Assembly: GCA_020543525.1 (NCBI GenBank)
Contig: JAHYIO010000023.1
Coordinates: 992,001-1,056,000, forward strand
DNA: 64,000 bases
Direction of reading: 5' to 3'
Source: Coriolopsis trogii
Lineage: Eukaryota; Basidiomycota; Agaricomycetes; Polyporales; Polyporaceae
Below the pieces are notes generated by a model that had not been told where the DNA came from, ran no database searches, and saw nothing but the letters and a program-made list of their open reading frames with translations. The translations under genes and the position numbers were made by a program. Below are positions 1 to 64,000 of the stretch, one piece after another. The stretch's first letter is position 1, and every line of letters starts with the position of its first letter.

Positions 1-1
1 T

Positions 2-3000
2 CGTGTCATTCTTCACGGCCCCCGTGACGAACGACAGGAGGGCGCAAGCACCCATCCTGGTGCAAAACTTACTACTGAACCCATCCGTGAACCGCCTGCC
101 GTTCTACGCACTCCGTCGGAGGAGGTCGTGCAACCGATCACGGCTCGTCCAAATAAGGAAGCCGAAGCGCTGGAGGGCGCAAGCACGGCTCATGACCCGA
201 CGGCTGGTGCAACGGCACGAGATGAAGTCAGTAACGAGGCAGAAGAGATGCGTGAGCCGTTACTCGAGCATATGGCACAGACTGAGGATGGTATTCACCT
301 GGAGAGCGCCCTGCGCGGACGCTATGGCGAGGATCCATTCTTCGCGGATATTCTGCACCGCCCGAAGCAGTACAAAAACTTCACTGTCGAGGACGGTCTT
401 GTGATGCTGCGAGAGCGCGGACGAAACCTGCTGTGTATTCCACACATCATAGTCAATGGACGGAACGTTCGCGAGATTGTAATCTCGCACGCTCATTCGC
501 TATTAGCTCACCTCGGACCGCACAAGACTTCGAGCTTGTTGCGAGACCATGTCTGGTGGAAGACACTCCTGTCAGACGTGCAGAAATACTGTGACACGTG
601 TATGACCTGTAAACGGAGTAAGCCGACGAATCAGAAGCCTTACGGTCTGTTGAACCCACTCCCTGTGCCAAGCAGCCCTTGGGAGGCTATCGGGATCGAC
701 TTTGTCGGGCCGCTGCCAGTCTCGAAGAACCGCGACGGCAGCTTTGACGCCATTACGACCATCATCGACCTGTTGACCGGTATGGTGCACTTGGTACCTA
801 GTCAGACCGACTATCGTGCCAAAGACGTTGCAGAACTGGTGTTTGCAGAGGTGTACAAGCACCACGGGTTACCTAAGTCCATAGTCAGTGACCGGGACGT
901 ACTATTCACTAGCACGTTCTGGTCGCACCTGCACAAGCTCATCGGAATCGAGCTTCGCATGTCGAGCGCGTACCACCCGGAATCAGACGGCTCGACCGAA
1001 CGGGCCAATCGTACTCTGTCCCAAATGCTACGTCAGTGTATTAGCGCAAATCAGAAAGACTGGGTCTCGAAGTTACCTGGGATCGAATTTGCGATCAACA
1101 TGGCGAGATCGGACGCCACAGGATTTGCGCCATTCTTCCTGAATACTGGTCGGATGCCACGGCCGATGATCTGGGACGCTGCGAAGCCGGACGAATATCC
1201 TGGCGTGCGCACCTATGCTCAGAAGGTCAAGGCCGCAGTCATGTCAGCGCATGACAGTCTGATCGCGGCGCGCGTGAAGCAGACTCGAGATGCGAACCGT
1301 CGACGGCGGCCGGCTCCCTTTGCGGTGGATGATCTCGTGTATATTTCGACGAAGAACATCGCCCTGCCAAAAGGATTAGCCCGCAAGCTGGCACCGAAGT
1401 TCATTGGTCCATACCGGATCGTCCGAGACTTCGGAAACAGCTCCTACCGCATTGAACTACCACCCTCTCTGCGACGCCGTGGCATTCACGACGTATTCCA
1501 CGCGTCGCTCTTGCGAATTCATGAGCCTAACGATGACAGGCTGTTCCCGGGACGACTTGATACACAAGTCCTCAATCTAGAGGACCGGGAGCAGGAATGG
1601 GCCATAGAAAGGTTCCTGTCGCACAAAGGAGCGGGTCAGCAGGCTGTATTCGAGGCTCTATGGACCTCCGGCGACCGTACCTGGATACCGTATGCGTCAG
1701 TGGCGCATCTCGAGGCGTTGAAAGCCTATCTCGAGGCCCTTGGCATATCCGGAATAGATGAATTGCCAGAGGGTGACGGTGCACCCCCTGACGATCCGCA
1801 AATCTTCGCCGGCTTTCTGGACTTGATCATCGACGAGATCGGGAGGCTTGCAAGCGGCGACCAACCTATAAACGAGACGTTAGCAGATATTCGGACGGCG
1901 AGTTCTCCCTCCCGGATCACTCACCTCTCGCACTTGTCTCACCACCCCTCTCGACAACCTCTCGCCGCCATAATCTCCGAGCCTGCCCCGCTCCAGCATG
2001 CATCAGAGATTGGGACGCCTTCCTCCACACTTCGCGCTTCGCTCGGACGGTCTTCTCGTGGTCGACAGGCGACGTCCGGGCACCAGCGTGACTCGTCGGT
2101 TCAGCCTTTCATCCATCAAGGATTGTCTGGCCTTCGACGCGCTGCTTCGTCAAAAGAAGGCCTTCGACGCCCAGGCCGACGTAATCCCATCCGATTATCA
2201 CCTCCTTGCCCGCCTGTGGGAGGCCGACCGGAGGAACGCCTACGGGTGGGCTGCTGTGGACGAAGACGGGTTAGTAGTGGCAAACCTCCCGCCTCCGCCG
2301 GCTCACCTGTTCCAGCCACCCGTGTCCGACGCGGTTACCACCGAACGCGAGCGCGACCAAATGGCCCGATACATCGCTCGCCAGGCTATGCACGCCCAGC
2401 TCAAGCGCGAGCAAGCGTTCGAGGAACGCGAGGCCAAACGGGCGCGTATTCGGATGGCCGAGGAGACCGGAAAGGCCGCCCGAAGTTTGCAGTCTCGGGT
2501 CGCCGCCCGCCCGGTCAAACGACGCCCGAACCGTCGTGGTCGAGGTCGGCGTCGCTCCCCTTCGCCTGTTTCGGACGCTCCTGCGGGAGAGGTATGTCTG
2601 TTTCTCGTCGCACCCCTCCCTGCGACCATTGCACCTTAGTTAGGCGCTCTTGTACTTACCACCTCGGGTCAGGACCCGGGACCGCAGGCCAGACCACCCG
2701 AAGAGCAGGCAGAGGGCGGAGGAGAAGACGTAGCCGTCACACCGGACGAAGCGATGGAAATAGTAGACGAACAGCAGGAGGCAGCAACGGTGCATACGGA
2801 CGCCGGGTCGGCCTACGACCCGACCACAATAGGCGCCCTCGAGGTTCTGTCTGCTCTCCCGGCCGACAACCTCGCTCAACTCCTCGCGGCTTACTTCGGG
2901 GTCAACCCCCACGTCTTTCTCGGCTCTCACCCTACTCCGGCGGCCCCGTCGAACACTTCGAACACGCTCGACGGCCAGGACGCGACCAGCGCCATTACGG

Positions 3001-3169
3001 GTGGTGGACCGGCTCAGACTGCCCAATCCGGCAGTCCTCCAGCTCGCGTACCAACGCCTCCGTCCACCACGAGCGAGGCGACGTCCTCACGCGAACTCTC
3101 CACAACCTCCGCCTCCGGAGGATCGAGCACTCCCCAGGTTCCGGAGGGCGTGCCTATGGGCGCGCCTAG
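2..3169 (+). CDS. Ty3/gypsy polyprotein, 3' part (integrase), 5' end outside window
   Basis: This frame is open from base 2, so it is the tail of a longer Pol polyprotein; protease, reverse transcriptase and RNase H would lie upstream. The visible part is an integrase: an HHCC zinc-binding region (HAHSLLAHLG followed by CDTCMTC, about 490-610), then the catalytic core with D in IGIDFVGPLP, D in SDRDVLF and E in STERANRTL, which is the DD(35)E triad that joins element DNA to the chromosome. A GPYRI / HDVFHASLL segment (about 1400-1510) is typical of the integrase C-terminus in Ty3/gypsy elements. A chromodomain-like stretch (EWAIERFLSHK, about 1600) follows and in related elements steers insertion. 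After about 1,900 the frame stays open to 3169 but becomes Arg/Ser-rich, and another frame looks more protein-like, so the true C-terminus is uncertain. No frameshift or stop is seen in the integrase. Confidence 0.88.
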   Translation, partial: RVILHGPRDERQEGASTHPGAKLTTEPIREPPAVLRTPSEEVVQPITARPNKEAEALEGASTAHDPTAGATARDEVSNEAEEMREPLLEHMAQTEDGIHLESALRGRYGEDPFFADILHRPKQYKNFTVEDGLVMLRERGRNLLCIPHIIVNGRNVREIVISHAHSLLAHLGPHKTSSLLRDHVWWKTLLSDVQKYCDTCMTCKRSKPTNQKPYGLLNPLPVPSSPWEAIGIDFVGPLPVSKNRDGSFDAITTIIDLLTGMVHLVPSQTDYRAKDVAELVFAEVYKHHGLPKSIVSDRDVLFTSTFWSHLHKLIGIELRMSSAYHPESDGSTERANRTLSQMLRQCISANQKDWVSKLPGIEFAINMARSDATGFAPFFLNTGRMPRPMIWDAAKPDEYPGVRTYAQKVKAAVMSAHDSLIAARVKQTRDANRRRRPAPFAVDDLVYISTKNIALPKGLARKLAPKFIGPYRIVRDFGNSSYRIELPPSLRRRGIHDVFHASLLRIHEPNDDRLFPGRLDTQVLNLEDREQEWAIERFLSHKGAGQQAVFEALWTSGDRTWIPYASVAHLEALKAYLEALGISGIDELPEGDGAPPDDPQIFAGFLDLIIDEIGRLASGDQPINETLADIRTASSPSRITHLSHLSHHPSRQPLAAIISEPAPLQHASEIGTPSSTLRASLGRSSRGRQATSGHQRDSSVQPFIHQGLSGLRRAASSKEGLRRPGRRNPIRLSPPCPPVGGRPEERLRVGCCGRRRVSSGKPPASAGSPVPATRVRRGYHRTRARPNGPIHRSPGYARPAQARASVRGTRGQTGAYSDGRGDRKGRPKFAVSGRRPPGQTTPEPSWSRSASLPFACFGRSCGRGMSVSRRTPPCDHCTLVRRSCTYHLGSGPGTAGQTTRRAGRGRRRRRSRHTGRSDGNSRRTAGGSNGAYGRRVGLRPDHNRRPRGSVCSPGRQPRSTPRGLLRGQPPRLSRLSPYSGGPVEHFEHARRPGRDQRHYGWWTGSDCPIRQSSSSRTNASVHHERGDVLTRTLHNLRLRRIEHSPGSGGRAYGRA

Positions 3170-3308
3170 TCAGCCAGCACCCCCCTCTCCGACGATCCGA
3201 CCTCTCAATCACTTCTCTGAGCCCTCCGACGACCGACAGGGTTACTTTGACGAGCTCCCTTTCTCTTCTAACCCTACGGACGGGCTCATCGACTATCCTC
3301 GTACTTAA
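1998..3308 (+). CDS. Additional 3' ORF of the gypsy element, spliced, unknown function
   Basis: An ATG at 1998 opens a frame that overlaps the end of Pol in the +1 frame. The first exon (1998-2591) contains a phrase such as SDYHLLARLWEADRRNAYGW, then an acidic/basic helical stretch and an Arg-rich block near residues 175-185. A stop at 2637 is removed by an intron with donor GTATGT at 2592 and acceptor CAG at 2672 or 2687. Both acceptors keep the frame, giving about 409 or 404 residues. The second exon is Pro/Ser/Thr-rich and ends at TAA 3306-3308, shortly before the probable LTR. No domain is recognised. It could be a gag-like, accessory or host-derived protein. The splice and start are inferred from signals only. 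Confidence 0.5.
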
Positions 3309-3492
3309 CCGGCGCCCGAGGCGTGTTGTTTCCTCCTGGCGCCTGTGTATGTTTCTTTCTTTCGGTTCCTGACTTTCGTCTACGTTCCACCTTACCAACC
3401 CTTTCAACGTTTCGCAATGCTGTTCTTATTCTTTCTAGATACTCATACTCTTTCTTTACTGGACCATTGTTTCACAATGGCCGGAGGGCGTA

Positions 3493-3715
3493 TGTAACGA
3501 GTCGAATTCGAGCGGAGCTTGAATTCGAGTATATAGTCCTGTAGGTCGAGATGATCGACCAAGTTTTCTGGCAACCCCGACTTTACCCCTGTCAACTCGT
3601 TGCCTGAACGCTTCTCGTGAGGTACCACCAAGTCGCCAGACTTGCGAGTGCTTCACTCATCCAGTCTCATCCAGTGGCGTCAATTTTACGAGCGCTCGTC
3701 CACGCGGCTTCCCAC
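3493..3715 (+). repeat. Probable 3' long terminal repeat of the gypsy element
   Basis: A purine-rich tract (GGCCGGAGGGCG, 3479-3490) resembling a polypurine tract is followed by TGTAACGA at 3493, a common start of fungal Ty3/gypsy LTRs. A TATA-like GAGTATATAG lies near 3527. The right edge is a guess at CCCACA (ends 3715); the 5' LTR is outside the window, so the length cannot be verified. Confidence 0.4.
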
Positions 3716-3769
3716 ATAACTTACCCTGAATTCGTCTCCGACGATCTCTCACAACAACTGGAACTCACG

Positions 3770-4326
3770 ATGCTCTTTTGTCCAAATTGTGCGAATCTTC
3801 TTGTGATCTCCACGGAGACAGGTTACAACAAATGGGCATGTAATACTTGTGCCTACGAGTTCCCAATCACAAAACAGGTCCGTGGCTTCCACTCATGGCA
3901 TGAGGCGGATTTGAGGAATCAGTTGACAACCTCCTGTTCTCAGATGACCTCGAGAACAAAACTAAAGAGGAAGGAGGTCGATGACGTGCTTGGCGGAGAG
4001 GATCACTGGAAACACGCCGACTCCACCAACGGTAGGCTCGCAGACAAAAAATGCACCTTTGGGGGGTCTTCTGACTTCCTTTCCTTGCAGCGACGTGCCC
4101 TAAATGCGACAACGGGCGAGCATACTACTATCAGCTGCAGATCAGGTCCGCAGACGAACCGATGACAACCTGTACGTTTTCTTCTCTCGTGCAGACGATC
4201 GCGTCGCTCACCATCAATTGCGTGCGGACCAGTCTATCGGTATGCGCCCATCCACACTGCCCACGAGGTCTTTGCTAATGCATATCTAGGTGTACCTCGT
4301 GCGGAAACAATTGGCGGGAAAACTAG
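3770..4326 (+). CDS. RPC11: RNA polymerase III subunit RPC11 (C11, TFIIS-like)
   Basis: RPC11 is the small Pol III subunit that cleaves RNA in backtracked complexes and helps termination and reinitiation on tRNA and 5S genes in the nucleus. The joined product is 106 aa (yeast protein 110 aa). An N-terminal zinc ribbon begins MLFCPNC with Cys 4, 7, 24 and 27. A conserved RKEVDDVLGG linker follows. The C-terminal TFIIS-type ribbon has Cys 68, 71, 96 and 99, and its catalytic Asp-Glu pair is D87-E88 in QIRSADEPMTT. Exons are 3770-3877, 3944-4031, 4091-4171, 4233-4239 and 4290-4326. The fourth is a 7-nt microexon (TCTATCG) needed to restore TFYRC and the last zinc ribbon. Introns are 66, 59, 61 and 50 nt with GT/AG ends; the last has a CTAAT branch site. 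The start lies only tens of bases after the probable LTR. Confidence 0.93.
4233..4239 (+). other. 7-nt microexon of RPC11
   Basis: The exon TCTATCG is flanked by an acceptor (CCAG ending at 4232) and a donor (GTATGC starting at 4240). Its seven bases complete the codons for F93, Y94 and R95 (TTC TAT CGG) across exons 3 and 5. Without it the conserved TFYKC-type motif is lost or the frame breaks. Confidence 0.8.
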
Positions 4327-4672
4327 GATTATGCAGGCTCGCTCTCTTGTTCCCTCAGCTGTCCATATCCCGACTTCCTCCTCGACTTCAGCCTTGCGGA
4401 GGTGTTGCTCTCCTCTCTGTCGCGCACGCGATTCTCTGGATACCCCCGCTATCCTGTCTGGCAGATTACTCAAGAGCGAGAATGGGACGTACCTTCGCAG
4501 TGATACCATCGGAGATTGACGTTGCAAATATTATCTATCGTCAAATGTTGACTACGCCTGCATGGTGGCGAGGGCGGCGTAGCCAGCTTGGCGGATACAT
4601 CAACCTTCTGGCGGATACATACTCTAACGATACAGGAGAGGTACATAGTACAACAGTTTAGACCTCCTTATC

Positions 4673-6344
4673 CTACAAGCTCTGCAGCTTATCCAGGAAG
4701 ATCGCCCACTCAACGACCGTCACTCCTCTCTTCAGTGCCTGCTCCTTAACTTCTCTGTCCCGCGTCTCCTCGCTCAGCCTCGCAACCGCACGGAGATGGT
4801 CGACGCGCTTGATGCCGAGCTCGTACAGCACCGGCGCGATGTGCAGCAATGACGGATCGCACGACGACAGGATGACCTCGACGGAGGAGGTCGAGGTAGC
4901 ACGAAGGCTACTCCCTCCGCCGTCTTCTCGGTACGAGTTTCGTATGGGAGACCGAGGTGTCGTCCCGTTTCCCTTCGGAATAGGACTCGCCGAGCTCGCC
5001 TGGCTGCCGGTGTGCGGCGGCGTCTGAGGGTAGGTGACCATGAACTAGGAAATGGTCAGCGCATAATACACTTGTGAGACAGGCCGATGCATACCTCACT
5101 TCTATCCATGGACCTTCTCGGGAAATGTCTTCGCAACTTGGGCGAAGGCGGAGATTGGTCGTACATCTTGCTCAACGTCGGGCTCGATGGCGTGTTCAGG
5201 TCCCTCGGCAGCGGGCTAGCATCGGACTTTGGAGAGAACAGCATTTTGGGCATTCCGCCTTTGGTAGCCTGCTGGTAGGAAATCATATACTAACGACCAC
5301 CGTCAGCACATCCACATGACCCGTAGGAAGTCGCGTACGAAGACCCACCTCGCTGCGTTCGTACGACGCCCTTCCCGGCTTTCCGCCGTGGTCCGTCCCG
5401 CGCACGCTCCCATTCCTCGTCCCACTGCCCTCCATAGACGGTGTATACCTCGCCTGCTCACTCACCACACGCCTCAATCGCGCGTCCGAGGCAGAGGCGA
5501 CCGATCCCGAGGGCACCCTCCGATGGCTACGACCAAGTCCAAGCCCTAGTCCCCGCGCATGCGCATGGCTATCCGCGGCCTCGCTCCGAGCGTCTTCGTC
5601 GAACGCGCTCCCCCCAGCGCTGCTCTGCGCCACACGCTCCCGCCAGAGTGAGATCGTGCGCGTGGGCGAGTCCTCGAGAATGCGCTGCTCGACGAGCTCC
5701 ACCTGGCCTCTCTTCCCCGTCACCTGCCGTGCGTTCTCGGGTGGGGGCAGCGCCGCCCTCGTCGAGGGCTGCGGCATCGCGAGCGGGGGAGATGTCGGCG
5801 GGGACGATGGCGACGATGGCTGGGTCGATTCGAGGCTCCTCCGACCCGCTCGCGCCTCACTCTGTCCGCGCCCGTTCCCGTGTCTCGACGAGCCTCGCAA
5901 GCTCTCGCTCACGCTCGTGTCGGTCCGGCGGTGCATGCCCGTGCGACTGTCTTGCTGTTGCTGGTGAGTCCGGTACGGGTGCTCGCGCTCCTGCGCGCCG
6001 GCCCCCGCCCCCGCGGCGACGTTGTCCATCTGCCCCGAGAGCATGCGCTCCATCTCCGTCACGTAGTTCCGGTAGCCGCTCACCGACTCGTCCCGGTCGT
6101 AGTCCGCGTGCCGGTCGCCGACGGCCCACTCGGTCGGCACCTCGGTCGTGTACGCGTCGAAGCTGTCGTCGAGCGGGATGCTCGTCGGGGGCGCGGGCGG
6201 GGAGGTGCGGTGGTAGGAGTGACTCAAGCGGCGGGCTGCTCCGAGTGGGTCACCCGAGATCGAGTCCCCGCCGCGGCTGCCCCTGTTCCGCGCCGCGCGG
6301 GCGGATGAATAGTATGTCTCGCTTGCGATGTCGGAGAGGTACAT
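4673..6344 (-). CDS. Hypothetical Ser/Pro/Arg-rich protein with folded C-terminus
   Basis: The long first exon encodes a low-complexity, probably disordered protein with runs of Ser, Pro, Ala and a QQQQ tract, and blocks that could be phosphorylated. It begins in frame with MYLSDIASETYY (ATG at 6344); the frame stays open upstream to about 6512, but without an ATG. A short intron lies near 5270-5320 (exact donor unclear). Exon 2 encodes KGGMPKMLFSPKSDASPLPR. A clear second intron has donor GTATGC (about 5093) and acceptor CTAG (about 5047). The last exon ends in a helical segment, DPSLLHIAPVLYELGIKRVD onward to LDKLQSL and TAG at 4673, which looks like a SAM-like or other small helical fold. 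No family is recognised. Pro/Ser-rich fungal proteins of this kind are often regulatory or cortical, but no role is claimed. Confidence 0.55.
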
Positions 6345-6519
6345 TTCGAGACGTGGCCTCCAGAGCCTGGGTCTGTGAGCTGTAGGTCGAGAAGGAGTGT
6401 CGTTGAGGTCGTACGCTGCGAGCGGTGTGATGTCGTTGTCAAAGGAGGCAAGGAGGAGCGGATGGAGATGTAGAGGGTGGCCAGGGCAGCATCGATTGTC
6501 TGCCTCAGCCACCAGAGCG

Positions 6520-7415
6520 GGGGCATATACATATCACGCTCGAACACGCGTATGCAGCATGTTTGAGCACGTGCGGAAAGCTCTTTCCCCATCGCGCTGC
6601 TGTTCGCGAGCCTCGAGGAATCGAAGCAATCGACTTCCCTGTGCGGCCCTTTCCGCCAATCTGTTCAATGTAACGGGCCTGCGTCCGACGCGGACCGTCT
6701 GTAGCCAGTAGAGATAAGGCCAGAATGTTGCTTTTGAATGTCGCAGTCAGACAGAGTGCGTACGGTACGCGCCGGTGCGTCCCGCGGAAGTGGTGTAGAA
6801 TTACGTCTCACAGATCGTGAGACACGGCGGTAATAAGGACGACGATTGCGATGGAGGTCTTTGAAGGCGCTTCTCTGGCCGATATAACTGCGCGAAGGTG
6901 AAGTCATCATGCAATTCTTCCTTCGTTACCGCGGATCTAGTGCAGGACTCGTATAGGCGACTTGATTGGCTCCTTTGTCTCGGACAATCGCCCTGTGCTT
7001 GATGCCATGCACATGCCTAAGTGACAGATTAAGAGGGGAAGGGGCCTTCATCACCGAATCCGCCATTAGCATTTACAGCATACAGGAAACGGGCGACTAG
7101 GACCTACGCATAGCTATGAGCCAGTTCTTTCACCAGACTCTCTGGGCGCCGGGGCGTACTCCAACTTTGATTTCTTGCTAGCATGGTTCGTTCATCCTGC
7201 TTGCAGAGATTTCAATAACTCCATGGACCAGCCTAACGATAGTGATATACTGTTGGGCCCCTACACAGCTCAGCCGACAGGCCATTTGTAGAAGGTAGAG
7301 AAGGGTAGAGGTCACCCAGCGCGACTCGAAGAGTGCCAACCCAGCATACTCAAGGAGCGAATATAATTTGTCAAAGTGCGTACATTCAAGGTGATAGATA
7401 GCCATATAGGGGGCT
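6520..7415. other. No supported gene
   Basis: Only short frames without family resemblance, splice continuity or codon bias are present on either strand. The part near 6520-6700 is the likely upstream region of the minus-strand gene ending at 4673. I see no tRNA or repeat. Confidence 0.5.
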
Positions 7416-7420
7416 TGATG

Positions 7421-7789
7421 TTACGCAAGCTGAGTCGAGAGATACACAGTGTTCAGCTCGCGTTTGTGCCAATAAGGATTGCCTAGAAATACGGGAGAAG
7501 GGGAAGCGATGAGAGCAGTCTTGTCGTTCTTCTCTGTATCTTGCGCAATCGAAACGTTCAGCATGGAGACAAAGATCGAGTCTTCGCTGGCGTAAACAGC
7601 CGGGTTCGAGGAGGGGGTATAGAGACCGACGAGGGAAGAGCGGGACAGATGAGGATGATCCGGCGCCGAAGACCCGGATGACCCGGTGGAATCTGACAGG
7701 AAGTTGCAGTCATAGAGACACTCCCGCTTTCGAGCATCGTGCGCAGGGGTATTCAAACGTGGGCGGTAGACAGGTTGCGGAGCAGCCAT
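7421..7789 (-). CDS. Possible small hypothetical protein (122 aa)
   Basis: An ATG-initiated frame (MAAPQPVYRPRLNTP at its start, TAA at 7421) encodes 122 residues with no recognised domain. A Ser-rich middle (DSTGSSGSS) is followed by a more hydrophobic stretch near VFVSMLNVS-like sequence. It may be the first or an internal exon of a longer minus-strand gene that includes the frame at 8016-8321. There is no strong evidence for expression. Confidence 0.28.
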   Translation of the reverse strand: MAAPQPVYRPRLNTPAHDARKRECLYDCNFLSDSTGSSGSSAPDHPHLSRSSLVGLYTPSSNPAVYASEDSIFVSMLNVSIAQDTEKNDKTALIASPSPVFLGNPYWHKRELNTVYLSTQLA

Positions 7790-8015
7790 TTGACTGGGAT
7801 GGTTTAGATCGACGGTTACCCAGGAGGGCTCCGAGGTGGGATTGCGGCGTTCCTGATCTGATTTTGTTCGTCAGCACGCTGTCCACGTCACCCACAGCAG
7901 TCCGCATAAATCATGGGTTATGGAATTGCAGAATGATGGTGGTGTATTGACGGAGAGCCATCACTGCGTGTGGTGGCCACAGAATCACCCATCGACGGAA
8001 TACTTGGAATAGAGG

Positions 8016-8321
8016 CTATCCTCCTACGCGGGAAAGAGATGGATAACACGCACCATCATCACCAGACCAATATATGGGACTCCGGTGCCCTTCCGGGTAT
8101 TTACTTGACTCCCTCCATGCGGCAAGTTTTGCTGCTATGTGTTTGTAGTAGCGAACTGTGAGACGTATCCCCCATACGATATAGCATACGAAGAGTACGG
8201 CCCCCACTGTCGTCCGAACAGTGTTAGCCAGCATCTTCACAGTAAATGTGGGGTATGTTGCATACCAAGAGCCGCGATGTCTCCGAGACAGAACCTGAAC
8301 GAAGGTGCTATCGGACGGCAT
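8016..8321 (-). CDS. Possible small membrane protein or exon (101 aa)
   Basis: The frame from ATG 8321 contains one convincing hydrophobic helix (TTVGAVLFVCYIVWGI) followed by a basic amphipathic segment (RYYKHIAAKLAAWRESSK). This pattern suits a single-pass membrane protein. A segment just before the helix has GTATGC, GCTAAC and CAG in intron-like order, so the N-terminal part could be intronic. The family is not recognised. It is divergent from histone H3 and its promoter would lie in the shared 0.5-kb gap. Confidence 0.3.
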   Translation of the reverse strand: MPSDSTFVQVLSRRHRGSWYATYPTFTVKMLANTVRTTVGAVLFVCYIVWGIRLTVRYYKHIAAKLAAWRESSKYPEGHRSPIYWSGDDGACYPSLSRVGG

Positions 8322-8733
8322 TGATGCCCTGCGGAGAGCGGCTGCACTGGTGTGTCCCTAGCGTGTACTGTGGGCATGGTAGAAAGGAGTGTGACCAAAA
8401 GAGTGTGATGGTTGAGAGACAAAAAAGAGAGAAAAGGTTGCTAAAGACTGTACCTCGCGCTGTCTGCTACTTTATGGAGTGTCCTTCGACAGCGGCTGAC
8501 CGCGCAGTGGACAGGATGAGAATGGCCAGCCACAATCAAATGCGCCTGTTGGTGTTTGGACCACATTTTCACTGTGTCATTAGCTGTATTGGAGATGCAA
8601 GGACATTAGGCGATGCACTGGTGGAGGTGGAACTTGTTCAAGTAGCGGGTGGTGGCACCTTTGGCCAAGGACAGCGCCCGCAGCCACAGGCGCGTCCTTC
8701 CTCCGCGTTGATCACGTGCTCTCGCGTCCGGGG

Positions 8734-8741
8734 TATATATA
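8734..8741 (+). promoter_or_regulatory. TATA box of histone H3
   Basis: TATATATA within GGGTATATATACCC, about 134 nt before the H3 start codon, is a strong TATA element. A CACGTG-containing sequence (ATCACGTGCT) lies 20 nt upstream. Confidence 0.65.
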
Positions 8742-8787
8742 CCCACGTCGCGTTTTGTTGAATGCCATAGCCTCGCTTCTCTCTTGA

Positions 8788-9469
<682 letters not shown>

Positions 9470-9811
9470 GGCATTTTATGACTCATTCATCGCAGTCTCC
9501 AGTTCGCCGTGGCCATGTTGCGTGTTGTATGATTACACTAACATATCTCCTATTCCGTCTCCCTCAACCTATGCCGTCATGCTGTTCGTCTATTGTATAG
9601 GATCAGAAATACAGTGGTTTTACAGCCGCCTCTGCAGTGTGCATGTGATTGAATTGCTCTAGACTGGTGTGTTGATCGACACTGAGTCATCTACATCTCG
9701 GCCGTCGCATCCGCAGGCAGGCGTTCAGTATCATCTATATCGGGTGCTATAGCAATGTACAACACAGCTGATGATCCTGCGTGGGATAGTATGTACGCAT
9801 GTGGAGTAGAC

Positions 9812-12625
9812 TCATACACCGCCGCCACTCTTCTCGACGGGTATCCGTAACCTCTCCGTCTTGCCTTGCTTCGTCGGCGCGGGAGCAAATAGCACCTCCC
9901 GCAGCTCCGCGCAAATCTACAAATTAGGTAACGTAAGCGCGGGTCCCTATATGCAACGAACGGCACCCAAACTCACCTCGACAAACTCGTCGAAATCGAC
10001 GCGCGCGTTGCGCGAGAAGCCCGCCTCCTCGAGCACGTAGTCGCAATCCTTCGGGCGGACCTCCTCGAAGCCGGGCAAGCCCTTAACGAGCGCATACACC
10101 TCCTTCGTCTCCAGCTTCGCGCCCTCGCCCTGCGCCTGCTGTGCCTTCACGCGCGCCTCGAACGCGCCACGGAGCGCATCGACCTCGCCCGCCTCGAACT
10201 GCGCCCGGCTGTAGACCATCTCCTGCGCCGCGCGCCTGCGGCGCTCGTACCCGCGCTTCATGCCGAGCACGTTCTCCACGCACTCGACCACGTTCTTCGG
10301 CTCGCTCGAAAGCCGGCGCGGTGCGGCGCCGGGGGGCAGGCCCATGCTGCCGAGGAAGTCGGTCGCGGCGGCAGTTTCTTGCTTGGCGCGCGCGGGGGAC
10401 CAGTGCAGCTCCTCGGCCATGATCTCGACGACGCGGGGGAGCGCGTCGAGCGCGGCTTGGGCGTTGAGGAAGGAGAGGCGGCACCGGCGCGCGATGACGT
10501 CGATCGCGGTCTGTGCGTACTCGTGGCGGACGGCGTAGCGGACTTCGGCTTCGATGACTACGGGTTGGGTCGTGGGTCAGAACGATGCGACTCCGGTGTG
10601 AGGGGCTCAAAGGGGCTTACATGGATAACCTGGTGCGAGACGGATACCGTGGAGAGGCCATGCCTTCCCAGTAGGCTGGGCGAACGAGCAGACTGTCCAC
10701 GCGCAATCACCGTAGTTGTCTGAGAGGTGCTTTGCGACTTCCGTCTCCAGACCGTACTGTGCGAATTCTGATGTCAGCCGAGAGCGGGAATGAGCGAGCG
10801 AGACCGTGTGCGTACCCGTTGGACGAGACCGATGAACATGTTCCTGCTCCAGCCGTCGCTGCCGACAAGTCTGAGCTTCTCAGTGACGCACCCGCGCTTT
10901 ACGCGGTCCTGCAAGCCGAACACCTCGATCGCCTTGTCGACGGTCTCCTCTGCCATGGCGCGGTAGGTGGTCCACTTGCCACCAGCGATGGTCAACAGCC
11001 CACTGTCGCTCACATGAATCATGTGGTTCCGAACGAGGCCTTCCGTGCTCGCTGCGTTAGGATTGCGGACAAGCGGGCGCAGTCCGGACCATGCGCTGAG
11101 GACATCTCCACGGCGGACCTTGATGTCCGGGCTGAGGTACCTGCGCACCTCCTCGAGGATCCACCTGATCTCCTCCTCTTGCGCACGAGGCGCGTCGGTG
11201 ACTTCAGCCGGAGTGTCGGTGGTACCAGCAATGGTGTTGCCTTGCCAGGGGAGGAAGAAAATTACACGGCCGTCAGACGTTGCCGGGTCGAGGAGACCCA
11301 TGGTGCGAGGGGAGTAGTAGTTCGGGAGAGTGATGTGTGTTCCGGAGGAGGGCTGCACGATAGGCGTGTGCTCCGGATTGTCCATGGAGAGGAGCGCGTC
11401 GGAGAAAGGTCCTGTCGCGTTGATGACGCCCTTGGCACGGATGTTCCATTCCTTTCCTGTGAGTGCGTCGCGGACACGCGCACCCTGGAGTTTACCCGTA
11501 CCGTTGGTGTCTTTGTCTAGCGACGTAACCTCAACGTGGTTGGCAACGATGGCTCCTTGCTGGACAGCGGTCATTATGAGGGCGATGTTCATCCGTGAGT
11601 CGTTGTGCTGGCCTGGATGGACAGGGTCAGCAGCATTCGGGGGACAGGGCAATGTCCGCGCTTACCATCATAATAGACCAACGCGCCGACAAGACCGTCT
11701 TGCTTGAGCATGGGGAAGGCTTCAAGAGCTTTCCCCTTGCTCATGAGGTAAGAAGACTCCATGTTCTCCTTACCCGCCAGCAAGTCGTACATCTTACACC
11801 CAACCCAGTAATATGGAACTTGCCAGTATCTACGTCATGTCAGAGGACGCGGAGCGTAAGTATGAGCGACTTGGACGTACTTGTATATCGGCAACATTAT
11901 AGGAAGCATAGCGGAGAGATAAGGTGCAGTCTGGAGGAAGATTTTGCGTTCGTGGAGAGCTTCGACGACAAGCTTGTACTGCTCGTAGTCGAGCTCCATA
12001 ACGGCTTTCTGGAGGTATCGAACGCCACCATGGACGAGTTTTGTCGATTTTGACGATGTACCTGAGTTGGTGCAGGGAATAATTAGTCAAAGCTCCCTCA
12101 ATGCAATACAACATTGTGAAACTAGACGGCTCCGCACTCTCGAAGTGTACGCAACGTTTATATAGAGATGGGCTCTGGAGGAAATTGTCTCTGCCTGGCG
12201 TGCTGTAGAAGATCGGCGATCACACGTGCATATAGAAGCATTGTTTCCCGAGGATCCTCCCTAGCCGTGTTATGACGCACGTTCGAGAAACAGAGACACT
12301 CACCCGAGCTGAAGTCATCCCGCTCGACGAGTGCGACGCGCAGGCCTCTACTTGCTGCGTCCACAGCAACACCAGCCCCTGTAGCCCCTCCTCCGACAAT
12401 GAGAAGGTCAAATTCTTGGGCAGGATCTTCGCCGGACGCCTTCAGCGCGTCAAGCATCTGCTGCCTTGAGGGGGGCGTCCATGGCTGAGGGGGTCGACGG
12501 GTCTCCTTGGTCGAAGGAGGGTAGGAAGGACCAGAGTTGAGGTAGTAGTATCCACCCGCCGCGGCTACGGCGGTGGACCCCGAGACGACGGCGAGGGTGC
12601 GTCGGGAGACAAGCTTGCGGAGCAT
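9812..12625 (-). CDS. GUT2: FAD-dependent glycerol-3-phosphate dehydrogenase, mitochondrial
   Basis: The enzyme oxidises glycerol 3-phosphate to dihydroxyacetone phosphate at the inner mitochondrial membrane and passes electrons to ubiquinone. The start at 12625 opens a basic presequence ([12 protein letters not shown]) and a hydrophobic anchor ([10 protein letters not shown]). FAD-binding [15 protein letters not shown] and VERDDFSSG follow, then [49 protein letters not shown], a [10 protein letters not shown] region, and [18 protein letters not shown]. The C-terminal part has [20 protein letters not shown] and an EF-hand-like segment (RVDFDEFVE), ending EKSGGGV and TGA at 9812. There are several introns; intron 1 (12062-12303, 242 nt) is unusually long for this genome and falls directly after DDFSSG. 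The other introns checked in detail are about 50-60 nt. All family blocks are present, so the gene is judged intact. Confidence 0.95.
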
Positions 12626-13335
12626 TGCCTTCGTCGCTCAGCGAAGAGCGAGAGAGGCGGGCGGGAGTGGATGGTCGACGTCCGAGGCTGGTGGACGGAA
12701 AGAAGAATGTCGAGGCCGGCTGTGGTCATTCTGCTGTGCTTATGAACACCTTTGCCTGCCCCTGACACACATCAATTCTCGCCCGTTCCCTCATTCGTCG
12801 GCTCTCGGGCCGGTCATTTATGCGGCCCGCGCCTCGGGCGAGTGCGCCCCTTATCAGCGTCCAGCCCGCCTTCCGCGCACTTAGCGGTCTCAGCATCGCT
12901 CTCATTTCCCAACCCCTATCTATGCTTGCGTATGCGCTGATTTCAGTCAGAGTCTTGAGCGACGGTTTGAATGCGTGTTCGAAGACGCATATAGCAAGGA
13001 AAGAGTACTTGTGAGTGCGTGCATCAGCTATTGTTTCTACTACTCATACAAGTACTCGATGGCTCCACAGTTCCCCGTGTTACTCGCGCATCAGACATTG
13101 CAGCGATTCTTACGCTATGTAGCACACATGCTTGTGCGTCTTTCTCATTGTAGTCATCGACGACCGCAAAGGTCGGATGGCATGCTGGGAGGTTGTTTCG
13201 AGTTGAGATAATGCAAAAAATACACAGGCCACAGGATTTGCAGAGGTTGTAAGGGGTCTGATTGCCATTGTATGAAGGTGAGCACGTTCTCTACCAGTAT
13301 TAGTGGGCTTATTATTGTATGACCGTCCCGCGAAA
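12626..13335. other. GUT2 upstream region, no gene seen
   Basis: The region between the GUT2 start and the P450 remnant holds no convincing frame. The first 200 bases are CT-rich on the GUT2 coding strand and probably form its promoter and leader. Confidence 0.5.
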
Positions 13336-13339
13336 TTCC

Positions 13340-14499
13340 GCCGTACCGAAGAAGGTTCAAGCCGAGCTGGACGCAATTGTCGGCCTACGTGATGTTCTGA
13401 ACGGCGCTTCGCTTGAGATGACAAGGTAATATGTAGTCAGACTGTTGACCTAACACCACGACGTTGGGGACACGTTTTAGCCGAAGTACGGCTTGGAGCG
13501 GCTCGTAGCCACGACGCTGATGATACCACAGTACTATAATATTTATGAGGTCGGCGGTGACGAGCTCTCTTCCGGCAAGGTAATAGGACCGACAGCTGCG
13601 CAGAGGGAAGATTGCCAAGAGAGCTGCTGTTATATTCGAAGGTGAACTCCGAGTGTGATTTCTTCCCAACTCACCAAACTTCGACTGACATCCCTCATAG
13701 CGGGTTCGGACACAGTAAGTCTTGACAATGGATTCGGATTGACATTGCGTTCCCAACATTCCTCTACAGACATTCTCCGCACTCCCAACTCTCTTGCTCG
13801 CCATGTCTCTCTATCCTGAAGTTCAGCAGAAAGCTCAAGACGAGAAGCGCTTTTCATGAAGTCGCTACGGTGGTTCAGTGGCACCGCTAGGAGTCACGCA
13901 CGCAGCCATCGAAGACGACGAGTTTGATGGGTACGATCGTCATTGCGAACGTCTGGTACATCCAGCTTCACGGAAGCCTGCAGATGTCGGCACACATGAT
14001 AGATTAAAGGGTATGTATGCACGATCCGGAAGCGTACGAAGAGCCGGATATCTTTAGGCCTGATAGGTTCATACGCCATGGAAAGCTGGATCCCAACGTC
14101 CGGTATCCGTATGTGTTTGCCTTCGGTCTCGGAAGACGGTCAGTATCGCTTCCGTAATCGAAGCTCAGACCTCCAGCTAACGATTTTGCCCACTATGACT
14201 CAAGAGTATCTGTCCCGGGCGGTACTACGCCGAAGCCCGGCTGTTCATCCACATAGCATCTGTGATACATGTCTTCATTCACCTCCCCTGGACGAGCATA
14301 GGAAGGAGATCCATATCGAGCCCAGAATGACCAGCTCGTTCTCGTCGTGAGTATTCTCTCATTCGGGTCGCTCCGGGCCTCTGACTGGAGGAGTGCACGT
14401 TTCAGACAACCCGAAGACTTCCGTTGCCCAACCCAACCTCGAGTACCATGGGCGGAGACTCTTATTTGCAACGCGGATGACCGATACCAGTGGCACTGA
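13340..14499 (+). pseudogene. Cytochrome P450 pseudogene, 5'-truncated and scrambled
   Basis: Only the C-terminal half of a P450 is recognisable. A stray KVQAELDAIVG-like piece (about 13350-13380) stands before the I-helix exon CGGGTTCGGACACA (13701-13714, AGSDT), although it normally follows it. Next come TFSALPTLLLAMSLYPEVQQ (about 13770), a damaged ESLRWF region with shifted frames (13855-13930), the DPEAYEEPDIFRPDRFIRHG segment (about 14015-14085), and the haem loop ICPGRYYAEARLF (about 14205). One missing base near 14290 shifts the frame in HLP-LDEHRKEIHIEP. The last exon (QPEDFRCPTQPR) runs to TGA 14497-14499. The N-terminal anchor, PPGP hinge and substrate regions are absent. It resembles the P450s at 31-63 kb. 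Confidence 0.82.
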
Positions 14500-14847
14500 C
14501 CTGATTGACATCGGGTTGTTGTGTCCGAGTCAGAGAGAATCTCAATACTGCAGCAGTAGCGGTAGAAGAAGGATGTTCGGAACGGGTAGAGATGAATGGA
14601 TGAATCGTCATATGACGAGAACTGAGTGCAGTACGTAATGGATGTAATGGAGAACCTCAGGCAGCTCATCCCAGGTGTCTTATCGGCGTCTACCCGCTTT
14701 GCTGGCACTCTACCAGTGCCACTCATCGAAGTCATTTCGTCGGAGTCCATCGCTGCCGCTCAACTCGTACGCATGTCAGTCCTTCTCTGGCCATACAATT
14801 ATATGATTCACTTATTGATGACCCACTCCGCCAGCTTACGCCCGAGA

Positions 14848-16558
14848 ATGCATCGAGCTCTGTGTCTCGAGGGCATTTGCCGCAACATATGCGCGTGTGT
14901 CCCCGACGAATCCACGCTAGCGCAATTGGCTAGAACGTGCTCAACATTCCACTGGCCCGCAATCGAGTATCTGTGGGAGACCTGTAGCCTGCATGATTTG
15001 ATCAAGCGCACAGTTCCGGAGGACTCGTGGACGCTTCTTGAAGACGAGACAATTGTGAGTACATTATCATGAACTGCATGACACCCCTGATGCCTTACGA
15101 TCGCACATGCGTTTTTATCCGCAACAGCGTCCTACGCGCTTGCTTGCGCCTACAGAATGGCAAAGACTTCTCCACTACTCGGTGCATGTAAGGACGCTGG
15201 GCGACAACTGGGATCAGACACGGATCGACCCACATCTCTTGTGGCGATTCTCTGCTGCTCTACCACGCACATCAGAGCCATTTCCGAAGGTCGTCGCCTT
15301 GTTTTACAGTCGCGATGACGGACCGATGGAGGACGAACTGCTTGCCATACTGTCCCTCATCAGCAGCAACTTGAGGCGCCTGCGTCTGTATTGTATGCCG
15401 GAGTCTGGCGGGACTCTGCATTCTCTTCTCTCCACCATTGCTCATCGTTTCCCGCACCTCGAGGATCTCGTATTTTCGCCACCTCGGCGTGAAGCTCTCA
15501 GTAGCTCTATGCTCCTCATTCCAGCGGGGTTTTCAAACCTGGTCAAACTCGACATCAGAGTTACCGTTGGTGAAAGCGCATTCGAGGGTCTTGCTACCCT
15601 TGAGAAGCTGCGAGAACTCTCTGTTTGCCTTCCTGCGTATCTGGACTGGTCGCTGAAGAGGGTGCCTTTAGACGCATTCTCGGAGCTGCAAATGATCAAA
15701 ATTCGCGCTCCAACGGATGCTGCGTACATTCAGTTCTCTCACATTGCCACCTTTCCTTGCACACAGCAAGCAGTAATCGAGTTCCAGAAAGCCCCTGACC
15801 GGTCCAGTCCCATTCACCTCTCCTCCGCCATACGGAGACAATTCTCGATCCGCACTCTCACTCATCTTGAGGTTTACGACCTATACTACGGGCAACGCGC
15901 TGGTGCGGTTGTAGACAACCATCTACTCAGCACAATGTCGTCCGATCACTTCCGTCCCTTCCTCAGATACGAGAAGCTGGTGCGGTTCAGTTACAACATC
16001 GGTGCATGCGTATACCACCTCGACGACAGTATCCTCCGTGATATGGCGCGCGCATGGCCAGCGATGACAGAACTGTCGGTCGCTTTGCACTCCGCCAGTA
16101 CTCCCATCATCGCACGCCCGCTCCCCAGTTTCGAAGTCCTGTCCGATTTCGCTTTTCATTGTCCCAAACTGACAGGTCTTGCGGTCCCATTCGAACCCAA
16201 CTTTCCTATCGAATACTCTGAAGAAACTCTCGAGAAGATCGGCAACAGCGCGTCGCCGCTCATTGATCTGACGACGTGCGAGGTGTACGAGATTGAGTTC
16301 CCGCAGCGGGCAACGGAGTTCCTTACCCTACTCTTCCCTCAACTTTGCTCCATCAACGCCTGCCGCGTACAAAGTCCTGATGGTCATCAAGATAACGCCC
16401 AGCACTCCAGCGGCGAAATCTCAAGCTGGTGCGAGATCGAGCGTTATTTGCCAATCATCCAGAGCATACGGCGGTTCGAGCGGCGAAGGGTGGAGAGAGA
16501 GCGGGAGAGCCGGGACGGAGGTCTGGCAGGGAGCGGAAGTGCACACGGAGGAATTTGA
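14848..16558 (+). CDS. F-box-like protein, copy 1
   Basis: Two exons, 14848-15054 and 15128-16558, encode about 545 aa. The first exon (MHRALCLEGICRNICACVPD) with LAQLARTCSTFHWPAIEYLW is the F-box-like start found in large Agaricomycete families; F-box proteins bind Skp1 and present substrates to an SCF ubiquitin ligase. The second exon has repeated leucine-rich segments (SSNLRRLRL, HLEDLVF, LEKLRELSVCLP) fitting degenerate LRRs. The intron has donor GTGAGT and acceptor AACAG just before RPTRLLAPTEWQ. A paralogue on the other strand (28775-30460) has the same intron position and the matching phrase RYLAPTEWRRFLHYSVHV. The substrate is unknown. Confidence 0.82.
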
Positions 16559-16899
16559 AACATGTTGTGCGCACCCCCTCTGGATATCATCTATTCAACA
16601 ACATATGGACATCCAGCCTCGCCCACCCACTGTCCCCTCAAGCACACATATCGTGCTATGGTAGCAAAAGTACGATGTATCTTGGATTTTGATCGAATCG
16701 TACCTTGGTTGTCCGCACCCGGACTGGTATAGCATATACATATGCAACGAAGAACGTCTAACCATTACATGACACTTACAGCTAAGCCTCATTCTAGAAT
16801 ATGGAAACACTGCAGCAGACAGCGAACAGTGCTCCAGGAAAGCACAGACGAACCTCTCGCGCTCGAGCTCTCCCCTCCTCAGACCTCAGGCCTGATGCC

Positions 16900-18926
16900 T
16901 CAGATTCGGCACTTGAGCTCCGCCCCGGTGACCATCGCAATCGTCGCGCCGAGACACCACCCCAGCTCCGTACCGTCGATCTGCTTCCCGATCTGAACTT
17001 CCCGCTCGCCCCCGAGCTCATACCCAAGGCGGAGCAGCGCGTGCATAAACGTCAAATCAAGACACCACTCGGGGCGGCCCTCGAGTTCCTTCATGAGCTC
17101 CTTGTCCGTGCCCCACCGCTCCTTCCACGCCGTCGGGCCCTGGCAGACGGTCTTTGCGAGCTCGGCGAACGTCGCCACGGACGGGTTCTTGACCGGGTTC
17201 GCGCTCGTCGCCATGAACGGGTTCAGGCGGTCGTAAAAGTATGAGAGGAGCAGGATCTTGCCGTGCGGGAAGGTCTCGAGCAGCGACGGTTGGTACACGC
17301 CGTTGAACGAGCAAGGCTTGACCTCGCAGACGCTGTACGCACACATTCGTATCACTATATGCACACGAGGACGAAAAGAAAAGAGAAGAGAGACTCACGC
17401 GTCCTTGGCCATGACGAGCTCGACCACCCTGTTGCACGCTTCCCAATCGCCCACGTCCTCGCCGGTCATCGTCACGTTCCACTTCCCGCCCAGCCGCTCG
17501 TCCTCGATCTCCACCAGCTTCTTCGTCTCCTTCGCGAGGCACGGGTTCGTCACGACCGCGTCCTTGCCGTGGTTCGAGCCGCGGACGCTGCTCATGAACT
17601 CGACCAGCCGGTGCGTGTTCTGGCGGGCGACCATGAGCCCGTAGCCGAGGTACGAGTGCTGGTAGAGCACCCGCTTCGCGCCCTCGAGCGTCAAGTCGTA
17701 CTTGTGCTCCCCGTCCTGGAGCGTCGCGTCCGGCTTCTTCATGTCCAGCGTCGGCTCGAACACGATCTGCGTCGACGCCCCGCCCAGATCGAGCACCGCG
17801 TACGGCTGCCCGCCCGCCGAGAGCGTCTTGAGCAGATAGTTCGCCGTCATCCACGCGTACACGCCCTCGTCCCGCCCCTCCATGATCTCCACCGCGTGCT
17901 CCCCCTGCAGGCTGAACGGGTACTTGTCCTCCAGCCGCTGCCGCACCGCCGCGAGGATGTCCCCGCTCTCCTTCGCCCCGAGCCGCCGCAGGCCGGCGGT
18001 CGCCTTGACCGCAACGGGCGTGCACCTCCGGAGCGGCTCCGGCACGACGCGCATGGCCTCGTCGAGCAGCTCGTCGAGGCTCTCCGCCGCCGCGCGCGGC
18101 GAGTCCGCGTACTTGGACAGCCCCGGCTGGCGCTGCTTGAACACCTCGTACTCGTACGCGGGCGACGGCCCGCAGTGGTTGAACTTGTAGATGTGGATCC
18201 GGGAGCCCGTCGAGCCCGCGTCGATCATGAGTGCGAACTGGACGAGGGGCAGGTCCGGCTTGTACGGCTTCGTGCAGTAGTGCGTCTTCGTCAGGTCGCC
18301 GTCGCTCGCTGGGTCTGTGGGACGAGCAGCGGGGGCATTGTCGTTCTCGTGGGGAGGTTGGATGGGAGGGTATGTCGTGTGTTTTGCGGTGGTAGGCCCA
18401 GGTGCCCCTGCCGGGAGCTCAAGGTCGTTCTGGGCACCCGGCTTGGTAAAAGCTGCATAGACCGGGGCACGGGCGTGTTGAGTACATGCGGAACCCCACC
18501 GGGTCTCGCAAAAAGACGCGGCGCAAAAGGACACTCACAAGGAACATAATCATCCAAGTCCTCCCTCCTCGGCCCAAAGAAGTAGACGAGCCCGATGAGC
18601 ACAACCGCCCCAATCGCGAACTTCTTCCACGCAAATCGCCGTCCGGGACTGCTCTTGCTGGGGCCCATGCCGCCCTCGAGCCGTTCGTAGTTACTGCTCC
18701 GCGGCGAGAACATGCTGCTCTGGCTTTTCACCGACCGTTTCCGCGAGTGGGAGAGAGGTCCAGATGCCTTGGTGCCGCTGCCAATGCCAACGGAGGAAGA
18801 CTGGGATTGCGAGGGTTCTGCCAACGTCGCTAGAGGAGTAGAAAAGAGAGTCGTGTCCGACGTGGACGCCGGATGGGTGTCGTGGTTGTTGAGAGTCAAG
18901 ATGGGAGTGTAGCCGCCGGGACGCAT
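16900..18926 (-). CDS. GDA1: GDA1/CD39-family nucleoside diphosphatase (Golgi GDPase)
   Basis: The enzyme hydrolyses GDP/UDP in the Golgi lumen so that nucleotide-sugar import can continue during glycosylation. The ATG at 18926 starts MRPGGYTPIL, then a Ser-rich cytosolic tail and one membrane helix (FAIGAVVLIGLVYFFG), giving a type II topology. The apyrase conserved regions follow in order: DAGSTGSR, KATAGLR, GRDEGVYAWMTANYLL and LDLGGASTQIVFEP, then the C-terminal SVCEVKPCSFNGVYQPSL block with paired cysteines. The stop is at 16900. Intron 1 has donor GTGAGT near 18528 and acceptor CAG near 18455. Intron 2 lies at about 17338-17397 between KDA and SVCEV. All catalytic blocks are present. 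Confidence 0.93.
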
Positions 18927-19541
18927 AGTCAGTATCACTTCGCCGAAGCGATGCTCCGCCTCCGCAAGCCATGTAGCATCATTTTAAACAAGTGGACGAC
19001 ATATATCGATTCAATCCATTGCAATTCATCACAGACTTGGTGGGAGACCAACATCCACATATTGCTACAACTTCACCCACGCCGCGTGCGTTTGTGTGCC
19101 TCGCGGCAGATATACTCGTCACTCTCTCATCTCTGAACGTATGCAGACAAGTCATGTGCAGGAACAAACAACGCATTGGGTTTCATTCACATCGTCGATG
19201 ACAACTACTTCTGAGATACTGACAAGGAGCTATGGGAGATACGAGACACGGGGGAAACTTGGGCACAGGCCGAGCACTACTGCAGCGGCGACATTAGTGA
19301 CAGATTTTTGCGTTATATGAACGGTGGGATCATGGGGATGGGATACGACGCTACTCCTCACGCAAGTGAATGGGGGATATGGGAAGGGGATGACGGAACG
19401 GAGTAGCGAAGGCCACAAGGAAATATGCGTGGCTGTTGAGCGAGACGGTGAGAGATAGGAAACATAGCGCATAAGGTATACTCGGAAAACGTTTGAGGAT
19501 CAATGAGAAGGGAATGATAAGCGAGAGCGTCAACGAACGGT

Positions 19542-21224
19542 TCATACGTGGTCAAGGGACGGCACATCGTGTCCGTGACTCTCCAGCAACACTTGAAGCA
19601 GCATCGCTCGTTGCCTCCACCTCTCCTTCTCCTCCTTCTCGCGCTCGAGTGTGGACTCAAGCTCGCGCTGATACTCGAGCTTGCGCCGGCGACTCCGTCG
19701 AGCCGCAAGAGTGTTCTGCCGACGTTTCGCCTCGATGGCGTCGAGGTCCCCCGGCGCGAGAGAAATGTCATCCTCGAGCTCGTCCTCCTCACCGAAGGCT
19801 TGTGACCGAGCGCGCTTCTTCTTGAGGAAAGCTGCCGGAACGTCCTTGCGCGAAGTCGTCGAGGGCGTGACATACTTGCGTGTCTGGATAGGAGCGTCCA
19901 TTGACACCAACGCCTCGGGAGTGATGTTCTTCCGGGTCCCCGTCGGGAGGTTCTTGCGGGGACGTCGGTTGGGCGACGAAGGTGTTGGTACAGAATGAGA
20001 AAGAGGCGAGGGGTGAAGCGACGCAGGATCGAGCGCAGGAGTGATGGGAGACGGCATCGTAAACATGTCGTCGAGGTACGCAGGCTGAAGGGAGGCGGAC
20101 GACTTCATGGGCTCGAAGGCGGCCCCACTCAAGCCAAGCCCATCCTCACGGAACAGGGGCTCGTCCATATCGGGGAAGTGATCGGGGTCAAAGATCGCCG
20201 GGCTGGTCAGCATATCGGCCGACATGTCAGCCGAACCGAGCGCAGGCGTGGTGAGGAAGTCCTCGAAGGGACTGTCCTCCATGGGCGACGTCAAGAACTC
20301 ATTGAAGTCGTTGGCCATGCGGAACTCGGGCGACGCTGAGCGACGGGTATAAGCCGAGGTCGATCGCTGTTCAAGATAGTACACACCTTGGATGACGTCC
20401 ATGATAGCCTGGACGGTATCCGTGTCGACCGAGACGTCGTGCATAGCGTTGGCCCGCTCAGGGGCAGACTGGGTCTCCTCGGGCTTTTGAGAAAGCATGC
20501 TCAGATAGTTGGAGCACAGAGAGGCGAAGTCGATGTCAGAGGAAGAACTAGACGCGGCTGGGGCAGCAGGCGCAGATGCTGAAGACGAAGGTGTTGCAAA
20601 TCTGGATGTTCGAGGAACTGGGGGCAGTGACTGAGGGATTCCATGATGGGCAGCTAATGCTGATGTTGAGTGGAAGACCGGGTGCGACGACCGAGGTGGT
20701 GAAAACGGTGATGCGTTTACCGAGACATCTTGAGTCGGGTAAGTGCTTGGGAGTTGGTAACTCTCAAGGTGCGGTGTGTGCGAAGAACCATGGCTGGGGT
20801 AGTGGTCCGGGTGGTCGCGTGTTGACGACGCGTTTACAACGTAAGGAACGACATCCTGGCGACGTTGATAATGGTTGTTCCGGAACTGTGAGGGATACAA
20901 GGCTGGATTTGGGGAGGGGTGAAGTTGGTGAGCGTCAGCCGGCAAACCCGCGAGCTGGTGGGGGGGCCTGGAGGATGAGGGCGGCGAAATCAGTGGGGGG
21001 TTCTCAATGGGGGTATCATTGCCGTATTGCTCCGCCGACGGTCCCATGGCAGTGTAGGGTGAGAGAGAGGGGAAAAGGACGGAAGTGGACGCCGCGCATT
21101 GCGACGCCTGGACTTCGGGAGGACACGATGATGACCACTTCTGCGTCATGTACTGCATGTTGCGCAATGAAGAGGATGATGACTCTGCCGACTCGGGAGA
21201 GGACACGGACGAGGTCATGAGCAT
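19542..21224 (-). CDS. bZIP transcription factor, GCN4/CPC1 type
   Basis: A 560-residue frame from ATG 21224 (MLMTSSVSSPESAES) to TGA 19542. The first three quarters are Ser/Pro-rich with acidic patches (DEPLFREDGLGL, FNEFLTSPMEDSPFEDFLTT) that look like activation regions. The C-terminus is a bZIP: DAIEAKRRQNTLAARRSRRR is the basic region with the N-x-x-A-A-x-x-S-R signature, followed by a short zipper (LEYQRELESTLEREKEEKER). It matches the Gcn4/Cpc1 group that activates amino-acid biosynthesis genes during starvation. Those factors are translated under control of upstream ORFs, and this gene has a spliced upstream frame at 21307-21534 (see next entry). Confidence 0.88.
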   Translation of the reverse strand: MLMTSSVSSPESAESSSSSLRNMQYMTQKWSSSCPPEVQASQCAASTSVLFPSLSPYTAMGPSAEQYGNDTPIENPPLISPPSSSRPPHQLAGLPADAHQLHPSPNPALYPSQFRNNHYQRRQDVVPYVVNASSTRDHPDHYPSHGSSHTPHLESYQLPSTYPTQDVSVNASPFSPPRSSHPVFHSTSALAAHHGIPQSLPPVPRTSRFATPSSSASAPAAPAASSSSSDIDFASLCSNYLSMLSQKPEETQSAPERANAMHDVSVDTDTVQAIMDVIQGVYYLEQRSTSAYTRRSASPEFRMANDFNEFLTSPMEDSPFEDFLTTPALGSADMSADMLTSPAIFDPDHFPDMDEPLFREDGLGLSGAAFEPMKSSASLQPAYLDDMFTMPSPITPALDPASLHPSPLSHSVPTPSSPNRRPRKNLPTGTRKNITPEALVSMDAPIQTRKYVTPSTTSRKDVPAAFLKKKRARSQAFGEEDELEDDISLAPGDLDAIEAKRRQNTLAARRSRRRKLEYQRELESTLEREKEEKERWRQRAMLLQVLLESHGHDVPSLDHV

Positions 21225-21534
21225 GGCGCGAGTGGCAAAATGATGCTTAATGACTGCCAGCGGAATACGGCGAACACGACGATATGAGAGAGGCGAGGGG
21301 ACTTACGAGTTGACTCAGTGCTACGTCTGAGTCGAATGCGAGTGTCTCGAACAGTTCCTTGGACTGCTCGGGAAGATGTGAGGTGGTGGTAAGAGGGGAG
21401 AGTACGAAAGCGATAATCTGACTCAGGAAAGCATTTATCGTTTCCGATTCACCGCATTTCAGACTCAGAGCCGCCCGCAACCCCGAACCGGAGTGCCAGG
21501 CTGTGCCTGAGCGACCGACGGTCCATGTGCTCAT
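21225..21534 (-). promoter_or_regulatory. Upstream exon of the bZIP gene: uORF or N-terminal extension
   Basis: An ATG at 21534 opens a 76-codon frame (MSTWTVGRSGTAW at its start, LFETLAFDSDVALSQL at its end) that stops at a GTAAGT donor beginning at 21306. Two acceptors are 8 nt apart. CAG (exon from 21253) sends the frame to a TGA that overlaps the second Met codon of the bZIP (ATGA). AAG (exon from 21245) joins it in frame to the bZIP, giving about 643 residues. So this leader is either a uORF or an alternative N-terminus. Confidence 0.5.
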
Positions 21535-21559
21535 GCTCTCCCTAATTGCCCCTCGTCCC

Positions 21560-24420
21560 GTCCCCTCCGCAGCGTCCTCTGCTCGCGGTCGACACGTTTG
21601 GCCACGTAGAACACGTACGCGACAGCCCGACGCTGCTGGAGAAACCCCAAGAGTCTGCGTCCGCAGTGCACAGTTGGACGGGCGGCATCTGTGTCTTGAC
21701 ACTGCGGGGCCGCGGTTCGAGTCAGAACTCATGCGAACGCCCGAGATGGATGGGCGCATAAGGCAAGACGGGTCCGTGTGCTCGTTCCCAATATACATGC
21801 ACAGCCGACGTCCTCGATGTCCTTGCCCGCACAGCTCGCGTCCATGAGGCTCCCGCCCACGCCAGCGCCGCCTCTCTTCCCAGCGCCGCCGCCCATCCCG
21901 CCGCCCGCCCGCTTGCCGCGCCCGACCAGAATATCCGAAGACGTGCCACCCACCGTCCGACGTCGCGCAATCAGCTCCCATCGATCGCGCTGATGTCTCC
22001 TAGCCCCGCCGACGGGCCCCCGAATGGCCGACAGCAATTTGCACGGGAACGCGTCCTCGGTCCGTTCCCAGGTCCATCCCAGCCTCTCGTCCAATGATCG
22101 TTTCGCCGCCACGGGCAGTTCCAAGCGTGCGACACTCTGCATGCCCTGAACCCCGCGCCTCCCAGGCGGGCCGCCATCGCCCTCAATCCCAGACGACGCT
22201 GCCACCAGATCATCCCGACGTCGGAGCGCTCGCTCGTGGCGGACGGCGCATGACCCAGAACAGAACAACGACCCTGTTAGACTGACGTCGCCTGCGGGCG
22301 ATAAGCCGGATCTTCAGCTTCTCCACCGCACGAACCGCGAATATATCATTTGCTTGCTCAGCGCAGAGCGGTAGTCGCCGCCCAGTGCTCGTACTTGCCG
22401 TATGCTGACTTGCTGACTCGAGATGACCAACCTCTAGCAAACCAATCGCGTCTGGTACCAACGAGAGGGAGAGCAACAACCAGAAGCAGCCTCATCTTGC
22501 GTACACGCGGTCGCACAGGCATTTGCCTGAGAGAGACTTGCGAGGCGGTACCGCGAGGCATGGACACGGACGACAGACAGGGGCCGATTGTGAGCGTGTA
22601 AGCTTGTGAACATCCCTCTTCGGTCTCGCGCAGGGGAGGAAATCAAGTTGACATTGTAGACACCGTTGACGCGGCCCCCCGCCTTCTGCTTCTACGAGCA
22701 CTGTTTGACCTTCACGAACACAGCCTGAACCGCCGGGGCGTCGCACTGGGCGGCAGTACGTGTCCTCTGGCCGGCTTCTGCGTCAGCACACGCGCGCACC
22801 GTAGCGACACTCACCCGGACCGTTCTCCCCGCCCTTCCTCTCTGAGCACGAACTCCCGACGGGCACGGCATCCGTGCTCCCTTGACATACACAGCCCTCT
22901 CTACGCGCGGTGCCTGCTGCGAGGGCTTCATCGCCACAATGTTGCAGAAACAATGAGGAACATACCGGGTCGCAGACTTGAGTGTCCGCTTGACCGTTAG
23001 CAAGGCACGCATATCATAGCACTCACCGACTGCATCATCCTCGACGCCACTGCTGAAGAGCTGGCACCCCTTAGCCTGTTCCTGCCTTGAGGCTCTTCAG
23101 CGCTCTCCGCACATCCATAGAAGCTCCGCGCCTTCTTCGGAGGCCTCCCTTCGCCGCGACGAGGAACGTACCAGGATTTTGGCCGCACGTTGACCGCAAG
23201 GAACCCAGCATCGCGGCTCCCACTTCCACGCAGTACACGGCTTCTGACAGCCCACAGACACCCGGCGGACTCCGACCGGCCAGCCTTGCATGCTTTTCGA
23301 CAGCGTCGGGGACCTCAGCGCCATGTCCGCCGTGGTCGACAAGGGACGTACCGACATCCTCGACGCATCGCCTAGATACCCGACAAGGACGGCACCTGGC
23401 CTAAACACCACCCCCCGGACCTCGAGGCTCTTCCGCAGCGTCCTTCCACACCGCGCATCTTCAGGCATTTACGCATCGCCACGGCCATGGAACACGATGA
23501 GTGATTGACAACGACATACCCGAGGCTCAGCTCAAGACCTTCAGCACGAGCCCGAAGCTCGACCGATGCAGAACCCAGCTGCCGCAGCCTGTGTATATGC
23601 GCGACGGGCGCCAAATACCCATTGCGTCACCGCCCTCAGAATCAGCCAGCGAGAACCTCAGAAGACCCCCTAGTCCATAAAAATCCGCAGAAATCGCAAG
23701 AAAAAAGCAACGAGGGCGGAAGACAGCGCAGAAGACGGAGCGTTTGCAGGAGGCAGGAAGCGAGAGAGAGGGCTCGCTTTTTCTGTCGTTTTATGCGTGG
23801 CGGCCTCGAGTCAGCAGCACGCTCACCGAGCCTTGAGCTCCGCCTAATCGGGACGGGACCATTGGATGAAGTTGACTCATCCACGTGGGTGCCCTTTCCG
23901 GATTCGTCCTGCGGATCACCACGAGGCTCCGAAACGCCAGGCGCGCTTGTTTGGCGTCCGCTGAACAGAAGACTGTGTAGGGCTCAAAGGACGGCTGCGC
24001 GGGGTTCTGTACGAGCAGCTGCGTAGGAATATGCTCACTGTCTCTGACGCAGAATTTATGATGCATAGCTAGGGATATAAGGCGAAATACGTTGTGGAAT
24101 GATAATCCGGGGTGTTCGTGTTCGTGCCGTCATGCTGAGGCGACGGTGAGCACGCAGCCCCGTCCGCATTCCTATTCAGGCATACAGCCGGCGGGACCGA
24201 CGCAAAATTGCCGCCGCCGGGGCCGTCCCGCTCTCCGACTCACGATGACAAGGGGCGGAAAGTCTGCCTGAATAGAGGGAGCAATGAGCTACACTAAGAA
24301 AAGCAAGGAACGCATTCCATCCTGTACCCGGGACGAGCAGAAACGAAACAGGAAACGAAGATACAGTAGACCCAAGCAAACATCGATAACCCTCCACGCA
24401 TGACAACCCCTTCTCCCCCG
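21560..24420. other. 2.9-kb GC-rich stretch without a recognised gene
   Basis: Frames of up to 179 codons exist (for example minus strand 21729-22268) but are Arg/Gly/Ala-rich and resemble GC-driven chance frames. No conserved motif, tRNA or repeat was recognised. It lies upstream of the bZIP gene and downstream of the RhoGAP gene and may include long leader or regulatory sequence. Confidence 0.4.
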
Positions 24421-24423
24421 CCA

Positions 24424-26919
24424 TCATCTCTGCCCCTGCGATGGCAGACTCGGGACCGGGGGCGCATCCGGCGCACTGAAGAACCCCTCGGCAGTGATCC
24501 CCATCGCCTGCACGCCCGCGCCCGCGCTCTTCCCCCTCGTCGTCCCCCGCCCGAGCGCGATCGAGCCCTTCCGGGACGGGTTCCCGCGCTCGATGCTGAT
24601 CGTCGAGCGCGCCTTGTTCATGTTCATCGTCGCGTACGCGCTCGGCGCGCCCCCGTGCCCGTTCCCGAACGTCGTATGCGTCGAGCGCGCCGTCGCGTCC
24701 CTCGACGCGCCCGTCCGGTGCTGTGGGCGGAACGTGCTCGACCCGCCTGCGCCCCCGCCGGAGAACCGGTTCGGGTTGGGCTGGTTGGGTCCGAGGGGCA
24801 TGACGAGCATCGCGTCGTCGATGTCCTCGTCGTCGAGCAGCGCGCTGTCCCGGTTGTTGAGCGATGGGCTGCCGGGCGAGTTGAGGTCTGCGAATGGGTT
24901 CGGGGGGTGGATGACCTCTTGGCCGAGCGCTTCGGTTCGGTCGAGGACGTCGTCGAACACCTCGTAGTACCGCTGGATGCAGAGCTTGATGATCATTCCC
25001 AGCGTGGTCTTGCCCTCGGTGAGGGCAGCGGGGTTCGAGGCAGGCCCCCGCTGCGCTTGTGCCTGGGCTGGGAGGTTGGTGCTTGATGCTGCGCGTGCTG
25101 CGTCGAAGAGCGTTGGGGCGTTTGGCGCGGAGCACATCATGACGTCTCGCATGGGATTCGAACTGGACACGAGGTTGGGACAGATGACAACGGTGAGATT
25201 GTGCGCGTCCATCCTGTTTGTTGCAGAGCGCAGTTGCACTTCGTATAGCAGATCTGCAAACCATCAGGCATCAGAATCTCGATCTCCGCCACCTCTCGAA
25301 TGAGACTTACGCAGGACATTGCTTAGCAGAATATATACGCACGGTGGCAGTTCAGGAAGTAAGGTTTCGCGGATATACAAGATGGCCGACATGTCGTTTG
25401 GATCGTCTGTTGGCATTGGGCATTTGCGGATGAGTGGGTATAATCGCTCGGGGAACACAGGTTCAGGAAGGTCGTGCAGGTACTTCTTCAGCAAGACTGC
25501 CGCTAGATGTGGGTCGCCGAATGTCTCCAGCGACACGACTTGACCTTTTCTACGTCAGCCATTATACCGGGGCTAGACTGACTGGAGACATACCTCGATC
25601 ATAGGCCTGTGCAGCCTGCTTCAATAGAACCGAATTTGGTGACCGACGAAATAAGCCCTCATCATTCAAACCTATTTTGATATCAATATCGAACGCATGA
25701 CGGAAGGCATCTAGACCTTACCAGTTGAGCGGAGGTATTGTATGCAATCCTTTACCACGCGTGGGAGACCTCCTTTCTCGCCATCGAATCCCATGAGCTC
25801 CTCGAGCGGGACGCCGAAGAGGTCTGACCGCGTGACGACGGGAAGCTGGATTTGTTTCTCATGCTTGAGGTTCTCTCTGCACAAGATGTGAGCGACCGGA
25901 GCAGGGTGAGAACACGACGTCGAGCGTACTGGTATACTGCAGGGGGTATATCTATCTGGGTGAGTGGGACGTGGTATGCCAACTCCGAAAGGGTATTGAT
26001 ATAAGTTATCTTGCGGAAGAACTTGGGGCTGCTCTAGTGAGAACTTGTCCGGACTGTTTTAATGCATCACCGTACCTGATGATTGCACCAGCCAGGGAGA
26101 ACAGCACTGAACGAAGGGTTAGAGAGACCAAGGAGAGGGTCGATGAAGTCTACGCACTCTTTGTGAAGAAATTCGAATGGACAACATACTACATGCCGGT
26201 GAGCAAGTAACACGACGAAGCGGTAGTCAAGGACGGACCAAGCGTTTGAGATTCTTGCGATACTTCCGGCTCAAACTGCGGTAAGCTTTCCATACCCAGT
26301 TCCAGCCGGGCGTATGCCGATTTCCAGCAGCAAGGAAGACGACGGTGTAGTCGCTCTCGACTGCACTCCGGGTTTGAGACGGGTGTGGACGTAGAAACTG
26401 CCAATTACGCACCATACAAATCCAGGTATGACAACATGCGGCTATCTCATCGTCTGAATGGGCGTTCCGGGAGCAATGACGTGAATACGTACGTTAATAG
26501 GAGGTCGTACGAAACCTCCCGAGGGTCAGGCATCGCTGAGGCGCACATAACAATCCTACTAACGTATGACTGGACTGCGCGACAGGCCATACTAACAGCG
26601 TGCTCACATAGGGCGGGTTCTGGATACACAGCTCAGGAAAGCAAACACGGGAACATAGACGCAACACGCACTCATAGTCCACACCTGCCTGGAATATCAA
26701 TCTGCTCATGACCTCCTGTATTCGCTCTTGCCCATAGTGCGGAACGGGCGGAGTTTCTGCGCTCGATGTCTTACCAAAGGAAGGCTTGAAGAACGACTTG
26801 CGCTTGCTCGTTGCAGGAGAGTCAGGAGGGTTGTCGAAGGAATTGGACCGCACTGGAGAATTGATATTCGCGGAGAGCGCAGCCAGCCGCTGTTTGAGAG
26901 TGAGGGGGTTTGGAGGCAT
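24424..26919 (-). CDS. Rho GTPase-activating protein with Sec14/BCH domain (p50RhoGAP-like)
   Basis: The predicted protein stimulates GTP hydrolysis by Rho/Cdc42-type GTPases. It starts MPPNPLTLKQRLAALSANIN (ATG 26919), then RIQEVMSRLIFQAGVDYE. The BCH/CRAL-TRIO-like domain includes CASAMPDPREVSYDLLL, ESDYTVVFLAAGNRHTPGW and WKAYRSLSRKYRKNLKRL. A linker AYHVPLTQIDIPPAVYQ leads to the RhoGAP domain, where EGLFRRSPNSVLLKQ carries the arginine finger. FGDPHLAAVLLKKYLHDLPE and NLTVVICPNLVSS follow. The tail is disordered, Ser/Gly/Asn-rich, ending LPSQGQR and TGA at 24424. Exon 1 is 26672-26919 and exon 2 is a 12-nt microexon (26608-26619). Architecture matches human ARHGAP1 and fungal relatives; membrane targeting by the Sec14-like domain is family knowledge. 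Confidence 0.88.
26608..26619 (-). other. 12-nt microexon of the RhoGAP gene
   Basis: On the coding strand AACCCGCCCTAT lies between a CCAG acceptor and a GTGAGC donor. Together with the flanking exons it completes DYETRPM, which matches the consensus of the family at this position. The two neighbouring introns are each 52 nt (26620-26671 and 26556-26607). Confidence 0.7.
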
Positions 26920-27647
26920 TCTCGCTGAGTTGTGGGGGAGCGGGGAGGTCGAGGCGAGGCGAACAGAGTATTTGAGAGCACCGTCTTGACAGGAGGAACC
27001 GGGGGAATGATTGGGAATGTAACCGACGTGGATCGGAGGTCCACCACTGCCTAGAGTCCCTCCGAGACAGCAAGAAGCACAGAGACGACGACAGATGTAT
27101 GCAAGAAAAGAGTTGCTCGCTCAGAGTCCGGATCAATATCAAGGCGACACAAGACGATGAACGGATGCGCGCGACGGAAGAGCAGCCACTGCTCGCTCGT
27201 GGCGGAGACCAGGTACAAGCGCCGGGAGCAAGTAATTGTGATCCGTCACGTACGGGCTGTACCCTGTCACAGGCTGTCACACGCCCCATTGGGCGACTTG
27301 TTCGAGCTCCCACCCGCTTAACCCTAAACCACGAGTTGGGATCTCCATCATCATCCACATACATCGAAGCCTCGGCCCTGTCATCGGAGCCCCAGCCCGA
27401 ACACTTGTGACTCATCGGCCGATGTAGAGATAGAAGACCAGATGTGAGTAGTATTACTGAATGCGACAGAGTATAAGGTCAGGACATCTGGGGCAGATGT
27501 CACAGTAACCCCGGGCTCTGTATAACATCCTTTCTGACGAGAGACATCTGCACAATGTACGTGAAATTCAGGCCTCCCTTGATTTGTTGCTTACCGTCTT
27601 TGCTATAGCACAGTTTTTCGTAATCTCCGCATCGCCGTCGAGTCATC
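26920..27647. other. Divergent intergenic region, RhoGAP / methyltransferase
   Basis: The starts of the two divergent genes are 0.73 kb apart. A 103-codon plus-strand frame at 27099-27410 lacks any similarity and is judged chance. This region must hold both promoters. Confidence 0.5.
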
Positions 27648-28457
27648 ATGTCGGAAGCTGTATACACCCACGGCCACCACCCCTCGGTCTTGCGGTCGCA
27701 CTCGTGGCGTACCGTACAGAACTCTGCAGCCTACCTGATCCCGTATCTGAAGCCTAACATGACCGTACTCGACGTCGGTTGTGGTCCTGGCACCATCTCC
27801 ACCGATCTCGCCATCAACTACGTCCCGGAGGGTCACGTTACCGGGCTCGACGTCCCCGGCGTACTCGAGACAGCCCAGAAGAACGCCACCGAGCGCGGTG
27901 CGACCAATGTCACTTTCACACCTGGCGATGCCCTCGCCCTTCCGTTTCCCGACGCCTCCTTCGATGTCGTGCATGCACACCAGGTGCTCCAACATGTAGG
28001 CGACCCGATCCAGGTCCTACGCGAGATGCGTCGGGTAACCAAGCTCGGCGGGATTGTAGCCACCCGCGAGACCGACTTCTCCGCTATGGCGTGGTGGCCG
28101 GAGATCGAGGGCATGGAGGACTGGCGCCAGGGCTACATCAAGGTCGCCCGAGCTAATGGTGGGGAGCCTGATGCTGGTCGTCGTCTCCACGTCTGGGCGA
28201 AGAAGGCAGGGTACCCCGCAGACAGCCTCACCCTCTCGACGGGCACCTGGTGCTACTACACCGCCGAGCAGCGTACGTGGTGGAGCGAAATCTGGGCAGA
28301 GCGTACTTTGTCGTCGAACTTTGCCTCGACTGCGATCAGGAACGGCATCTATACTCAAGAGGGGCTGGAGCAGGTCGCCGCGGTATGGAGACAGTGGGGC
28401 GCCGATGAGGATGGATGGTTCTCTCTGCTTCACGGCGAACTGATCGCGAAAGTGTAG
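27648..28457 (+). CDS. Class I SAM-dependent methyltransferase (UbiE-like)
   Basis: A single-exon 269-residue protein. Motif I is LDVGCGPGTISTDLA, followed by GLDVPGVLE (acidic residue that contacts the ribose) and the TPGDALALPFPDASFDVVHA segment, the layout of the Methyltransf_11/25 group. The substrate is not predictable; related fungal proteins act on small metabolites, and the family also includes ubiquinone and sterol methyltransferases. Trp-rich C-terminal part (GTWCYYTAEQRTWW, WRQWGADEDGWF). The start at 27648 (CATCATGTC) directly precedes SEAVYTHGHH. It has no introns, unlike its neighbours. Confidence 0.9.
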   Translation: MSEAVYTHGHHPSVLRSHSWRTVQNSAAYLIPYLKPNMTVLDVGCGPGTISTDLAINYVPEGHVTGLDVPGVLETAQKNATERGATNVTFTPGDALALPFPDASFDVVHAHQVLQHVGDPIQVLREMRRVTKLGGIVATRETDFSAMAWWPEIEGMEDWRQGYIKVARANGGEPDAGRRLHVWAKKAGYPADSLTLSTGTWCYYTAEQRTWWSEIWAERTLSSNFASTAIRNGIYTQEGLEQVAAVWRQWGADEDGWFSLLHGELIAKV

Positions 28458-28774
28458 GTTACTGATGACGGTGAGTATGGGATAGAATAACCGCGTTGCG
28501 GACAGTCCGCTAATTGTACTATGCTGGTGCCTCGTGTTCCCCATTATGAAGTCCAGAGGCTGTTGATATTGGGTAAATGGTTCACATCTCTCCTTGGATA
28601 CACAAGTCTGCCAGGTGGGTACATTTGAGCTCCGCGCAATCCAAAAAGATCAACTCGAACCAAGACTACTTTACTTTCAGCAAGGCAATGCGCGTATGTG
28701 AGACTCTGGATACAAGGGAGGCAACGAAAGACGTGTAGGTTCTCGTGACGACCTCAAAGGCGTAGGCACCGGTC
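28458..28774. other. Convergent intergenic region, nothing seen
   Basis: The 0.3-kb gap lies between the 3' ends of the methyltransferase and the second F-box-like gene. No gene or repeat is visible; both transcription terminators should be here. Confidence 0.5.
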
Positions 28775-30460
28775 TCAGACCTTGTTCAATCCGCATAACC
28801 CTTGTTTCTCCAACCTACGTCGCTCCCTCCGTCGTATGCTCTGAACGATCCCCAGACAACGCTCAACATCTTTCCATCCTGATTCTTTGAAATCGTAGTA
28901 ACGAGCGTCGAGATCACCTGCAGAGGCCCGTACGTGAAAGGACCAGAGTCCATCAAGTTGATGGAACAGGAGGGCAAGGAACTCGACTGTAAACTCCGGG
29001 TCCTGTATGCGGTACGGCCCTAGGCATACACCCAGACTCGTGAGGGGCGATGTGCTCTTGCCAAGATCGTCGAGAGCGTCCTCTGAGTATGCCACATGAG
29101 ACACGGGCTCCAATGGGATTGCGAGGGCGGTCAGTCTAGGGCAGTGAAGAGCTAAGTCGGGAAGGACGTCCAAGCTGGGGAACGGACGTTCAATGATGCT
29201 TAGGTCCTTATGCTTCCGCGAGACAGCGATATATATTTGTTCAATCGCTGGCCATGCGCGCGCCATATCACGGAGGATATCCCCATCAATGCGGTAGATG
29301 CACCTAATTCCGTAGTTGAAGCTGACCAGCTTCCCATATTTAAGAAAGGGGCGGAAGTGATCGGGCGACATTGTCCCGAGTAGATGGCTGTCCACAGCCG
29401 CACCAGGGCGTTGCCCATAGTACAAGTCGTCCACCTCAAGATGAGTGAGAGAGTCGATCGTAAATTGTCTGCGTATGGCGGAGGGGAGGGTCTGGGGGCT
29501 AGACGGGTCTGCGGTTCGCAGAATCTCGACTGACGCTCTCTGTACGCGAGGAAAGGTGACGATGTGAGAGAATCGAGTGTATGCGACAGACGTTAGGCCG
29601 CGAATCTTAATCGCCTGCAGCTCCGGGAATGCGCCTGAAGGCATCTTGTTCAGAGACCAGTCCAAAGCAGCAGGAAGCCAAAGAACGAGTTCTCGCAGCT
29701 TCTCAAGGGTAGCAAGAACCTGGAATGCGCCTTCACCAACGGTAAATTCACTGTTGATTTTGACCAAATTAGAGAACCCCACCGGCATGAGGTGCATTAT
29801 GCTATTGTGGGCGTCATTCCAGTCAGAATGGGTGGGGACGATGTTAAGTGATGTGAGTTGTGGGAACCGATGAACAGCCATGTGAAGTATGACCTGCAAG
29901 GCTTCGCTACACTCCGGCATAAAAGACAGGCGCAAGCGCCTCAAGTTACTGCTGAGGAGGGACAGTGTGGCAAGTAGATCATCCTCCATCGACGCGGCCC
30001 TGTGAAAGTATTCCATGGTGACTACTTTCAAAAATGGCTCTGATGCTGGCGGTCGAGTAACAGACAATCGCCACAGGAGGCGTGGGTCGATTGTCATCCC
30101 CCAATGTTCGCTTCTTGCAACGTCTAGAACCTTCACATGTACCGAGTAGTGGAGAAACCGTCGCCATTCCGTAGGTGCAAGGTATCGCGTAGGGCGCTGG
30201 CACCAACGCACATGCATGAGTGATTTGAGTGAGCAAGGGTGTCATGTCCCTGTACTCACAAATGTCTGGTTCTCAATAGTCCACGAGCCCTCCGGCAATG
30301 TGTGCTTGAACAATTGCTCAAGACTAGAGATCTCCCACAAGTATTCGACGGCGGAGTGATGGAACGCTGAGCACGTTCTAGCCAGCTGGGCAAGCGTTTC
30401 GTTGGGAGCACACGCGCAAATGTCGCGGTAGATGTCGTCGATAGAAAGTGCTCGGTGCAT
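28775..30460 (-). CDS. F-box-like protein, copy 2
   Basis: Two exons, 30260-30460 and 28775-30196, encode about 540 aa. The first exon (MHRALSIDDIYRDICACAPN, LAQLARTCSAFHHSAVEYLW) and the second (TRYLAPTEWRRFLHYSVHV, SSNLRRLRLSFMPECS) match copy 1 at 14848-16558 along their length, with the intron at the same place. It should act as a substrate receptor of an SCF ubiquitin ligase, with LRR-like repeats for recognition. No breaks are seen. It sits 0.7 kb downstream of a P450 gene on the same strand, just as copy 1 sits 0.35 kb downstream of the P450 pseudogene. Confidence 0.82.
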
Positions 30461-31156
30461 CGTTCACTGTGTACCCTAGCGCGATGGATTCGTCAGTATG
30501 ATGAAATGCAGAAGTTGTCAGAAGGACATACAGGATCGGTGACGGACCAAGCTAGTCTCCCGTAGGCAGACGATACGGACCTCTTGACTGACGGTAAGTA
30601 GGACCAAGCAGTGGGCTGACCAGCGAATCTGATAGACGCTCATATAACATTCTCCGGGCGAAGCGGGCCTGCCAGCCGCGAGCTCCGAAACAACCTTCCT
30701 CTCATCTAGCGATGGAGTACTCGACAGGAACAAAGAGCTCACATCTCGACTTCATATTTTATCACGCGTTTTGCTCGTCATGAGCTCAGGTAATAAGAGA
30801 ATTGTCATATTGTGCTCTTTTGAGCTCCAGTGCTCCAGAAAGCATCCAGGTGTTGGTGGGACAAGCTTGGAATGGCGCAAATAGTCTCCTCGCCGCCTCC
30901 TTGACGATGATATAATAAGGTCACTCCTGCTATGTTGGAAGGAATGGTGTCGAGTATTCACATATCGTCACTATATCGTACTCTGGTCAATCTGCTGAGT
31001 TTGTGTTCAATACGAAAGTCGCCGTCCGCCCACAGTTTTCGTGTTTCTTGCAACGAGTGTTCACCAAGCCGACAGCCTGCAAAGAATATAGCGTCAAAAA
31101 TAGCCTACCATGCTATACCAATCGACACCTGCCAGTAGAAGAAGTTCGTTCTCAGA
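30461..31156. other. Intergenic region between F-box copy 2 and P450-A
   Basis: Only short frames without similarity. No tRNA or repeat was recognised. It should hold the F-box promoter and the P450-A terminator. Confidence 0.45.
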
Positions 31157-32993
31157 CTAAAGATCACGTCCTGAGACCACCGATGAGGCATTGATGAGGT
31201 CTTGTGCAACCTTGGAACGGGGTTCAATCATGCAACGGCAGTCTTCAAGATGCCTGACAAAATGGACAATCAATCGCGTTAAGCAAGGCCAGTGCTGATA
31301 CTTACGACAGGAATCCATCTGTCATTTGAGGCTTGATCTCGACTTCTTTCCCTGTCACGTCCACAGGAAGGCTAATCTTGAAGACATGGAGCACACAGGC
31401 AACATTCAGGAACATTGACGTATCAGCGAAGTATCGCCCGGGGCAAATCCTGGCCGCCCAATGTGAGCCCGCGCAGAAACCCGGACCATGCATGACATCA
31501 TCTTTTGTACCTCCTGCCGGAGCCGAACGCTAAACTGAAAGGGTCACGAACGTTACGGTCAAGCTTGCCATCTCGGATGAAGCGTTCGGGATTGAACTCG
31601 TCCGGGTTCTTGTACTCTGTCAGATCGTGCATACAAGCCCTGCAGAGCACGTAAGTGAGCAAGCATGAACGAGGGCGGACTGATGTGGAAATTGGACCGA
31701 CCATATGTTAGGGACTAGCACGGTTCCTGCCGGTATGAAATAGCCTTGAATGACATCGTCCTCGACAGTGCGATGTGGGATGCTCAGCGGAGTCACGTTG
31801 AACCACCGCAGTGACTCTTTGACGATAGCGTTCACGTATACCAGAGCGTCGCGGTCCTCGAAGTCTGGGAGACGTTCTGGCCCGACGACTGCATCCAGCT
31901 TGGCCTGAGCCTTCTTCTGCACTTCGGGATAGAGTGCCATGGCCAGGAAGGTCGCTTGCAGGGTGGAGAACGTCTGTGTGCATGGGCATATGAGGACCTT
32001 TCCAAGTTCTACGCCATAAAGTAAGAAGCTCACCGTATCCGCACCAGCTAGTTACACCATTAATCACCTCAGCGGTCAGCATTGAATAAGCCATTGCGTA
32101 CCTTCGAATACAACAGCGACCACATCTTTCACGAGCTCTTCTATTGCCTGCGCATCTCCGCTGTTCTCTCTGGACAGCCGAACCATCAGCGAATCAGCTA
32201 TGGAGATGGGTCCCGGCATGACATGCGACGTCTGGTTGGCACCAGTTAATAACACGACGGGGACGCACGGAGAAAGTCTCACGTATGCGGTATTTCGCCG
32301 CTCGAAGGGCATCTCTCGGACTCTGTTACTTGCACGGCACCATTTTGCGAACAGCGTCTGGAACCCTGCTCCGGGCATCCATGTGGGGACGTACTTGAGA
32401 AACGGGAGGTAGTCAACCAGGAACCTCCCCGGAACGAACGCTTGGCCCGCTCCTTCAAGCGCCTCCGCAACCACCTGTATCAGCTCATTCTCTTCGTCGT
32501 CTACGTCAATTCCGTATCCGATTTTGAGTATGGTTGCTGCAAAAGCACTACGAGTAACGACGTCAGTAACGCGGGACACCATGAGCAAGTATCGCAGCAA
32601 TAGCTCACAATCGTATGTGCTGTTTGAAATGTTCCGGCTTCTTCATGAGCTTTTGTAGGAATGTGTGAGCAACAGCGATTTGAACGGGTCGATACTTCTC
32701 AATCGCCCCTGGGTGGAAATACTGCCATATTGCCCGCCGGTAGCTCCTCCATCGGGGGCCGTACGGTATCAGCCCAAGAATCCAGTCGTTCCCGGTGCTA
32801 GAACCAACCTTCAGTCCAACCTGTCGACAGTGGGCATGAGATAGATTTGACTCGGAGACGCACAGTTTGGTCACTGGTGTCGCCATTCTATCGGAAGTGT
32901 TCGCTGTGCGTGTTTCTAGGAACTCGGATATTGCTGCAGCGCTGCCAAGGACGACTTGTCTCTGACCGAGGATGTTGAAATGAATGACATCTC
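31157..32993 (-). CDS. Cytochrome P450-A, exons 2 to end (gene split by transposon)
   Basis: This is the main body of a P450 monooxygenase whose first exon lies 16 kb away at 49218-49440. It starts inside the protein with GDVIHFNILGQRQVVLGSAA. Landmarks are PYGPRWRSYRRAIWQYFHPG, the 14-nt exon AGADT (32034-32047), TFSTLQATFLAMALYPEVQK, KESLRWF (ExxR), PERFIRDGKLD, FGSGRR-ICPGRYFAD (haem Cys, across an intron), and the last exon RHLEDCRCMIEPRS ending GRDL, TAG at 31157. No stop or frameshift is seen. Best relatives by eye are P450-B (50200-52276) and the pseudogene at 13.3 kb; such Agaricomycete P450s are often annotated as O-methylsterigmatocystin-oxidoreductase-like. Substrate unknown. The upstream insertion in intron 1 probably abolishes expression. 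Confidence 0.85.
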
Positions 32994-33082
32994 CTGTGCC
33001 AGTCTGATCAGATATATGTGGTCGTCTCCAGCGCGGGTGCCAGGGGTAGGGGTTCGAAGAACGATGTACACCAGGGACTTCA

Positions 33083-33131
33083 CTTAGTTTGTTAATCAAG
33101 TCGTATGGAATAATGTAAAATAGCGATTAAA
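33083..33131 (+). repeat. Left terminal inverted repeat of the KDZ element
   Basis: Starts CTTAGTTTGTTAATCAAG and ends GATTAAA. It pairs with the reverse complement of 49147-49195 at 39 of 49 positions without gaps. Confidence 0.8.
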
Positions 33132-33475
33132 TTCACCATTAATTCTACTACTTCATGTGCGATCCCAATGTTCAATGAAGTGATCAAGGGGCTGATTAAA
33201 TTATGGTTGGCATAACCGCAAGACGATCACGGTGGTCTACCACTCTATGCATTTAATCATATGATTAACCGAATGATCAACTCAGAATGCATGAAGGCTC
33301 AGTATACAGTATCATGTTGATTACACAGACGAGTGAGGATAAACAGGACGATTAACTCATGATGATTACCCTATAGATGAGACTTCAAACATGCAGTAGT
33401 AAACAGGGGGATTACGCTGGCGATTATGTGAAGATAAATGCAAAGATTAATGGGATGCAGAATGAGGCACAGCCA

Positions 33476-36400
33476 TCAACCGACACGAAGCTCCTTCATA
33501 ATCTCCTCAAAGACCGAGACATCATCTACCAGCTGCACGAGGTATGGGCGGATGGACTGGATGATGGTCAGCATTAATACAATGATAAGAACATCGAGTG
33601 ATACGTACACGAGTGTGGTCAAGCTTCTCGCTATCGACATCCTCACGTCGGACGGAGTCGTATGCAGTCATCATCTCTTCCTGTTTGGCCTTCCACATGT
33701 CTGCAGTCTTGTACGCATACGCCCGCCTACCACGACATAAGCCCACAGTATCTGCAGCATGCTTCCATACCTCATAAAAGTGCTGGGCACCATCCCGGAA
33801 CCGCCTCATCTCTGCGCAGCACAGAGACACGGCCTCATCGTCTCTGCGCTTCTTTTCCAATGCGCGTTGCCACTGTACGAAGTCAACTGTGTGCGGATCA
33901 GCAGACTGACGGGCAGTGGCAGAGACATACATACGTTGTGATGCCTGGGCAGTGCGGGTCTTCGCAGTGGTGCTGACGTCGGAGTGGAATATGTGCCATA
34001 TCCATGATCCTGTGAGCTTGCTATCTCCGAGACTGTGAGGTACCGCCATGTTAGCAATAGTCAAGTCCACGTCGGGGTCAATGCGTCGGAGTTGTTTGCT
34101 CGGAGAGGCATCAGACGCACCGTCGTAGTCCGGAGCGCGAAGGAGAACGATTCGATCAAAGTTGTTGTTGTATCGGGATGCCAGGAGTCTCGCAAGCTCC
34201 GCAGCATCCTGGACGTCTTGCTCGGCATTCTTGTTGGCCAGATGTCCACGCGCGTGTTTGCGCTTAGTATCTATATGAGCCGCGCGATGCTGAATGGCAA
34301 GTCGGACTTGCTCGAGCTGATCAAATGCCATGCCAATGCGGAGGGCCAGCTCAAACTCGGCCAGGTATTCAATGCAAAACTCTTCACACTCCTCTCGATC
34401 GAAATCTCATGGGAGCGCTAGCATATGGTCGTCTTCTCTCAGGTCAAGTTCCTCCTCGAGATCGTGTTCCGCCAAGTCTGGAAGAGTGGCCGCAAGCTCT
34501 TCCATGTACTTGCGCTGTGATTCACGCCATCGCGCCAACTTCTTTTCGAAGGCTTCCTGGGTGACGCGAGGATACAGGTGACAGTCGAGGGCGTCTTTCT
34601 GCTGCCTCTTCTGATCCTGCACGTAGCGCAGGTGAATGCTGAACAACATGTCAGTTTACGATAAGCACGGAAGCATCAGGCAAGAACCTACAGCTCGCGC
34701 TCAAGATCAAGTCCAGTCTTGATAAATTGCGCCGCACGCGAACGGTTCTGTGCGTGCGCGCGATCGCGATTGACGTTCCCAGCTGCTTTGGCGGCTTTGA
34801 CGAGCTCTTCCAAGGCCTTCTCTGCACTGGGCACTGCAGTTCGGTTAACGCAAGTGGGTCAAAGCAGGGTCTGTCACATACAATCTGTGCGTTCTAGAAG
34901 TAATGGACTGCTCTCCTATGCAGCCTCCTTCTCTCGGAACGTCAATGGTGTTGGCGCGTTGGTATCCACATGTATCTTCGCCCATTGTGCAACTGTTGCG
35001 GCACCTGCCCTTGCAGTCAGGCTGGCAAAATAGCGGGTGCTCCCGCGCTGCGCCTTGTGCAGTTTGGGGAGTTTGGTACTCAATCTTTTGGCTGGAGAAG
35101 GTATTTATCAGTACATGCATGCATGGTAGCGGTATTGCCGAGCTGAACGTACGTGTGGTCTCGAGCTTCATCCAGTTCCAGTGGTTGAATATACTTGTGA
35201 GAGCATCATGACGAGCTCCAGCTGTCATCTCCCTTGTGACCTTTCCAACTGTATTGAACTCGCTCCATGGGGTCTCGACACCCTCTCCGTAGGTATCCCC
35301 GAAGCCCTCAGCATATGCGAGCGAGTATACGAGCTGACACTGCTCCTTGTGGGCATGGATATGTAGGGCGGGTAGTAGCATCTTGAGGTTCTCCACGATG
35401 GGCAGCAGCTCAGGAAAGCGCTCAAGGAAGCGTTCAGAGAGCCATCGTATGATGTGACATACCACATCGTACGTCCAACCATGTTCAAGTAGAAGCTCAG
35501 TACCTCGTAGCTCTCCAGCCATCACGAAGTCAGAGTGTAATCTCCTACAGATACTCATATGAGACATTCATGCAAAAATGGTACGGAAGACTCACGTTTT
35601 GTTCGTAAGAAGATCGACGGTTGCTCCTGAACGAAACACGATGTGGTTACACACCACAGACAGAACGCCGCTGACATCCATGAATCTAAACTTCCCACGA
35701 CGCTGTATGCGTGTTGCTTTGAAGTCGTTACAGAGGTGTTCCTAGAGCAGACTGTGATTAGTCTCAACGCGTATGAGGTACACAAGTCCAGCCACTCACG
35801 CCTTCTTCCCCTTCCTGGCCTTGACCGTCTCCCCTCCGCTTTGATATTGCCTTCCCATACTTGTTATACTGCTTGCCCAGGTACGGTTTGATCTCGGAAT
35901 CCGGAACGAAGAAATTGAAGAACTCGCTTAGCGCAACATCGTCGGGGTCGTCGTCTTTGCTCTTCTTGTACAGGCTATAGTTGCCATCCTCTGACAAGAT
36001 GATACGAAACAAATATCTGCAATAGATAACCAGTCAATTATTGGTCTCATGATGCGGGACGGACAAGTACCTGAGGTGTTGAGGGACATCTCTCCAACCA
36101 CGGGGCAGGTTGACGCCAGGCCATGGGCAGGTGATACATGGAACCGTCCTGTCCTTCGGGTTCCGTTGAGGCAGCACAATTGCATGCGCATGTCCTGCAC
36201 GCTTCCGCGACAGAAGATCGCAATATACGCATGCTGTCGTCATAAGCTCCCGATAGCGATCCTAAGAACATATGGTTAGAACAGGTTGTCTCATACGATG
36301 ACGGCGGAGCCTTACCTTGACGGACGTAGGGGATCGACCATTCGTCTTCTTCACCAGCCGACTCATGTAATCCTGTGCGCTCTGCTTGGAGATGTTGAAG

Positions 36401-37315
36401 GCAAGGAGATAGTCGTCGAGCAGATCGATAGTGAAAGCAGTCTCGATGCGGTTCAGCGTCGCTGGGAAGTAACCAGCACGCACGAGTTGTTTGCGTTTCT
36501 CTAACCCTCCACCACACTGACAGTACCGGATTTTGCATTCGTGTACGCCGTTCTCCTGGACGATGACAAACGAGACAGGAGGAGATGTTTGGAATGCATT
36601 GGGACATGGGTCACCACGGTGGCCAAGGTGGATGACGAGACCAAGCTGAGACAAGTCTCGACGCTTGAAATAATAGCCGTTCCAGACACCCACCCAGTGA
36701 AGCGGCTGGTTCGTATGTAGCTTGACCACGCACGGCTCACAGAGTGGCTTTGCTTGGCTGCAGTCCGCACATCTGACCGTTGCTGGGCTCTTGCAGTCTT
36801 TCCGCGAGCACATGCCAGGGATGGCGTCATCGTGATCCCGCCAGAGGAGATCGTCGAGAATAGAATCGAGGTGTGGCTCGAATTGTTTCATGCGCGTGGA
36901 GTTCGTAGCCTTCGTGGGCTACAGGAAGACAGAAAATGAGTACGCTCTTCAAAGCCAAGACTGCAACGCGTACCTTGTATCTTGCGTTTGTACACTCCTC
37001 AGTTGAGGGTGCACACACAGGATCTGATGAGCAAGAGGTTGTCGAAGTTGTGGTGGGAGGTGTCGGCTCAGGCACGCTCTCTTCGGCGTCCTCGGGGATG
37101 ACTGGTGAGATATTCTCGTTGCCCGGAGTGTCGTCGCCGGTTGTAGAACGGTTGAATAGTGTGGGTTGTGGTTCTATATAGTTGAGGGTTCACTCGCGAA
37201 GAGTCAAAGTACCAGACGTGCTGACATCGTAAATCGAGTTGCTGCCGGTGGGATGAGGAACATGAGCAGTGAAGGAGACATTCTCCACCCTCTTGGCCCG
37301 TGGACGCCGTAACAT
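33476..37315 (-). CDS. KDZ (Kyakuja-Dileera-Zisupton) transposase with CxC2 zinc cluster
   Basis: A multi-exon gene. The ATG at 37315 begins MLRRPRAKRVENVSFTAHVP; after two small introns the frame continues STRMKQFEPHLDSILDDLLW. A cysteine cluster (CSRKDCKSPATVRCADC, then CEPC) matches the CxC2-type domain that precedes KDZ transposases. DRYRELM and CYCDLLSRKR follow. The catalytic part has YDVVCHIIRWLSERF, HIHAHKEQCQLVYSLAYAEG and GEGVETPWSEFNTVGKVTRE, the family motifs that supply an acidic residue, a histidine pair and the GExxExxW glutamate. The C-terminal region is a helical Lys/Arg/Glu-rich domain, ending EEIMKELRVG with TGA at 33476. No internal stop is needed once introns are removed, so it may be functional. 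In basidiomycetes this family is known to travel with cargo genes. Confidence 0.88.
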
Positions 37316-37534
37316 GAGAGGCAGAAACGCGTATGTTGCGGTCGAGAGAGTCCATGCTGAAGTCTAGGATGTATGTTGAGAAGGGTCAAAGGCACTCGCT
37401 GTTGTCAGTGTGGCCCGGAACAAAACATAGTACGGTCAATGCAAAGTGGCGGCTGCCATACCCGTCATAGAGTCAAAGCAATTCGGTCAAAGCGTATCAT
37501 ACGTAAGTACATGGTTTTACAGTATACAGCAAGT

Positions 37535-39621
37535 CTACTCTGGATCCGAGTCCGAGTCCGAGTCCGAGTGCATAGTATTGGACTGGCGGACAGGCAAAGC
37601 ATGCGGGATAATGGGTGCGCAGCCAGAGTACTCGAAGAAAGCATTGACATAGAACGAGAACATCTCTCCCTCACGTGTCGTCATATCGTCCGTCGGGAGG
37701 TCTGTCGTAAAGCGTTGCGAGTGTATAGTAGTCGGACACCGAGGCCATCGACTGAGAACTCGGCGAAATGCTTCCAAGTACGATACACGGCGGTGTGGTA
37801 GGTCGGCATACAGACCAACACCGCTAGACGGTATCTCCGTGAGGCTATATAGTACTCGCTGAGGGAAGACTTGAGCGAGCAGCTCGTCTCGTTGCTCTTC
37901 TCCATAGGAACCCTGCCGGTTTGGAACAAGAAGACGGTCGAGGGCGAGCAGCTCGTATCGGAACCCCAGGTTATACATCTCCCAGATAATAGCCAGCACA
38001 AGCTCTGGAATGACTTGAGAGACGGAACGCCCAAACCAATGCGCAGGGGAGGTGGGAGTGTCGTCAAAGTGTGCGGCCTCGAAGATGCTACCAAATACTG
38101 CCTGTATCATTTGCCAACGCTGACCGTTGGCGGTGGCTGTATTGATATCACGACCAGTAGGTCCATAGAGGACGTCTCGCCACCACTGCGTAGGTACACG
38201 AGTAACCCGAATATCAGGGACGCGGAGGAGGTACAGCCAGGGAGTTCGCAGTTGTAACCAGGTCATGATATATCGATCGCGGCGATCAACGGTATTGGGA
38301 CGGAGGAGGAGAGCGGGTTCAGGGATCCAATAGCCCCATATGTCTGGGTTCGGACGCGCAGGTTGGGAAAGATTTACAGATGACAACGCCTGTCGCCAGG
38401 CGGGCAACTTGGCCGGCATCCATTCGTGCTGGAACTCCTCGAACTTGTTCACCCCGCGTACTTGACTACGATGAGCTTGAGGATCTGCAGCATACGTTAG
38501 GTTATGTTCGAAATGAATGACCATTAGTGAGCGTACATGGCTGATGAGAAGAACGCGCCCCATGCGCACTTGGTCGCGATGTGCTTCCCTGGCGTCCGCT
38601 GGTACTGGTTGTCTGTTGTGCGGGGCCAGCAGTAGTCAAGGCACCCGCGACCAGTCTTGCTTTGTACTCCTTCTGCGATACAGGGGCACCATACCCTCCG
38701 TCGATATCGACGGCAAGGAGAGGTGCCCGCGATATGTCCAGGTAGAAGTGTCCGCCTCTGGCTGTGTAGGTGAGATGCCGCCCTGCCAACCCTCGGTATA
38801 GCGGCTCCGTGTCGTCCGTCACAGGAGTGGTACAGATATTGATCGGTTCAGTCAGAAGCACGACCTTGCAAACATGAGTGTCGGCGAGGATAGACACATC
38901 GCTGCGTATGAACCAAACGGGGATCCCGGCAGCAAATAAACTCTGCACCGTCCCGGGGTCAGTGGTAAATGCTCCCATCAAATTTGAGGCAAGCGAGGAC
39001 GGTTCGTTCTGGTGGACCTTGGCCATCTTGTCGTGGTAGTCGATGAAGGCGAGACACATGAGAGAATAGCGTTGAGTTTCATGAACTTGAAGGATAGCAT
39101 CGCGGTAGGTGGACGGGAAGTAGCGCAGGCGATCGCAAGCATGGCGCATGGCAGTATGGAGCCATTGAATGCGACGGTCGGGGAAGGAAGGATGGGTCGA
39201 GACAATGACAGACACCGAGTCTACTACTTTGCTGAGGGGAAGAAACACGTCTGCCTTGAACAAGCCCAGGCACTTGAAGACGGATCCTTGAATGATTTCG
39301 AAAGCCGCTTCTGCAGGCGTGAACCAGAGTGGCGCAAGAGGATCATCGGCTGCTACACGGCGGGGGATGGCGCACAGGTAGTTGTATTCTGGAGTGAAGA
39401 CCTGCGGCCATTGGACTGGGTCCACCAGGCCATACCTATAGTCGGCACGAAGAAAGACCTTGACCAATCCCACCGGGGGTTCTGGAACAAAGTCCATGTT
39501 GGGAGACGTGACGACGTACTTCACATCGTTCGTACTTGCGCCTACCAAGGCGTCCTGCCAGGACAAAGAAGCTGTAATTTGTTAGAAGCGTTGAATGATA
39601 CATGGAAGCTTTTCTCACCAT
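37535..39621 (-). CDS. KDZ-element gene B, unknown function
   Basis: About 670 residues in three coding exons. The ATG (39619-39621) is the last codon of the first exon and abuts the donor GTGAGA, so the protein starts M-DALVGASTNDVKYVV. Further segments are YRYGLVDPVQWPQVFTPEYN, PLWFTPAEAAFEIIQGSVFK and VWFIRSDVSILADTHVCKVV. The exon 2 donor is GTACGC near 38548 and its acceptor is CTGCAG near 38496. The last exon has EFQHEWMPAKLPAWRQAL, GYWIPEPALLLRPNTVDRRD and RVTRVPTQWWRDVLYGPTGR, and ends in DSDSDSDSDPE with the stop at 37535. Trp/Pro-rich conserved-looking blocks suggest a real folded protein; I recognise no domain. Transcribed in the same direction as the transposase, 0.2 kb upstream of it. 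Confidence 0.72.
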
Positions 39622-39707
39622 TTGCGTTCCCCTGCACGCTTAGTAGGGACATGTTCCAATTTTCGCGTCGTGCGACGGTCGTTCGAATGGTACGTTGGGA
39701 GATGATG

Positions 39708-39765
39708 GTCGAAGAACACAAGTTCAACGACTGCACGCAGCCAGAGGACCTCAAAGTCTTTCTGG
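39708..39765 (-). repeat. Inverted 58-bp repeat, left copy
   Basis: Contains the motif AAAGACTTTGAGGTCC on the minus strand and matches the reverse complement of 40311-40368 at 56 of 58 positions. It lies just upstream of the start of gene B, in the zone from which the two arms of the transposon diverge. Confidence 0.85.
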
Positions 39766-39875
39766 ACAGCGCGCTGGGAAAGGGGGAAGACGTGTGTTGG
39801 TGGGAGGGTCGATATTGGAGAGTGTCGGGAGAGTCGAGGGGTAGGGAGGGTCGATAGCGGGTTGTCAATAGCTGT

Positions 39876-39925
39876 GAGAGTCGAGAGGGGAGAGAGTCGA
39901 GAGGGGAGAGAGTCGAGAGGGGAGA
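39876..39925. repeat. Short tandem repeat, GAGTCGAGAGGGGAGAG units
   Basis: About three near-identical 17-bp units (GAGTCGAGAGGGGAGAG), inside a purine-rich region (39790-40060) with many variants of GAGAGTCGAG. It sits between the two 58-bp inverted copies, at the divergence point of the element. Confidence 0.75.
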
Positions 39926-40310
39926 CAGCCGAGAAACGATAGCGTTGAGAGTGGAAAGTGTCGAGAGAGTCGGGCGTTGAGAGTAACAATTGTCGGGTCG
40001 AGTGTCAAGAGTGTCGAGAAGGGGCCTTGAGGCGAGTGATGGCGGCAAGAGAGAGAGCGGAGGATGCCAGTGTTGGACTCAGCAGACAGTTACGTGAGCC
40101 GATGTCAGCGCCTTTGCGGAGACCTTCGGAGTCATCATTTTTTCGGCCGTCGACTCTACCCCGCCCTCTGTGCTCCCCGTCGGCCCGCCGTTTCCCGACC
40201 TCCCCGACCTCGTTGCTCGTCGTTCATTTTGCACTTCAACTTCAACCTCAACGCTTCGCCTCACCTCTCCGTCTTTGCTCGCCTCTCAGTAATGCCCTCC
40301 TGGGCACCCG

Positions 40311-40368
40311 CCAGAAAGACTTTGAGGTCCTCTGGCGGTGTGCAGTCGTTGAACTTGTGTTCTTCGAC
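40311..40368 (+). repeat. Inverted 58-bp repeat, right copy
   Basis: Starts CCAGAAAGACTTTGAGGTCC and is the mirror of 39708-39765. Shorter copies of the core appear at about 42981-43015 and 43738-43775, the latter some 190 nt upstream of the start of gene C. Confidence 0.85.
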
Positions 40369-41465
40369 TTTCGACTTCGCTTTCTCAGATGCCATGCTGT
40401 ACATCCCTACCAACCTTGTAAGTGTTTTGGGCCTGTGCCAAGTGGCCATCGCTGTTGTGAATGTGAGTATTATCCCAAAGTCGGCGTTGTGTGTTTACTT
40501 ATGCTCCATGATGCAGCTGTCCAGTTTCGTACTCGTTGGTCATCATCACGCCCACGACTCGGTTAGAGGACGCAACCTCCCATGGTCCTAATACGAAGTG
40601 CAGTTCGCGCGCACATCCTCAGCGAAGCTCCACCAGATTCACGGGTTCACCTCACCCACATGTTCGTGCACATTCTCAAATTCCGACCTAGCTTCCACCT
40701 CACTCGTGCACCGCACATGTCAGTCCTCAACACGAACGTCTGGCACCTCCTCCAGGGCACAAAGTGCTTGTTTCAAGACCACCGCCACTTCACGCGACTT
40801 CCCCACGTTCGCGCATCTCGCCAATCAGTCCCTGCGCTGCCACATGCAGCTCCAGCCTTGAGTTCACTCCAGGAACGGCGCATCCGGGGTACCCTATCAT
40901 CAGAACGCGCTTTCAATGGCGGCGTCGACGCGATAGTTGTAGATGAGAATGCCTGCCAAATCCCCATGATGCCCGGCAGCGAGTGAAGTGGCCACGCGCC
41001 GACCCTTGTTTGCAGTCTGGAGTCAGCGATACGCGCAAGATTGAGAAGCACGCGAAGCATGGTCGTCGATGTCTCGCGACGGTGACGCCTGTCTGCTGGG
41101 AGCAATCACCTTGACGTATGTGTTCGGTCATTCCATGAACCCAAAAACACCTCATTCGCATGTTTTCCGTTTCCTCGCCCGCAAGGAAGTGCAGTTGCGC
41201 CTTCTGCCCACTCGTGACTTTCAACAATGGTTAGGACCCAAGACCCCCATGTGGAGGTAGTTGCCATGGACGACCGCCAGTACAGTCAATACCAGTGCCG
41301 CGTGTCGCCCGAGTGTCACCCTTGTCATTGTTCCTTTGTCCGCGTCAAGTGGCGTCGACAGCGCCCTTTAGCCTGGGCCTGGTCTGGAGGTATAACACGC
41401 GCCATGAACGTCTCACAATGGTTCTACTTTGTGCCTCTCCTCCGACCACACCGTCTGTTACTGCA

Positions 41466-42015
41466 ATGCCACGCCCACGCAATACGAATCCTCGTCGTGG
41501 ACGAACGTCAGCGCCCACAGCCCGCACTGTTCGACGTCGCGACTTCCGTGAAGTTGCTCATGAATTTGCCCAGCAACAACCTCCTCTCGAAGCGCTCTGT
41601 TTGCACCCAAAACGAAAGTATCTCATGTACTTGTCTGGCTCAGAAGATGACGGCCGTCTCTATGGGCAGGTACGCCTCTAACCATGTGGTCGAGCACTAT
41701 TCACCGCTAACTACTTCACCCCAGTGTCGCCGCCGCCAATGCCCATACCATGGTGTTACTCAATATCTTACTGCACCCCTCTCGTATGCTTAGCTCGTCG
41801 ATCTCAACCTCAAACGCCCTTTCCGGCTGGCAAAGTCGCCCCGTTGGCTCGACACTTATCGCGAGGAAGTCAAACAGCTCTTGCAAAAGCATGGCTACGA
41901 TCACAACTCAGCTGATGTCACCGACTATATTCTCTCTGGGTTCCCCGACATTGAGGGCGATCTCGAGGACACCGCTGAGGACGAGGCAGCCCAGCTGGCC
42001 GAGGAAGCCGAATAA
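41466..42015 (+). CDS. KDZ-element gene E (partial model), unknown function
   Basis: Two coding-like blocks on the plus strand. One (41466-41669) starts MPRPRNTNPRRGRTSAPTAR and ends YLMYLSGSEDDGRLYGQ before a GTACGC donor. The other (41794-42015) reads LVDLNLKRPFRLAKSPRWLD, then YREEVKQLLQKHGYDHNSAD and TDYILSGFPDIEG, and ends in an acidic tail (EDEAAQLAEEAE) with TAA. A short middle exon (VAAANAHTMVLLNI) lies between, but I could not join all three in one frame with standard splice sites. The gene may therefore be damaged or have extra exons upstream (40380-41460). No domain is recognised. Confidence 0.38.
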
Positions 42016-43929
42016 TCCGAGGAACCCGAGGACCCTTCAGAACAAGAGTAGAGCTGAGCAAGTTTCGGTACCTGTCTGTTATCCTGATGGTCAGTCTGTC
42101 ACTTGGCTGTGTAGATCATATTCACTTACTTCTGGCTACAGTATAGAACGCTATGCACCTTGGTTATATTGCACAGTCTTTCATGTAGTAATTTGACAAG
42201 GCGGTTCGGGAGCTCGTATCTTGAGCGTCTACATTTCCTGATACGGCAATGGCAATACCTGTTAGGACATGAAAGGGATGTGTGCGATGAGGAGACGAGT
42301 GCACCAAGTATGTGTGTGTCAAAGACGTGGAGGTTGAATACACGTTAGACTGTTATGTGCACGACATGAAGATGAGCTGCGAGGATGAGCAAACCGGCTC
42401 GGATAGGTTCAGTCAAAAACACGATTGATCCGCCTTCAGAATTGGTACAGATCAAATTTCAGATTGATCGGCTTGCATTGTCTGTAAGAAGTCGAGCTGA
42501 ACCAAACCGCGAGGTGCGATCCATCTATGGCAGTTGCTGGATGATTTTCCAGCGACGTGGCCGACATGTTTGAGAGTGCTCTCATCGTCCCCAAGGACGA
42601 CAACGCGTGCGCACCATCCTCCTTCTCCTCCTTTGCCCTGTCGCGTCATATGTTTGTACTTTCCTCCCTGCCGCGTAAAGTTTTGGCCCTCACCATGCCC
42701 GCTCTGTCCTCACCAAATTCGCACCCAACGATTCGCACATACTCGGGGGCCTCCATATCCCTCGACGGTGATACGCCCTGGAGATTCACTTCCAGTCCTC
42801 GTCCAACCCCCGCTCGTCCTTCTCTCACACCGGGCACGTTGCCCTCGACTGTCTCGCCATCATTGAGACCGCCTCCAAGAGGCCCGATGACATGGCAACA
42901 TCGTGCAACATGCTAACATCCCTTTTCCGCCTACAGACTCTGACACACACAATGCGAACTTGGAGTTCGCATAGACATCCCCGCAAGACTTTGAGGTCCG
43001 CAGGGATCATATCTTACCTTCGGACGGCTGCACGCACCTCCCTGTCGCATAGAGTTTCCACCCTTGGCCCTGGTATCCCGGCCCCATCCTCGCCAGACAT
43101 GGATCACAGGCTGCACCCAACAGTTCCCATATCCTTCATGGGCGAGTGAGCCCTCGACGATGCTCCGCCCTCGAGACCTCCTTCGTCGCAATCCAGTCCG
43201 GCTGAGCGCACTCCTACTTCCTTCAACCCTGGCACATTGCCCTCCACAAACTTGCCTGGCCCGATAAGTAGAACCAGGAGACTGATGTGACGGTCTTAGA
43301 ATATATCTCGTACGTTGTTGTCTCATCTCTCGCAGGATGTCACAATGAGCTAACGAACCAAATAGCCTCGACTCCCACTCACGCCAACCACGTTTTGCCC
43401 TCGACTCGTTACTAGCATGGCCGACGCCGACGGCGAACCCCTCGACTGGGGCAACAACGACGACGAACAGCAGCCCCCAACCAACTCCTACGCCGAACTC
43501 TCGCCACAACAGCTGACAGGCGGATACGTGAATCCATCAGGAGACGCAGAGGACGCAGTGTCTCTTGGGGACGATAATGACGACGAGCATGAGTACTTTG
43601 CTACCAGCACTACCGAGCAGGCATCTGCATGTGGGGCACAATGTCAAGCAAAGCCGACGTTCAACGCGTCGCACTCACATTCCTCCGATCCTTATCACGG
43701 CTCCGTCGAACTTGTTGTACGCGTGCATAGACATCTGCGAAAGACTTTGAGGTCCGCCAGGATCGTATGCCATTGCCAGGCCATGACAGTGCCAAGGCCG
43801 TACAGGACAAAGCACGGTTGGAGCACGGCCGAGTGCCCGTGGCCCTTGCCAACACGGGCCACTGCTCCTCTGCCAGAGCCTTATAGCCCGATTCGTGGTC
43901 ACTCCTCCGACACCGTTCTCATCTTCACC
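42016..43929 (+). other. Internal region of the KDZ element with degenerate frames
   Basis: Frames at 42557-42916 and 43417-43929 are Pro/Ser- or Asp/Glu-rich (MADADGEPLDWGNNDDEQQ in the second). The second is open into gene C but contains a copy of the AAAGACTTTGAGGTCC repeat, so it is more likely leader or decayed duplicate than protein. A second repeat copy is at about 42981. Confidence 0.45.
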
Positions 43930-45356
43930 ATGTCCCCACCCGCTGACTCTCGCGTCAAGGATATCGTGGACGCGCGCACTGTCCGATCTTACCTGTTGGG
44001 CGGTGTGACCACCTGCGTCAAGGGTTACGACCATTACTTCACGATCAGCTATGGCGCCACGAACTGGAAATCAGTGGGGCTGGCATTGACGATAGTACGT
44101 TCACCTCCTGTGTCATTAGGTGCATTTGGAACTGACGAGATCTTAGTGTAAGGGTCCGTTGGACAATAGGTGCCATGAGCATCTGAAGCCCTTGCGCCGT
44201 CAGATCTCAGACGAAACTCGTGCCGATATGTTACGGGCCATCAAGCAATTGGACCCTCCGCCGTACAATAATCCGACATACCGTGCAGACGCCATATTCT
44301 GGCTCCAAGAGCTACGGGACGTCGTGGAGACGTCTAGCGCTCCAACCGGCTTCTCGTCAAGCCAACGGGTTGTGCGTAGCGAAGAGCCAGCTTCTTCGCC
44401 CTCCGCCAGCTGTACTCCTGCTCGCGCTGTGACCCGTACCCTAGGCAAGAGCACTCACGCAGATATGGTGTCGTCGGGGAAGGGGAAACGGGGCCGGCCT
44501 AGCTTGCTCAAGTGTACCGTCACTGCATACATTTACTTGAAGGTACGTTCATTCACCACGTAGCCTCGTACACTGACCAAACTGCATTTAGAACAGCCAA
44601 GAGCCCTTAGAGCTGGAAGGAGACGGGACCTGCCGCGATCCCATAGTCGAGTTTTCTTTCAACCAAGATGCCTTCAACGAGGTCCTCGATGACATTCGTC
44701 TCAGCGAAGGTCGCGCCACCCCATACAAGTTCCTCATATGGTTCCCCCTGATCGACGACTGGGCTGACCATCCGCACGGATCAGCGCTGAATTGGCTCGC
44801 TCCTGGTCAATGTGTTTTGTACCGCAAGCTCGAGGTCAGCGACATGCCCCAGGTCAATCACTACAAGTGGCTCACCCTCCAGCATATCCCCCGCCTGTCG
44901 ACCACCCTTGCGATGCTTTCGTCTATCTTAGCCTTTGCTGCCACTGGCGAATTGGCAGCCGACTCCAACACTTCTGCCTCCATCCATTCCAAGAGTGTTA
45001 TCCCGAGTCAGCAGAAGCGCGGTCGTTCTCCCGAAACATCGGTCGCTGCAGGCAAGAAGCGGGTACTTGCCGAAGGAGTTTCTGTCGATGTCGCAGGCTC
45101 CGACGTCGTCGTTGTCGTCGATACTCAGGATGCGGCGGCTAGAGGGAATATGGAGGCTGACGGCATGCGAGCGGCCGTGCCAGGGTCTACTGTTGCCACT
45201 GTGGTTGCTGGTGTCATCGACTTGACCGGGGATGATGACAACCATGCTGTCCCGGCCACAACATGCATCACTTCTGTCTCCCGCAAGCGCAAAGCAAAGC
45301 GCACACAGAACGGTCGACCGAGCACGGCGGAGATCATTGATTTGATGAGCGAATAA
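43930..45356 (+). CDS. KDZ-element gene C, unknown function
   Basis: Three exons, 43930-44094, 44147-44542 and 44592-45356, encode 441 residues. The start (CACCATGTC) gives MSPPADSRVKDIVDARTVRS. A region with TICKGPLDNRCHEHLKPLRR has two cysteines and a histidine that could bind metal. Later blocks are NQDAFNEVLDDIRLSEGRAT and PYKFLIWFPLIDDWADHPHG. The C-terminal third is low-complexity with basic patches (KRKAKRTQ) and two repeats of the pattern VIDLTGDDD / IIDLMSE, which resembles a SUMO-interacting motif (V/I-x-D-L-T followed by acids). That is an inference only. No known family is recognised. The promoter side holds the shared repeat motif. Confidence 0.7.
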
Positions 45357-46196
45357 ACTACCCGTAGTTTGATGTTACAAGGCTTCGAATGTATCCTCAA
45401 TCGACGTGACGTATGCATACGTACCTGTTATGCGACACGATCCTTTTGCCCTCGCGGTTCATCGCTTGCTGCGCTCTTTTCAGAGTCCGGACCGTAACGC
45501 CTACAGAGACTACGGCAATGGTTTAATGCCCTCGCGCGACGCTGGAGATCATGTGCGGACAACCTTCAACCTCATGGACGACGGGACGGCATCGACCCCG
45601 TCAAAGAATTGTATCATTCCTACCAACTCGGACGCGCTTGAACGCAATCTTTAGCTCGATATTGCGCCCCGAAGTCACGTCATCCTCGCCACAACGTTCA
45701 ACATTCCAGGCCTCCCGTACATCAGCTCATCGTGCTGTGATCAGCCCACCAGTTGACCCCCACGCGCCGTCACCTTTTCCCATTCGCGTCGCCTTCCCGA
45801 TTGAATTCTGCTACTCCCTCGCGGCGTCCAGATCTGCCCACCGACGAGGCATATTCTATGAGCCCCGTTCGTGCCGAGAGTCCACACTGCTCGCTCGGTT
45901 CCGCGTGGCTCAAGCGTGGCCCAAGTCTTTGTCGATGGCGATCTATTGGGCAACGGGTCTTGTCTGGTGTGCCTGACTCAGGCCATCCTTTTTGTCAGTC
46001 CCATTTTGCAGTGCAACAAGACGTCAACTGATCTTTTTTGGCAGGCTCTTGCCGGGTGGCACCAGGTCGTAGCTTTGATTAATGACACGCCTTCAGTTTT
46101 GTGGGTCGAAGCGTAGTCATAGCTAGCTGACGACGTTTTGGCCCCTTGCCCTCTCTCCTCTCACCCATTCTTGACCTCAGCCACCACCATTCCCCC
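45357..46196 (+). other. Region between element genes C and D
   Basis: Short overlapping frames of up to 141 codons, none coherent. It probably contains the 3' end of gene C and the promoter and leader of gene D. No copy of the AAAGACTTTGAGG motif was found here. Confidence 0.4.
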
Positions 46197-48823
46197 ATGT
46201 CCAAACAACCAAGTCTTGCCATGTCCTCGACTCCAGTCGACATGACTCTCGAGGCTGTCCCATCAGCGACGCCCGCTACCCCACGTCACCCAAAGAAGAA
46301 GAAACAGTCTGCCGAGCCACGGGTTCCCGGCGTTGACGACTCAACGGATGAGGAGGCGAATGCACTTACCGATAGACGGAAACGCGACCACACGAAGGAT
46401 CCCAAGAAGAAGAATCAGCCTGAGCCCAAGAAGACCACATCCGACGCCGAGAAGGGTGAAGACTTGGACGATGACGCAAGTGGAACCAAGACCACACGCC
46501 GTAACAAGCGCTTTCCGTGGCAGAAGTACAAGAAGGCCCTCGATTATCTGTGGACCCGCTTGGACGAGTACTTGACCTGCGACAACATGAGCCGAGTAAC
46601 AATGAGGGAGCAGGTCACCGGACACGTTCTCAAACACTGCGGACCTTTCAACAAGATGAAGGACGAAGCGGTAAAGATAGTGAGTTTGGGGCTTATGGGT
46701 GGATAAATGTCGACGATACTGATACTCTATGCAGGCCATCAGCAACTGGTTCCACAATCGTGGACAGGATCACCGCAGGGGGGTCGGTGCAGTAGCTCAG
46801 CGCGCTGCCGCCATTCGCGCATCTGCCCCCACTATCGATATCGACTTCGAAACCCCTGTCGATGTATCTCCTCTTCTGAAAACATTCAAGGCACGCGCAC
46901 GCTCCGTGTCCGCGCTTTGGGCTGACGCGAATCCCGAGCGAGTGCAAGCCGCGCGCACTGATAACAGTATCGGCAACTGGCGCAAGACTGTTGCCAAACT
47001 CTTTGCAGCCCTGCCGGAGGACGAGCGCGAGGACTGGTTTGCAAAGGCGCGAGAGCTCAAAGCAGCAACCCAGAACGCTACGGATGATGAGATATGTTTC
47101 GAGTAAGTGTTAGATTGTTTACTGGTGGCTCGACGACACTGACAGCGTGATAGAAATCAGAAGGTATTCCCCCGGGTTCTCAGTGAACTCTTGTCTCAAT
47201 TTCCGGGATTCGGACCTGGTAGAGCGGGCAACATCATCATTGATGTGATGATTGGCATGCGCGACGCGCAGGACAGGATCAATATGCACGAGTGCGTGCA
47301 TTGCTCGATTCTGAACACCGCTCATTTGCTGACATGTCTCTTTTTAGTTTCAAGGTGGGTGCCGAGAGCGCACCTTCTCTCCAGACCTTTGAAGGCGGCC
47401 CTAGTGCCGAAGAAAGACGTCGGCGTGAGCGATACTATGCACAACTGCTTCGTATGTATATGCTTGCCGTGTTCGTCTTCGACGCAACTGACGGCAGATC
47501 ACGCAGCTCCCAACCCCGTCAAACGCGACTCTCGGCTTTTGTTCACGGACGATGGTGCTGCTCTTCTCCCACCTTGGGATAAGAACTGGAGCTGCGAGCA
47601 TGCAGCCTCTGTTTTGGATGCGTTCTTTGTCGCAATGTGGGGTAAGTGGATGTCCTGACCCCCTCGCTCAATATACACACCTGACATGATTGCAGGACAT
47701 ACAACAGGTGCTCACGCAATGTTGGACTGGGAGAAAATTGAGCAGGGTGCCGTTCCGGTTGTGAACGACTTCTGGCAGGGAAAGGGCTTCGGAAATCCTG
47801 CCAACATGGATATTCTTCAGCTCGTTACTCTCTACAGAGCTGTCTTGGCAGCGCAGGACTCTAATGATCCTTTCCGGTTCACCACCACACCTGCGAATCC
47901 GCCGTCCGACTCTGCCAAATGGTCAGGACAAGGCCCGCCAACTCCGAGCAGGACGCGAATTGTTCACGTCCCATTAACACCTAGTCGACTTCAAGCTACA
48001 CCTAAGCGCCCAGCTCTTCCCCGCATCCCAGAGAGCTCGGATGAGGACAGCGATGCGGACGGCGATCAGAACGAGGACTCACACACACATAAGTCATCGA
48101 CGGCAAGGGAATCACCAACTGCCAGCATCTCCCCTGTGGCCAGTGCGCCGAATGCGGAGCCTGCCATCAGCGCGTCCGCACCTACGGCTACCCCCTTTGA
48201 TTCCACAGCCCTTGCCCCCGAGTCTTCTGTTAACAGTGCGCAGGGACACGGGAGCTCAGCCATTGAGGGCGGTGAGGCTCTACTGGCTGCAGCGGCGCTA
48301 GACCCAACAAGCGCGGACGAGGGCGAGCAGGTGTCTGCAGCTGCGTGCGAGGAGATGGGCGCTTCACCGGAGGAGAACGCAGCACCTGTGACGGAGGATG
48401 CTGCGCATATGTCTCAGGTGCGCAGTGCTGTCAGTGCGGCTGCGACTCCCGTGCAGGTGTCTGTGGATGCACACGAGGAGATGGGGACTTCAGCTGAAGG
48501 GAACGCGACACCCATGATAGAGGACGCTGCACCTCAAGAGCAGGTCCTTCGTCGAGGGACTCGCACCCGCAATGCGCCTACACCGCGCGATGAACTTCTC
48601 CCAGCAGCGAGCAAGAAGCGGACCCGAGCATCAGGTCCGGAAGAGAACGAAGGCTTGCGGCAAGCTAAAAAGTCGTACGTGCATTGTCGAAGAGCATATC
48701 ATCCCTTACTAACGTATACTATACAGGAAGACAGCAGGGGCCCAGGCAGGGCGTACTACACGCGGAGCAGCTGCGAAGGCTGAAGTGAAGGGCAGCAAGG
48801 GTAAGAGCGGCCGCGCTAGATAA
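46197..48823 (+). CDS. KDZ-element gene D, unknown function
   Basis: A multi-exon gene starting at ATG 46197 (MSKQPSLAMSSTPVDM). The first exon ends at 46679 (donor GTGAGT) and the second starts at 46735. A lysine-rich N-terminus (HPKKKKQ, TDRRKRD) could be a nuclear signal. The central part looks folded: KRFPWQKYKKALDYLWTRLD, AISNWFHNRGQDHRRGVG, NWRKTVAKLFAALPEDERED, FPRVLSELLSQFPGFGPGRA and WSCEHAASVLDAFFVAMWG. The C-terminal 300 residues are Ser/Pro/Ala/Glu-rich with two imperfect repeats around EEMGASPEENAAPVTEDAA and EEMGTSAEGNATPMIEDAA. The end is basic (KGSKGKSGRAR, TAA 48821-48823). No known family is recognised. Its position next to the right terminal repeat indicates cargo. Confidence 0.68.
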
Positions 48824-49146
48824 TATGTGACTCCACCATCCTGTATACTTCGCGTATGTTGATGAGACGTTAATCGGACGATGATTCTCATTTGAACTCT
48901 TCGTGATCCACCTTAATCGACTGCTAATCTCTCTGATTAACTCACTCGGCATATTCTGCAAGCGCGCTGCTCAGATCTGGGACCGTGATTATGCCGTTAA
49001 ACTGTCAGATTATACCTTGTTTATCACATCCTCCAAGTTGATCATGAGATTAGCGTAGGTCTTCATAGACCAGTCTCCAGTGTTACAGAGACGGATCAGT
49101 AGATTAGCTCGTTGATTAAATCTCTAATGCTCTACATAATGGCAGG

Positions 49147-49195
49147 TTTAATCTCCAATTTACATTAAGCCATGCGATTTGATTAACATTTTAAG
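49147..49195 (-). repeat. Right terminal inverted repeat of the KDZ element
   Basis: Read inward on the minus strand it starts CTTAAAATGTTAATCAAA and ends GATTAAA, mirroring the left repeat. The AT-rich subterminal region (48840-49146) carries further GATTA motifs. Confidence 0.8.
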
Positions 49196-49217
49196 ATATA
49201 CTAGTGTGTACACGCAC

Positions 49218-49440
49218 CATATATGTCGCAAAGGTCTCGAAATCCGTACCACGGCTTCACCTTAGGTATGTTGTGTACGTTTCCAATGACGGGGAGTTGC
49301 GGAGGGCCTGGTGGCAGAGGATGTCCACCAGTGCGCGACTTCCACGCCGAACTCGAGCGTTGAGCGATAATGAGGAAGAGAGAGAAAGCGACCAATGCCA
49401 AAGCTACAAGGTTATCCATGGAGGACTGTGCGGAATTCAT
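49218..49440 (-). CDS. Cytochrome P450-A, exon 1 (orphaned by transposon)
   Basis: The start at 49440 (MNSAQSSMDN; alternative ATG at 49418) leads into a membrane anchor (NLVALALVAFSLFLIIA), a basic stretch and the PPGPPQLPVIGN hinge, then KPWYGFRDLCDIYG. The exon ends at 49218 after the first base of a Gly codon (TAT G), followed by the donor GTGCGT. The matching acceptor is at 32994, where the next exon begins GA GAT GTC, so the join gives YGDVIHFN in frame as in P450-B. The element lies 12 nt into this intron. Confidence 0.83.
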
Positions 49441-50199
49441 GCTGGTATCCGATGACGTGCTAGTGTCGACCCCGAAGATGTGGCCCGTGCCTCGTGTGTG
49501 CTGGAGCACTGTCTCGATAGGGCTGTCGAAACTCTCTATGTGTCTCGGCCCGGGTACTTCCTGAAGAAGATTTGGCTCGGGCGGCGTCTTGAGAGGCCAT
49601 TCCAGAGAAGCACCATGGGCGCTGGTGGCTTGAACGCCTCTCAATGACTTCCGCACTGTCGCCCTGAAGTTGCCTCTTAAACCCCACATATTTGAAAACA
49701 GGCGGGTGAGCGAGCTCTTACCTTGCGATAACCACAGCTGACTTTGCATTCGTTGCATTTCTGAGAGGGTTTCGCATGGAAAAAAGGCATATTCGAGTCA
49801 ACGTGACTTTGACTGTACAGAATGCCGATCATGTTGACTCCAAGTCGCTTGATCAGGTAGGTCACAGCCCTCTTGATGTACTTGCATGATGTCGTAGCGT
49901 ATGCTTCACCCCTCGGGATAAGCCATGCGATCCTTGCATGCGTACTCCAGAATGTCAAAGTTTGAGAGGATCGACATGGTCTGAGTTCGGAGGCAAAACA
50001 GCAGCCGCGTGGGCGCTCCCGGCGAACCGACCAGACCCGGGCCGGGGCGGTTCGGTGCTATAGCGTACTGTTATGCTCTTTGTTCCTCCTCAAAGCCTCA
50101 ATATAATCAATGTGTCGACATAACTTTCCCCATTGTAATTTAACACATTCAGTTTAGGCTTCAACATGGTATGCATCACATCGCTCGGTACAAGTACTA

Positions 50200-52276
50200 T
50201 CAACACGCGGAAGCGTTGATCAAGTCTTCCGCGTCCTTAGAGCGGGGCACAATTGTGCATCGACAGTCATCAAGATACCTGGGGGTAGGAGTCAACGTCA
50301 CGATTTCCTCATACTATCCTGAACGAACTTACGACAAGAACCCGTCGGTCATCTGCGGTTCGATCCTAACCTCTTCACCCTTCTGGTTCAATGGGAGCCC
50401 AATCTGGAATACGTGCAGGACACAAGCAACATTCAGGAAGAGCGAGATATCGGCAAAGTGTCGCCCCGGGCATATTCTAGCCGATTCAGTCGCTCATAAG
50501 CATACACACGTCAATGTATAATGTATGAACGGTGCTCCTTCACGTACCGCCTGCCTGAGCCGAACACGAAGTCAGTCGGGTTGCAGACGTCGCCATCCAG
50601 CTTTCCATCTTTGATGAAGCGTTCAGGTCGAAACTGGTCGGGCGCTTCGTATACTGCGGGATCGTGCATGGAAGCCCTTGGATGCCATTCAATATACACG
50701 AAAATCATAACAACTGGCAAAAGCACACACCAGGTGTTGGCAATCAAGACTGTTTTCGCAGGTATGAAGTAGCCCTGGACAATATCGTCCTTGATGGTGC
50801 GGTGGGGGATGCCCAATGGGGTCACATTGAACCATCGCAAAGCCTCTTTCGTGAGCGCGTTCACGTAAACCAAGGCGTCGCGATCATCTAAGTCCGGGAG
50901 GCGGTTTGGGCCAACGACCGCGTCCAACTCCGCTTGAGCTTTCCTTTGCACGTCAGGGTACAAGGCCATGGCGACGAAGGTTGCCTGTAGCGTCGCAAAG
51001 GTCTGAGAGGGGACAAGATTAGCAATCCTCCACTTGTTACATGAGGTCATGCTCACTGTGTCGGAGCCAGCTGTCCATAGTATTGAGCATAATCGCATAA
51101 ATATAGTAGTTGTAAACGCTAACTACTCACCTTCGAATGTGACACCAATCACGTCTTGCACAAGTTCTTCTGCTATTTGGGTTTCCCTACCATCCGCTCC
51201 AGACACCTGTGACAAAATGTCATCGGCAATAGAGGTGGGGCCCGGCATGATTTTCGACGTCTAGGAATTGTCAGCGAACCACAAGATGGGGACACAGGGA
51301 TGGAAGCCCACAAAAGCAGTGTTTCGTTGGACGAAAGGCATCTTTCTCAACCTGTCGTTTGCATGCCACCACCTCGCGAACGACGTCTTGAACTCCGCTC
51401 CAGGAATCCATGCGGGGACATGTTCAAGTAAAGGGAGATAGTCAATAAGGAACCTACCCGGAACAAATGCCTGGCTCGCTGCTTCAAGGGCTTCGTCGAC
51501 CACCCGGATCAACTCGTTCTCTTCGTCTTCCACATCAATGCCGTAGCCAATCTTCAGTAAAGTCGCAGAGAATGAGCTGAAGGTCGCACAGTCAGTAAAT
51601 GAAAGGCAATACGGTGACGTTGGTCACCTCTAATACTCACAACCGTATGTGCTGCTTGAATTGCTCCGGCGACTGGAGCAGCTTGCGCAAAAATGTACGC
51701 ACAACGGCATGTTGGACTGGCCGATACCTGTCGATTGCGCCAGGATGGAAGTGTTGCCACATTGCTCGTCGATAGCTTCTCCACTTCGAGCCGTATGGCA
51801 GGAAACCCATATTCCACTCCAGCCCCATGCTATGGGATAGAGTCAGTGATGTGTAGTGTGAGAATGTGACTCGCATGCATAACGCACAGCTTAATCTTCG
51901 GAGTAATCAATCTGTCAGAGGTGTTCGCCGTTCCCTTCTCTAAGAATTCTCGGATGGCTACCGCGCTGCCTAGAACAACTTGGCTCTGACCACAGACGTT
52001 GAAGTGAACCACATCTCCTGCAACCACGGACCGTTACGCAAGTACAATCGCGGAGAAGGGTGCTCAGTACATACCGTACTTGCTACATAGGTCTCGGAAC
52101 CCAATCCAGGGCTTGATCTTGGGTATGTTGAGCAAATTCCCAATAACAGGGAGTTGTGGAGGACCCGGTGGCAGTGGACGTCCACAAGAGCGCGATCTCC
52201 ATTGTGCAGCCAAGCGCAGATAGAGTGCGAATGAGATCATGAACACTATCAGTGCAGGAAACACGAGGCTGGCCAT
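50200..52276 (-). CDS. Cytochrome P450-B
   Basis: A complete multi-exon P450 monooxygenase, haem-thiolate, anchored in the ER. The ATG at 52276 gives MASLVFPALIVFMISFALYL, then PLPPGPPQLPVIGN and GFRDLCSKYG. Later landmarks are PYGSKWRSYRRAMWQHFHPG, the 14-nt exon CTGGCTCCGACACA (51057-51070, AGSDT), TFATLQATFVAMALYPDVQ, KEALRWF (ExxR), RPERFIKDGKLD, FGSGRR plus ICPGRHFAD-type haem loop across an intron, and the last exon YLDDCRCTIVPRS ending NASAC, TGA at 50200. It is the closest paralogue of P450-A, in tandem and 0.8 kb from its first exon. The substrate is unknown. Confidence 0.88.
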
Positions 52277-53097
52277 GATGGACAGGACAGAGTGCTCGCC
52301 AATTCTGAAGAGGGGAGAGTACACACCGCATTTGACCATATCGTGCGGGATATTATATGTGAGTTTAGGCGTTCATTTCCTCTCACAAGTCTCGATCAAG
52401 AATGCTTCGCATAAAGACTTGCTCCATACTCCAAGGCAGAATTCGCTACGACGTCTGAAATGTCAGATAGCATTTTGGGAGGCAACATGAGATTTGCTGA
52501 GTTCTGGTGAGCTCCTTCCAAGTGACCTCACATGATCGCTCGAACCCGCAAACATGCCAAGGCAAGCGCCCGAAAGCGGTTCTCTTCTTGGAAGCAATTT
52601 CAGGTGACCTTCGTTGAGCGTCGGAGATTGCAGGGGCGAAAGAGGGACCGCAAGCCCAAATATAATTGCAATTGATGACAATCTCGGTGTATGGGCATAC
52701 TCTCGTCAAGACAATTGTAAGACAACGATCTCACAAATCCTCGAAGGGAAACGTCAGACATGACGCTCTCACGTTCTGCAGAACACGCACCTGAGTAAGA
52801 ACCATGATATGCGCTCAAACCTAGCGAACTTGTGGCTTGCTTGGGCAAAGCGTTGCGACCGTAATACTCCAGTCGTCTACATACTGATGATGAGTCACAT
52901 AGTTTAAAGTTTCGTGCAGATCGAAGCGACACCCACGAGACTATGCCGTATGGAGGGTTGAGCGAGAGACGTCCGATGCGGCGCGCCCTTATGCGCTGTA
53001 TAAGTCCACTCGAAGCAAGCAAAATGTGAAATGCTGCTCTAATCGCATAGTCGCGATGCACGAGGGCCAAACCAGGGTTGCGATATCTGAAATGGAC
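52277..53097. other. No supported gene
   Basis: Between P450-B and the next P450 fragment only incoherent frames are seen. It includes the P450-B upstream region. Confidence 0.4.
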
Positions 53098-53525
53098 TGA
53101 CGCAGTGCCATAGCTAGAAAGGTTGCTTGCGAGGTCGCGAAAGTCTTCAAAATCCTTTCAGCTGAGTGCACTCGGATGGAATCCAGATGGCCAACGTACT
53201 GTATCCGTGCCAGCTGGGAATGCATATTTTGGCGATTTAGTCGACAACCTAGGCAGTAGTATAGATAGAGAACCCTCTTACCTTCGAAGGCGACAGCCAA
53301 TACGTCTTTCACCAGGTCTTCGGCCTCTTCAAAGCTTTGTCCTCTTTCAGATAGCCGGGCAAGCAGCGCATCGGTGATAGAAGTCGGCATCATGTTCAGG
53401 GTCTGGACACTGTCAGTCATACATTAAGAAGCTCACGCGAAGGAAAGCCTTACGAAAGCAGTGTTTCGCTGCCTGAAGGGCAGCTGTCGTATCTTCAAGC
53501 TAGATGCCCGCCATTGTGCGAATTA
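53098..53525 (-). pseudogene. Cytochrome P450-C fragment
   Basis: Only the middle of a P450 remains: FAQWRASSLKIRQLPFRQRN (about 53460-53522), TDALLARLSERGQSFEEAED with VKDVLAVAFEG, the 14-nt exon CTGGCACGGATACA (53200-53213, AGTDT), and TFATSQATFLAMAL (to about 53100), after which similarity stops. N-terminal anchor, ExxR region and haem loop are missing. Order and orientation agree with the tandem array, so it is a decayed copy. Confidence 0.8.
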
Positions 53526-55040
53526 CCTCTAGAAGCCGGCCTGGCGTAGGCATTTCCTTCGTTGATCGTCAATAGGATCAGGTGGGTGATCAGGTGTGAT
53601 GCATCGTACGTAAATCGTGCTCTCTATCGCCCTTTCAAAGCTGATGGACTTTCCGTTCCATGAAACTTTGAATCCGTGGATGGAACACGTCTTACCCCCA
53701 CACCTGGAGTTCTTCAAGTACCTAATGCAACTTATAAGAAGGTCTCCACAGCCCGCTATAACTCCACTTACGAGACTGCACCACATGTAGCAGCAGGCTC
53801 CTGAGGGAAGGGCTTTTTCGGCATTGAGGCCATAGGCTGCAAAGGGTACTTCGCGCATATGACTCTGTCGAAACGAAGAGGAACAAAGCTATGTCTGCAA
53901 AGGTCTCAACCTTACAGAACCTACAGAGGCATTGTAAGCCGCTTCAATTCTTGCATCAATGGCTTGTTGCAGTGGACCGACCGTCGATGGAAGCCAAACA
54001 CTTTCCCAGTCTTGAGAGCTCGCTCGGGAGCAAAATCATCTAGGGTTCAGCGAGCCCCTTGAGATAGAGAAGGTTTGAGATAAGAGAGTGAAGGCAGCAG
54101 AATACACGCACCATAGTGCGCCGCAAATCCCACCAGTAGGTCGTAGCTGGCCAACGACTCCTACCGTCGGAATAGGTGTACACCCAAGCGGTGAAGCGTG
54201 ACTTGTGGAGAAATGCACGGCCTTCTGCGTCGAGACTAAGAGTAGTAGTTCATCAAGGATGCTGTCCATGGACGAGGGACCGATGCAAGGTTGCGCGCCA
54301 TATGTCGGAAATTGGGTATACCGCGGGCCCGTTTGCAGCGCGTAGTTGAGTCTTGGACCACTTCGACGACCATACTACAAGCAGAGATAGAGGAAGCATC
54401 ACATACCGTAGCATCTTAGACACGTCCTCGTCTCCCAGCTTGTATGGGTCACCCGGAGTTGACGAGACGTTTGCGCATTGCAGGACGCATATAGTGAAAC
54501 TCACCCGGGGTCCTATGAACAGCCACAGACGTCCGGCCCACATATCATAGAGTTACCAGCTCGCTCCGACATCTATGAAGTCCTGGCACACGGCAGTCAG
54601 GCAGGGTGCGAAGAGGAAAAGGCCACAGGATTCAGGAAGGCGGACCTGATGAAGAGACAAGCCAACGGCGAGCTTGAGGGCGGCTCAGCGCCTTGATCTA
54701 CCACGTGACTCAAAGACCAGACATCGACGACGACTTGGAGTCCAAGGCAGCCAGCCGTCATGGTCGTCTTCGATACTTCCTCGTCGCTGTCTCTTTGGAG
54801 ATCCTCGCCTATTCACATACACTGCTATAGAGGACAGAAAGCCCCGACACACGGGACGCGGTCGCGCTTCAATCATACTCCCAAACTGAGGGCCGTGACG
54901 ACTCGACCTTACTTGCGGCCGACTCGGAGTGTCCCACGCGTAGTACATTGGTATACTGATATCCATAGAGATACATTTTGAATATGCCTCATCATGATGT
55001 TCATCTAGTCATGATGACTCTACCGTCTAGATTCTAGATT
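53526..55040. other. 1.5 kb without a clear gene
   Basis: Minus-strand frames at 54036-54269 and 54253-54543 contain hydrophobic stretches (GGICGALWCVYSAAFTLL; LWLFIGPRVSFTICVLQC) that could be pieces of a decayed membrane protein, but no family is recognised. The last 100 bases hold short direct repeats (TCTAGATTCTAGATTCTAGA). Confidence 0.4.
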
Positions 55041-57290
55041 CTAGATGGAGGCCCGTCCCCGTGGCTCAAAGGGCAGCAACATCGCGATGAACCCTGCCAC
55101 GACGAACATGGCCCCAGAGACATATACAGGGACGGAGGTCGTCAAGTTCGCGTAGAGCGTCACAAGCGGCGCCTGGAGTGTATCGATGTAACGTCAGCGA
55201 ACGATACTTGGTCGATTCGAATGAATGCACAGGGGACTCACGATAACACCCAGTAAGTGCGTCACGGCAGAGACGATCGCGTTGCCTGTCCCTCTGTCCT
55301 TACCGGGGAAGACCTCGGGCGAGACCGCATACAGCGTCGCGTACATGACGTTGTTCGTGAACGTGTATCCGCAGTTCCAGCCCAGTAGCGCATTCGACGT
55401 CCGCGCTGTCGTGCTAGCCAAGAGGAAGACACCAGTGAGAGCTGTCTGCATGTCAGCACACAAGCCTCGAACGGCAACGTACGCAAGGACGTACCTGTCG
55501 ATATCGCAAGAGTGCCTTTACGACCCAAGGCCTTGAGCTCGACCAGCCATCCTACAAGCAAGCAGCCTGGAATGCCGAGGATACTGAGGATGACTTGCTG
55601 TATCGGCAAAGCCGTGAGCTATATGCAGGGAGTGTGAAGTGTGCGTCCTCACGTTTCTGTACGTTATGTTCAGAGAACCGTCTCCAAAGTCTGCTCCTCG
55701 CAATTGAAGGCTGTATATAGCGTCAGTATAGTCAGACGCTTACGCACAGGAACCACTCACAAAACGGTCACGAATCCGTTATACCTGCATTGGAGTCAGC
55801 ACACCGAAAGTGGAAGAAACTAGGACTAACACACATGTTGAATCCGAGTCCGATGAATGCTGAGGGAAAGGTCAGACATACCCCAAGTCGACCCCTTTGC
55901 GGAACACATACCCCACAGGACGATCAGCAAGCTTGTCGAATACGCCATTTTCTTCGTCTTGAACAATGCGGTGACATGGCCCATGCTGAACGCCTTCAGC
56001 TTCCTCGCAAGAACGCCCTTCGCGCTACCCTTCAATTTCGTAGGCGCAGCCTTGTCCACCTCTTGCAGCATATCGAGGGTAAGCGTGCTCGTCTTGCCGT
56101 TGAACTTCGCTACGGCGTGCACAACGGCCACGGCCTCGGCGTCCCGCCCGCGCCCTATCAAGTACTTTGGCGACTCGTGGAAGTTGAAGACGAAGAACCG
56201 GATGCCCCACATGACAAGCATCAGGCCGCCCATGGTCCAAAGAGTATAACGCCAGCCCATGTTCGCGGAGCGAGTACAGCCCTCCTTTTCCGCGCACGAG
56301 AAGTTCGCAATTAACGGCCAGGCGATCTATACAGGGCGACGGAATGAGGCGCTACCCGCGCGAAACAGAAGATACAACGAATACTCACGAGACTAGCGAC
56401 GAGCTGCCCAATCGCCCACCAGATGGAGAGTACGGTGAGCAGCGACTGGTGCGTCGCTGGCACGAACTCGAGAAAGACCGCAGAGTCAACGGGCAAGTTA
56501 CCGCCTGCACCAATACTCCAAATCGCGCAAAGGATGCAGAGTGAAATGGCGTTAGGCGCAGCCCCGCCGGCAACGGCGAAGATGCCAGTCATGAGGAGAG
56601 TAAGGTTGAACGACCATCTGCAGGTGGGAGTCGATTAGACCATAGCAGAATCTATATGACAGATGCAACCCGTACCTGCGACCCCAGACATCACTACCGA
56701 TACCCCAGAAAAGTGAGCCGATGAGGAGACCGATGTTTTCTGAGAGAATGATGAACGGTCCATGGAAGCCCGCAAATTCATTGACGACCGGATTCATAAT
56801 GAGACCGGAGACGATCTGTGAGCAAAGCGATACGTAATGAGCAGGGTGCAAACTATGCAACGCCAATACCTCAACTTACGAGCCAAACATTGTCTCTGAC
56901 AGACATTGAGACCGACATAAGTACACGTCCCACGGTACAGCGGAAAGCTCGGATAGAATAGGTACTCACGCAAACCATCCGAAACCGGCGACGAAGAAGA
57001 GCCACCACTTCGATGAACTCCATTAGTACTGAACGCCACGATCTCTCACGCTGAGCGGCACGTCTCACCTGATATCTGCCCATCCCAATCTCCTGGAAAG
57101 CCGCATTCAGAATGCGAGCCTTTGCATGATACACCGGGTCAACGGCATCCTCGTCTTCGCCATCGTATACGTCGTTCCTGACCGAGGTTTCATAAACGTG
57201 CGTCTCAAGTTCCGAGGACGCCTTGATGGAGGCCGAAGACTTGCGCACTGCATCTTCTGGGACGCCGACCACAGGAGACGAAGGCGACAT
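55041..57290 (-). CDS. MFS transporter
   Basis: A multi-exon major facilitator superfamily carrier with about 12 membrane helices. The ATG at 57290 starts MSPSSPVVGVPEDAV and a hydrophilic N-terminus ending FQEIGMGRYQ. Helices follow, with the conserved loop motif SDVWGRR after LLIGSLFWGIG, then TGIFAVAGGAAPNAISLCIL, SIGAGGNLPVDSAVFLEF and SIWWAIGQLVASL. A soluble loop (ESPKYLIGRGRDAEA) lies mid-protein. C-terminal parts include PIQQVILSILGIPGCLLVGW, GYTFTNNVMYATLYAVSPEV and RGTGNAIVSAVTHLLGVI. The end is LLPFEPRGRASI with TAG at 55041. The pattern is closest to the SV2/organic-cation or sugar-type MFS members; the substrate is unknown. It lies within the P450 array. Confidence 0.87.
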
Positions 57291-58222
57291 GACGTCCTAC
57301 TAAGCTTAAGACGTGTACGAGGAAGAGACCCGTCCGAGACGGTGTAGGCGGAAAAGATAACGGTAATGGCGCAAGCTCCAAAAACTCCCACATCCCGGGG
57401 CAGTTCTTATGCATCGCTGCCATGTCCAGGACTGCGGCACGCGACACGAGTTGGGCATTCGAGGGGAGTGGCCACACTGTCGGCCAGAGAGACAGCCCGG
57501 CACCGTGGACGCTGAAGATGTCACCCCCACACTCAAAGTCGTCATCGAAGCTCATCACTTTCAGCTGAGGCCGAGGGAGCCGAGATCAGCTGGCGTGCTA
57601 TGGCGTCGTCGAGAACCACAGGGGAGATACGCACTACAAAAAAAAATGGTCGAGTAACGGCAGGGCATCACTGTTGGTGGGGTAGAAGCGGGTGATAGTT
57701 GGTTTCGTAGCCGAAAGCACTACGGGGTTGCCAAGTTTTTGTCTCCTCATGCCCAGCGGCAGCATGTGGTATCGTGCCTGTGTCGACTACTGTGATGTGC
57801 GAGGGTAGATTTTTGCAGAAACTCGATACGACAAGAGATGCTTTGTTGTCTGGTTCGGCGCCGTGCTCTAGGGACAGTGAGTATTACTGTCCGGGAAAGC
57901 TCGGGGAGAAGAAATTCAGAGGAGAGACCGCAGAAACCAATGGCAGTCGCGCGATTACCAAATTAGGGGCAGGGCCTGTGGGCTTCAGGGCAGGTTCGTA
58001 CTCACAATCACGGGCGCTATACTCTTCTCATCCGAATCGTGAGCATTGTCTCTTCTCATTCGGACTCGAACCTGTCTTGCAACTCAACGACTGCCATGAC
58101 TATACAGCATATACTGAGATGTCGCATGGTCTACGAGCAATGCATATGAAACCAAAGGTGGTCCGAGGACCGAGGTACAATCGTGACTGAATACCTCTTG
58201 TCGCTAAGCACAGCGTTGCTAC
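57291..58222. other. No supported gene
   Basis: This region upstream of the MFS gene holds a plus-strand 138-codon frame (57774-58190) without similarity or splice context. Judged noncoding; probably the MFS promoter and the P450-D terminator. Confidence 0.45.
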
Positions 58223-60319
58223 CTATTGCTCAGGCTGGATTAACGCCATGGCCTCTTCGGAACGAGGCAGAATCACGCATCGGACATCCTCCATACGCCT
58301 ATAACATTGACATCGTGATCAGCGTCGACGTTGCGTCCTTGCGACAGAGCGAGTGAAGGGTGTACTCACGACAACAGTCCGGTCGTAACTTGCGGTAGGG
58401 TGAGGTCTGGCTTCCCGTCCTCGCCAAGCGGCGCACTGATAGTGAAGGTGTGGAGCACCGACGCCATGTAGATGAATAGCGCCGATTCTGCGAAGTACCT
58501 TCCAGGGCATATGCTACGCACCCGACTCCCAATGAGGTTACGTGATGCACAGCGACGGAAGAGGGCGACGCACCGTCTACCGACCCCGAAGGCTACAATG
58601 GTAGGATCTCTGACGTTCGAATCTAGCTTGCCTTCCTTGAGGAAACGGTCTGGGATGAATACCTCAGGATCCGGGTAGACATCTGGGTCATACAGCATCG
58701 CCCTGTGGTACCGGCGGTATGAGTTACGTTTTGTCACATTCTATGTTCAATATACTGATGCACCATGTGTTCGCCAATACGGTCGAGTTCGCGGGGATGA
58801 ACATCCCCTCATAGACGTCATCTTCAGTATTGAGGTGAGGGAGAGCCAGAGGGACGACAACATGCCATCTCATCGTCTCTTTCAGGACAGCGTTGAGGAA
58901 GGGAAGCTTGCTGCGATCCGAGAGGCGAGGAAGACGATGCGAACCGACAACGGCGTCGAGTTCCGCTTGAGCTCTCTTCTGTACATCTGGGTACAGGTAC
59001 ATAGCGACGAGGAAAGCGATGAGCGTGGCTTGTTGCTACCAAGACAGCGAAGCAGTGGTGAGTACCCGTCTACCTCACAGGCACTGCAAGTTCAACGTAC
59101 CGTGTCAAGACCAGCTAGTCAAGAAACGAACCCCATGAATAGCGCGTGGGTAATGTTACTCAGCGAAAGGTTCGTCCGACTCACCGGCATAGCTGGCTGC
59201 AGCCACGCTTTTTGCAGCCTCGAGCTCAGCCGGGTCAGGTGGGTCAGAAAACGACGCCAGCATGGAGCGGGCCATGCTGGGTCTGTCATCTCCTACCAGC
59301 TGTGTATGCATATACGAAGGTGAGCAGCACGTCAAAGCGACACATGATGCCACCTACCTCGGAGTTTTGAGCGTCCCTCCAGGGCATCGCACGAACCTGC
59401 CTCAGACTCTCCCGCCAGTGCGCCAACTGACGAAGGGTCCCTGTTCCCGGAAGCCAGGTGGGGAATTTAGCGAGCCACGGGAAGTATTCGAGGATGGACG
59501 ACCCTGGGATGAGGAAATCCAAGCTCGCTATGGATTCCTCGAACAAGGAGATGTACTTGTCGTTCTCCTCAGCGATACGAAGTCCGTATATTGCTTCGAT
59601 GGTCATTCCGCCGAACGAACTACACGATCCTTGTGAGCTGGGAATATGCTTGGAAACGGGAGGGGCACCGACTAGCGAATGTGCTCGTGGAGGTTCTCCG
59701 GGCTATGCAACAGTCGGGCGAGCAACTTCCCCGCACTGTATTCCTGCGCGCCGTGGTATTGTGGTACCGCACCCTGGTGGATATTCTGCCAGAGTATGCG
59801 ACGCTGAAGGCGCCAACGCGGCCCGTACGGTAACAGACCAATGCTCCACTCCCAGCCCAACCTGGAGCCTGTCAACATTTGGCATATGGATCAGTGCAAT
59901 GCCGACTCACAAGGGAATCATGGGAGAGTCCGGCCTTGAGGAGTATATAGAGGAGCGTCTCTCAAAGAGCTCTACGAGTGTCTTGTAGTCGTTGATGATG
60001 ATGAGGGACTGGTTCAGTGGTCGGAGGTAAATCAGACCGCTGCCTGAGGCCGTGGGGTTAGTACGACGGCGACATTACGACGACTGCAGAGCGACACACC
60101 ATAAGTCTTACTCCATTCGTGGTAACGAAGCCAAGGGGACTTTTGAGGCACATCCAAAAGGTTGCCAACTATCGGCAGAGGGGTCGGACCCGGGGGCAAA
60201 GGCTGGCCGCGAGCGCGAGCAGCGAATCTGAAAGAGCGACAGATGTGGTTGAGAAGGAGGAGAGCGACGCCAAAGAGGAGAATCAGCGCTGCGTCTTTGG
60301 GTTCGATCCAGGAAGTCAT
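58223..60319 (-). CDS. Cytochrome P450-D
   Basis: A complete P450. The ATG at 60319 gives MTSWIEPKDAALILLFGVAL (anchor), then PLPPGPTPLPIVGNLLDVPQ. The next exon contains LIYLRPLNQSLIIINDYKTL. An intron then ends at CTCCAG to join LGWEWSIGLLPYGPRWRLQR. Later parts are RLPRLSDRSKLPFLNAVLKE with ETMRWHVVVPLALPH (ExxR), the 14-nt exon CTGGTCTTGACACG (59101-59114, AGLDT), PDRFLKEGKLDSNVRD, FGVGRR and CPGRYFAESALFIYMASVLH (haem loop). The last exon MEDVRCVILPRSEEA ends QPEQ, TAG at 58223. It groups with P450-E by the AGLDT I-helix; the A/B pair and the fragments have AGADT, AGSDT or AGTDT. Substrate unknown. Confidence 0.87.
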
Positions 60320-61063
60320 GATACTTCACGCGCTTCCACGCAGAGGGGGGGGGCATATGTGAAGGCATTATATTGATCTCTCCCTCCCCCACAGGTGCTT
60401 AATTCAGCTTGAATGTGGGAAATTGACTGGCCTAGACTCCGCCTATATCGTGTCTCTGAAAGGATCCGCTGTAGTCACAAGTCCCGTTCCGCGCGCAGGT
60501 CTTGGGTCTGCGCATGCCGAACAGTGGCGCGAAGACGGCGGTAAGCCAAAATATTTCTCAATGCACCATCGCAAAGAAGCTCTTCAAGAATTGGGTTCAG
60601 ACCAGAGCCAAAGTAGACAAGTGAAAGATCACGGGCAAACCATGGTCCCTCACCTTGTTTTCGGCATGTGTTGGATATCCTGCGAAAGTCGAACCACGAG
60701 ACAGGTACTGCGGGTGCGAACTAATCGCGTCTCCTTGCTCACGGAGACTAACGCGCGCCCTGATTGCAGGGAAAGGACCACCTAAAAGCCGAAGATATCA
60801 GGCGACATCACAGGAAGCATATTACTGGAGAAGAAACTGACAGTGGCGTTGGTGGCATATCGATGCGTGATCTGCGGAGAGAAAGGATTGACGCTACGAA
60901 CGGAAGTCTGTAGTCAGAAGGGAAGTAAGGCAGCAGGATGCCGGGAACATACCACTGCCTATCGTATTCTCTGTATGCAGAGTACATCCCTGTGTACAGG
61001 TGGAAGCGAGGGACGGGTGCGACCAAATATACACACAAATATCAATATTCAATGAATGCAGCT
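60320..61063. other. Intergenic, no gene seen
   Basis: Short frames only. The P450-D promoter should be within the first 300 bases, and the 3' end of P450-E at the other edge. Confidence 0.45.
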
Positions 61064-63140
61064 TCATGTATCGTCTGCGGTATACAGCTGTTCCACCAGA
61101 GCCTCCGCACGGGCAGATTGAGGCCTAATAATACATTCCCAATCCTCCAAAAACCTGGACAGAATTGAGTTGCTTGCGGTCAAGGGATGTCTGGAAATAC
61201 GTACGAGACGAGCGAGGATGACGCGCGAGGCTTGATTTCGATCTCCTTGCCACTGTTGTCCAACGGCGGGGTAATGTTAAACACGTGTAGAACGTATGCA
61301 ACGAAAAGAAACAGAGTGGAATCGGCGAAATGCCTCCCCGGACAGTTGCTGTTGGTAGAAGAGGCGATGAGTTACCTGCATGCGTCACTCAAGCGCGGAA
61401 AGCTGACCGTCGCCCGAAACCGAATGCAATTGTCCCGGGGTCTCGCACCTCGTTATTCAGCTTGCCGTCCTTCAGGAAGCGTTCGGGCATGAATTTATCC
61501 GGCTCTGGATAGTTGGCTGGATCGCGGAGGATAGACCTGCCAGACTCATTAGTACTCAACGCACACAGCAACGAAGCAGTCAAATCCCCAACAATCTGAG
61601 CTCAGACGCACCAGGCGTTGACCACACAGATCGTGTTTGAGGGAATAAAGTATCCGTTGTAAACGTCATCTGCCGTACTTCGATGTGGAACCCCGAGCGG
61701 AACGCTATCATGCCACCTTATCATCTCCTTCAGGAGTGCATTCACATAGTGCAGAGAACCTCGGTCGGCGAATGTCGGCAAACGGTTCGGCCCGACGACA
61801 GTGTCCAGCTCTGCTTGTGCTCTTCGTTGAACTTCGGGATAGAGCGTGCAAGCGACGAAGAATGTCTGCATCGACGCGTGTTGCTGTTGTCGATGTCAGT
61901 CATGCGTAAGCCACAGCTGGTCAGAAGCGACAATGCCCGCTTGCTTACCGTGTCAAGCCCCGCTAGTGATCGACCGTGTAGTGAGCACCACGCAGCACAT
62001 GAACTAATTGTGAGACTGACCTGCATATGCAAGTGCCAACGAACTCTTGCCAACTAGTTCTTCCTCAGACCGGGATTGTGGATCAAGATTCTTAACTTTT
62101 TCGAGTATCGAACTGGCCATCGATGTGCGAGAGTGACCGGCCTCCTGAATCCACGTCAAACCATTCAAAGAGGGGCGCAAGTTAGCAATAGGGAAACACA
62201 CCATCAACTCTTTGGCCATGTTCCATGGAAGATCCCGCAGCGAATGTGCGGCCGTGTAGTTATCCGCAATCCGATGCAAGAACGACGTGCCTGGAAGCCA
62301 TGTTGGAGTTCGAGCCAGGAACGGGAAATATTCGAGGATGGGCGAAGCCTGTATTAGGAGGTCGTTGCTCTCGACCGCCTTCTCGAATATTGCCAATTTG
62401 GGATCCTCATGCTCAGCGACGTCGAGTCCATGGGTTGCTTTGCAACTCGCCGTCCCCAGAGAACTGTTGAAAGTTGTATCACGGAACCTCTAGCAAGAGC
62501 AAACAAACATACTAGCGAAGGTGTTCATTGAGTTTGCAAGGATCGGAGAGTAACCGCGTCAACAGTCTTCGAGCACCGTCTTCTTGAGCGGGATGATAGA
62601 CGGTGACCGCCGTTGGGTTGAAGTACTGCCAGAACATCCGCCTATGCCGACGCCACCGTTGACCATATGCCATGAAAGCGAAGTTCCACTCCCACCCAAC
62701 TCTGCGACGAATGTTCTAGTGTACGAAGTAGGGCTCGTTGCATAGTGCTCACATATCAATAAGGCTCGACGCTGGCCTTGATGAGTAAGTCGCGGAGCGT
62801 TTCTCGAGAAGATCGATGGCGATGTTCGCATTGTTGATGACAAGCATGCAACGACCCATGGCTTGCAAGAAAAGCATTCCACCCCCTGATAATAACCGTG
62901 CGTGAGGAATAAGGCATAGTCAAAGCTAGACGGCGACTTACCATACTGTTTGCCAAGTTCACGGTATTGTAGCCATGGTTGATCACCCTTCGGGAAATCA
63001 ACGAAATTTCCCAGGATTGGAAGAGGTGAAGGACCTGGCGGCAAAGGAAGTCTGTTGCGACGACGCAGGGGTATTACGAAGTACACATAGAAAAGTGCTG
63101 CCAGGAATACTACAGCTGACCAGTAGGTAGACAGACTCAT
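61064..63140 (-). CDS. Cytochrome P450-E
   Basis: A complete P450. The ATG at 63140 gives MSLSTYWSAVVFLAALFYVY (anchor), a basic stretch, and PLPPGPSPLPILGNFVDFPK. Next come MLFLQAMGRCMLVINNANIA, FAFMAYGQRWRRHRRMFWQY, SPILEYFPFLARTPTWLPGT, the 14-nt exon CGGGGCTTGACACG (61949-61962, AGLDT), TFFVACTLYPEVQRRAQAEL, KEMIRWHDSVPLGVPHRS (ExxR), MPERFLKDGKLNNEVRD, and FGFGRR followed across an intron by NCPGRHFADSTLFLFVAYVL (haem Cys). The last exon FLEDWECIIRPQSARAEA ends TADDT, TGA at 61064. No breaks seen. The 14-nt exon lies between donor GTAAGC and acceptor TAG. Confidence 0.87.
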
Positions 63141-63822
63141 AGTCGACGCTCGGAGAGTGGCAGTGGTCGGTCGCCTTTTGCACGCTCAGCCCGATTCCGG
63201 AGTTATTACAGCGTAAACAGAGTTTACGCTAGAAGTTCCCATTGGATACACGAACTTCTGATGCTGGGGTCAATGTGCGGACGAAGAAGAACCGGTTAGA
63301 CTCCACCTTACTACCTACTGTCCTCACGAGGTACAGTGTATACGCAAAAAGCGCCGCTTTCTCAACGGCGTCACTCCTAATAGGACGTTCCTTGTCATTT
63401 GTGTCTCAGGTTATCGGGCACAGTGGAGACTCACCTCAGCATTGCCGGTTTCGATTGCTTCACTCAGATACAGCTGGTGACTCGGAGAGCTGGCCAAGAC
63501 CCATGGCACAACAACGCATTTCATCCTGAGAGTCAAACACGTACATCGTGGTCACAAATTCACACTGTGATACAGTCTAGACGAGATCCTCAAGAAGGAG
63601 TGGAAGTTGGAACATAGGCACACCTAGTCTGGTACTCCAGGAAATGCATACATGTCGGACCGCGGGAACTGTCTGGAGGACGCGGTCACGTGCCACCATT
63701 GAAGCATGCCGTGGACAGACAGAGTCAGACTGGGGAAGGCGAGTCTCTACAAACGCTTTTTCACCCCTCCTTTTCCTTCAACGTTCTGGGTATTCTTCGC
63801 TCTGCGATTAAGCGGTCTGATA
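63141..63822. other. P450-E upstream region, no gene seen
   Basis: No coherent frame on either strand. A divergent promoter is expected between P450-E and the plus-strand frame that starts at 63823. Confidence 0.45.
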
Positions 63823-64000
63823 ATGGACATCGACGAAGACCAAACTGTTCCGACATCTGACCAGGACGAATTGGAAGAGTTAGCGGCGGCGACGTCCACT
63901 GACTACTGGCTTGCCAATACACGCGACTTGTCGCGAAGACGCGCGTTATTGCGACTCGCAAGCTCTAGGCACAAACCGGAAGGAATGGGCAACCCCGCCC
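63823..64000 (+). CDS. Start of an unknown protein, runs off the window
   Basis: The ATG at 63823 opens a frame with no stop to the window edge (59 codons). It begins MDIDEDQTVPTSDQDELEEL, an acidic start, and continues with a basic stretch (TRDLSRRRALLRLASSRHK). No family is recognised from this length. Confidence 0.4.
   Translation, partial: MDIDEDQTVPTSDQDELEELAAATSTDYWLANTRDLSRRRALLRLASSRHKPEGMGNPA

Follow-up and report, generated by a model that had tools for sequence, protein, structure and literature searches.

A Kyakuja-like, probably immobile KDZ transposon carrying pieces of host genes in the first intron of a P450 gene of Coriolopsis trogii

A 16-kb block in the genome of the polypore Coriolopsis trogii is a genuine insertion, and very probably constitutes a Kyakuja-like transposon of the KDZ superfamily that lies in intron 1 of a P450 gene (P450-A), whose lineage captured pieces of at least four host genes and which is itself probably immobile. 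The window analysed is a stretch of 64,000 nucleotides (C20:992001-1056000), and searches extended to the genome assembly of 38.8 Mb in 39 contigs; the closest protein relatives named belong to the polypores Trametes, Polyporus and Lentinus. Feature coordinates are collected in Table 1. The insertion is upheld by its ends, the target-site duplication, the transposase that it contains and the short first introns of paralogous P450 genes. These features, together with the PF18758 and CxC2 domains of the transposase, bear out a preliminary description of this DNA that had placed a cargo-bearing KDZ transposon in the first P450 intron; its overall reading holds as far as the cargo-bearing element is concerned, while the captured host-gene pieces within the cargo had been overlooked.

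Table 1. Coordinates of the element, its contents and its host gene (positions within the window)
Feature	Position	Strand	Basis or remarks
P450-A (host gene), exons 2-10	31101..32993	-	open until the last exon's stop codon; splice sites GT..AG
Target-site duplication TGTACAC, left	33065..33071	+	exact 7-mer
KDZ element, 16,135 bp, 5'-CA...TG-3'	33072..49206		ends, 7-bp duplication, symmetric 18-nt core distance, subterminal motif
Left subterminal GATTAA region	33072..33571		hexamer enrichment
Left inverted-repeat core	33090..33131	+	35/42 columns identical to right core
KDZ transposase gene with introns, start uncertain	33522..37180	-	CxC2 36262-36918; KDZ domain about 34845-35863
Two-exon gene, polypore protein family without Pfam domain	37535..39581	-	intact, no stops
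58-nt inverted-repeat arm with motif AAGACTTTGAGGTCC	39708..39765	-	
Partner 58-nt inverted-repeat arm	40311..40368	+	
Captured fragment of C4 gene	40633..41206	+	two pieces, 67% and 75%
Nucleotide-sugar transporter gene (C3), captured 5' part, copy 1	42647..42858	+	72%
Same C3 gene, captured 5' part, copy 2	43026..43334	+	71%; enters the donor's apparent intron 1
Captured 5' part of C9 gene with weak WW match	43363..43687	+	89%
Apparent multi-exon frame, exons by eye	43930..45356	+	protein without Pfam match
Captured N-terminal part of Cdc20/Fizzy-type gene (C8)	45482..45887	+	78%, frame lost
Apparent multi-exon gene, weak HMG-box match	46197..48783	+	E=7.3e-5, below cut-off
Right subterminal GATTAA region	48707..49206		hexamer enrichment
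Right inverted-repeat core	49147..49188	-	35/42 columns identical to left core
Target-site duplication TGTACAC, right	49207..49213	+	exact 7-mer
P450-A exon 1	49218..49419, or from 49440 with upstream ATG	-	exon and splice-site reading
P450-B, uninserted proxy paralogue	50197..52276	-	57-nt intron 1

The boundaries of the element are defined by several concordant features. Across all pairs of ends in 33040-33104 and 49175-49239, the TGTACAC repeat is the longest exact direct repeat just outside the ends, and both ends lie 18 nt outside the shared core TGTTAATCAARTCGYATGG; an exact 7-mer with a symmetric offset within 30 nt occurred in 17 of 5000 random pairs. The preliminary description had proposed a duplication matching at 7 of 8 positions and a right end at 49205. 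The duplication is indeed present, as an exact 7-mer, and the right end is corrected to 49206, which makes the core distances symmetric; the 8-bp alternative was rejected, with its 7/8 match and uneven core distances of 18 and 17 nt, as were ends of the CACC type found in other KDZ elements, for which the longest scanned duplications fall elsewhere. The imperfect inverted repeats, previously counted as 39/49, are recovered here as 35 identical columns in an ungapped core of 42, and local alignment of the 300-bp ends scores 32, compared with maxima of 23 both in 300 shuffles and among 500 random pairs drawn from within the element. Moreover, the hexamer GATTAA, chosen out of all hexamers as the one most enriched in the subterminal 500 bp, occurs 13 times (both strands) in the two outer 500-bp stretches, where 0.07 would be expected from the interior. 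Searches for further copies, a check proposed with the preliminary description, found no perfect match to the 19-nt repeat core in the 38.8 Mb searched apart from those at the two ends of the element itself, an outcome that had been named beforehand as part of what would count against the element. A core pattern allowing up to 3 mismatches gave 17 matches across the whole genome and its reversed control gave 14, and thus no sign of other copies.

The host gene retains a complete structure on both sides of the element. Exon 1 (49218-49419) and exon 2 (32864-32993) of P450-A join in phase at GT..AG sites, as had been proposed, and the gene comprises ten open exons free of stops and of splice-site loss. 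Intron 1 measures 16,224 nt and the other eight introns 51-66 nt; recomputation confirmed that removal of the block, with one duplication kept, leaves an intron 1 of 82 nt. The same junction occurs in the intact neighbour P450-B, also as proposed, whose exons 1-9 equal those of P450-A in length, and a paralogue on contig C33 matches P450-A exons 1 and 2 in blocks separated by 48 bases, with an intron 1 of 55 nt counted by eye. The uninserted state was therefore judged from P450-B and the C33 paralogue as proxies within one genome. Nothing in the analysis dates the insertion, although the site had been described as datable. When private changes are compared between codon positions 1+2 and position 3, the ratio comes to 0.98 in P450-A and to 0.81 and 1.2 in the paralogues; by this measure, which is powerless against a recent loss of the gene, the codon-position pattern of P450-A is not relaxed relative to P450-B and the C33 paralogue.

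The transposase is assigned to the KDZ superfamily by two domains, the KDZ domain itself (PF18758: E=1.9e-29, 103.4 bits, cut-off 26.6) and CxC2 (PF18803: E=6.7e-27, 94.2 bits, cut-off 27). Its reading, spliced by hand at GT..AG sites, is open from before CxC2 to past the KDZ domain, in agreement with two Trametes cingulata proteins, and six relatives were recovered at E<=0.001, the best being two T. cingulata proteins with 45 and 44% identity. Acidic residues align with those of the Trametes relatives and may include the catalytic D-D-E residues. Beyond the KDZ domain the alignment contains several stops, two of which were taken by eye as intronic; this leaves the C-terminal two-fifths with two in-frame stops, at positions occupied by residues in the relatives. 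None of the other KDZ loci compared in the genome exceeds about 33% identity to the C-terminal half of the KDZ domain. The two stops in the transposase, the diverged ends and the finding of one copy in the searches made suggest that the element has probably lost its mobility.

Genome DNA searches revealed that the cargo contains at least five diverged fragments (67-89% identity) from at least four genes on other contigs, each captured stretch matching one other place in the genome among the matches listed. Since 34501-39559 and 43001-43689 were searched solely inside a 17.3-kb query, for which 5 of 6 candidates were scored and the window's match to itself was absent from the list, the set of fragments is a lower bound; for 33072-34500 and 46700-49215 the same kind of search returned only those stretches themselves. 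Fifty shuffles of 39560-46200 produced no match to the 17 loci compared. The donors on C3 and C8 are recognizable as a nucleotide-sugar transporter (PF04142, E=4.9e-91) and a Cdc20/Fizzy WD40 protein (PF24807, E=2.3e-61), and the C9 donor has a WW match under the cut-off (E=0.0034). The C4 donor has no Pfam match, and the fragment is only 67-75% identical to it; its source could also be a different species or a paralogue. Of the five fragments, four correspond to 5' or N-terminal parts of their donors, and the C4 fragment to a later part. As read by eye, the second C3 copy continues beyond what looks like the splice site of donor exon 1, and one C4 piece takes in an apparent donor intron, which implies copying at the DNA level. 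In a three-way alignment of the C3 sequences, private changes number 30 in copy 1, 35 in copy 2 and 9 in the donor, as fits a donor that is a constrained host gene. At 9 sites the two copies agree with each other and differ from the donor; copy 1 agrees with the donor and differs from copy 2 at 35 sites, and copy 2 agrees with the donor and differs from copy 1 at 30, a pattern pointing to two captures or a very early duplication; a single late tandem duplication of the fragment was rejected on these counts. The C8 fragment has a stop in each of three frames, and the C9 fragment retains an open frame (dN 0.099, dS 0.156, over just 270 nt).

A plausible history can be outlined for the element. 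A KDZ-superfamily element would have inserted by cut-and-paste into P450 intron 1, duplicating 7 bp, with its transposase presumably binding the terminal repeats and the GATTAA clusters. The element lineage would have taken up pieces of at least four host genes through DNA-level copying, probably before the insertion into the P450 gene, and most likely during repair of excision gaps in which the template switched to unlinked genes. Fragment identities of 67-89% give no order of capture and insertion, and the fragments could have entered afterwards; no second copy of the element was found that would show their co-mobilisation.

Other KDZ elements in the same genome provide a background for this proposal. 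The KDZ model gave 36 genome matches representing 21 places, the window element included, and the ends of 6 of the 20 others were examined in about 20 kb around each. These six elements measure 9.4-11.1 kb, carry inverted repeats of 295-745 bp (best alignment) that open with CACCT, and have subterminal hexamers that differ from GATTAA and are weaker; their duplications, judged by eye, are 8 bp in five cases and an exact 7 bp at C20:1117k. The element at C20:1109648-1120788, with 745-bp inverted repeats 99.6% alike, carries 151 bp of C1 DNA at 84% identity, a match that sets in about 24 nt beyond what looks like the stop codon of an EF-1alpha gene. It also has four matches on C39 near the two KDZ places of that contig, three at C5:1278-1280 kb, and a 347-bp match of 68% to C3, where two ORFs have no Pfam match. 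In the C25 element no match to an identified host gene came up, the searches having covered about 7.5 kb of the C20 element and 7.2 kb of this one; it matches KDZ elements on C3, C7 and C36 and has a 185-bp, 70% match on C33. An identified host-gene piece is thus present in two of the three KDZ elements searched, a count that covers element DNA only. Six further KDZ places (three on C4, and C2:39 kb, C36:692 kb and C30:583 kb) have nearly equal match positions and scores, which suggests a multi-copy family, perhaps recently active.

Several alternative explanations of the block and its contents have to be weighed. A rearrangement or assembly join that split exon 1 from the rest of the gene, with no insertion at all, would agree with the lack of another copy of the ends and with an empty site seen via paralogues only; it is hardly credible given the exact 7-bp duplication, the symmetric ends, the subterminal motif on both sides and the transposase inside. 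For the cargo, it is conceivable, though unlikely, that the element landed and died, and that the fragments arrived later as break-repair filler in 16 kb of neutral DNA, with no relation to transposition. The single copy and the broken transposase favour such a sequence of events, and the fragment identities are silent on it; a second KDZ element, with another end type, also holds a host-gene piece, which argues weakly the other way, the comparison covering element DNA only. Quite improbable is the delivery of the fragments by a gene-capturing element, such as a Helitron, nested inside the KDZ element. Helitrons are known to capture genes in other organisms, and the fragments have a 58-nt inverted repeat and a repeated motif next to them, but the Helitron hallmarks are lacking: on neither strand of the element is CT[AG][AG]T preceded, within 25 nt, by a perfectly paired hairpin of at least 7 pairs (a CTRR-hairpin end), the element has a 7-bp duplication where Helitrons make none, and no helicase (RepHel) occurs among the 14 window ORFs scanned with Pfam. 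In addition, the 58-nt repeat is not flanked by any exact duplication of at least 7 bases, and AAGACTTTGAGGTCC is confined to the window element. Capture by the KDZ lineage itself remains the preferred reading.

The present state of the host gene is a separate matter. P450-A appears intact on paper, so that either the 16.2-kb intron would be spliced out or the gene would be silenced and not yet decayed. The chances seem about even that it makes no product now and that its intact frame reflects mere recency, as the size of intron 1 next to the remaining eight would suggest; against this stand ten exons free of lesions and a codon-position ratio lying between those of the two paralogues, the latter with the limit for recent loss given above. 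P450-A lends itself to testing directly whether a 16-kb intron can be spliced in a fungal gene that otherwise has introns of 51-66 nt. A broader and more tentative proposal, to which we give somewhat less than even credence, is that mushroom KDZ transposons are habitual scavengers in which excision-gap repair stitches in pieces of unlinked genes, mainly 5' parts, and which plant the resulting chimeras elsewhere, here in the intron of a still-working P450 gene. If KDZ elements do capture genes, the group would be a source of chimeric genes and transcripts in mushrooms.

The KDZ group was reportedly founded on a paper by Iyer et al. in 2014. KDZ elements are prominent in some mushroom genomes, such as that of Marasmius oreades (PMC8290104). 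Kyakuja of Agaricomycetes, as described for two Laccaria families in Kojima 2025 (PMC12730594), has 7-bp duplications and CA..TG ends, features of a KDZ-superfamily element that are also found in the window element. By the same source, the Laccaria families have no inverted repeats and carry a TET/JBP gene, whereas the window element has imperfect inverted repeats and no such gene among the 14 ORFs scanned with Pfam; because of these repeats it is called Kyakuja-like and not a member of Kyakuja. The Cryptococcus neoformans elements KDZ1-3 belong to the same superfamily and, as reported (PMC12810828), measure 9-11 kb, have experimentally shown mobility, 139-241-bp inverted repeats and 4-8-bp duplications, and encode a CxC1 domain in place of the CxC2 found here. 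Their long inverted repeats bring them closer to the six other KDZ elements of this genome than to the window element.

That DNA transposons capture gene fragments is well established for plants and has rarely been documented in fungi. Pack-MULEs belong to other superfamilies, usually lack a transposase and occur in many copies. According to Manning 2013 (PMC3538342), plant Pack-MULEs and transduplicating elements hold several host-gene fragments between transposon ends, as the window element likewise does, the latter keeping a broken KDZ transposase gene. The same paper presents a Pyrenophora hAT element with a histone H3-like gene as the first fungal DNA-element transduplication; it is likewise a fungal DNA transposon with a host-type gene, but from an ascomycete, with one expressed gene and 10 long and 16 short reference copies, in contrast to the fragments of four genes in one copy here. 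Helitrons of the basidiomycete Pleurotus ostreatus also carry extra genes, yet capture of host-gene fragments is reported absent there (PMC4289320). Among the titles and abstract openings listed from the literature searched, which took in few subscription papers, none pointed to fragments of host genes in KDZ elements.

The remaining cargo includes an intact gene at 37535-39581, whose protein shares 54% identity, at 97% coverage, with one from Polyporus arcularius and belongs to a family of at least 66 relatives, the best-sharing candidates having been scored and those named being mostly polypores. At E<=0.1 the Polyporus relative shows no Pfam domain, and its confidently predicted structure, used as a model of the family fold (pLDDT 84.4, pTM 0.85), gave neither a PDB nor a viral match at E<=0.001. 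Within the same genome, C5:74026 holds a weak relative (27%), with a KDZ match some 6 kb away at C5:80551; a further weak relative (24%) is on C1, for which no KDZ matches are listed. In the frame at 43930-45356, the component ORFs (43366-44151, 44147-44563 and 44592-45356) have no Pfam match, and its end has stretches resembling SUMO-interacting motifs and an AT-hook. For the hand-spliced model at 46197-48783, which may be wrong, no homologue came up at E<=0.001. Genome-wide, the 15-mer AAGACTTTGAGGTCC has four copies, every one within the element (39746-39760, 40316-40330, 42985-42999 and 43741-43755), and all four copies lie near captured fragments. Elsewhere in the window, an ORF at 28775-30241 has sub-threshold Pfam matches only, and an inverted duplication pairs 14848-16262 with 29041-30460 at 72% identity over 1.45 kb.
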